Source of the DNA: Silvibacterium sp.
GTDB lineage: Bacteria; Acidobacteriota; Terriglobia; Terriglobales; Acidobacteriaceae
DNA length: 35,540 nucleotides
Reading direction: 5' to 3'
NCBI GenBank assembly: GCA_030037215.1
Contig: JASHRS010000096.1
Span: 1-35,540 of the forward strand
Shown here piece after piece: positions 1-35,540 of this stretch. Position 1 is the first letter of the stretch, and each line of letters begins with the position of its first letter. The translations under genes and the position numbers were made by a program. Under the pieces are notes generated by a model that worked only from the letters and a program-made list of their open reading frames with translations, ran no database searches and was not told the origin of the DNA.

Positions 1-54
1 CGAGTGACTTGAACGGCAAGCCCAGCGCGCCTGGAGCGCACTCGAGCGCAGCAG

Positions 55-1155
55 CTAATTCGGCCGCAGCCCCGAAATCTGGACCAGCCCGTGCGTCGGC
101 GCCGGGTAGTAGCCCTTCCGGTGCATATTGGCCCAGTAAATTCCCGTTCTCGCAAAAGACTTCTCGCAGTCCTGCGTGGACGGCCCGCGCATATTGCCTT
201 CCATGTAAGCAAGTCCGGGGCAGCGCGTGCATGATCCGACGTGGCCGCATCCCGAGCACACCGGAAGATCGCGCAACCTGATCGAGCGCACATCATTCAG
301 TTGCTCTGAGTCTCGCCAGATGTCGATGAACTTCTGCTGCCGCACATTCCCGCTCGGTAAAGGAAACTGCACGCACGGATAAACATCTCCATAAGGCGAG
401 ATATAGCATGCATTGTTGCCGGCGCTGCACGGAACCTCATTCAGGATGTCATCATTCACTGCCGGTGGCGGAGCGCAGAATTCGTCGGCATCGTCCACCG
501 CGACCGGATCGCGAAAGACCTCGTGCAGCTTGGGCACGCTCAGCCCTAGTTGCAGAACGCCCCTGTCCCCATTCATCATCGGCGTAATCATCGGATCGAT
601 TGTGCAGTGCGCGCCCAGCTCCGCTGCCAGCGCCTTCACCCCTGCATAATCATTCATGGTCTGGTTCATCAATACATTCGCAAGAATCACCTTGATCCCG
701 CGCTCCCGCAGCAGCCGTATCCCGGCAACAGACCGCTTCAGCGATCCCGGAAGCAGCGTAACCGCGTCATGCACTTCAGGCCGGTGCGAATAGATGCTCA
801 CCTGCACTTCGTTCACCGCCAAGTCCTTCAACCGCTGCGCTTCTTTCTCGCGGATCATGAACGCATTCGTCTTGACCTTCACGCAGAACATCAGCGAGCG
901 CGCGTACTCGATGATCTCGAACGCGTCCATTCGCATAAAGACTTCGCCGCCGCTCAGCGTAAGGAAGAACACGCCCGCTTCCGCGAGTTGATCGAGCACG
1001 CCGCGGATCTCCGCCGTGGTCATCTCGCCGTAGTCTTCGTGGTCAAGGTAGCAATGGACGCAGCGCTCGTTGCACCTGTACGTCACATCCAGATGCACGC
1101 TTATCGGCACGCCGAGTTCGTACGCGCGCTGCCCCAGGCTCTGCATCAGGCTCAT
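55..1155 (-). CDS. Radical SAM/SPASM peptide-modifying enzyme
   Basis: This 366-residue protein has the radical SAM cluster motif CX3CX2C at C28, C32 and C35, which binds a 4Fe-4S cluster that cleaves S-adenosylmethionine. A GGEVF stretch near residue 70 fits the SAM-binding region. The C-terminus is a SPASM domain for auxiliary Fe-S clusters: C243, C250, C261 (in a GX4C context), C300, C303, C309, C312 and C330. SPASM enzymes beside PqqD proteins normally modify a short peptide, for example by thioether or carbon-carbon crosslinks. The ATG start overlaps the stop of the PqqD gene (ATGA), so the two are translationally coupled. The substrate is most likely the 59-residue peptide encoded at the head of the operon. 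It is not PqqE by context, because no other pqq genes or PqqA-like peptide are visible. The family is certain; the reaction is unknown. Confidence 0.9.
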   Translation of the reverse strand: MSLMQSLGQRAYELGVPISVHLDVTYRCNERCVHCYLDHEDYGEMTTAEIRGVLDQLAEAGVFFLTLSGGEVFMRMDAFEIIEYARSLMFCVKVKTNAFMIREKEAQRLKDLAVNEVQVSIYSHRPEVHDAVTLLPGSLKRSVAGIRLLRERGIKVILANVLMNQTMNDYAGVKALAAELGAHCTIDPMITPMMNGDRGVLQLGLSVPKLHEVFRDPVAVDDADEFCAPPPAVNDDILNEVPCSAGNNACYISPYGDVYPCVQFPLPSGNVRQQKFIDIWRDSEQLNDVRSIRLRDLPVCSGCGHVGSCTRCPGLAYMEGNMRGPSTQDCEKSFARTGIYWANMHRKGYYPAPTHGLVQISGLRPN

Positions 1156-1469
1156 CGTGCCCCACCCTGCGCCGGCTTCGTTCGGCCGATTGGCTCGTTG
1201 GACACGATAAGGAGACCGTGGCTGGCCAGATCGTTCACAAAGCTTTCGGCATCCCTGGTGGCCACCATCGGGTCCACGTCAAACTCCGCGCAGATCTTTT
1301 CCCTTACGATCGCCGCTACCGGCGTGTTTCCATCCGCTGACTGCCAGATGATCGTGGCAACCGGATTCAGCGTGAACAGGGTCGAGTCCTTTGCGGACAT
1401 GATCATCATCTCGCCGCCAAGCGCGCGGGCAGCGACATCTGTTGCTCTGGCAATATACGCAGCACTCAT
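1152..1469 (-). CDS. PqqD-family peptide chaperone (RiPP recognition element)
   Basis: A 105-residue protein of the PqqD/coenzyme PQQ synthesis D family. Such proteins bind the leader of a precursor peptide and present it to the radical SAM partner. The typical core is visible: a beta-rich N-terminal part with 'TLFTLNPVATIIWQ', then a helical part with 'VREKICAEFDVD' and a conserved end of the 'FVNDLASHGLL' type. I place the start at the ATG at 1469 rather than the upstream TTG at 1484, because GGGAG lies 8 bases before the ATG and the ATG overlaps the TGA stop of the HPr-kinase-like gene (ATGA). Its own stop overlaps the start of the radical SAM gene in the same way. This chain of overlaps argues that kinase, chaperone and radical SAM enzyme are made in fixed proportion. 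Confidence 0.88.
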   Translation of the reverse strand: MSAAYIARATDVAARALGGEMMIMSAKDSTLFTLNPVATIIWQSADGNTPVAAIVREKICAEFDVDPMVATRDAESFVNDLASHGLLIVSNEPIGRTKPAQGGAR

Positions 1470-2260
1470 ACAATCAACTCCCAAACGCGCTTATCCGGAA
1501 CGAACGTCAGCCGGTACACCGGAACCTGCCTCACCAGTTCGCACGCGGTCTCAAAAACCATGCGCACCAGCTCCGGGTCATTCGCAAAGAACAGCACGTT
1601 TTCCATCAGCTTCCGAACCGCCTCACTGTGGCCCAGCGGCTCAATCAAGTTCTCAGGCCCCTGGTGCAGCAAATACAAGGCTGCCAGCGGTGCCTGCACA
1701 TTCTCTCCCACTCTGGCCAGCTCTCCCGCAAACGGCGTGCCATGCGCAACAAAGCCTTGCTCTTCGCGCCGCAAATAGGAAATTTCGTCCGTCAGCAGCA
1801 GTGCATCCGGCGGAGCCAGCCGCGAAATCGTCGTCTTCCCTGCTCCGGAAACGCCGGCAAACAGGAACGCCTTGCCGTTGCGCACCGCGCTGGCGGCATG
1901 CACCAGCAGCCCGCCCTCGCGCGCCAGCATCAGGCTGTGAAAGATCCGCAGTGCCACATCAATCGAGTACGGGTTCGCCGACTGCACGATTAGGCCGCGT
2001 CTCGCGTTCTGGTCCCACTCCGCCCGCAGGTCTCCGCGTTCGATCAGCCACCGGCCCTGCTCCAGCCGCACCGAAATCTCCTCTCGGTTCGTAATCCTTC
2101 CCGGAGGCATAAGCTCAACGTCAAATTCGAAGACAGGCAGCGAATTCGGGCTCAGAAACCCTCCGTACCGGCCTTCAAGCATCCGCAGGAACTCGAGGCT
2201 CTCGCTGCGCACAGGGCTTTCGCATCGTACTAGGATCGGCGCGCCGCCAATCTCGATCAT
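1466..2260 (-). CDS. HPr kinase-like P-loop protein of a RiPP operon
   Basis: A 264-residue protein related to the C-terminal kinase domain of HPr kinase/phosphorylase. It has a clear Walker A motif, GVSGAGKTT (residues 136-144 from the chosen start), preceded by 'LLVHAASAVRNGKAFLFA', the usual HprK-like entry to the P-loop. No PTS genes are near, so regulation of sugar uptake is unlikely. HprK homologues in some lasso-peptide clusters phosphorylate the precursor on a C-terminal serine, and the precursor here ends in three serines. A peptide kinase role is therefore a reasonable inference. The start is uncertain. I chose the ATG at 2260, which has AGGA 4 bases upstream and lies 23 bases after the preceding stop. 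The longer form from 2329 would overlap the peptidase gene by 46 bases and lacks a ribosome binding site. Confidence 0.82.
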   Translation of the reverse strand: MIEIGGAPILVRCESPVRSESLEFLRMLEGRYGGFLSPNSLPVFEFDVELMPPGRITNREEISVRLEQGRWLIERGDLRAEWDQNARRGLIVQSANPYSIDVALRIFHSLMLAREGGLLVHAASAVRNGKAFLFAGVSGAGKTTISRLAPPDALLLTDEISYLRREEQGFVAHGTPFAGELARVGENVQAPLAALYLLHQGPENLIEPLGHSEAVRKLMENVLFFANDPELVRMVFETACELVRQVPVYRLTFVPDKRVWELIV

Positions 2261-2283
2261 GACTTCCTGGCTGGTAATTGTGG

Positions 2284-2763
2284 CTAGGTCTCCCACGAAA
2301 CCTCCCTGCTCAAGGCGCGCTCCAGCCATTGGCCCATACGCAGCGTTACACGCAGCCAGAACTTCGACCGCCGCACAACGATCGACCCTAACCGCTGCAT
2401 AGCCGACTGCCTCAAATCCACGCTCCGCCCGTTGCGGACAATCGAAACCACCTGCCCCAATAAGTCCGGCCCCATCGTCGGCGGGTCATCCTGCGGCAGC
2501 GAATCGCCCCGCGTGATCAGGCAGCCGTCCAGGATGCTGATAACCCTGTGGGCCACCAGCTCACCACCCCGCCTGCAAAGCACAATCTGCCCCGTTTGCA
2601 ATTCAGCCATCTCGCGGCGTTGCGCCACGATAACATCGCCCGGCCACACCGCCGGAATCATGCTGCAACCGGTCACTTTTAGGCGGACCTCGCCGAACTC
2701 CCGCGCAACATCCGCGGTCAGCTCACAGCCCAGCGCAATGCGCCGATCTGTCTCACCACTCAT
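2284..2763 (-). CDS. S24/S26-type signal-peptidase-like protease
   Basis: A 159-residue protein resembling the catalytic domain of signal peptidases and LexA-like proteases. The nucleophile motif is 'GCSMIPAVWPGD' with Ser34. The second motif, 'ELVAHRVIS', places His72 where bacterial type I peptidases have Lys, so this is the Ser/His arrangement of SipW, archaeal and ER enzymes. A third conserved patch, 'ITRGDS', includes Asp87. There is no N-terminal membrane anchor, unlike true signal peptidases. The C-terminus (about 115-159) is Arg-rich and amphipathic. It starts 10 bases after the stop of the precursor-like peptide, so leader removal is the obvious hypothesis. The alternative is an inactive or regulatory homologue. 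Family assignment is good; the substrate is inferred from context. Confidence 0.82.
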   Translation of the reverse strand: MSGETDRRIALGCELTADVAREFGEVRLKVTGCSMIPAVWPGDVIVAQRREMAELQTGQIVLCRRGGELVAHRVISILDGCLITRGDSLPQDDPPTMGPDLLGQVVSIVRNGRSVDLRQSAMQRLGSIVVRRSKFWLRVTLRMGQWLERALSREVSWET

Positions 2764-2773
2764 TGCGCGCCCG

Positions 2774-2953
2774 TTAGGAAGAGCTCAGGTTATGGGCGCA
2801 CTGTGCCTGCGTGGAAGACACCTTGCCGCACGACAGAGCCCGCGTCTCAAACACACGCTCAAAACGGAACTCGGGCTTCTGATACGACTTCTTCGCCGTC
2901 GACAGCGCGCCTTCTTGATCGGCGATCTCGTTTATCTTGTCTTCTCGGCTCAT
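2774..2953 (-). CDS. Putative RiPP precursor peptide, 59 residues
   Basis: This short frame starts at an ATG preceded by GAGG at 5 bases and ends 10 bases before the peptidase gene. The N-terminal part is charged and leader-like. It is followed by 'KKSYQKPEF', a YxxP pattern that recalls the leader motif bound by PqqD-like proteins in lasso-peptide and related clusters. Next comes 'RVFETRALSCGK', then a small C-terminal part rich in Ser, Thr, Gln and Ala. There are two cysteines, C42 and C52, and the peptide ends in NLSSS. The cysteines could be acceptors for radical SAM crosslinks, and the terminal serines could be kinase sites. There is no signal peptide and no membrane segment. The role is inferred from size, position at the operon head and the neighbouring enzymes. 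The cleavage site is unknown. Confidence 0.75.
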   Translation of the reverse strand: MSREDKINEIADQEGALSTAKKSYQKPEFRFERVFETRALSCGKVSSTQAQCAHNLSSS

Positions 2954-2958
2954 TTAAA

Positions 2959-2962
2959 CCTC
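2959..2962 (-). promoter_or_regulatory. Ribosome binding site of the precursor peptide
   Basis: GAGG on the minus strand sits 5 bases before the ATG at 2953. It fixes the start of the short peptide gene, which would otherwise be easy to miss. Confidence 0.6.
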
Positions 2963-2985
2963 ATTGCTGGAATCCGGGGTAACTT

Positions 2986-2991
2986 ATTGTA
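2986..2991 (-). promoter_or_regulatory. Possible -10 box of the RiPP operon
   Basis: TACAAT on the minus strand lies about 33 bases upstream of the precursor start. No convincing -35 hexamer stands 16-18 bases further upstream, so this is tentative. The 168-base gap 2954-3121 is the only place for the operon promoter, because the next gene upstream ends at 3122. Confidence 0.3.
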
Positions 2992-3121
2992 ACCTTACCG
3001 TAAACTCACTTGCGAGACTTTTACACCTCAGCCGGCTGCTTGTCGCACCAAAATAGGCCTGCGATGCACCGGCCCTGCGTTGTATGAGGCCATTATCCTC
3101 TGACCCTCCATCCTCTCGTCC

Positions 3122-5017
3122 TCACTGTAATGCGCTCTGCGACACTTGCTCGCCGACATTACTATTCAAATTTCCAAAATATATCTGGGATGCCCCGGTT
3201 GTAGTTGAGTTATTATCCACGATCATTCCGCTGGTCCCTTTGCCGCCTGAAGCGGTCTGGGTTGCGGCTGCGGCAGTAGGAAAACTGGTTGTCAGATTAA
3301 AGCCAGCGACACATTCATTGAAGGCGCAGGGAACCGAAGTGTTCTTCACACCTACAAAGAGAAAATCCACGGGCGTCGGGGGTGTGGTGGATGTATTGCC
3401 ATTGACGTTGTAGAACTCAGTCAGCGGGGTGCAATCAAAGGCGGTGCCCGTGTTGCCGCTCTCTACCAGTTGGAAGGAGTTGCCGTCATTCGCGCTGGCC
3501 ATGACACCGCTTGTGATTGCGACCCGCCGCAGCGCCGGTGTCGCCGCGCTCGTAATGTTTCCGCAAAAATACATATACCCCGTATGGGTTGTGAGATATG
3601 TATTGTCAAACGCTCCGTCATACAGATCGGTATAGGTACTGCTTGACGTCGATGCGGCGAACCCCATGTTGACCTTGACCTGGTTGGCCATTGACGTAGT
3701 CACCTGGGTCAGGATCGCGCACCCGGTTGCCGTGGGCGAGGTGCATGAAGCCGTGAAGTTGTTCGCCTCGGCAAAGACCTTGCCCTCAGTGCTGTCCACA
3801 ATTGGGGCATCAAGAATAGCCCCGCCTGTCCCTCCAGATCCGACAACAGCAGTGCCGCAGGATGCGCCTGTGGTGGAATTGATGCAGTAAAGAGTTCCGT
3901 TGCTGCCGCCGGCAAAGATATTTCCGCTGACTGAGTCGTAGGTCGGCCCCGTAAGGATTACACCGCTGGCGACAGTGACCGGCCATGGAGCGGTCGTCAC
4001 TTCCGCCATGATAGTTCCCGCAGGCGGTGTAGTTCCTGACGGTGTCGTGGTAAACACGCCTGTGAATTTATGCAGCTTGCCGCTGTCATCCCCCACATAC
4101 GCCACATCATGCGTATAGTCCACAAATGGCGAGGAACGGGTCACGCTTGTGAAGCCGCTCATCACAACATTGACATCCACAGCATTGTTGGTCGGGGTCA
4201 CAGTGCACGACGACGTCGTCAAAGTTCCATTGCTGTATACAGTGCAGGGGTTCACCGGCGCGGCAGTGGTAGTGCTCCCGAAGTTCGTTCCGGTCGTTCC
4301 TATCGTAACCACATGAAACTTCGACCCTGTGGAGGTGCCGTTGCCGGTGATGCTCTCCACGAAGGCCACTTTGGTCCCGCCTTCAGAAAGAACCGGCGAA
4401 GTCTGGACTATGCCTGTGCCGACATAATAGGAGAAATAATAAGTGGGTATCGGCGGCGGTGAACCCGTCGACGTACCGCATGTCGTGGCGTAGAGTTTGT
4501 TCACGCCGACGATGTTGGGGCCGCTATTCATGGCGCCCGCGGCATTAACGGGAAAAACCACAAAGTCCGAGCAACTCGGAGCGGAAGTAGTGGAAAAGGT
4601 GTACTTCGCCGGATACATATCCGGCGCGACGCTGCCGTCAATTAGAGTCGCAGTCCAAAGCCCGCCCGAATCATCGCCGTTCCCGTGCCTACGGTTGGGA
4701 TCCCTGAAGTCCTGCAAATTCTCTTCCCGCGATCCAGAAGTGTCTGTGGAAGTCGCCGCAGGCTGCGGGGCATTCTGCTTGATCCACTGCATCCGGTAGC
4801 GGGGACTGGTGACAATCTGCACCCATCTCTCGCTCGTGCCGTTATTGATCGCATCCTGGAGCGAGCCAGGGTTCGAAAACATGACGTGATGATGCGTCCA
4901 GTCATCCACAACGCCGCTGCCGTAACTTTGGTTCTGCTGGGCAAGCGTCGGCAAGGCAAGGAAGATCACAGCCGCAAGGGAAAGACTGCTTACAGTGAGG
5001 GGGCAAGACCGCTTCAT
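3122..5017 (-). CDS. Secreted beta-propeller-like protein
   Basis: A 631-residue exported protein. The N-terminus 'MKRSCPLTVSSLSLAAVIF' followed by 'LALPTLAQQ' is a Sec signal peptide with cleavage likely after the Ala of TLA. I use the ATG at 5017 because GGAGGA lies 8 bases upstream; the ATG at 5032 is part of that site. The body is rich in Gly, Ser and Thr and has repeated strand-like units, for example 'YVGDDSGKLHKFTGVF' and 'IFAGGSNGTLYCINSTTG', which resemble PQQ-type or WD-like propeller blades (roughly residues 190-500). No PQQ or quinone ligand motif can be assigned. Many cysteines are present, compatible with periplasmic or extracellular disulfides. Function is unknown; an outer-surface or periplasmic binding role is a guess. 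It lies directly upstream of the RiPP operon, but a 168-base gap separates them. Confidence 0.75.
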   Translation of the reverse strand: MKRSCPLTVSSLSLAAVIFLALPTLAQQNQSYGSGVVDDWTHHHVMFSNPGSLQDAINNGTSERWVQIVTSPRYRMQWIKQNAPQPAATSTDTSGSREENLQDFRDPNRRHGNGDDSGGLWTATLIDGSVAPDMYPAKYTFSTTSAPSCSDFVVFPVNAAGAMNSGPNIVGVNKLYATTCGTSTGSPPPIPTYYFSYYVGTGIVQTSPVLSEGGTKVAFVESITGNGTSTGSKFHVVTIGTTGTNFGSTTTAAPVNPCTVYSNGTLTTSSCTVTPTNNAVDVNVVMSGFTSVTRSSPFVDYTHDVAYVGDDSGKLHKFTGVFTTTPSGTTPPAGTIMAEVTTAPWPVTVASGVILTGPTYDSVSGNIFAGGSNGTLYCINSTTGASCGTAVVGSGGTGGAILDAPIVDSTEGKVFAEANNFTASCTSPTATGCAILTQVTTSMANQVKVNMGFAASTSSSTYTDLYDGAFDNTYLTTHTGYMYFCGNITSAATPALRRVAITSGVMASANDGNSFQLVESGNTGTAFDCTPLTEFYNVNGNTSTTPPTPVDFLFVGVKNTSVPCAFNECVAGFNLTTSFPTAAAATQTASGGKGTSGMIVDNNSTTTGASQIYFGNLNSNVGEQVSQSALQ

Positions 5018-5171
5018 TGGACACTCCTCCAATTCGCGAGCTTTAGGCAGGTAAAAGTAGCAGGTGTAAGGTCAGGGATCTAACCCCTTACTTAGAAACA
5101 CACCTCCCCGGCGCAGGTTGCCCTCAATCAGGGAATGCTGCGGAATTTTTTTCTTGGGCTGAAAGCCGATT

Positions 5172-5447
5172 CTAGCTGGGTTTCCTGTATTCGATCTCGT
5201 CGCCGTGCAGAAAATATTCGAGCGAACAGTTGTCTGACCCGCAGATCATGGATTGCAGGCCGGCAAACTGCGTACGTGTAATCAGTCCCAACGCGCCGCA
5301 GCCCGGGCAGGCCAGCACCGCCCAGTAAGGATCCTTCGCATCACCCAGCGCTCCTGCATTTTCAAGCAGAAACAACGTACCCGGCTCCATCTGTTCCGGA
5401 ATCCACTGCTCAAGCAACTGCAGTTCCGATGACAATTCCGTCGACAT
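5172..5447 (-). CDS. Small Cys-containing hypothetical protein
   Basis: A 91-residue protein I do not recognise. The start is the ATG at 5447, which has AGGAG 9 bases upstream; longer in-frame versions lack a start with such a site. The N-terminal half is acidic and Leu/Glu-rich ('ELQLLEQWIPEQMEPG'). The C-terminal half holds 'CPGCGALG' and 'MICGSDNC', two cysteine pairs that look like a short zinc ribbon. It ends with 'EYFLHGDEIEYRKPS'. It may be a small zinc-binding adaptor protein, but nothing near it shows a partner. Confidence 0.7.
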   Translation of the reverse strand: MSTELSSELQLLEQWIPEQMEPGTLFLLENAGALGDAKDPYWAVLACPGCGALGLITRTQFAGLQSMICGSDNCSLEYFLHGDEIEYRKPS

Positions 5448-5818
5448 AGTTAATTCTCCTGTCTTCGTTTGCGCCCTTTGGATTGCGGCTCCGGATCTCT
5501 CTGGGGAAATCTCATCCGTTCCGCCTAACTTATCGTCACTGACGTGCGGGGTTCGCGTCCCTCCTTGCCGGAAAATCAAGGGATAAAAAGAAAACCGGCC
5601 CCATGCATAAAATTCCATGCACGTTGCGGGCCGTTCTAGCCGCCGATGCGGCGATACTTGTCTCGATGGATGCGTTCGCGTAGTGCTCGCGGTTCCACAT
5701 GGCGAAGAGAGCGATGATCTGCTTCCCTGCATCTTTGACGCACCCACGCCGAATGTCAATACATTGCGCGGTATCTTCAGTGGTTCCCCAGCCCATTGTG
5801 GGGCGATAGCACTTCTGC
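5448..5818. other. Intergenic region without a supported gene
   Basis: No frame here has a good ribosome binding site or protein-like composition. The most noticeable structure is an imperfect inverted repeat at 5593-5635 (AACCGGCCCC and GGGCCGTT), which encloses a smaller repeat TGCAT/ATGCA. On the minus strand it would lie in the leader of the gene starting at 5447. It has no T-run, so it is not a classical terminator. Confidence 0.4.
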
Positions 5819-6103
5819 TTACTTCTCGACTTCCACGCCGCGCCAGAAGGCGATATATCCCTTGATCTTCCGTGCCGCGGGCTTCGGATCGGGATAATAC
5901 CAGGCTGCATCCTGGTTCTCCTGCCCATCTACAACAAGCGAGTAATACCGCGCCTGTCCCTTCCAGGGACAGGTTGAGGTGGTCGAGCTGGGGCGAAGGT
6001 ATTCGCGCTTGACCGCGCTCTCCGGGAAATAAACATTGTCCTCAATAATTTGTGTCTTCTCGCTTTCCGCGATCGTTACTCCATTCCAGACAGCCTTTGC
6101 CAT
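5819..6103 (-). CDS. DUF427 domain protein
   Basis: A 94-residue protein of the DUF427 family. It begins 'MAKAVWNGVTIAESEKT', and the motifs 'YFPESAVKREYLRPS', 'TCPWKGQARYYSL' and 'AAWYYPDPKPAARKIKGYIAFW' are the recognisable family blocks. The biochemical function of this family is unsettled. The fold is small and cytosolic with no signal peptide. The start at 6103 fits the family N-terminus and has AGGA about 9 bases upstream; the ATG at 6145 would add an Arg-rich extension with no family match. It appears to be a single-gene unit with its own promoter at 6149-6176. Confidence 0.88.
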   Translation of the reverse strand: MAKAVWNGVTIAESEKTQIIEDNVYFPESAVKREYLRPSSTTSTCPWKGQARYYSLVVDGQENQDAAWYYPDPKPAARKIKGYIAFWRGVEVEK

Positions 6104-6529
6104 CGTCCCGGTCCTTCTTCTATTGAATCGTTGAAAATCTGACACTCTACAATAACAGATGTTTCATCGCGCTCAACGTCTCGGTACCCAGGCAGATACC
6201 GCAACCTTCACGTCATGGACTGTCAAGTCATCTATTTTGTAACCGTCATAACAAGAATGGTTTGCAGAACCCCGGCAGTGCATTTCATTTCCACTCGTTT
6301 CGCTAAAATGAAAAGAGAAGAGATTTTGCTCCATTTCTCGTGCGCCGACCGAACAATAGCTGATGGCTTTGCATTTTCTCCGGCAGAGGGAACATTGAAC
6401 TTTCCTTGTTTTCTAAGAGTTAGAATAAGAAAAACATTTAAAACTCTTTATTTTCAACGACTTGGCAAAACATGCCTTTCCTGAAAAGTGAATGGCATCT
6501 ATGAGATAGAGCGATTCTGAAGAAAAATT
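6104..6529. other. AT-richer intergenic region
   Basis: This stretch lies between the 3' end of msrQ and the DUF427 gene. It is clearly AT-richer than its surroundings. A plus-strand frame at 6215-6484 has no ribosome binding site and no recognisable motif, and I do not call it a gene. The only element I can support is the candidate promoter for the DUF427 gene. Confidence 0.4.
6149..6176 (-). promoter_or_regulatory. Candidate promoter of the DUF427 gene
   Basis: On the minus strand TTGAGC (6171-6176) and TATTGT (6149-6154) are separated by 16 bases, about 46 bases upstream of the start at 6103. Each box matches the sigma-70 consensus in four of six positions. Confidence 0.35.
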
Positions 6530-7123
6530 TCAATCGCGGACCCAGTTCAGAATCGGCCTCGCCGCCAACAGCACCCCCAGGACCACCGTGATCTCCATCG
6601 GAGTCCGGTCGCCCTGCTTCACGCCCCACCAGTAATGCACCACCCCGGCAATGGCAGCCAGGTACGCCAGCCAGTGCAGTCGGATCCAGTTCTTGCCGCC
6701 CAACTTGCGGATCGACCACGACGTCGACGTCAGCGCCAGCGGAACCATCATCGCCCATGCCGCCAGCCCCGCGGTAATGAACCGCCGCTGGCTGATGTCG
6801 TCCACCATTGCCGCCCAACTGAACCCGGCATAGAGCCAGACATATGTCATCAAATGCAGACAGCCGTAAAAGAACGCATACAACCCCAGCATCCGGCGGA
6901 AGCGAATGATCCATGCCAGCTTCGGAATCACCTTCCGCACCGGCGAAATGGCCAGCGTGATCACCAGTAGCCGAAGCGTCCCGCGCCCGGTAAAGAAAGT
7001 CACCGTATGGGTCGGGTCCGGTCCCAGATTATTTTGGAATCCCCGCATCACGAGCCATGCAACGGGAGCAAGACAGGCAATATGAACCAGAACTTTCAGA
7101 GTAATAACAACACGTTTCGACAT
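6530..7123 (-). CDS. msrQ: MsrQ, heme-binding membrane subunit of methionine sulfoxide repair
   Basis: A protein of about 197 residues with five or six membrane segments and conserved His residues in 'FFYGCLHLMTYVWLY', 'RLHWLAYLAAIAGVVHYWW'. It matches the MsrQ/YedZ family, a heme b membrane protein that passes electrons from the respiratory chain or a flavin reductase to periplasmic MsrP. The start at 7123 aligns with the usual N-terminus ('KRVVITLKVLVHIACLAPVAW'). A longer form from the ATG at 7177, which has AGGT 5 bases upstream and lies 19 bases after the msrP stop, cannot be excluded. The gene follows msrP on the same strand, the standard msrPQ order. Confidence 0.92.
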   Translation of the reverse strand: MSKRVVITLKVLVHIACLAPVAWLVMRGFQNNLGPDPTHTVTFFTGRGTLRLLVITLAISPVRKVIPKLAWIIRFRRMLGLYAFFYGCLHLMTYVWLYAGFSWAAMVDDISQRRFITAGLAAWAMMVPLALTSTSWSIRKLGGKNWIRLHWLAYLAAIAGVVHYWWGVKQGDRTPMEITVVLGVLLAARPILNWVRD

Positions 7124-7196
7124 CGATTCAGTATGCCATTCCGGGCCCGCAGCACCACGATGGCGGCGAAGCCGCATTTACCTGGACGGCAAGTCC

Positions 7197-8168
7197 CTAG
7201 TAATACTTTCTAAGGTCCATCCCGGTGTACATGCTCGCTACTTGATCCGCGTAGCCGTTGAACATCAGCGTTGGCTGGCGTTGTTTCCATATCGGCGCCC
7301 CGATCACTCGCTCCACCTTCTGGCTCCAACGGGGATGATCAACGTTGGGGTTCACATTTGAGTAGAAGCCGTATTCGTTCGGAGCCATCTCGTTCCATGT
7401 CGTGGAGGGCTGCTTCTGCACAAAGCGCACCTTCACAATCGACTTCGCCGACTTGAAACCATACTTCCACGGAACCACCACGCGCACCGGAGCGCCATCC
7501 TGGTTGGGCAGCACCTGCCCGTACAGGCCGAAGGTCAAGAGCGTCAGTGGATGCATTGCCTCATCCATGCGCAACCCCTCCGAGTAGGGCCAGTCCAGTT
7601 GAACCCGGTTAAGGGCCGGCTCTTGGGAAGGGTCGTCCAGGGAAAGGAATTGCACATACTTTGCAGAAGGCAGGGGATCGCATTGCTTGATGAACTCGGA
7701 GAGCGAATAGCCAATCCAGGGAATCACCATGCTCCACGCCTCAACACAGCGGAACCGGTACACGCGGTCTTCCAGCGGCTGCAGTTTCATCAGCGTGTCG
7801 ATGTCGAACTTTTTCTTCGCCTTCACCAGCCCTTCGACCGAGATGCTCCACGGCCGCGTCCTCAGGCTGCCTGCATATCGCGCTGGATCGTCCTTGTCTG
7901 TGCCGAATTCATAGAAATTGTTGTAGTGCGTAATGTCATAAAAAGAGGTAGGCGTCAGCCCCTGCGTCGAAAAAGGGCTGCTGACCGTCGTCAGCTTCGT
8001 ATCCGCATGCACGCTCTCGGGCCGCAATACTTGGGCAAACCGTCCTGCGGCCAGGGCTGCCACGCCCGCCGCACCGGCCGCCATAAACGAGCGCCGATCC
8101 ATATACACAGAACGGGGGGTAATCTCTGAGGAGGGAATGGAAGTCGAACCGGACTTGCGAATCAGCAT
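7197..8168 (-). CDS. msrP: MsrP, periplasmic molybdopterin methionine sulfoxide reductase
   Basis: A 323-residue catalytic subunit of MsrPQ, which reduces methionine sulfoxide in oxidised periplasmic proteins. The N-terminus has a twin-arginine signal ([12 protein letters not shown], Arg25-Arg26) followed by a hydrophobic Ala-rich stretch, so the folded cofactor-loaded protein is exported by Tat. The molybdenum-ligand cysteine is Cys141 in '[15 protein letters not shown]'. Other family blocks include '[12 protein letters not shown]', '[18 protein letters not shown]' and '[11 protein letters not shown]'. AGGAAGG lies just upstream of the ATG. The length fits the family. It forms an operon with the downstream msrQ gene. 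Confidence 0.95.
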
Positions 8169-8325
8169 GATGCCTTCCTAAGCATTCGACTCAAACCGGC
8201 CGTCTCTGGTTACACTTGGCGGCAGATTCTTGCAGAATACCGGGCTGCACAAGAAAATCAGGAGAGCCCTGCAACTGGCGCAATAACCGAATTCATGATG
8301 CAGCAGGCACAAGGAGTATAAAACA

Positions 8326-9126
8326 ATGGCAACAAGCGTAGCGGACCATAAAATCCCGGTATTGGACAACGAACGCATGTATCAGGCGGCTGAGCTTTTG
8401 CTCAAGGCGCGCCGCGAGCTTACGCCCATACCCGAACTACCCACAGAGCTGCGCCCACATACGCTCGATGAAGCCTATGCCTTGCAGGACATCATGATCG
8501 CCGTAATGGGGCCCGTTGGCGGCTGGAAGGTCGGCGCGCCCTCGGCAGACGCAACTCCCGTCTTTTCGGCAATGCCGCTCTGGGGAGGCTTCGCCGCATC
8601 AGGCAGCCGGATCGCGCCTTCATTCAGGCGCCTCCGCGAAGTCGAGGCCGAGATTGCATTCTTCCTCGGCAAAGACCTGCCGTCTCGCGCAGAGCCTTAC
8701 ACGCGTCAGGAAGTTATCGACGCAATCGCCAGCGCCCACCCTGCCATTGAGCTTCTCGAATCGGCCTATGTGGACATTCTGGCAGTTGATCGTTTCTCGC
8801 TGCTCGGTGATCTTCAGGCAAATGGAGGCTTTGCATATGGCGCGGCAGTTCCCGGCTGGCAAAGCTACAACCTGGCGGAAGAAAGTGTAACCGTCACCAT
8901 CGACGGATCCGTAAGGTTCGAGGGCACGGCTTCGAATCCGGCGGGCACCGACCTGCTCCGGCTCATTACCTGGCTCGCCAATGAAGGAAGCTATCGCACC
9001 GGAGGCCTGAAATTCGGCCAATGGATCACGACTGGAAGCTGGTCAGGTAAATCGCACGCCAACGCCGGATCTCGAGCTGAAGTGCACTTCTCTCGCTTCG
9101 GAGAAGTCAATCTCAAATTCGACTGA
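8326..9126 (+). CDS. 2-keto-4-pentenoate hydratase-family protein
   Basis: A 266-residue protein of the fumarylacetoacetate hydrolase-related hydratases (MhpD/DmpE/HpaH type). The metal-binding motif 'EVEAEIAFFLGKDLP' is visible near residue 106, and 'GGWKVGAPS' and 'GSYRTGGLKFGQWITTGSW' fit the family. Characterised members add water to 2-hydroxypenta-2,4-dienoate or related dienoates during meta-cleavage degradation of aromatics. None of the expected partners (extradiol dioxygenase, aldolase, acylating aldehyde dehydrogenase) is nearby, so the substrate is not predictable. AAGGAG precedes the ATG at about 9 bases. It is a single-gene unit, convergent with the next gene, the stops being 13 bases apart. 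Confidence 0.88.
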   Translation: MATSVADHKIPVLDNERMYQAAELLLKARRELTPIPELPTELRPHTLDEAYALQDIMIAVMGPVGGWKVGAPSADATPVFSAMPLWGGFAASGSRIAPSFRRLREVEAEIAFFLGKDLPSRAEPYTRQEVIDAIASAHPAIELLESAYVDILAVDRFSLLGDLQANGGFAYGAAVPGWQSYNLAEESVTVTIDGSVRFEGTASNPAGTDLLRLITWLANEGSYRTGGLKFGQWITTGSWSGKSHANAGSRAEVHFSRFGEVNLKFD

Positions 9127-9139
9127 GCAGTTTTCTCGT

Positions 9140-10105
9140 CTATTTTGCGGCCTGAACGCCGCTGTTCTTTCGCGCCCGCTCTTCAAAATAGGGGAGCGAA
9201 AGAAGTAGTCCCTCTCGCAAAGATACCTCCGGGGACCATCCAAGCAGTTCCTTCGCTTTGGTGATGTCCGGCTTGCGCCGCGCTGGATCATCTTCCGGCA
9301 GCGCTTCATAGCGGATCCGGCTCTTAGATCCAGTGACGGCCAGAACTTCTCGTGCACACTCGAGAATGGTCCACTCCTCGGGATTGCCGATGTTGACGGG
9401 CAGGTGCTCCTCCGACTTCGAAAGACGCAGGATTCCGTCGATCAGGTCAGAGACATAACAGAAACTGCGTGTCTGCGCGCCATCGCCGAATACCGTGAGG
9501 TCTTCGCCCTGCAGCGCCTGCATCATCAGGTTCGAAATCACGCGCCCATCCGTCGGCTGAAGCCGCGGGCCGTAGGTATTGAAGATGCGGACCATCCGCG
9601 TATCGACGCCGTAATACCGGTGATACGCCATCACCGCCGCTTCGGAAAAACGCTTTGACTCGTCATACACTGACCGTGGGCCGATTGGATTCACGTGGCC
9701 CCAGTAGCTCTCCGGCTGCGGATGAACCTCTGGGTCTCCGTAACACTCCGACGTCGACGCATGAAGAAACCTGGCTCCGCTCCACCGCGCAACTTCGAGC
9801 AAATTTATCGTCCCATATGAGCCCACCTTCAATGTCTCAGGCCCCAGCCGTGCGTAGTCGGCAGGACTGGCGGGCGATGCAAAGTTGAAGACGTAGTCGA
9901 GCTGGTCGATCTCCAGCGGTTCGCAGATATCGTGCTCTATAAAACTGAAGCGTACCTCTTGGTTGAGTCCCTTCAGATTCTCCGAGTTTCCGGTCGAGTA
10001 GTTATCGACACCGACCACATGGTTACCGTCTGCAATCAAGGCCTCGCAAAGATGAGAACCAAGAAACCCGGCCGCCCCGCTCACCAGTACGCGTTTTTGA
10101 GCCAA
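9140..10105 (-). CDS. uxs: UDP-glucuronate decarboxylase (UDP-xylose synthase)
   Basis: A 321-residue short-chain dehydrogenase-type nucleotide-sugar enzyme. The N-terminal NAD motif is GAAGFLG. The blocks '[19 protein letters not shown]', '[20 protein letters not shown]' and '[17 protein letters not shown]' are specific for UXS enzymes, which oxidise and decarboxylate UDP-glucuronate to UDP-xylose; the last contains the catalytic YxxxK. I place the start at TTG 10105, which has GGAG (10114-10117) 8 bases upstream. The GTG at 10147 would overlap the previous gene and lacks a site. Its substrate is the product of the UDP-glucose dehydrogenase encoded 16 bases upstream, so the two genes form one pathway: UDP-glucose to UDP-glucuronate to UDP-xylose. 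Confidence 0.92.
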
Positions 10106-10121
10106 TGAGCCAACTCCTTCT

Positions 10122-11528
10122 TTACAAAGTCTTGAGCGCCTTAACACTTGTCGTTGGATAGGGCCGCCCGACGCTGAAATAGGTAAATCCTTTTTCGAGC
10201 ATCAGTTCCGGATCGAATAGGTTCCGGCCATCAATCACAATTGGATGCCGCAGTGCATTCCGCAGCCTGTCCAGGTCGATCGCTGCAAACTCCTGCCAGT
10301 CGCTCAGAATGAGCACAGCATGGGCATCCTGCGCCATCTCATACATATCGGATGCATACCGCACCTGCGGTCCCGGCGGAATCACGGTTTTCGTTCTCTC
10401 CATCGCCGCCGGGTCGTACAACGTGACGCAACAGCCTTCCTTCAGCAGCATATTCACAATGTCTATTGCTGGAGATTCGCGAATATCATCCGTACCGCCC
10501 TTGAAAGCAAGGCCTAACACTGCGATATTCTTCCCGCGCAGTGTCCATAACGCCGAGCGTATCTTCCTGAAGAACAGTTTTTTCTGCTGGCTGTTTATCT
10601 TCTCGACCTCAGCCAGAAGGTCGAACTGTTGCCCCAATTGCTCGGCGACCCATCGAAAGGCCGCAACGTCCTTGGGGAAACAAGACCCGCCGTATCCAAT
10701 CCCGGCGCGCAGAAATTTCGGCCCGATGCGCTCATCCATGCCCACGCCCTCGGCCACTTCCTCAACATTCACTCCAGCGGCATCGCAGATATTCGCAACC
10801 GCGTTGATGAAAGAAATCTTCATCGCCAGAAACGCGTTTGTGGCATGCTTGGTCAACTCAGCGGCCTTCGTCGACATCTTCAGCAGCGGCGGAGGATTGT
10901 TTGCACTGCGGCTGCCCGGAACCGCGTGAGGCAGGTTGTAATACGCGCCTGAAGTCAACGGCCCATAAATCTGTCGCATCACCCTGGCTGCACGTTCACT
11001 TTCAACACCGATGACAATGCGGTTTGGATGAAGAAAATCTGTAACTCCTGTTCCCTCGCGTAGAAACTCCGGGTTCGAGACCACATCGAAGGTATCTTTT
11101 TGAGTGCCGTTCCGCTCGAGAATCCGGGTGATCCACTCGTTTGTATAAACAGGCACCGTACTCTTCTCAACAATCACCTTATAACTATCGATGGAGCGGG
11201 CGATCTCGCTCGCAACGGCATCCACATATGAGAGATCGGCATCGCCAGTGTCTGATTGCGGCGTGCCGACTGCAATAAAGATCACCTGCGCCTGGCTGGT
11301 CGCTCGATGCAGTTCAGTGGTGAACTCAATGCTACCTCCACGATGCCGGCTCAATATCTCAGGCAGGTACTCCTCATGGATCGGCACTCCGCCTTCGTTC
11401 AGGAGACGCACTTTTTCTTCGTCGTTATCCACACAGATGACGCGGTGTCCCATCTCGGCAAAGCACGCGGCGGACACAAGTCCCACGTAGCCTGAGCCTA
11501 CGACCGCAATCACAATTTGTTGATTCAT
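10122..11528 (-). CDS. ugd: UDP-glucose 6-dehydrogenase
   Basis: A 468-residue enzyme that oxidises UDP-glucose to UDP-glucuronate with two NAD molecules. The N-terminal Rossmann motif is GSGYVGL, '[19 protein letters not shown]' is the conserved central block, and the catalytic Cys283 is in [10 protein letters not shown]. The C-terminal UDP-binding domain has '[17 protein letters not shown]'. An insertion of roughly 20 residues (about 192-217, '[17 protein letters not shown]' and following) stands where most bacterial homologues have a short loop before '[18 protein letters not shown]'. A GGA-containing site precedes the ATG. It lies 102 bases downstream of the aminotransferase gene and directly upstream of the UXS gene. 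Confidence 0.94.
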
Positions 11529-11630
11529 TCCGTGGTCCTTATTGAGTATTGTGAAACTTCAGGATGCCGCATCGGATTACGCCGTGCGAGAAAGCCGAAC
11601 AGGCTACCCTCAGAATGCCTGATTCGTGGC

Positions 11631-12740
11631 CTATAGTCGAGCAGTTGATCCGGCACCTGCCATTGCCCGTTGAATCGCGTCGCATATCTTTTCCTGATCT
11701 TCGAGCTTTAGATAAGGATGCATAGGCAGGCTGAGCACCCGGCGGGCAGCGCGCTCCGCGATGGGAAAGTTCCCCTCGACATAACCCAGATCGCGAAATG
11801 CCGGCTGCAAATGCGCGGGCACCGGATAATGGACCGCCGTCGGTATGCCTTTGTTTCTCAGTGCATCCACGATCCGTTCGCGATCATCGACTTCGATCGT
11901 GTATTGCGCAAAAACGCTGCGGTTCCCTTCTGTGATCCATGGCGTCTGAATAATCTCCCCAAGTAGCTTGGAATAATGCTCGGCAACCTCACATCGTAAC
12001 TGTAGCTCCTTGTCAAAAATTTCCAGTTTCGCCAGAAGAATCGCTGCCTGAATCGTATCCAGCCGCCCATTCAGCCCAAGCCGGACATGATGATACCTGG
12101 ATGCCTGTCCGTGGTTGCGAATCTCCTGCATAACGGCGGCAAGATGGTCGTCATTGGTAAAACACGCGCCGCCATCGCCATAGCAGCCAAGTGGTTTCGA
12201 AGGGAAAAAACTCGTGCACCCGATTGCGCTGAGGTTGCAGGATTGCCGGCCTTTATAAGTTGCGCCAAAGCTCTGTGCACCGTCTTCTATAACCGGCAGG
12301 TCGTGAGCTGCGTTCTGAATCGCGTCGAAGTCCGCGCATTGTCCGTAGAGTGAAACCGGCATTACAGCGCGCGTGCGCGAAGTGATGGCGCTGGAGATGC
12401 GCGACGCGTCGAGATTCCACGTACGCGGATCGATATCCACGAATACCGGCTTCGCGCCCAGCAGAGCAATCATCTCGACTGTGGCAATAAAGGTAAACGG
12501 CGAGGTGATGACCTCGTCTCCGGGCCCGATTCCCAGCGCCATCAGCGCGACCAGCAGCGCGTCGGTTCCACTCGCACAGGAAATGCAGTGTTTGCTTCCA
12601 GTACGCCGCGCCAGCTCAACTTCCAGTGCAGCAATCTCCGGACCGAGAATGTACCGGCCATGCTCAAGGACTGCGTGAATCCTGGAATCAACGCTTTCCT
12701 TGATGATTCTGTACTGCGTTTTTAGATCAACAAATTCCAT
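11631..12740 (-). CDS. wbpE: WbpE-like nucleotide-sugar aminotransferase (DegT/DnrJ/EryC1)
   Basis: A 369-residue PLP-dependent aminotransferase. The sequence follows WbpE/WlbC enzymes closely: 'HGRYILGPEIAALE', 'CISCASGTDALLVALMALG', 'MPVSLYGQCADFDAI' and the PLP lysine Lys182 in 'CTSFFPSKPLGCYGDGGA'. WbpE aminates the 3-keto group of UDP-GlcNAc uronate on the way to 2,3-diacetamido-uronic acids of O-antigen. It follows a WbpA-like dehydrogenase by 40 bases in the same operon, which supports this pathway. The 3-oxidase (WbpB) and the acetyltransferase (WbpD) are not in the window. The ATG at 12740 is used; the TTG one codon earlier is less likely. No clear ribosome binding site is visible, so translation may depend on the upstream gene. 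Confidence 0.88.
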   Translation of the reverse strand: MEFVDLKTQYRIIKESVDSRIHAVLEHGRYILGPEIAALEVELARRTGSKHCISCASGTDALLVALMALGIGPGDEVITSPFTFIATVEMIALLGAKPVFVDIDPRTWNLDASRISSAITSRTRAVMPVSLYGQCADFDAIQNAAHDLPVIEDGAQSFGATYKGRQSCNLSAIGCTSFFPSKPLGCYGDGGACFTNDDHLAAVMQEIRNHGQASRYHHVRLGLNGRLDTIQAAILLAKLEIFDKELQLRCEVAEHYSKLLGEIIQTPWITEGNRSVFAQYTIEVDDRERIVDALRNKGIPTAVHYPVPAHLQPAFRDLGYVEGNFPIAERAARRVLSLPMHPYLKLEDQEKICDAIQRAMAGAGSTARL

Positions 12741-12780
12741 CAAACGATTTCAACACCTGTTCCAGCCCGCAATTCCCGGC

Positions 12781-14124
12781 TCAGCAGTGCATAATTTTGT
12801 CGGACTGAATTCCCTTGGTCGCATTCCGCGTATCCACCACTAGCTTCGATTCAGCAACAATGCGCGCATAGTCGTAATCCGAATGGTCCGTCACAATAAG
12901 GACGGCGTCATACTGGCCCAGGTTCTCGAGTGGAGTATTTTCCATATTCAGGTCGTAGTGGCGCCCGTGCCCGACACGAGCAAAGTAAGGATCGTTGTAA
13001 TAAACGATTGCACCGCGCTGGCGGAGCAGCTCTATGATCGTCAGAGCGGGCGATTCGCGTAGGTCATCGATGTCCTTCTTATAAGCCACGCCCAGAATCA
13101 GCACTTTGGATCCCTTGAGCGACTTCTGGTGTTCGTTCAGTGCGGCCATGGTCTGCTCGAGCACGAAATACGGCATGTTGTTGTTGACCTCGCCCGCCAG
13201 TTCGATAAACCGGGTATGGAAATCGAACTGCTTTGCCTTCCACGAGAGGTAGAACGGGTCGATAGGGATACAGTGGCCGCCCAAACCGGGCCCCGGATAA
13301 AACGCCTGAAACCCAAACGGCTTGGTTTTTGCTGCGTGAATCACTTCAAAAACATCGATATTCATCCGCAGGCAAAGCTGCTTCAATTCATTCACCAGCG
13401 CAATATTTACGCAGCGGTAAATATTTTCAAGCAGCTTGGTCATTTCGGCTGCCGCGGGAGAAGACACAGGCACGATGCGATTAAAGATGCTCCCATAGAC
13501 CGCTGATGCAAGCTCCAACGCCACCGGTCCGCAACCGCCCACCACCTTGGGGATATCGCGGCGCGCCACCGTATCGTTCCCTGGATCTTCGCGCTCAGGA
13601 GAAAAAGCAACATAAAAGCCGGGCGTCTCCTCATCTCGCGCCACACGCAGGCCTGCACTATTCCCTTTTTCCAGAAGTGGAACTACAACCTCTTCCGTCG
13701 TGCCCGGGTACGTCGTGCTCTCAAGAACAATAAGTTGCCCCTGCCGCACATGCGGCGCCATCGCTTCGAGCGTTCCGGTAATAAAGCTCAGATCGGGCTC
13801 GTGGTACTCATTCAGTGGAGTTGGGACGCAGATAATCACGGCGTCCATCTGTGCAATCTCACTGTAATCTGCTGTCGCGCGAAAGCCTTTCTGCTGCGCC
13901 TGCCGCACCTCGCTGCCGGCAATGCGGACAATGTACGACCCGCCTGCGTTCAGCGTGTCTACCTTCCGTCTGTCAATGTCGAAACCGGTAACCGCGAATT
14001 GCTGCTCGCTGAAGAGCAGGGCCAGGGGCAGCCCTACATAGCCCATCCCGATAATTCCGATGCGGACCTGCCGGGTTTCCACCCTTTTCTTCAATTCCGC
14101 TGCTGTCAAAGAAGTTGTGGTCAC
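12781..14124 (-). CDS. wbpA: UDP-N-acetylglucosamine 6-dehydrogenase, WbpA-like
   Basis: A 447-residue nucleotide-sugar dehydrogenase. The N-terminal NAD motif is 'GIIGMGYVGLPLAL'. The block 'SPEREDPGN' and the catalytic Cys285 in 'GPGLGGHCIPIDPFYLSW' mark the WbpA/WecC side of the family, acting on UDP-HexNAc, and not the UDP-glucose type encoded later in the same operon. The C-terminal domain has 'LGVAYKKDIDDLRESPAL'. Known WbpA makes UDP-GlcNAc uronate. The start is GTG 14124 with AAGG 7 bases upstream. It is the first gene of a four-gene minus-strand operon that ends at 9140. Confidence 0.9.
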   Translation of the reverse strand: MTTTSLTAAELKKRVETRQVRIGIIGMGYVGLPLALLFSEQQFAVTGFDIDRRKVDTLNAGGSYIVRIAGSEVRQAQQKGFRATADYSEIAQMDAVIICVPTPLNEYHEPDLSFITGTLEAMAPHVRQGQLIVLESTTYPGTTEEVVVPLLEKGNSAGLRVARDEETPGFYVAFSPEREDPGNDTVARRDIPKVVGGCGPVALELASAVYGSIFNRIVPVSSPAAAEMTKLLENIYRCVNIALVNELKQLCLRMNIDVFEVIHAAKTKPFGFQAFYPGPGLGGHCIPIDPFYLSWKAKQFDFHTRFIELAGEVNNNMPYFVLEQTMAALNEHQKSLKGSKVLILGVAYKKDIDDLRESPALTIIELLRQRGAIVYYNDPYFARVGHGRHYDLNMENTPLENLGQYDAVLIVTDHSDYDYARIVAESKLVVDTRNATKGIQSDKIMHC

Positions 14125-14292
14125 AAAGAACCTTTCTACAAAGCAACATCTTCACCCAAATTTTGGCGGGGGGACAGGTTATACCGCCGGCAAACGGGAA
14201 AAGCCTTGATTCGACATAAGATAGCGCCACGGTCGAACACCAGGTTCCAGCCGGCAGTGGAATCTGAATTTTAGCATGCGGCAGTGCATTCT

Positions 14293-14339
14293 CAGTGCCC
14301 GCAGGTGAGCTTGGCACTGCGATGACCGCCAACGTCATC
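14293..14339. repeat. Two adjacent stem-loops after the ADOP gene
   Basis: CAGTGCC (14293-14299) and GGCACTG (14313-14319) form a perfect 7-base stem, and GATGAC (14321-14326) with GTCATC (14334-14339) a 6-base stem. They sit directly downstream of the ABC permease gene on the minus strand. No T-run follows on either strand, so a classical intrinsic terminator is not shown; they may protect the 3' end of the mRNA or act with Rho. Confidence 0.35.
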
Positions 14340-14349
14340 CTCTAAATTT

Positions 14350-16782
14350 TTATTCATCGCGCAGCAGAATCACCGGATCGACGGCGAGCGCGCGGCGGGC
14401 GGGAATCCAGGCTGCGACCAGGCCCACGGCCAGCATCGTCAGTACGACTCCGCCAAGCACAATCGGGTCCTTTGGCGTGGCCTGATAGACGATGGATGAA
14501 AGCACATGCGTGGCAAGTATGCCGAGGACCATGCCCGTTACAGACCCAATCGTAAGCAGACGGAACGCCCGCCCCAGCGCAGCACCGAGCACCTTGCGCT
14601 GATTTGCGCCAAGCGCGACACGGATTCCCAGCTCGCGCATGCGTTTGCTCACCGCATAGGAAGCCATTCCGAAGATGCCCGTGATAGCGAGCATGGCTCC
14701 AAGCAGGCCAAGCACCCCGAGAGCCACGGTGGCCACACGCGCGGCGAAGAGAGCCGAATCTAGTTCGCTGTTCCAGGTCTTGATCTCCAGAGGAAGTGCA
14801 GGATCGAGGCTGCGCATCGCCCGCTGCAGGGCTGCGGCGATCTCCTGTGGGTCGCGCTGCGACCGAACAATGAGCCTGGTGTCGCCTGAGGGCTGCTGCA
14901 GGAATGAATAGAACATGGCCGGCTGGGGATCTTCCGTGAGGGTCTGATACTTGCCGTCCTGCACCACGCCCACCACCTCAACTCGTGTTCCACCCCAGAT
15001 TTTGAAGTGCCCACCGACGGCCTTTTCCACCGAGCCGAAAACCTTGCGTGCAAATTCGCGATTCACGACAGCAACCATCGGAGCCTTGCTGTCGTCGTGA
15101 AGCGTAAAGACCCGCCCAGCCAGAAGCGTAGTTTCGGCAGCGCGAAAATAATCAGGCGAGATGTCGAACTGTTGCGCATCGGCTATGGAATTTGTTGGTC
15201 GATAGTCCGTTGTGCTGTCAGTAAAGACCGACGAGTCGTTGCCGCCAATGCTGAGCGGCAGCCGGTCGGCATAGCCCACGGCTGTAACGCCGGGAATGGC
15301 GGCTGCAGCATCCAGCATGTGCCGCTGCATCTGGGCGCGCTGATCGCCGTCATAACCGGCCATGTGCAGATCAGTCTGGACCAGCATCGCTCCCTGAGGC
15401 TGAAAACCGTAATTGCTGTGCAGCGAGCGCGCCAGGCCGCGTACCGCAACCAGCGATGCCGTGACCAGAACGGCGCAGATGGCGATTTGCAAAGCCAGCA
15501 GCACATCGCGCAGAGTGATGCGGCGCTGGCTGCCGGCGACGGACGAACCGGAGCGGATGGTCTGCCAGGGATCGGTCTTGAGCACCTGACGGACCGGGAC
15601 CAACCCAAAGAGAAATCCGCTGAACAGCGCAAGAAACAGCGCCAGGAGGTAGGTCTTTGCATCCGGATTGACCGGCACATTGATCGGTATGTCGGGGATG
15701 GGACGCCAGGTACTCAACAACCGCAGAATAGCGACTGCGCCCGCCATACCGCAGATTCCTCCTGCCAGAGAAACCAGACCGGCTTCTGTGAAAAGCTGGC
15801 GAAAGATGAGTTGCCGGCGTGATCCGAGAGCCATGCGCACAGCAATCTCACGCGAGCGGTCAGCCGCGCGAGCGGCGAAGAGGCTGCCGAGGTTGGCGCA
15901 TGCGGCGAGCAGGATGAGGGCAGCCAGAAGCATCAGCCCGGCCATAAAAGCGCGCGCAGGCCGGCCGAGCGTATCACCTACGAGTCCGGGCCTCGCCAGC
16001 GTGAGCTTCAGGCCGTCATCTGATTTTGGATACGATTTTGCGAGTGAAGCAGCGATGGTGTTAAGGTCCGCGGTCGCCGCCGCAGCCGTCACTCCCGGCT
16101 TCAAATGGCCGATTACCCATGTGAAGTGGTCGCCGCGCTCGTTGAGTGGGTCCCATCCCCCCATCTGCGGCAAATCCACGAGGGGCGCCCACAGATCGGG
16201 CGCGAAGAAAAGCTCCGTACCGCGGAAGTCGGGAGGTGCAACGCCAATGATCGTGTAGGGATGCTTGTTGATCTGCACAATACGGCCTACAACAGCGGGA
16301 TTACTGTTGAATTGACTATGCCAATAGGCATAGCTCAACACGATGTAGGGCGCGCTGTTCTTTCCATGTTCGTCGGAAGCGTGGATGAGCCGGCCAAGAT
16401 AAGGCCGAATGCCGAGTGCGTCGAAGTAATTGCCGCTGACCAGGTACGGCCAGACGACGGAGGGATTGTCGCCCCCGGTGTTGAGGCCAACGCCGCCCTG
16501 GATGCTATATGACACCAGGGATTCGAAGCTGCGATTTCGATCGCGCAGATCGAGATAATCGGGATACGACTGGGATGGAGATGTTCCTGACGGGAAAGGC
16601 CGCTCCAGCATGAAAAGGTTCTCTGGATGCGACACATTGAGCGGGCGTAGCACCAGCGCATTTAGCACGCTGAAGACGACCGCATTGGCGCCAATGGCCA
16701 GCGCCAATGTGAGCACTGCGGTCAGGGCAAATCCAGGCGCTTTTCGCAACTGCCGCAAAGCAAGTCGTAAGTTGGCGTTCAT
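14350..16782 (-). CDS. ADOP-type ABC permease (MacB/FtsX-like, duplicated)
   Basis: An 810-residue membrane protein of the acidobacterial duplicated orphan permease family. It begins 'NLRLALRQLRKAPGFALTAV', the family's hallmark N-terminus, and the first membrane segment follows. Layout: periplasmic MacB-type domain about 45-245, FtsX-like three-helix block about 275-405 ('LGSRRQLIFRQLFTEAGLV'), a second periplasmic domain about 445-660 and a second FtsX block about 690-805 ('LGANQRKVLGAAL'). Such proteins occur in many copies in acidobacterial genomes without a linked ATPase, and no ATPase gene adjoins this one. The transported substrate is unknown. A strong site (AAGGGGG) precedes the ATG. 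It appears to be monocistronic. Confidence 0.93.
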   Translation of the reverse strand: MNANLRLALRQLRKAPGFALTAVLTLALAIGANAVVFSVLNALVLRPLNVSHPENLFMLERPFPSGTSPSQSYPDYLDLRDRNRSFESLVSYSIQGGVGLNTGGDNPSVVWPYLVSGNYFDALGIRPYLGRLIHASDEHGKNSAPYIVLSYAYWHSQFNSNPAVVGRIVQINKHPYTIIGVAPPDFRGTELFFAPDLWAPLVDLPQMGGWDPLNERGDHFTWVIGHLKPGVTAAAATADLNTIAASLAKSYPKSDDGLKLTLARPGLVGDTLGRPARAFMAGLMLLAALILLAACANLGSLFAARAADRSREIAVRMALGSRRQLIFRQLFTEAGLVSLAGGICGMAGAVAILRLLSTWRPIPDIPINVPVNPDAKTYLLALFLALFSGFLFGLVPVRQVLKTDPWQTIRSGSSVAGSQRRITLRDVLLALQIAICAVLVTASLVAVRGLARSLHSNYGFQPQGAMLVQTDLHMAGYDGDQRAQMQRHMLDAAAAIPGVTAVGYADRLPLSIGGNDSSVFTDSTTDYRPTNSIADAQQFDISPDYFRAAETTLLAGRVFTLHDDSKAPMVAVVNREFARKVFGSVEKAVGGHFKIWGGTRVEVVGVVQDGKYQTLTEDPQPAMFYSFLQQPSGDTRLIVRSQRDPQEIAAALQRAMRSLDPALPLEIKTWNSELDSALFAARVATVALGVLGLLGAMLAITGIFGMASYAVSKRMRELGIRVALGANQRKVLGAALGRAFRLLTIGSVTGMVLGILATHVLSSIVYQATPKDPIVLGGVVLTMLAVGLVAAWIPARRALAVDPVILLRDE

Positions 16783-17092
16783 AGTTCCCCCTTGTTACAC
16801 AGTGCCTGTACTTTCTTCACGCTAGGGCTCCAATCAGCCATACGATTGCTCAAAGGCAGCGGTTCCATTCGACATTGCCATGATTCTCAATTAGGTTTAA
16901 CGGGGGCTTAGCAGGATCGCACTCGCACAACTCATGGCACGGTACAATGCAAATACGATGTGCTATGACCATCTGACTCTGGAACAGGTGTAAACGGTAG
17001 TAGATTGGGCTTGCATCGTCGGAGCGACCAAAACCGAGTACCGAATAAAGCGGCGGTGCGGATAGCCGCACAGGTAGTTGAAAATAAAGCGT
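16783..17092. other. Divergent intergenic region upstream of tRNA-Leu
   Basis: The region separates the minus-strand ADOP gene from plus-strand tRNA-Leu and should hold both promoters. I see no gene. A perfect 6-base stem-loop, GTGCGG-ATAG-CCGCAC, lies at 17056-17071, 21 bases before the tRNA. A TACAAT sequence on the plus strand near 16942 is a possible -10 box but is far from the tRNA. Confidence 0.4.
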
Positions 17093-17177
17093 GCGAAAGT
17101 GGCGAAATTGGCAGACGCACCAGACTTAGGATCTGGCGGGGCAACCCGTGGGGGTTCAAATCCCCCCTTTCGCACCA
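17093..17177 (+). tRNA. tRNA-Leu (anticodon UAG)
   Basis: A complete 85-base class II tRNA. The acceptor stem pairs GCGAAAG (17093-17099) with CTTTCGC (17167-17173), followed by discriminator A and an encoded CCA. The anticodon stem CCAGA/TCTGG encloses the loop CTTAGGA, giving the anticodon TAG at 17127-17129 and decoding CUN leucine codons. A long variable arm (CGGGG...CCCG) and the T arm GGGGGTTCAAATCCCCC complete the fold. Confidence 0.97.
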
Positions 17178-17211
17178 AATCCTTCCCGTTTTTTGCTATA
17201 CCCTGACAAAT

Positions 17212-17523
17212 ATGAACCCCGGCTATCCACAACCCAAAATCCAGCTCAGCAAATCCCCCGAGTATCGCGAATCCTACGCCAACAGCGTTCAGGTCCGTGT
17301 CAGCGTCTGGGACTTCTTTCTCAATTTCGGCGTTGCGCATCAGGAGACACCAGATCAGGTCACCATTGAGAATAACCATGGCATTTACCTGAGTCCGCAA
17401 CAGGCCAAAGCCCTCTGGAACATGCTCGGCCAGAATCTCGCCCAGTACGAACAGGCCTTTGGAAAAATTGCGCTTGAACCGCAGGGCTCGCCCTTGCCCA
17501 TCCCGGCCGGTCCCATTCACTAG
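17212..17523 (+). CDS. DUF3467 family protein
   Basis: A 103-residue protein. The family pattern is visible: 'ESYANSVQVRVSVWDFFLNFG', a middle strand, then 'GIYLSPQQAKALWNMLGQNL' and 'AQYEQAFGKI'. DUF3467 proteins are small, cytosolic and of unknown function. No ribosome binding site is evident; TATACC at 17197-17202 ends only 9 bases before the ATG, so the message may have almost no leader. It starts 34 bases after tRNA-Leu. Confidence 0.85.
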   Translation: MNPGYPQPKIQLSKSPEYRESYANSVQVRVSVWDFFLNFGVAHQETPDQVTIENNHGIYLSPQQAKALWNMLGQNLAQYEQAFGKIALEPQGSPLPIPAGPIH

Positions 17524-17553
17524 CCTGTCCACACGCGCTTGGTACACTTACGC

Positions 17554-19128
17554 GTGCGCAGTTCACGCCAGCCTGATTTCCCATTCTCCCGGAACTCCAC
17601 TCCGCAATGGGCAATCTTTGCCGCTGCTTATGCAATAGTTCTTCTCGCCCATTGGCCGCTGTTGCGGCTTCCTTATTACTGGGACGAAGCCGGTTACTAC
17701 ATCCCGGCCGCTTTCGACTTCTTCCGCACCGGCTCACTGATACCGTTTTCCACCTTGTCGAATGCCCATCCTCCGATCCCTTCCATATACCTTGCCGTCT
17801 GCTGGAAAGTCTTCGGCTTTTCTCCATTTGTTACCCGTGTTGCCATGTGCGCTATAGCCGCGCTGGCGCTTACCGCAGTCTGGCGCATCGCACTGCTTGT
17901 CTCCAATCGTCGTGCAGTCGCGCTGGCCACACTCATCCTTACAGCTCTGTATCCCGTTTTCTTCGCGCAAAGCTCGCTCGCCCATGCCGACTTGTTCGCC
18001 GCCGCTGCCACCCTCTGGGCGCTTGCTTTTTTCTTTGAAGGCCCTCGTCTCGCGCCTGCTATCGTCTGCTTTTCGCTTGCCGCGCTCTCCAAGGAAACAG
18101 CCGTGGTTACCCCGCTTGCGCTGGCCGGATGGCAGCTATGGCTTGCATTGCGAACCCGAGCCGCACAGCGCGTACGGACCGCAGTCATGCTGTTGCTGCC
18201 GCTAGTGCCGCTTGCTCTCTGGTATCTCTATCATTGGCATCGAACAGGGTTTATCTTCGGGAACCCCGAATACCTTCACTACAATGCGACAAACACGCTT
18301 ACACCCCTTCGCGTAATCATTGCCCTCTGGCACCGCACGAATCAGATCACTCTGCACATGAACCTCTTTGTGCCTGTCCTGCTGGCCTTGGCCTGTCTAT
18401 TGCTCGATCCTCCAGGGCAGAAAGACGGTGCCCGCCGGCCTGCAATTGCGCCCGAACTCCGCGCGTCCTTCTTCGTAGTTATCGTTGCCAACGGAGTCTT
18501 CTTTTCTGTGATCGGTGGCGCGCTGCTCACGCGTTATCTGTTACCGCTTTACCCGCTAGTGATTCTGCTGTGTGTCATCACCTTTCGCGCGCGCCTCAAA
18601 CACTGGACGTGGTTTGTAGCGTTTTCCGCGATCGCTTTTTTAACGGGTCTGTTCGTCAATCCACCCTACAAATTTGCTCCGGAAGACAACCTTGCCTACA
18701 GCGATGTAGTTCGTTTGCAGCAGGACGCGATCGCACAGATCCTTGCCCATTATCCGCACGCAACGGTGCTGACTGCGTGGCCTGCCTCCGATGAGCTTAC
18801 AAAGCCCGAGCTTGGCTACGTTTCTCACCCCCTCGCAGTCACATCTATCGATAACTTTTCTTTCGGACAGATTCAGCGCGCTGCCCAATCCGACGAGCCG
18901 TACAACATTGCCCTTGTCTTCTCGACGAAATATGTCCCGAAGTGGAGCTTGAACCTCGGACACCGCAACGAAGAAATGGACGCACGCTTCTTTGGTTTCC
19001 ACTATGACCTTGATCCTGGCGTAATTGCGCGCCTGCTCGATGGCCAGGTCATCTGGCGCGAACAGCGCAACGGAGAGTGGGCAGCCGTACTGCACTTTAA
19101 CCGGCCGCAGCTGGCGATGCTTCGTTAG
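17554..19128 (+). CDS. GT39-like membrane glycosyltransferase
   Basis: A protein of about 524 residues with roughly ten hydrophobic segments, of the ArnT/PMT (GT-C, PMT_2) type. The first loop has 'RLPYYWDEAGYYIPAAFDFF', whose Asp-Glu pair corresponds to the catalytic acidic residues, and 'GSLIPFSTLSNAHPPIP' follows. These enzymes use a polyprenyl-phosphate sugar and transfer it at the periplasmic face to lipid or protein. The acceptor is not predictable. The start is uncertain: GTG 17554 lies 5 bases after a TACACT box, which suggests a leaderless message, whereas TTG 17539 has no ribosome binding site. It is followed 42 bases later by the TPR gene, which has its own -10 box. Confidence 0.82.
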   Translation: MRSSRQPDFPFSRNSTPQWAIFAAAYAIVLLAHWPLLRLPYYWDEAGYYIPAAFDFFRTGSLIPFSTLSNAHPPIPSIYLAVCWKVFGFSPFVTRVAMCAIAALALTAVWRIALLVSNRRAVALATLILTALYPVFFAQSSLAHADLFAAAATLWALAFFFEGPRLAPAIVCFSLAALSKETAVVTPLALAGWQLWLALRTRAAQRVRTAVMLLLPLVPLALWYLYHWHRTGFIFGNPEYLHYNATNTLTPLRVIIALWHRTNQITLHMNLFVPVLLALACLLLDPPGQKDGARRPAIAPELRASFFVVIVANGVFFSVIGGALLTRYLLPLYPLVILLCVITFRARLKHWTWFVAFSAIAFLTGLFVNPPYKFAPEDNLAYSDVVRLQQDAIAQILAHYPHATVLTAWPASDELTKPELGYVSHPLAVTSIDNFSFGQIQRAAQSDEPYNIALVFSTKYVPKWSLNLGHRNEEMDARFFGFHYDLDPGVIARLLDGQVIWREQRNGEWAAVLHFNRPQLAMLR

Positions 19129-19157
19129 CCGAAAGAGCGGCGCAAACCTGCGCGAAC

Positions 19158-19163
19158 TATAAT
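19158..19163 (+). promoter_or_regulatory. -10 box of a leaderless TPR gene
   Basis: A perfect TATAAT ends 7 bases before the GTG start at 19171, so transcription should begin at or next to the start codon. No ribosome binding site is present and no clear -35 box is seen. Confidence 0.55.
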
Positions 19164-19170
19164 CCATCTC

Positions 19171-20808
19171 GTGCGCCAGACAATTCGATTTCGATGGCTC
19201 TTTCCGGTCATTCTTGCGGCTCTCGTCTTTTTTTTGCCTGCGATTGCCCGTACGCAGCTATCGCCGGACGCCGGAGCAGAAACCCAGGCGCACGGCCGGC
19301 TTCTGCTGGTTTTACCTTTCGAAAATCACACCGGCCAGCCTACCCTTGACTGGATCGGCGAAGGCGCCGCAGATATCTTCAATCGCCGGCTTGACGCCGC
19401 AGGTTTCCTGACCATCAGCCGTGACGACAGGCTGTACGCGCTCGACCGGCTGGGCCTGCCGCTGAATTTTCAACCCTCCCGCGCGACAACCATTCGCATC
19501 GCGCAGTTGCTCGACGCCGACTCAGTAATCGTCGGCGACTATACGGAAACCGGTACCACGCTGGCAGCGAAAGCACAGATCCTTGATTTGCACCGGCTCA
19601 CGCTCAGTCCTCCTGTTGAGCAGGATGGTGAGCTCAGTAATCTACTCGACACCTTCAATGAACTCGCATGGAGCGTCGCGCACAAACTTGATCCTTCCTA
19701 CTCCGTCGCAGAGCAAACGTTTCTTGCTGCGGACGGGCCGCTGCACCCCGACGCTTTTGAAAATTACATCCGCGGCCTGATTGCTGAAGCGCCCTCCGAC
19801 CGGGTCGTTCATCTGCGGGAGGCCGTGCGACTGAGTCCGGGCTTTGCTCCCGCCAGACTCGCGCTGGGCAAAGCATATTTTGCCAATCAGGACTACGACT
19901 CTGCGGCTGCCGCCTTTGGCCAAATGCCGAAAGATGATCCAAATGCGCTCGAAGCCGATTTCTATCGCGGACTCGCCTTGCTTTATACAGCCAACTATCT
20001 CGGAGCCGAAGATGCCTTTGCTTTCGTTCGTGCCCAGCTCCCCTTGCCGGAGGTAGTAAACAACGAAGGCGTAGCAGCCAGTCGTAGGGGCCGTGATGGC
20101 GCTCCGCTCTTTCAGCAGGCTATCGCCGCCGACCCTCATGATGCCGACTACCACTTCAATCTCGCCGTTGCATTGCGGAAGAAAGATGATATCCCCGGGG
20201 CCGCCCGTGAGATCGAAGCGGCGCTAAAGCTGCGCCCGCAGGACACCGAAGCTCAGGCATTTGCTGCATCGCTCAAGGACCCGGCATCTGCTTCGCCTGT
20301 CGACGGTAAAGACAAGACCGCACCCGACGATACTCTGCCGCTGGAACGCATCAAGCGCAATTACAACGAAACAGAATTCCGCCAGGCTGCCTATGAGATC
20401 GAGCAGATGCAGGAGATGCGTCTTGCCGCTTTGCCTCCGCAGCAGCGCGCCGCAAAGCTGGTTGCCGGCGGAGACCAGTTCCTCAATCGTGGCCTCATCC
20501 TCGAAGCCGAGCGCGAATATCAGGCGGCGTTGCAGGCCGACCCTTCATCCGCCCTGGCGCACGCAGGACTCGCGCAGGTTCGCGAGAATAGCCTTGACTT
20601 GAAAGCTGCGCGGGCTGAAGCACAGCAATCCCTGAGCCTGGCGCCGAATGTTCCCGCGTATCTCGTGCTCGCCAGGATGGACTTGCAATCGAATCAACTC
20701 TCCGCCGCCGCTGCAGCAGTCAGCGCGGCGCTTCACATCGAACCCGCAAACGCCGGCGCGCAGGGTATGAAGCGGGCTGTGGAAGCCAAAGGACAGCAGG
20801 TGCCATGA
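19171..20808 (+). CDS. Secreted tetratricopeptide-repeat protein
   Basis: A 545-residue protein. Residues 1-28 form a Sec signal peptide with a hydrophobic core ('LFPVILAALVFFLPAIA'). Residues about 42-160 hold a domain starting 'LLLVLPFENHTGQPTLDWIG' that resembles the FlgO/TolB-N-like fold seen before TPRs. From about 205 on, TPR-like units follow, for example 'LGKAYFANQDYDSAAAAFGQM', interrupted by an acidic linker near 370-390, with a second repeat block from about 430. It is probably a periplasmic scaffold. Its stop overlaps the nfeD start (ATGA), so it is coupled to the NfeD-slipin pair and may work with it. The start is GTG 19171, next to a perfect -10 box. Confidence 0.8.
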   Translation: MRQTIRFRWLFPVILAALVFFLPAIARTQLSPDAGAETQAHGRLLLVLPFENHTGQPTLDWIGEGAADIFNRRLDAAGFLTISRDDRLYALDRLGLPLNFQPSRATTIRIAQLLDADSVIVGDYTETGTTLAAKAQILDLHRLTLSPPVEQDGELSNLLDTFNELAWSVAHKLDPSYSVAEQTFLAADGPLHPDAFENYIRGLIAEAPSDRVVHLREAVRLSPGFAPARLALGKAYFANQDYDSAAAAFGQMPKDDPNALEADFYRGLALLYTANYLGAEDAFAFVRAQLPLPEVVNNEGVAASRRGRDGAPLFQQAIAADPHDADYHFNLAVALRKKDDIPGAAREIEAALKLRPQDTEAQAFAASLKDPASASPVDGKDKTAPDDTLPLERIKRNYNETEFRQAAYEIEQMQEMRLAALPPQQRAAKLVAGGDQFLNRGLILEAEREYQAALQADPSSALAHAGLAQVRENSLDLKAARAEAQQSLSLAPNVPAYLVLARMDLQSNQLSAAAAAVSAALHIEPANAGAQGMKRAVEAKGQQVP

Positions 20809-22157
20809 AACTGCTCTTTGCACAATCCGCCGCGCATTGGCTCAAAACTGCGATCAGGTACACCCCTGTCTTGTGCCTTTTACTCCTCACTGCCTGTGTC
20901 TTTGCTCAAAGTCCAAATGCTTCTCCGCACGTAGTCGTCCTCAATCTCGACGACACCATCCAACCCATCAGCGAAGATTATCTTGAACGCGGTATCACAG
21001 AGGCGGCCCAGGAACACGCCGAGGCCCTGCTCATCAACCTCAACACTCCCGGTGGCCTGCTCGATACCACGCGCTCCATGGTTGGCAAAATCCTTGCCTC
21101 GCCCGTCCCCGTCATCGTCTATGTTGCACCTTCCGGCAGCCGCGCCGGTTCAGCCGGATTCTTTTTGCTGGAAGCGGCAGACGTTGCCGCCATGGCCCCC
21201 GGAACCAACGCCGGAGCCTCGCATCCTGTGGTCGAAGGAGCCAGCCTCGGCCCCATCATGACGCAGAAGCTTGAGAACGACACCACTGCCTTCATTCGCT
21301 CTTTTGTCTCCCGTCGCGGCCGCAACGTTGAGGCGGCTCAGGACGCGGTGCTGAACTCGAAGTCATATACAGACAAAGAGGCGCTTCAGAACCATCTCAT
21401 CGATCTCATCTCATCGGGCAACCGCGACCTCCTCGATTCGCTCGATGGACGCACTATTACGCGCTTCGACGGAAGCACCGTCACGCTTCATACCCGAGAC
21501 GCTGTTCTTACCGAGGTTGAGCCGACCCTTCGCGAACGCATCCTCGACCGGCTTATGGACCCCAACCTCGCCGTCCTGGTCCTAGTGCTCGGCGGCCTGC
21601 TCATCTATCTCGAATTCAATTCGCCCGGCACCATCATCCCCGGCGCCCTCGGGACCCTCTTGCTGCTCGTTGCGCTCTTCGCCCTTAATCTGCTGCCCAT
21701 CCGCTACACCGCCGTTATGCTCCTCATCGGCGCCTTTGTCCTTCTTCTCCTTGAAGTCAAATTCCCAAGTCACGGCATCCTCGCCACTGCGGGAATCGTC
21801 GCGCTCATCTTCGGCACACTCACGCTCGTCGAAGGCCCAATTCCCGAAATGCGCGTGCATATCGCCACTGCCGTCGCCTGCGGGCTCGGCTTTGGAATCA
21901 TCACCGCGTTTCTCGTTCACATCGCCATCCGTGCCCGAAAAAACAAAGTCCTTATCGGCCCACAGGCCATGCTCGGGGCCATCGGAATCGCCCAGCAACC
22001 CATCGCGCCCCGTGGACAGATTCTCGTCCACGGCGAGCTCTGGCAGGCTGAATCGGACACTCCCATCAGCCCGGGTGACTCCGTCCGCGTCCGCGCCATC
22101 CGCGATCTCACCTTATTGGTCGAGCGGATTCCCGCGCCGCACGCTTCTTCCGATTAA
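20805..22157 (+). CDS. nfeD: NfeD-family membrane serine protease
   Basis: A 450-residue NfeD1b-type protein. After a signal peptide (about 1-35) comes a ClpP-like protease domain (about 40-230). The catalytic Ser is Ser116 in 'APSGSRAGSAGFFLL'. Lys155 in 'PIMTQKLEND' falls close to the position of the catalytic Lys in the Pyrococcus 1510-N protease, allowing for a short gap. 'MAPGTNAGASHPV' is another family block. Four membrane helices follow (about 255-375), then a soluble OB-fold-like domain (about 385-445). Such proteases cleave C-terminal hydrophobic segments of stomatin-like partners, and a slipin gene lies 48 bases downstream. The start overlaps the TPR gene by 4 bases. Confidence 0.9.
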   Translation: MKLLFAQSAAHWLKTAIRYTPVLCLLLLTACVFAQSPNASPHVVVLNLDDTIQPISEDYLERGITEAAQEHAEALLINLNTPGGLLDTTRSMVGKILASPVPVIVYVAPSGSRAGSAGFFLLEAADVAAMAPGTNAGASHPVVEGASLGPIMTQKLENDTTAFIRSFVSRRGRNVEAAQDAVLNSKSYTDKEALQNHLIDLISSGNRDLLDSLDGRTITRFDGSTVTLHTRDAVLTEVEPTLRERILDRLMDPNLAVLVLVLGGLLIYLEFNSPGTIIPGALGTLLLLVALFALNLLPIRYTAVMLLIGAFVLLLLEVKFPSHGILATAGIVALIFGTLTLVEGPIPEMRVHIATAVACGLGFGIITAFLVHIAIRARKNKVLIGPQAMLGAIGIAQQPIAPRGQILVHGELWQAESDTPISPGDSVRVRAIRDLTLLVERIPAPHASSD

Positions 22158-22205
22158 CCGCGAATCGCACTTCCCGACTGCGGTACAATCGCTTGCGGGT
22201 GAAGC

Positions 22206-23000
22206 ATGCTTAACATTCCGGCACTGATCGTAATTGCCATCATTGTTCTCTATCTCCTCAACTCCATCAAGATTCTGCGCGAGTATGAGCGTGGGGTCAT
22301 CTTTCGGCTTGGCCGCGCGCTTCCCCAGCCCAAGGGTCCGGGAATCATCCTCGTTTTTCGCCCCTTTGACCAGATTGTCCGTGTCTCGCTCCGTCAGGAA
22401 GTTCTGGAAGTTCCTCCGCAGGACGTCATCACCCGCGACAATGTGACCATCAAAGTCAATGCTGTCATCACCCTCCGTGTTCTTGATCCAGCCAGGGCAG
22501 TCATCGAAGTTGCGAATTACGTCTATCAGACCTCGCAGTTCGCCCAGACAACGCTGCGTTCCGTCCTCGGCGAAGTCGAGCTCGACGGCCTGCTCTCGCA
22601 TCGCGACGCTCTTAACCAGCGGATTCAAACCATCATCGACCAGCGCACGGAGCCTTGGGGTGTGAAGGTCGTTAGCGTAGAGGTCAAACAGGTCGACCTG
22701 CCCGAGTCGATGCTGCGCGCCATGGCCAAGCAGGCCGAGGCGGAACGCGAAAAGCGCTCCAAGATCATTAATGCCGAGGGTGAATACGCCGCGGCCCAGC
22801 GTCTGGTCGAAGCGGCTACCTTGCTCTCGCAGCAGCCGCTCACCATGCAGTTGCGTTATCTCCAGACCCTCACTGACATCGGCACGGAGAAAAACACCAC
22901 GGTCGTTTTCCCCCTGCCTGTCGAGCTGGTCTCGTTGCTCGGAAAATTTGTGACCAACATTAACCCCTCTGCGTCAGCGCAGACGCCGCAATCGAAATGA
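22206..23000 (+). CDS. Slipin (stomatin/SPFH-Band 7 protein)
   Basis: A 264-residue membrane scaffold protein. It has one N-terminal hydrophobic segment (about 3-22), an SPFH domain (about 25-190, with '[21 protein letters not shown]' split over its start and '[19 protein letters not shown]'), and a helical Ala/Glu-rich part (about 190-235) ending in '[13 protein letters not shown]'. Slipins form oligomeric microdomains and are the usual partner and substrate of NfeD proteases. A possible internal -10 box, TACAAT, lies at 22184-22189, and GGGTGAAG precedes the ATG. The stop overlaps the start of the SPOR gene (ATGA). Confidence 0.92.
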
Positions 23001-23719
23001 AGACCTACAAAGAAGCCGAAGAACCGGAACACTCCGACACAGAAATTACTCTCGGACCACGGTCCATCCTCGGCATTTTCTTCGGGCTCGTGCTTATTTG
23101 TGGAGTCTTCTTCGGATTCGGTTATTCCCTTGGACGTGGCAATTCCAGCAGAGCGCCCGAGCCCACGGCCCAGATTCCCTTGCCCTCCCCCCAGACCACG
23201 CAGCCTTCCGCGATCAAGACCGTAGTTGAGCCATCCGTGCCCGCCAGCAGTAGCAGCGCAAACACCCAAGCTCTCAGCCCGGTCGGCCCAACACCCAAAC
23301 CCGCAGGAGCATCCCTTCCATTTAAGCCTTCTGCTGCGTCAGCCACACAACCTGCACCTGTCGCTCCAGTCTCCACGCCTGAGAGCGATGCCTCCGCAGC
23401 TCCAGTCACAGCAGCAACATCCTCCAACACCACTGCCCAGGCGAATCCCGTGCCCGTAGCTTACCCGGCACAGTTACCGGTTCAGACATCTTCACCCGGG
23501 ACAGCGCCGACCATGGTCCAGATCGCTGCCGTCTCCCACAATGAAGACGCGGATGTCCTCGTAACCGCACTCAAAAAGCTCGGCTACAACGCCTCAGTGC
23601 ACGCTGAACCCACCGATCATCTGTTGCATGTGCAGATCGGACCGTTCGTTTCGCGAGATGAAGCAATGGCCATGCGCACGCGGCTTCTCAACGATGGCTA
23701 CAACGCCATCCTGAAATAA
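22997..23719 (+). CDS. Membrane-anchored SPOR-domain protein
   Basis: A 240-residue protein with a short cytosolic N-terminus, one membrane helix (about 25-45, '[20 protein letters not shown]'), a long Pro/Ser/Ala/Thr-rich periplasmic linker (about 50-165) and a C-terminal SPOR domain (about 168-240, '[20 protein letters not shown]' to '[15 protein letters not shown]'). SPOR domains bind denuded peptidoglycan glycans, usually at division sites. Its start overlaps the slipin stop by 4 bases, so it belongs to the same operon. This suggests a link between the slipin microdomain and the cell wall, which is an inference. Confidence 0.88.
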
Positions 23720-23816
23720 AATCTCTGGCAAACTGACTGTTCTGTCGAATACTGCACCTTGCCGGGCACAACTATACTCATTTCCAGACCATCTAAACAG
23801 AACTAATGCCTGATGC

Positions 23817-25640
23817 ATGAGTGAAAATCCTCAATCTGGCTCCCAAAAAGCGTGGGGAGACCGCATTCGAGCACTTCGCAATGTACCGCTGGTGCTTCGA
23901 ATCCTATGGGAGTCTGGTCCCGCTGTCGTCACCTGGGGGCTGATCCTGCGCGTCCTTGTCGCCTTCATGCCCTGGGCCATTGCAAAAGTTGCCGCGTGGA
24001 TCCTGGGTGGCGTTGCCCTGACATATACGCATCAGGGCCTGCCTCCGCGCTTCTGGTGGATGGTGGGCCTTGAAGTCTCCCTCGCCGTCGTTACCGGTGC
24101 GCTCAGTCGCTTCGTCGACTATTTCGACAACCTGCTCTCGGACCGCTACACCCATCACGTCAGTGTTCTGGTAATGCGTCAGGCTGCGCAGCTCGATCTC
24201 ACGACATACGAAGACCCTGTTTTCTACGACCGCCTTGAACGAGCCCGCGTTCAGGCCACCGACCGCCTGGCAATGATCCAGGCCATGGGCCGCCTCTTCC
24301 AGCAGGCCATCACCACTCTGATCTTTACTGCGACACTCGTCTTCTACTCCCCTTGGCTTCTTCTGCTTCTCTGCATGGGCGTTCTGCCTTCTTTCTTCGG
24401 CGAAACTCACTTTGCCTTCCTCGGCTACGCCAAGAATTTCCGCCAGACACCCGCTAAGCGCCAGATGGACTATCTGCGCCAGGTCGGCGGAAGCAAGGAG
24501 GCCGCGAAGGAACTCAAACTCTTCAACCTCAGCCGCTACCTCACCGACCGTTTCTCGTTCCTTTCACAGCAGATCTACGACGAAAACGTCGCTCTCTCGC
24601 GCAGGAAGCTCATTTGGGGTGGACTGCTGTCGATCACCGGCACGCTCGGTTATTACGGCTCATATGTCTGGGTCATCTGGCAGGCTGTTCACGGCGCATA
24701 TGACCTGAAGACCTACGCCTTCATCACCGCTGCCATCGTTCAGGCTCAGTCAAACCTGCAACAGGTCTTCTCCACGGCAACCGGCATCGCCGACCAGGCT
24801 CTCTTCCTGACCGATCTCATCGCTTTCTTTGAGATGAAGCCGGCAGTTCAGTCAAAGCCAAACGCGCTGCCCGCGCCCCGCCCTATCCAACGCGGCTTTG
24901 AATTCCGGAATGTCTCTTTCGCATATCCGGGAACCGAGCGCCGCGTGCTGAAAAACTTCGACTTTGTGCTGCGCCCCGGCGAGCGCATTGCACTCATCGG
25001 CGAAAATGGACAGGGCAAGACAACCATTGTCAAGCTCATCACTCGCCTATACGACCCAACTGAAGGACAGATACTCCTCGACGGCATTGACCTCCGCGAA
25101 TACGCCCTCGACGACCTGCACCGCGAAATCGGCGTCATCTTTCAGGACTTCATGCGCTACGAAATGACTGCCCGCGAAAACATTGTCATTGGCCATGTTG
25201 AGCAGCCGCACACAGAAGATGAGATTGTGAGCGCCGCACAGAAAAGCCTGGCGCGGGGAGTAATCGAAAGAATGCCCGCCCGTTACGATCAAATGCTCGG
25301 GCGCCGCTTCGAAGGCGGCCTGGACCTTTCGGGCGGCGAATGGCAGAAGATTGCGCTGGCTCGCGCCTATTTGCGCGATGCGCAGTTGCTCGTGCTCGAT
25401 GAACCCACGGCCGCGCTCGACGCTAGGAGCGAGCTTGAAGTATTCGAGCGCTTCGCAGAATTGACCGAAGGCAAGATGGCCCTGCTGATCTCGCATCGCT
25501 TTTCCACCGTCCGGATGGCCGACCGCATCGTTGTATTGGAGGGCGGCCGGCTGGTCGAGGAGGGCACGCACCAGCAGTTGATTGCACTCGGCGGACGATA
25601 CGCAGAAATGTTCGAGATGCAAGCGGCGAGTTATCGATAA
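23817..25640 (+). CDS. ABC exporter, fused permease and ATPase
   Basis: A 607-residue half-transporter. The N-terminal part (about 30-330) is a type IV exporter membrane domain with 'YEDPVFYDRLERARVQATDR' as the coupling region. The ATPase domain follows: Walker A GENGQGKTT from residue 395, Q-loop 'GVIFQDFMRYEMTARENI', signature LSGGE at 504-508, Walker B 'LLVLDEPTAALD' and the H-loop 'LISHRFSTVRMADR'. All catalytic residues are intact. Substrate is not readable from the sequence. It lies 17 bases before the NdvB-like synthase, so export of that enzyme's glucan (as NdvA/ChvA does) is an attractive guess. A TATACT box at 23773-23778 is a possible promoter. No good ribosome binding site precedes the ATG. 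Confidence 0.9.
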   Translation: MSENPQSGSQKAWGDRIRALRNVPLVLRILWESGPAVVTWGLILRVLVAFMPWAIAKVAAWILGGVALTYTHQGLPPRFWWMVGLEVSLAVVTGALSRFVDYFDNLLSDRYTHHVSVLVMRQAAQLDLTTYEDPVFYDRLERARVQATDRLAMIQAMGRLFQQAITTLIFTATLVFYSPWLLLLLCMGVLPSFFGETHFAFLGYAKNFRQTPAKRQMDYLRQVGGSKEAAKELKLFNLSRYLTDRFSFLSQQIYDENVALSRRKLIWGGLLSITGTLGYYGSYVWVIWQAVHGAYDLKTYAFITAAIVQAQSNLQQVFSTATGIADQALFLTDLIAFFEMKPAVQSKPNALPAPRPIQRGFEFRNVSFAYPGTERRVLKNFDFVLRPGERIALIGENGQGKTTIVKLITRLYDPTEGQILLDGIDLREYALDDLHREIGVIFQDFMRYEMTARENIVIGHVEQPHTEDEIVSAAQKSLARGVIERMPARYDQMLGRRFEGGLDLSGGEWQKIALARAYLRDAQLLVLDEPTAALDARSELEVFERFAELTEGKMALLISHRFSTVRMADRIVVLEGGRLVEEGTHQQLIALGGRYAEMFEMQAASYR

Positions 25641-25657
25641 TCGACAATGGAAGGTTC

Positions 25658-28600
25658 ATGACGTTTCAGATACCTGAGATAGACCAGGAAATCCTCGAAG
25701 ATGCTGGAATCCGCGCCGAAGGTCTTCGCGCGCATGCGCAGGAAATATCGGCCAACTGGGACACAGTGCATCGTCCGCACGGCTCCCTTCCTTTCCTGCA
25801 TTCGCTCGAAGCGGCGCGTGATGAGCTCAAGACACTCTACGCGGAACTCCAGAACCTCACGCCTGACAGCCCCACGCCTCTGCACGAGTTGCGTGAGAAC
25901 CCCCGCCTCCTCCGCTCGGCAATCAACGACATTTCATCCATTCGCCGGAAGATTATCCATTTGCCGCGCGTGATGGATCAGCCGCGCGATGCTAAATTGG
26001 CTCGCGCTTACCTCGACGCGGCGCACTCGATATGGAACGGCTCTGCGCTGCGCATTTATGTTGATGCCGCACAACAAAATGACCCTCTGGAACTTAAAGA
26101 GTTATGGGCGTTGGCTTCATTCCTCAAATTTGCGCTGTTCGAACTCATCCTTACGCAGGCTCACGCCATGTTGCATGTGCCGCAATCGCCAGAGGCGGCT
26201 ATGCCCGAGCTTTTGACCACGCGCATCAAAAGTTTGCGCGAGCTCAACCATGCCGATTGGCTCTCCCTCACCGAACCGCTTGTCGCCTTCGACGCCACAT
26301 TGCGACAGGACCCCTCGGGCGCTTATCCTCGCATGGATTTCGACAGCCGCGAGCGCTATCGCAAACGTGTTGCCGAAATTGCCCGTCAATCCGAATGCTC
26401 AGAAACGCAGATAGCAGCAACCGCTCTCGATCTTGCCCGGCAGGCCCAGGGAGAAGAATTTACCGATTCGCGAGTTTATCTGCGCCATACTCATGTCGGT
26501 TATTATCTTGTCGATCGTGGCTTTTCTCCTCTAGCCGCCATAATCGGCTATCACCCTCATCTGCTTGACCGCCTCCGCACATTCGTGCGCCGCAATGCGG
26601 ATGATTTCTACATCGGCGGCATCGAAATCCTGTCCGTTCTGCTCATTGCCGCCATACTCCTGCCGCTCACCCCTAGTTACTCCATCTTCGGAGGACTCAC
26701 CTTCGCGTTCATCGTTTTGCTTTTGCCGGCCACACAGGGCGCGGTCGACTTCTTTAACAACACCGTCACTTCACTCTTTAAGCCGTCAGCACTGCCCAAA
26801 CTTGATTTCTCAGAAGGCATTCCCGCTGACTTCACGACCCTCGTTGCCGTACCGGCGCTGCTGATCAACGAGCAGCAGGTGCGCGAGCTCGTAGCTGGAC
26901 TCGAAGTTCGATTTCTCGCCAATACCGGCCCTAACCTGCACTTCGCCTTGCTCACCGACCTGCCGGATTCCGTCACGCGCCCACGCGAGAACGACAGCGA
27001 TCCGCTTGTCGACTTAGCGGTAGAACTTATCGATGACCTCAACCTCCGCTACCCCGCATCGGCAAAACAAGGCTCCTTTTTCCTGCTCCACCGCCATCGC
27101 ATCTTCAACGCGCGTCAGGGAGTATGGATGGGCTGGGAGCGCAAACGCGGCAAACTTCTCGACCTAAACAATTACCTCCTGGGTAAATTCGACAGCTTTC
27201 CTGTGAAGACCGGCAATTTAGCCGTGCTCGCTCGCGTCCGGTACATCATTACTCTTGACGCTGATACGCAATTACCCAACGGCACCGCCAGCGCAATGGT
27301 CGGCGCAATCGCCCATCCGTTGAACAGGGCCGTCATCGATCCCGATCGCCGCATCGTAACGGATGGATATGGGATTCTTCAGCCACGCATCGGGGTAAGT
27401 GTCCATTCTGCGTCCCGCTCGCGGCTCGCATCTCTCTACTCCGGACAAACCGGCTTCGATATCTATACTCGCGCCGTCTCCGATGTCTACCAGGATCTCT
27501 ACGGTGAAGGCACCTTCACCGGCAAGGGAATTTACGAAGTCAATGTGCTTCACGCGGTTCTGGACAAGCGCTTTCCGCGCAACGCGCTTCTCAGTCACGA
27601 CCTCATCGAAGGTGCATATGCCCGCGCCGGCCTGGCGACCGACATCGAAGTCATCGACGACTACCCTTCGCATTACAGCGCATACACTCGCCGACAGCAC
27701 CGCTGGGTGCGTGGCGACTGGCAGATCGCACAATGGCTTTTCTCCCGTGTGCCGGATGAGTCTGGCCGCTATGTGCGCAACCCTATTTCAACCATCTCTC
27801 GCTGGAAGATCTTTGATAACCTGCGCCGCTCGCTTGTCGACCCGCTCACTCTCATCCTCCTCGTAGCCGGATGGCTCGGCCTTCCCGGAGGTGCGCTCTA
27901 CTGGACCGCTGTCACTCTTTTCCTGCTGCTTGCTCCCACCCTCGTACAACTGGTTTTTAGCGTTGGCCGGGCCCTCTTCAGCGAACAGGAAGGCAGTGTT
28001 GCCGACGCACTCGATGGCTTCCGGCAGGCAGTCTTTATCACCATCCTCAGGCTTGCCCTTCTTCCTCACCAGACGATGTTTTCACTGGACGCCATCGTTC
28101 GATCCCTTATCCGGCGTTTCGTCACCGGTCAGCGCCTGCTCGAATGGGAAACAGCCGCGCAGGCCGAGTCCTCCACGGAGCGAATCACCCCAGTTGACCG
28201 TTATCTTGCAGCTACTTCAGCCTTTGCTATCACCGTAGCAATTGTGATTGCCGCCGACCGGTTGCGCTCGCTGCTTGTTGCCGCTCCTATCCTCATCCTC
28301 TGGGGATTTACAAATGGAATCATTCTCTGGCTCAACCGCCCGCCGCGTGAAAGTAAACAGCTCCTGGATGCGCGCGAAGAAGCCTTTCTTCGCCGGCATG
28401 CCTTGCGCATCTGGCGGTTCTTCCATGAGTATGGCGGAGCCCGCCACAATTTTCTGATTCCCGATAACGTCGAAGAAGAAAGGCTCTTTGAGGCTGCGCG
28501 TGTTTCACCAACTAATTTCGGCCTGCTGCTTAACGTCCGTCAGGCCGCAGTAGCGTTCGGCTTCCTCACGGTTCCTGAATTCTGCGACTGCACGCGCCAG

Positions 28601-30130
28601 AGCTTTGCGACCATGGACGGCCTCCCTAAATATCGCGGCCATCTTTTTAACTGGTACGACACGCAGACGTTGAAGCCGCTTCAACCCGCCACCGTCTCTT
28701 CGGTCGACAGCGGCAACCTTGCAGCATCACTCTACACATTGCACACGGGCACAGCCACTCTTCTCGACATCCCGCTGCTTTCGCTGGCGCTTATTCAGGG
28801 ATTAGAAACTCACTGGCAAATTTTGCTCGCGCAAAAGAACGTGCCTGATGAAATCACAGACCACACCCTGCCTCCGGCCGATGCCGATCTTCAATCTTGG
28901 TGCAGTTGGGTGCTCAAAACAACTGAGCTGGGCATATTCAAAAATATTTCAGACTACGAACAGCCCTCTCACGATGAACTTGCCTGGTGGCTCCATGAGA
29001 CGCAGACGCGTCTCCGTGCTATCTCTTCGCTCATCAAGAATTACCTGCCGTGGCTTCTGCCGGAGTTCGTCTCACTGCAGCAGATTCGCTCTTTGGCTCT
29101 GCACCCGGAGGAATTGTCCCCCAGGCTTGCGGATGCGGCGAATTTTACTGAGCAGCTTGAGCACCGCCTCTCCCGCGCTTGGGCCAGGCTGAACGCAACC
29201 GAAGATGAGCAGGGCCGGAGCGTACTTGTAGAAAAACTGCGCGCCGAACTCCCCGACACTCGCCAGCGCCTGAAGCAGCTCGTTGCCACGATCAAAGACA
29301 TCTCCAGCCAGGCCTTTTGCAGGGCCCGTGACATCGACTTCTCTTTCCTTGTTCACGAAGGTCGCCAGCTTCTTTCCATCGGTTACGAGGTGGACTCCAG
29401 AAAACTCCACTCCGCCTGCTATGACATGCTGGCTTCCGAGGCCCGTATGGCTACGTTTATTGCAGTTTCGCGCGGCGAGCTCTCGCAGCAAGGCTGGTTC
29501 AAGATGGGACGCATCCACACATCGGCATTCGGCCGCTTCATCCTTCTTTCATGGACTGGCACCATGTTCGAGTACCTTATGCCTTCGCTGTGGATGCGCA
29601 GCTATCCCAATACCCTGATCTCGCGTTCCATGTCGGCTGCCGTTGAGATTCAATCCCGTTTCGCACGGCCCTTCGACATCCCCTGGGGCATCTCTGAATC
29701 GGGATATGGGAAAACAGATGATGCTGGCCATTATCACTATCAGGCGTTCGGCATTCCGCAGATCGCGCTCAAATGGGATGCCGTAGCTGGCCCGGTCATT
29801 TCGCCCTACTCCACATTTCTTGCCCTCGGCGTTGATACCGCTGGGGCGCTACACAACCTGCGCCGCATGGAGAAAGCCGGCTGGACCGGCGCATATGGCT
29901 TTTACGAAGCTGCTGACTTTTCCGAATCGACGAAAGCGCCTGTGTTAGTCCGCGAATGGATGGCACATCACCAGGGCATGGCCATCCTTTCGATTCTCAA
30001 TTTGCTTGAAGGCAATGCAGTACAGGAGTGGTTCCACGCCAATCGTCTGTTCCAGGCGAACGAGCTTCTGCTGCATGAAAAACCGATTCGCACAGCAGCC
30101 CTGAAAGCAGAGCAAAAGAAAAATGCCTAG
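25658..30130 (+). CDS. NdvB-like glucan synthase lacking the GH94 domain
   Basis: A 1490-residue membrane protein related to the N-terminal half of cyclic beta-1,2-glucan synthase (NdvB/ChvB). A soluble N-terminal region (1-320) is followed by two helices (about 328-372) and a glycosyltransferase region (GT84/GT2-like) with Asp-x-Asp at 534-536 ('ITLDADTQLPNG') and QxxRW at 680-683 ('RRQHRWVRGDWQIAQW'). More helices follow (about 720-790 and 850-890). The C-terminal part (about 1240-1470) is the glycoamylase-like domain (PF10091), which in cyclic glucan synthases performs the cyclising transglycosylation; it has 'IPWGISESGYGKTDDAGHYH' and 'REWMAHHQGMAILSI'. Full NdvB proteins are about 2800 residues with a C-terminal GH94 phosphorylase domain. 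This one stops cleanly before it and the next gene is convergent, so this is not a frameshift product within the window. The product is unknown. Confidence 0.87.
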   Translation: MTFQIPEIDQEILEDAGIRAEGLRAHAQEISANWDTVHRPHGSLPFLHSLEAARDELKTLYAELQNLTPDSPTPLHELRENPRLLRSAINDISSIRRKIIHLPRVMDQPRDAKLARAYLDAAHSIWNGSALRIYVDAAQQNDPLELKELWALASFLKFALFELILTQAHAMLHVPQSPEAAMPELLTTRIKSLRELNHADWLSLTEPLVAFDATLRQDPSGAYPRMDFDSRERYRKRVAEIARQSECSETQIAATALDLARQAQGEEFTDSRVYLRHTHVGYYLVDRGFSPLAAIIGYHPHLLDRLRTFVRRNADDFYIGGIEILSVLLIAAILLPLTPSYSIFGGLTFAFIVLLLPATQGAVDFFNNTVTSLFKPSALPKLDFSEGIPADFTTLVAVPALLINEQQVRELVAGLEVRFLANTGPNLHFALLTDLPDSVTRPRENDSDPLVDLAVELIDDLNLRYPASAKQGSFFLLHRHRIFNARQGVWMGWERKRGKLLDLNNYLLGKFDSFPVKTGNLAVLARVRYIITLDADTQLPNGTASAMVGAIAHPLNRAVIDPDRRIVTDGYGILQPRIGVSVHSASRSRLASLYSGQTGFDIYTRAVSDVYQDLYGEGTFTGKGIYEVNVLHAVLDKRFPRNALLSHDLIEGAYARAGLATDIEVIDDYPSHYSAYTRRQHRWVRGDWQIAQWLFSRVPDESGRYVRNPISTISRWKIFDNLRRSLVDPLTLILLVAGWLGLPGGALYWTAVTLFLLLAPTLVQLVFSVGRALFSEQEGSVADALDGFRQAVFITILRLALLPHQTMFSLDAIVRSLIRRFVTGQRLLEWETAAQAESSTERITPVDRYLAATSAFAITVAIVIAADRLRSLLVAAPILILWGFTNGIILWLNRPPRESKQLLDAREEAFLRRHALRIWRFFHEYGGARHNFLIPDNVEEERLFEAARVSPTNFGLLLNVRQAAVAFGFLTVPEFCDCTRQSFATMDGLPKYRGHLFNWYDTQTLKPLQPATVSSVDSGNLAASLYTLHTGTATLLDIPLLSLALIQGLETHWQILLAQKNVPDEITDHTLPPADADLQSWCSWVLKTTELGIFKNISDYEQPSHDELAWWLHETQTRLRAISSLIKNYLPWLLPEFVSLQQIRSLALHPEELSPRLADAANFTEQLEHRLSRAWARLNATEDEQGRSVLVEKLRAELPDTRQRLKQLVATIKDISSQAFCRARDIDFSFLVHEGRQLLSIGYEVDSRKLHSACYDMLASEARMATFIAVSRGELSQQGWFKMGRIHTSAFGRFILLSWTGTMFEYLMPSLWMRSYPNTLISRSMSAAVEIQSRFARPFDIPWGISESGYGKTDDAGHYHYQAFGIPQIALKWDAVAGPVISPYSTFLALGVDTAGALHNLRRMEKAGWTGAYGFYEAADFSESTKAPVLVREWMAHHQGMAILSILNLLEGNAVQEWFHANRLFQANELLLHEKPIRTAALKAEQKKNA

Positions 30131-30134
30131 CGCC

Positions 30135-33100
30135 CTACACTACAAAATACTTTGCCTGAGGATGGTGGATCACCAAAGCATTCGTACTCTGCTCCGGTTC
30201 CAGGTGAAACCCTTCCGTCAATCGTACGCCGATATTCTTCTCCGGCTCCAGTAGCTCGAATATCTTCGTCTGGTCTTCAAGGTTCGGGCACGCCGGATAT
30301 CCAAATGAATACCGCGACCCGCGATACTTCTGATGGAACAGATCTGTGACGCGCTCGGCGTCCTCGTTCGCAATGCCCAGCTCGGTCCGCACCTGCTTGT
30401 GCACCAGCTCGGCCAGCGCCTCGGCTGTCTCCACACTCAAACCATGTACATAGAGATAGCGTGTGAAATCCCCGGCCTCAAACAGTTTTTTTGTCTCTTC
30501 GCTCGCCCGGTGCCCAATCGTCACCACTGAGAACCCGATCACATCCATCTTCCCCAAGCTCTTCGGCAGCAGAAAATCTGCAATCGACAGCTTACGTCCA
30601 TCACGCTGACGAGGAAAGCTGATCCGCAGCCGTTCCTTCGCAGGGTCCTCCGGTGAATACACAATCACTTCGTTCCCCTCCGACTGTGCTGGGAAAAAAC
30701 CATACACCGTCTTCGGATGGAACCACCCCTTGGCTTTGATCTCAGACTTAAGTTCCTCCAGCACAGGGCGATACTTCTCTTCCACCAGCCGCACATAGTC
30801 AGTTGCAGAAGCCGTCTTCAATTGCCACTGGTTCTTGAACAGCGCCGTCTCGTTGATATAGGAAAACACTTCATCGAGATCGAAGTCTTTCTTCACTTTC
30901 ACGCCGAAGAACGCTGGCGTTGGGATATCCGGTGCCGGCTGCACCCAGGCAGATCGCTCCGTTGACACAGGCCCTTGTGTTTCTTCGGCCTCTGCAGTAG
31001 CAGGCTTAATGAACACTTTCACTGTCCGCCCTTCTTCCAGCCGCTTCTCCCGCATTTCTCCCTCGTCAGCCAGGTCACCCATCACGTGCAGGCCCGCAAA
31101 TGCATCCTCCGCGTAAAACACTGCGGACGAATATTCCTTGCGCAGGTCGTCTTCCACGTACTTGCGGGTCAGCGCGGCTCCTCCGCAAATCACCGGAGTC
31201 TCCAGTTGCAGCCGCTCCAGGTCCTGGATCACGTACTTCATCTCGAGCGTCGACTTCACCAGCAGCCCGCTCAGCCCGATGGCATCAGCGTTGTGCTCCT
31301 GCGCGGCCTTGATAATCACATCAGCCGGCTGCTTGATGCCAAGGTTCACAACCTTGTAGCCGTTATTCGAGAGGATGATATCGACCAGGTTTTTCCCGAT
31401 GTCGTGCACATCGCCCTTGACTGTCGCCAGCACAATTGTGCCCTTCTGCGTGCCTTCGGTCTTTTCCATCTTCGGCTCAAGATACGCAACCGCGGCCTTC
31501 ATCACGGCGGCCGAATCAAGCACCGATGGCAGCTGCATCTTGCGCGCGCCAAACAGTTCGCCCACCGTCTTCATTCCGTCCAACAGAACAGTGTTGATGA
31601 GGTCGAGCGGCGTATACGTCGTTAGCGCCGTTTCCAGCACCTCTTCCATCGGCTGTTTGCCCGCACCCTGCCCAATCGCCCGTTCACCGCGAATAATCAG
31701 TTGCTTCAGCTTGTCTTCCGTCGATAGCGACTCCAGCGCAGCCTCGTCATCTTTCGCGGCGTTCTTATCGATGCCGCTGAAGTGCGCCATATACACCTGC
31801 AGCGGATCGCCCTCAGAAGTATCTTGAAAGATCAGTTTCCGTGCCAGTTCCACTTCGCGTTCTGGGATCTTGTACAGCGGATAAATCTTCGAATAGTTCA
31901 CGATCGCCGCATCCAACCCGCGGTCCACCGCCTCTTTCAAAAACACGCTGTTCAGCACGCGCCGCGCATAGGCATTCAGGCCAAAGCTGATGTTGCTCAC
32001 GCCCAGAATCGTCTTGACTTCGGGCAACTCCTGCTTGATCAGCCGCACTGCCTCGAGCGTTTCCATTCCCGCAGTGCGATACTCCTCCTGCCCCGTTGAA
32101 ATTGGCAGCGTCAGCGGATCGAAGATCAGGTCCCGCCCGCGAATCCCGTATTTCTCCGTCGCCAGCCCGTAAATCCGCTTCGCAATCGCCAGCTTTTTCT
32201 CGGCCGTCAGCGCCATGCCATCTTCGTCAATCGTCAGCGCCACCACTGCCGCGCCATAGCGTTTCGCCATCGGCAGCACTTTGCTTGTGCGCTTCTCGCC
32301 GTCTTCCAGATTGATGGAGTTAATGACCGGCTTGCCCGGAATCCGCTTCAGCGCTTCCTCCACCACATCGGCCTCGGTCGAATCCACCACAATCGGCGCA
32401 GGCACGCGCGTCGCAATCTTTTCGAGAACGGCGTTCATGTAGCCCTTCTCGTCCTCGCCCACAATCGCGCAGCACAAATCCAGCATCTGCGAGCCTTCCG
32501 CTGCCAGCTTCTTGGCCAGCGCCAGGATGCCGTCATAATCCCCCGCCCGCACCATGTTGCGGAAGTGCTCCACGCGCGTTGTCGTGTTCATCTCTTCCGC
32601 AACCACCACCGGCTGCCCGTCCACTTCCAGCGGAACCGCGCTGAACGCGCTCGCCGCTATGCTCTGTGGCTTTACCTCGCGCTTCGCCGGCCTTGCATCC
32701 TTCACCGCTTCAACAACAGCTTTCAAGTGCGCCGGAGTCGTCCCGCAGCACCCGCCCACAACCTGCACGCCGTACTCGGTCACAAAACGCTTGTGGTATG
32801 CAGCCAGCTCCTGCGGCGTCAGCTTGTACACCGCGCGCCCGCCTTCGTTCTGCGGAAGCCCCGCATTCGGCAGCACGCTGATCACCTGCGTCGAGTTCTG
32901 GCACAGGAAGCGCACAGCGTCATTCATCTCCGCCGGGCCCGTCGCACAGTTCAATCCAATAATGTCCGGCGTGAAGCATTCAATCGCTGCAAGCGCCGCG
33001 CCAATCTCCGTGCCCAGCAGCATCGTGCCTGTCGCTTCCAGTGTTACCTGCATCTGGATCGGCAGCCGTTTTCCCGTCTTCCGCAATGCGTCCTGGCACG

Positions 33101-33611
33101 CAGCCAGAGCAATCTTCGCTTGCAGCAAATCCTGGCTCGTCTCGATCAGCAGAATGTCCACGCCGCCTTCAATCAGCGCCTCCGCCTGCTCCACGTAGGC
33201 CGCCGCCATCGCGTCATAGCTGATGTGCCCCAGCGACGGCAGCTTCGTCGTCGGCCCGATCGATCCGGCCACGAACCTCGGTTTCTCAGGCGTCGAAAAA
33301 TCCCGCGCCACTTCCTTCGCCAGCTTCGCCGCAGCAATGTTCAACTCGCGCGTCTTGTCTTCCAGCTCGTACTCGGCCAGCACAGTGCGCGTAGACCCGA
33401 AGCTGTCCGTCTCGACAACATCGCACCCTGCTTCAAAGAAGCTGGCGTGAATGCTCCGGATAATCTCCGGTTTGCTCAGCACCAGCAGCTCGTTGCAGCC
33501 CTCTTTGCCCCAGTAGTCATCGACTGTAGGCGCGTGCACCTGGATATTGGTGCCCATTGCGCCGTCGTAGACCACAACGCGCTCGCGTAGAAGGTTGAAA
33601 AAATCGGACAT
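30135..33611 (-). CDS. metH: Cobalamin-dependent methionine synthase MetH
   Basis: A 1158-residue multidomain enzyme that methylates homocysteine from 5-methyltetrahydrofolate through methylcobalamin. Domains in order: homocysteine-binding (1-310, with zinc cysteines in 'GLNCATGP' and 'GGCCGTTPAH'), pterin-binding (about 335-600), cobalamin-binding (about 640-880, with the cobalt-ligand His near 735 in 'DVHDIGKNLV'), and the C-terminal SAM-dependent reactivation domain (about 920-1158, with 'YSFGYPACPNLEDQ'). The length is normal and the enzyme looks intact. The ATG at 33611 is used; the GTG at 33647 would add 12 residues outside the family. It converges with the NdvB-like gene, the stops being 4 bases apart. 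The short upstream region shows no recognisable cobalamin or SAM riboswitch. Confidence 0.97.
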   Translation of the reverse strand: MSDFFNLLRERVVVYDGAMGTNIQVHAPTVDDYWGKEGCNELLVLSKPEIIRSIHASFFEAGCDVVETDSFGSTRTVLAEYELEDKTRELNIAAAKLAKEVARDFSTPEKPRFVAGSIGPTTKLPSLGHISYDAMAAAYVEQAEALIEGGVDILLIETSQDLLQAKIALAACQDALRKTGKRLPIQMQVTLEATGTMLLGTEIGAALAAIECFTPDIIGLNCATGPAEMNDAVRFLCQNSTQVISVLPNAGLPQNEGGRAVYKLTPQELAAYHKRFVTEYGVQVVGGCCGTTPAHLKAVVEAVKDARPAKREVKPQSIAASAFSAVPLEVDGQPVVVAEEMNTTTRVEHFRNMVRAGDYDGILALAKKLAAEGSQMLDLCCAIVGEDEKGYMNAVLEKIATRVPAPIVVDSTEADVVEEALKRIPGKPVINSINLEDGEKRTSKVLPMAKRYGAAVVALTIDEDGMALTAEKKLAIAKRIYGLATEKYGIRGRDLIFDPLTLPISTGQEEYRTAGMETLEAVRLIKQELPEVKTILGVSNISFGLNAYARRVLNSVFLKEAVDRGLDAAIVNYSKIYPLYKIPEREVELARKLIFQDTSEGDPLQVYMAHFSGIDKNAAKDDEAALESLSTEDKLKQLIIRGERAIGQGAGKQPMEEVLETALTTYTPLDLINTVLLDGMKTVGELFGARKMQLPSVLDSAAVMKAAVAYLEPKMEKTEGTQKGTIVLATVKGDVHDIGKNLVDIILSNNGYKVVNLGIKQPADVIIKAAQEHNADAIGLSGLLVKSTLEMKYVIQDLERLQLETPVICGGAALTRKYVEDDLRKEYSSAVFYAEDAFAGLHVMGDLADEGEMREKRLEEGRTVKVFIKPATAEAEETQGPVSTERSAWVQPAPDIPTPAFFGVKVKKDFDLDEVFSYINETALFKNQWQLKTASATDYVRLVEEKYRPVLEELKSEIKAKGWFHPKTVYGFFPAQSEGNEVIVYSPEDPAKERLRISFPRQRDGRKLSIADFLLPKSLGKMDVIGFSVVTIGHRASEETKKLFEAGDFTRYLYVHGLSVETAEALAELVHKQVRTELGIANEDAERVTDLFHQKYRGSRYSFGYPACPNLEDQTKIFELLEPEKNIGVRLTEGFHLEPEQSTNALVIHHPQAKYFVV

Positions 33612-33766
33612 AATTGGTAACAATTTGGCCGGCAGCAGTCCTGCCACCGTCTCTTTTTCATGCTACTGGAATGAGGCAAAAAGCCACACTTCCCTGCACG
33701 GAAATGCGATTTTCAGCTATTGAATGAAGTGTTTGCGGCTCGAAGGGGAACTTACCTGATCGAACC

Positions 33767-34246
33767 TCACTGCGCCGCCAGCTCGCCCTTCACCTGAGGT
33801 AGCGGCACCAGCATGTCTTCCTTGCGCATCACCAGATTCGTTGCGTTCAGCGTGGCCAGCTCAAACCCATGACCGTGCGTAATCGCGTCCGTCGGACACG
33901 CCTCCACGCAATACCCGCAGAAGATGCAGCGGTTGTAGTCGATGTTATAGACCTTCGCATATCGCTCGGAGCTTGAGATGCGCTTTTCAGATGTGTTATC
34001 AGCAGCCTCAATGTAAATGCAGTTCGAAGGGCACGCCGCCGCGCATAAAAAACACGCTACGCACTTCTCCAGACCGTTTTCGTCCCGCTGCAGCACGTGC
34101 GCGCCGCGAAACCGCTCCTGCAGCACCGCTCCCCGCGTCGGCCCCGGTCCGTCGGGATAGTTCTCCACCTCCGTCGGCTGGAACATCTCCCGGAATGTAA
34201 TGCTCATTCCCTTGCTGATGGCAGCGATATTGCGCACGATCGACAT
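33767..34246 (-). CDS. nuoI: NuoI-type subunit of complex I, standing alone
   Basis: A 159-residue ferredoxin-like protein with two 4Fe-4S motifs, 'CVACFLCAAACP' (about 62-73) and 'CIFCGYCVEACP' (about 107-118). 'FQPTEVENYPDGPGPTRGA' and 'HVLQRDENGLEKC' match NADH-quinone oxidoreductase subunit I, which carries clusters N6a and N6b in the peripheral arm of complex I. In most genomes it lies inside the nuo operon; here no other nuo gene adjoins. It could complete a complex I encoded elsewhere or be a paralogue. A TATACT box (34253-34258, minus strand) ends 6 bases before the ATG, so the message appears leaderless. Confidence 0.9.
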   Translation of the reverse strand: MSIVRNIAAISKGMSITFREMFQPTEVENYPDGPGPTRGAVLQERFRGAHVLQRDENGLEKCVACFLCAAACPSNCIYIEAADNTSEKRISSSERYAKVYNIDYNRCIFCGYCVEACPTDAITHGHGFELATLNATNLVMRKEDMLVPLPQVKGELAAQ

Positions 34247-34321
34247 ATGTTCAGTATACGATGTTCGCTTGGCTAGGAGAAAAGTGAGGCCGTCGCTCAG
34301 TTTCAGATATAAGATCGCAGC

Positions 34322-34684
34322 TCAATTCCTCGGGTAAATCACCGGAAAGCTATCCGGCATCGACGTGGCGTCACCTTCCATCGCCCTCACCCACACCCGG
34401 GCCTCTTCACGCAGCGGCCCCACGGCAACGCCCCCAAACTGCGCCGGACACGCCTCCAGGCGCCGCAACGCTCTCCGTAAAAGCGACGCCGCTCCTGCGG
34501 GATTTCCTGATTTGTAGTGATGAAACGCCGCCGCCGTTTGGATCAGCGCCTGCAGAAAGCTCTTCTCCGGCTCTTCCAGCCGCAGCCACTCACCCTCCCA
34601 GTGCTCGTGTGCCTCGAAAAACTCCCCGCGCCGATAGCATTCCAGCCCTTCCGCCAGCGCTCCGGATTTCCAATCGAGCAGCAT
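34322..34684 (-). CDS. DUF309 family protein
   Basis: A 120-residue helical protein. The family signature is clear: 'CYRRGEFFEAHEHWEGEWLR', followed by 'FLQALIQTAAAFHHYKSGN' and 'AASLLRRALRRLEA'. The conserved Glu-His-x-x-Trp pattern is intact. The function of the family is not established. It starts 13 bases after the stop of the UbiD-type gene and is probably cotranscribed with it. Confidence 0.9.
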   Translation of the reverse strand: MLLDWKSGALAEGLECYRRGEFFEAHEHWEGEWLRLEEPEKSFLQALIQTAAAFHHYKSGNPAGAASLLRRALRRLEACPAQFGGVAVGPLREEARVWVRAMEGDATSMPDSFPVIYPRN

Positions 34685-34697
34685 CTCGCGCAGCTTC

Positions 34698-35540
34698 TCA
34701 AATCCCCAGCTTCTTCCAGATATTGTCCACCCTTGCTTTCGTCGCTGCGTCCATCTCGATCATCGGAGGCCACGACCGCGTGAATCCTTCCGCCGCCCAT
34801 TTGCGCGTCGCATCAATGCCCATCTTGCTGCCGTAATTCGGCATCCGCGACGCATGGTCCAGCGAATCCACCGGCCCAAGCGTGAATTGAATATCCCGCT
34901 CCGGATCAATATTGTTCGCAACCCGCAGCGTCACCTCGCCCAGGTCCTGAACGTCGCAATCCTCATCGACCACGACTACGCACTTGGTGAACATCGCCTG
35001 GCCCATCGCCCAGATGCCGTTCATCACCTTGCGCGCCTGCCCCGCGTAGCTCTTCTTGATCGAGACAATCATTAGGTTGTGAAAGACAGCTTCCACCGGC
35101 AGATTAATGTCCACAATCTCCGGCAGGGTCAGCCGCATCAGAGGCAGAAATATCCGCTCGACCGCCTTGCCCATCCACGCGTCTTCCATCGGAGGCTTGC
35201 CCACAATCGTTGACGCATACACCGGGTCCTTGCGGTGCGTAATACATGTGATGTGAAAGACCGGATACTCTTCTTCCATCGTGTAAAAGCCCGTGTGATC
35301 GCCAAAGGGACCCTCATCCCGCAACTCGTCCAGCTTCACGTAGCCTTCGAGCACAATCTCCGCCTGCGCCGGAACTTCAAGGTCCACTGTCTCGCACTTC
35401 ACCAGCTCCACCGGCTTCTGCCGCAGGAACCCCGCAATCAAAAACTCGTCCACCTCCGGCGGAGCCGGCACAATCGCCGCAAACGTCGTCGCCGGATCGG
35501 TCCCGATCGCCACCGCGACCTCCAGCCGGTTGTCCTTCAC
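34698..35540 (-). CDS. UbiD-family decarboxylase, N-terminus cut by the window edge
   Basis: The visible 280 residues are the C-terminal part of a UbiD-type decarboxylase, which uses prenylated FMN to remove aromatic or unsaturated carboxylates. The conserved block 'LRDEGPFGDHTGFYTMEEEY' contains the catalytic acidic residues, and 'PVYASTIVGKPPMEDAWMGK' and 'MTKCVVVVDEDCDV'-like stretches also fit. The first codon in the window is a GTG inside the typical 'LEVAVAIGTDPA' region, so the real start lies beyond the right edge. UbiD members act in ubiquinone or menaquinone synthesis or in aromatic acid breakdown. Proximity to NuoI makes quinone synthesis plausible, though this is an inference. Confidence 0.92.
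   Translation of the reverse strand: MKDNRLEVAVAIGTDPATTFAAIVPAPPEVDEFLIAGFLRQKPVELVKCETVDLEVPAQAEIVLEGYVKLDELRDEGPFGDHTGFYTMEEEYPVFHITCITHRKDPVYASTIVGKPPMEDAWMGKAVERIFLPLMRLTLPEIVDINLPVEAVFHNLMIVSIKKSYAGQARKVMNGIWAMGQAMFTKCVVVVDEDCDVQDLGEVTLRVANNIDPERDIQFTLGPVDSLDHASRMPNYGSKMGIDATRKWAAEGFTRSWPPMIEMDAATKARVDNIWKKLGI

Follow-up and report, generated by a model that had tools for sequence, protein, structure and literature searches.

A candidate RiPP operon with radical SAM, HprK-like kinase and S26-type peptidase genes in Acidobacteriaceae

The closest described system is that of the linear polyphosphorylated peptides (LPPs), reported in May 2026 in Nat Commun (PMC13381572), with a set of peptidase, RiPP recognition element (RRE), HprK-like kinase and nucleotidyltransferase in Bacillota, to which they are described as restricted. 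Experiments in that work establish that LppS cuts after T-1 and that LppK phosphorylates, the site being Ser3 of the core and not its final residue. The LPP leader motif is YxxPxVLxHQxIxFETxxS, the loci are reported within polysaccharide regions, and the biological roles of LPPs and of paeninodins are called unknown (PMC13381572). The HprK-like kinases of lasso peptide pathways carry a His-Lys-Asp-Asp motif and act on a C-terminal Ser, which is called extremely conserved in the precursors of kinase-bearing clusters (PMC9266682).

The window that we analysed is the whole contig JASHRS010000096.1 of Silvibacterium sp. (Acidobacteriaceae), 35,540 nt on the forward strand. The original prediction proposed a RiPP operon of five tightly coupled minus-strand genes: short peptide, Ser/His peptidase, HprK-like kinase, PqqD protein and radical SAM/SPASM enzyme. 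All five open reading frames are present (Table 1), and so is the coupling, with gaps of 10 bases between precursor and peptidase and 23 between peptidase and kinase, and ATGA overlaps for kinase/PqqD and PqqD/radical SAM; for the kinase, alternative longer starts are possible at 2314/2329. The domain calls also hold, by Pfam and NCBIfam profiles of which some stay below cut-off. When the window is compared by codon position with a related locus (L038), all six genes, c3 included, vary most at third positions; for the precursor the differences are 14/14/32 at first/second/third positions. This excess, together with the recurrence across many genomes, argues that the gene set is not a product of chance. 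Since the window is a whole contig and starts 54 bases beyond the radical SAM stop, the left flank of the set is absent, and neither a nucleotidyltransferase nor a transporter adjoins the set within the window. Nucleotide-sugar genes lie near the set in the window, and polysaccharide surroundings are also found at L038. An Rfam scan gives a tRNA at 17093-17174 as its sole match, we find no signal of RNA structure between c3 and the precursor (z -0.55), and the promoter/terminator scan stays at chance level.

Table 1. Features of the set and its surroundings, in window coordinates.
Feature	Coordinates	Strand	Remarks
Radical SAM/SPASM enzyme	55..1155	(-)	366 aa
PqqD-type discrete RRE	1152..1469	(-)	105 aa
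HprK/PEPCK-fold kinase	1466..2260	(-)	264 aa, ATG at 2260
Archaeal-type signal-peptidase-like S26 peptidase	2284..2763	(-)	159 aa; presumed leader peptidase
Precursor peptide	2774..2953	(-)	59 aa
YQKPEF, leader	2867..2884	(-)	fits RRE-binding motif [Y/W]xxPx[L/V/I/A/F/Y] of PMC13381572
T37-x-A39, presumed leader cleavage region	2837..2845	(-)	cut following FET, the LPP position, or following TxA
Presumed core LSCGKVSSTQAQCAHNLSSS	2777..2836	(-)	Cys C42, C52; C-terminal Ser59 = predicted phosphorylation site
Secreted protein c3	3122..5017	(-)	631 aa; adjoins precursor on upstream side; presumed peptide partner
Nucleotide-sugar genes: epimerase, two UDP-sugar dehydrogenases, DegT aminotransferase	9140..14124	(-)	context

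The precursor has no match at E <= 0.1 among the NCBIfam and Pfam models. In the 41 precursors that we tabulated, of which L038 and L039 are identical, every core has exactly two Cys, 8-10 residues apart, and every sequence ends in Ser; in the presumed cleavage region, T is found in 40/41 and A in 41/41. Two core Cys and a final Ser are likewise present in 19 of 20 additional precursors; the exception is L151, which has lost its second Cys as well as the C-terminal Ser. A disulfide would account for the two conserved Cys as well. Signal peptidases prefer particular residues at -3/-1, hence a possible cut after TxA. We considered and rejected a phosphosite beside the leader, as in LppA Ser3: there is no conserved Ser there, and the Cys and the C-terminal Ser are conserved instead.

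The radical SAM/SPASM gene exceeds the cut-offs of PF04055 (5e-22) and PF13186 (7e-12), and both its CxxxCxxC motif (C28, C32, C35) and seven SPASM-type Cys (C243, C261, C300, C303, C309, C312, C330) are invariant in 24 aligned sequences. Amongst solved structures, its profile is nearest to SkfB (6efn, 8.8e-24), with PqqE next; among the best 25 of 62 NCBIfam matches, none reaches its own cut-off. The PqqD protein matches PF05402 at 7e-15, with 55.6 bits vs a cut-off of 23.4. Membership of the PQQ pathway is rejected, as the scores are 88.7 of 381 bits for PqqE and 19.6 of 46 for PqqD, and the precursor is without a model match. The kinase matches TIGR04249 (1e-14) and TIGR04352 (3e-7), both below cut-off; its predicted model (mean pLDDT 67.8) matches PEPCK in the PDB at 5e-9 and HPr kinase weakly, at 4e-4 with a TM-score of 0.28. 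Numbered on the longer form starting at 2314, its residues H139, D176, E177 and, within Walker A, K160 are invariant in 24 aligned sequences. If E177 occupies the last place, the His-Lys-Asp-Asp of lasso kinases would be His-Lys-Asp-Glu here. For the peptidase, we find PF00717 at 1e-5 and TIGR02228 at 1e-9, the latter with 38.3 bits, below the curated 51.85; TIGR02228 matches 22 of 23 peptidase members (best 1.2e-14), and Ser34, His72 and G86-D87 are invariant in 23 aligned sequences.

Starting from the radical SAM gene, we found 42 loci, which hold the kinase in 41 cases, PqqD in 41, the precursor in 38 and the peptidase in 37, with a 38th peptidase (L070) recovered by profile search. The same loci include c3 in 26 cases, a PF14907-type nucleotidyltransferase in 25, an ABC ATPase in 11 and an ABC permease in 10. 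At L040, L041 and L042, the nucleotidyltransferase gene directly follows that of the radical SAM enzyme. In a survey of 398 genomes of the family, the radical SAM gene has matches in 91, the precursor (profile A6) in 84 and c3 in 86; radical SAM and precursor occur together in 81, radical SAM and c3 in 80, and all three in 76, so that, of the 91 genomes with the radical SAM gene, 10 are without a precursor match and 11 without a c3 match. At the genus level, 23 of the 25 c3 genera fall within the 26 radical SAM genera (79 genera in all), and it is on this overlap and on split loci that the co-occurrence argument relies, hypergeometric values taking no account of shared ancestry. In three genomes (G265, G497, G457) the precursor is found away from the radical SAM locus with ABC genes or a peptidase beside it, and in G435 the kinase is elsewhere, adjoining nucleotidyltransferase, ABC and PqqD genes; we count such parts, absent at the radical SAM locus and found elsewhere in the same genome, as support for one pathway. 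For G741 we find no precursor (best profile match 0.099), and the radical SAM match spans one stop. The window genome has three distant nucleotidyltransferase homologues elsewhere. At L072 there is a longer ABC protein (PF00005), presumably MsbA-like, and the window encodes a similar one on the strand opposite to c3, at a distance of some 19 kb from it. Other families of this phylum have diverged loci, where we recognised three plausible peptides beside such kinases: all three have two Cys, and two of them (L116, L117) end in Ser. At L106, where the kinase exceeds the ScmC cut-off, the neighbouring candidate precursor ends in Ala. Two findings had been named beforehand as speaking against the operon, a short peptide not conserved in homologous loci and a complete lasso or PQQ pathway in the flanks. 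The precursor turns out to be conserved in relatives, and neither pathway is found in the flanks.

The upstream neighbour c3 is genetically linked to the pathway: 80 of the 86 genomes with c3 also hold the radical SAM gene. It is probably a beta-propeller of PQQ-repeat type, to judge from its profile, which matches designed propellers at 5e-16 and the PQQ-type repeats of 3hxj at 4e-5. Its signal peptide was read by eye, and its AlphaFold model (pLDDT 35.7) is too poor for use. Per-genome counts of c3 are lower bounds, with three candidates scored per genome; in the window genome, one stretch carries three c3 genes. All 10 places picked for c3 copies distant from any precursor are indeed so, two being cut by the contig end, and near these 10 copies we find no hidden precursor (best profile match 0.027, without YxxP). 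A fusion of c3 and precursor in L048 (a 1075-aa open frame) is ruled out by different frames and by the stop of c3 itself. We presume c3 to be a partner of the peptide.

The best reading of the locus appears to be that the precursor is bound by PqqD, modified by the radical SAM enzyme, phosphorylated by the kinase and trimmed by the S26 peptidase. On balance, we find it probable that this is a real RiPP pathway related to LPPs, with the steps as proposed. By homology, PqqD would bind the leader at YQKPEF, holding it via Y-x-K-P-x-F and presenting the precursor to the enzymes. The radical SAM/SPASM enzyme would alter the core, with one or both invariant Cys as the likeliest targets; the enzyme family and the conserved Cys suggest that the modification could be a Cys-thioether crosslink, which we propose tentatively. 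The HprK-like kinase would be likely to phosphorylate the invariant C-terminal Ser, by analogy with PadeK, ThcoK and PsmK on lasso peptides, and in loci with a nucleotidyltransferase the phosphate may in turn receive a sugar or nucleotide, as proposed for PsmN. The signal-peptidase-like enzyme would very likely remove the leader by a cut at the conserved FET/TxA or directly behind it. An ABC transporter, present in some relatives, would export the peptide of ~20-22 residues, which outside the cytoplasm would act with the dedicated secreted propeller-type c3. It is conceivable, if doubtful, that we are dealing with a three-part extracellular system, in which the radical-SAM-modified and C-terminally phosphorylated (perhaps glycosyl-phosphorylated) peptide serves its own family of c3 propellers as obligate ligand, as prosthetic group or as covalent tag. 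Pairs of peptide and propeller would then have multiplied across the genome, while a single central pathway matures them all. Such a peptide-protein system would fit neither the antibiotic nor the cofactor mould of known RiPPs.

The propellers also bring up an unlikely alternative, in which the peptide gives rise to a cofactor or prosthetic ligand comparable to PQQ or mycofactocin, with the multiple c3 proteins as clients. The genomes with c3 and those with the pathway do largely coincide, c3 also has copies away from precursors, its profile resembles PQQ-type repeats, and PqqD with a PqqE-like enzyme is the logic of PQQ. However, PQQ-type repeats are frequent in proteins without PQQ, we know of no kinase or nucleotidyltransferase in known cofactor pathways, and 15 of the 20 additional precursors have c3 alongside (clean c3 profile), which fits peptide-partner pairs better than a single shared cofactor. 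We also consider it rather improbable that the kinase regulates the pathway or is inactive, without acting on the peptide. HPr kinases proper are regulators, and Glu177 would replace the second Asp, but the four residues H139, K160, D176 and E177 are invariant, the kinase is present in 41/42 loci and elsewhere in the remaining genome, and the C-terminal Ser in 41/41 precursors. That the locus is a SynChlorMet-type cassette (ScmC, ScmD, ScmE/F) is very unlikely, and we take that system for a distant relative only: ScmC matches 24/24 kinases (best 1.6e-15), ScmD matches PqqD (1.9e-8), and in G062, of the same phylum, a kinase over the ScmC cut-off has a YxxP two-Cys peptide beside it, but the window scores are far from the cut-offs (kinase 54.6/125 bits, PqqD 34.4/100, radical SAM 96.1/400 for ScmE), and there is a single radical SAM gene here vs the two models ScmE and ScmF. 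Least credible of all is a lasso pathway with the asparagine-synthetase-like cyclase and the cysteine leader peptidase located elsewhere: lasso clusters do hold a discrete RRE, a YxxP leader, an HprK-like kinase and a nucleotidyltransferase (PMC13381572; PMC9266682), and Asn_synthase and Transglut_core3 genes are adjacent elsewhere in some of the same genomes (e.g. G417:C10, G560:C28), but Transglut_core3 (PF13471, B2) is found at 16 places in 8/40 genomes, none of them on a radical SAM contig or in the window genome; among the Asn_synthase matches listed for 39 genomes only that of G121 comes closer than 10 kb to the set (L059, at a distance of 7.5 kb); the four PF00733 matches of the window genome are all on other contigs; tblastn for Asn synthase gives 1/42 loci, L081 being the sole clear Asn synthase among four queries, so that the two profile surveys are the stronger test; and the S26 peptidase takes the place of the lasso leader peptidase, while the core alignment has no conserved Asp/Glu suited to ring closure. 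The lasso cyclase is thus not part of the set in the window genome and the relatives searched, as originally noted.

To our knowledge, radical SAM modification and HprK-type phosphorylation have only been studied apart in RiPPs, and a short operon appears to unite them here. Its very regular precursor makes each step testable by ordinary co-expression, and c3 as a candidate partner gives a concrete handle on the role of such peptides.

Phosphorylated lasso peptides (paeninodin, pseudomycoidin) resemble this system in the HprK-like kinase, the conserved C-terminal Ser and, in some, the nucleotidyltransferase (PMC9266682), whereas the set described here has a radical SAM enzyme and no lasso cyclase or leader peptidase. 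The SynChlorMet cassette (NCBIfam TIGR04248-TIGR04251) shares a related kinase-like ScmC, a PqqD-like ScmD and radical SAM enzymes; S26 peptidase and c3 are absent from its four models. Sactipeptide maturases such as SkfB, whose structure is the one that the radical SAM profile matches best, go together with conserved core Cys, but the RRE here is a separate protein and the thioether a prediction. With LPPs the likeness extends to the archaeal-type signal-peptidase-like leader peptidase, the discrete RRE, the HprK-like kinase, the YxxP and FET of the leader, the lack of a macrolactam cyclase and the polysaccharide-gene surroundings (window, L038), and it may include the nucleotidyltransferase (25/42 loci here) and the ABC export genes (some loci here). 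Unlike LPPs, the set has a radical SAM/SPASM enzyme, a term ('radical SAM') that occurs 0 times in the main text of PMC13381572; the spacing from YxxP to FET is two residues shorter, HQ and the following Ser differ, the core is short with two Cys and a C-terminal Ser and no conserved Ser3, there is the secreted partner c3, and the host is outside Bacillota. The suggestion of a possibly undescribed class therefore stands in part: the LPP set and SynChlorMet were already known, and the novelty lies in how the parts are combined, in the core, in the host group and in the secreted partner. The logic of LPPs, signal-peptidase-like leader removal and a phospho-peptide, would thereby extend beyond Bacillota.

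The five-gene set is a real, conserved RiPP pathway related to the linear polyphosphorylated peptides (LPPs) of Bacillota and the HprK-kinase RiPPs, established at the level of sequence by its genes, their conservation, their co-occurrence and their invariant residues. All five genes claimed in the original prediction are present on the minus strand of the window, spaced by 10 and 23 bases and then overlapping twice at ATGA. Pfam and NCBIfam back the assignments of the window proteins as radical SAM/SPASM enzyme, PqqD protein, S24/S26-type peptidase and HprK-related kinase; no model of either collection matches the precursor. The top model for the peptidase is the archaeal-type signal peptidase TIGR02228, matched by 22 of 23 aligned relatives, with the window peptidase scoring under the curated cut-off. 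Among proteins of solved structure it is related to SEC11, LexA and signal peptidase I, and Ser34 and His72 are invariant in the 23 sequences. The kinase model (pLDDT 67.8) matches PEPCK in the PDB, and HPr kinase more weakly, with low TM-scores. For the radical SAM profile, the best match among solved structures is SkfB. The window is one complete contig, and its left end lies 54 bases beyond the radical SAM stop.

In a sample of 396 genomes of the phylum, six have radical SAM relatives at E <= 1e-80, every one in the Acidobacteriaceae. Within that family, 91/398 genomes and 26/79 genera have relatives at E <= 1e-60, with none in the eight other same-genus genomes listed. Two named records, L002 (titled Bryobacterales) and L003 (titled Pseudomonadota, a 3.2-kb contig), carry enzymes 69% and 60% identical to the window's. 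We compared 42 loci, a non-random sample of 40 places picked for spread among the radical SAM matches plus these two records. The kinase is present in 41, PqqD in 41, the precursor in 38 and the peptidase in 37 (a 38th, in L070, is detected by profile), together with c3, a secreted protein gene (26), a nucleotidyltransferase (25), an ABC ATPase (11) and an ABC permease (10). The order precursor-peptidase-kinase-PqqD-radical SAM, whose recurrence had been proposed as a check, is found in 34 of the 42. The exceptions lack both precursor and peptidase at the locus (L062, L066, L068, L077), have the peptidase by profile alone (L070), place precursor and peptidase after the radical SAM gene (L071), carry the precursor on the opposite strand (L074) or lack both kinase and PqqD (L075). 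Several of these argue for the set, because the absent parts are found elsewhere: three genomes (G265, G497, G457) have the precursor at another place, beside ABC genes in two and beside a peptidase in one, and in G435 kinase, PqqD, nucleotidyltransferase and ABC genes are grouped. G741 (L068) is a misfit, in which no precursor is found (best 0.099) and the radical SAM match crosses one stop.

The short peptide on which the original prediction hinged is conserved. We tabulated 41 precursors, with L038 and L039 identical to each other: one from the window, 37 from main loci, one from L070 and two from the split loci L129 and L130. A broken second copy in L069 and a split copy in L131 were omitted. 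The consensus is KKPYxKPxFRxERVFETxALSCGKxxxTQxxCxxNxKxS. The T (T37 of the window's 59-aa precursor) is present in 40; the A (A39), the final Ser and exactly two core Cys are present in all 41, with 8 (6 precursors), 9 (33) or 10 (2) residues between the cysteines. Among 20 additional precursors lying away from radical SAM loci and inspected by eye, 19 have both core Cys and the final Ser; L151, the exception, lacks the second Cys as well as the final Ser. YxKPxF agrees with the RRE-binding motif [Y/W]xxPx[L/V/I/A/F/Y] described in PMC13381572. The precursor is a real gene rather than an ORF arising by chance, and the codon-position pattern of differences from L038 (14/14/32) agrees.

Coordinates of features in the window and at comparison loci
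Feature	Location	Strand	Remark
c3, secreted protein gene	window 3122-5017	-	directly upstream of precursor
C-terminal ending of c3	window 3125-3142	-	[ST]Q[SA][AG]L[QNK], in many c3 proteins
Oxidoreductase	window 7197-8168	-	molybdopterin-binding domain (PF00174 1e-29); few kb upstream of c3
Nucleotide-sugar genes	window 9140-14124		
ABC protein (PF00005)	window 23817-25640	+	~19 kb from c3, other strand; exporter-like by eye
Three c3 genes	L163 (G000:C185, window's own genome) 1088-2992, 4845-6656, 6765-8303	+	no precursor nearby; last reaches contig end
Tandem duplication of c3 and precursor	L069:4353-9082		second precursor broken over two frames
ScmC	L106:8727-9844 (G062:C312)		over NCBIfam cut-off; adjoins 56-aa YEPPRL two-Cys peptide
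Kinase/radical SAM run	L114:5748-10703 (G070:C36)		three HprK-like kinases, one PqqD, two radical SAM genes
Diverged kinase/radical SAM locus	L117:2480-8740 (G068:C78)		two-Cys, Ser-ending peptide after C25-family peptidase gene (PF01364 9e-50) and DUF7933/DUF11 protein

For c3, neither the window's copy nor that of L038 reaches the cut-off of any Pfam or NCBIfam family. In an alignment of 16 c3 proteins, three hit the propeller family PF13570 (best 1.7e-5), and the c3 profile finds propellers of the PQQ-repeat type (the designed Cake9 at 5e-16 and 3hxj at 4e-5). Of the 398 family genomes, 86 have c3, 91 have the radical SAM gene and 84 have the precursor; c3 and radical SAM share 80 genomes, precursor and radical SAM 81, c3 and precursor 78, and all three 76. 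Six genomes have c3 without a radical SAM match and 11 the reverse; three carry the precursor without one (in one case at E 9.8e-4), against 10 with the radical SAM gene and no precursor match, several of the assemblies being incomplete. A c3 gene lies within the fetched stretch for 15/20 picked additional precursors, in varying orientation, and no precursor is found near 10/10 picked c3 places (L163 and L167 are cut by the contig end). Taken together, peptide and c3 are genetically tied, in a pairing that is not strictly one-to-one. Presumably c3 acts as a dedicated secreted partner.

On the PF00733 matches listed and the PF13471 places, a lasso pathway is very unlikely to account for the set. 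The original prediction saw no lasso cyclase here, and in the window's own genome the PF00733 (Asn_synthase) matches lie on four other contigs. All 39 related genomes, those of the fetched loci, have PF00733 matches; among the matches listed, one is <10 kb from the radical SAM gene (G121, 7.5 kb), and G529 and G598 each have one at ~12 kb. Matches to PF13471 (Transglut_core3, lasso B2) number 16, spread over 8/40 genomes, and no radical SAM contig carries one. They often adjoin an Asn_synthase match (G417:C10, G560:C28, several G619 contigs), which suggests that some genomes hold true lasso clusters alongside the pathway. PMC13381572 describes a similar coexistence in Bacilli.

We infer every chemical step. 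Signal peptidases prefer particular residues at -3/-1. The leader might be cut after T37, by analogy with LppS, or alternatively after A39, where TxA suits that preference; either cut would leave a core of 20-22 residues holding both cysteines and Ser59. Just one serine is invariant, that at the C-terminus, where paeninodin-type lasso kinases act, a site called "extremely conserved" in kinase-bearing clusters (PMC9266682), so the HprK-like kinase is predicted to phosphorylate the C-terminal Ser59. For the radical SAM product, our leading guess is a thioether involving the two invariant core cysteines; alternatively there may be a disulfide or another radical product.

More diverged relatives occur in the phylum. 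A ScmC model search of 297 genomes gives matches in 108, one over cut-off. Twelve comparison loci were then fetched, including the three nucleotidyltransferase loci of the window's own genome. Diverged kinase and radical SAM genes occur in L112, L114, L116 and L117, some with PqqD and/or peptidase. A motif scan, picked by eye among many small ORFs, gives a candidate YxxP/WxxP peptide adjoining the kinase in L106, L116 and L117, and recognised none in L107, L108, L112, L113, L114 and L115. In this small, hand-picked sample all three peptides have two Cys, ending in Ser (L116, L117) or Ala (L106). The L106 peptide is a candidate SynChlorMet-type precursor; we found no SynChlorMet paper in open PMC full text. 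The L117 locus is another pairing with a large protein.

The closest experimentally studied system that we found is the LPP family (PMC13381572). As described there, signal-peptidase-like LppS cuts the leader (consensus YxxPxVLxHQxIxFETxxS) after T-1, and HprK-like LppK phosphorylates core Ser3. Reading consensus and Ser3 together, we take T-1 as the Thr of FET. FET is common to LPP and window-type precursors, whereas Ser3 is not. LPP clusters occur inside polysaccharide loci according to the same paper; the window has its nucleotide-sugar genes, and L038 has polysaccharide genes around it (Polysacc_synt_2, Wzz, Wzy_C, UDP-GlcNAc 2-epimerase), which would suit a phospho-sugar-tagged surface peptide without proving one. 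Among the papers listed from open PMC full text we found no description of a RiPP combining radical SAM and HprK-like kinase, or of the five-gene set, and "radical SAM" and "acidobacteri" are both absent from the main text of PMC13381572. The suggestion of an unusual, possibly undescribed class goes somewhat too far, as LPPs (PMC13381572) and other HprK-kinase RiPPs are already known. Compared with these, the window's set adds a radical SAM step and a presumed dedicated secreted partner.
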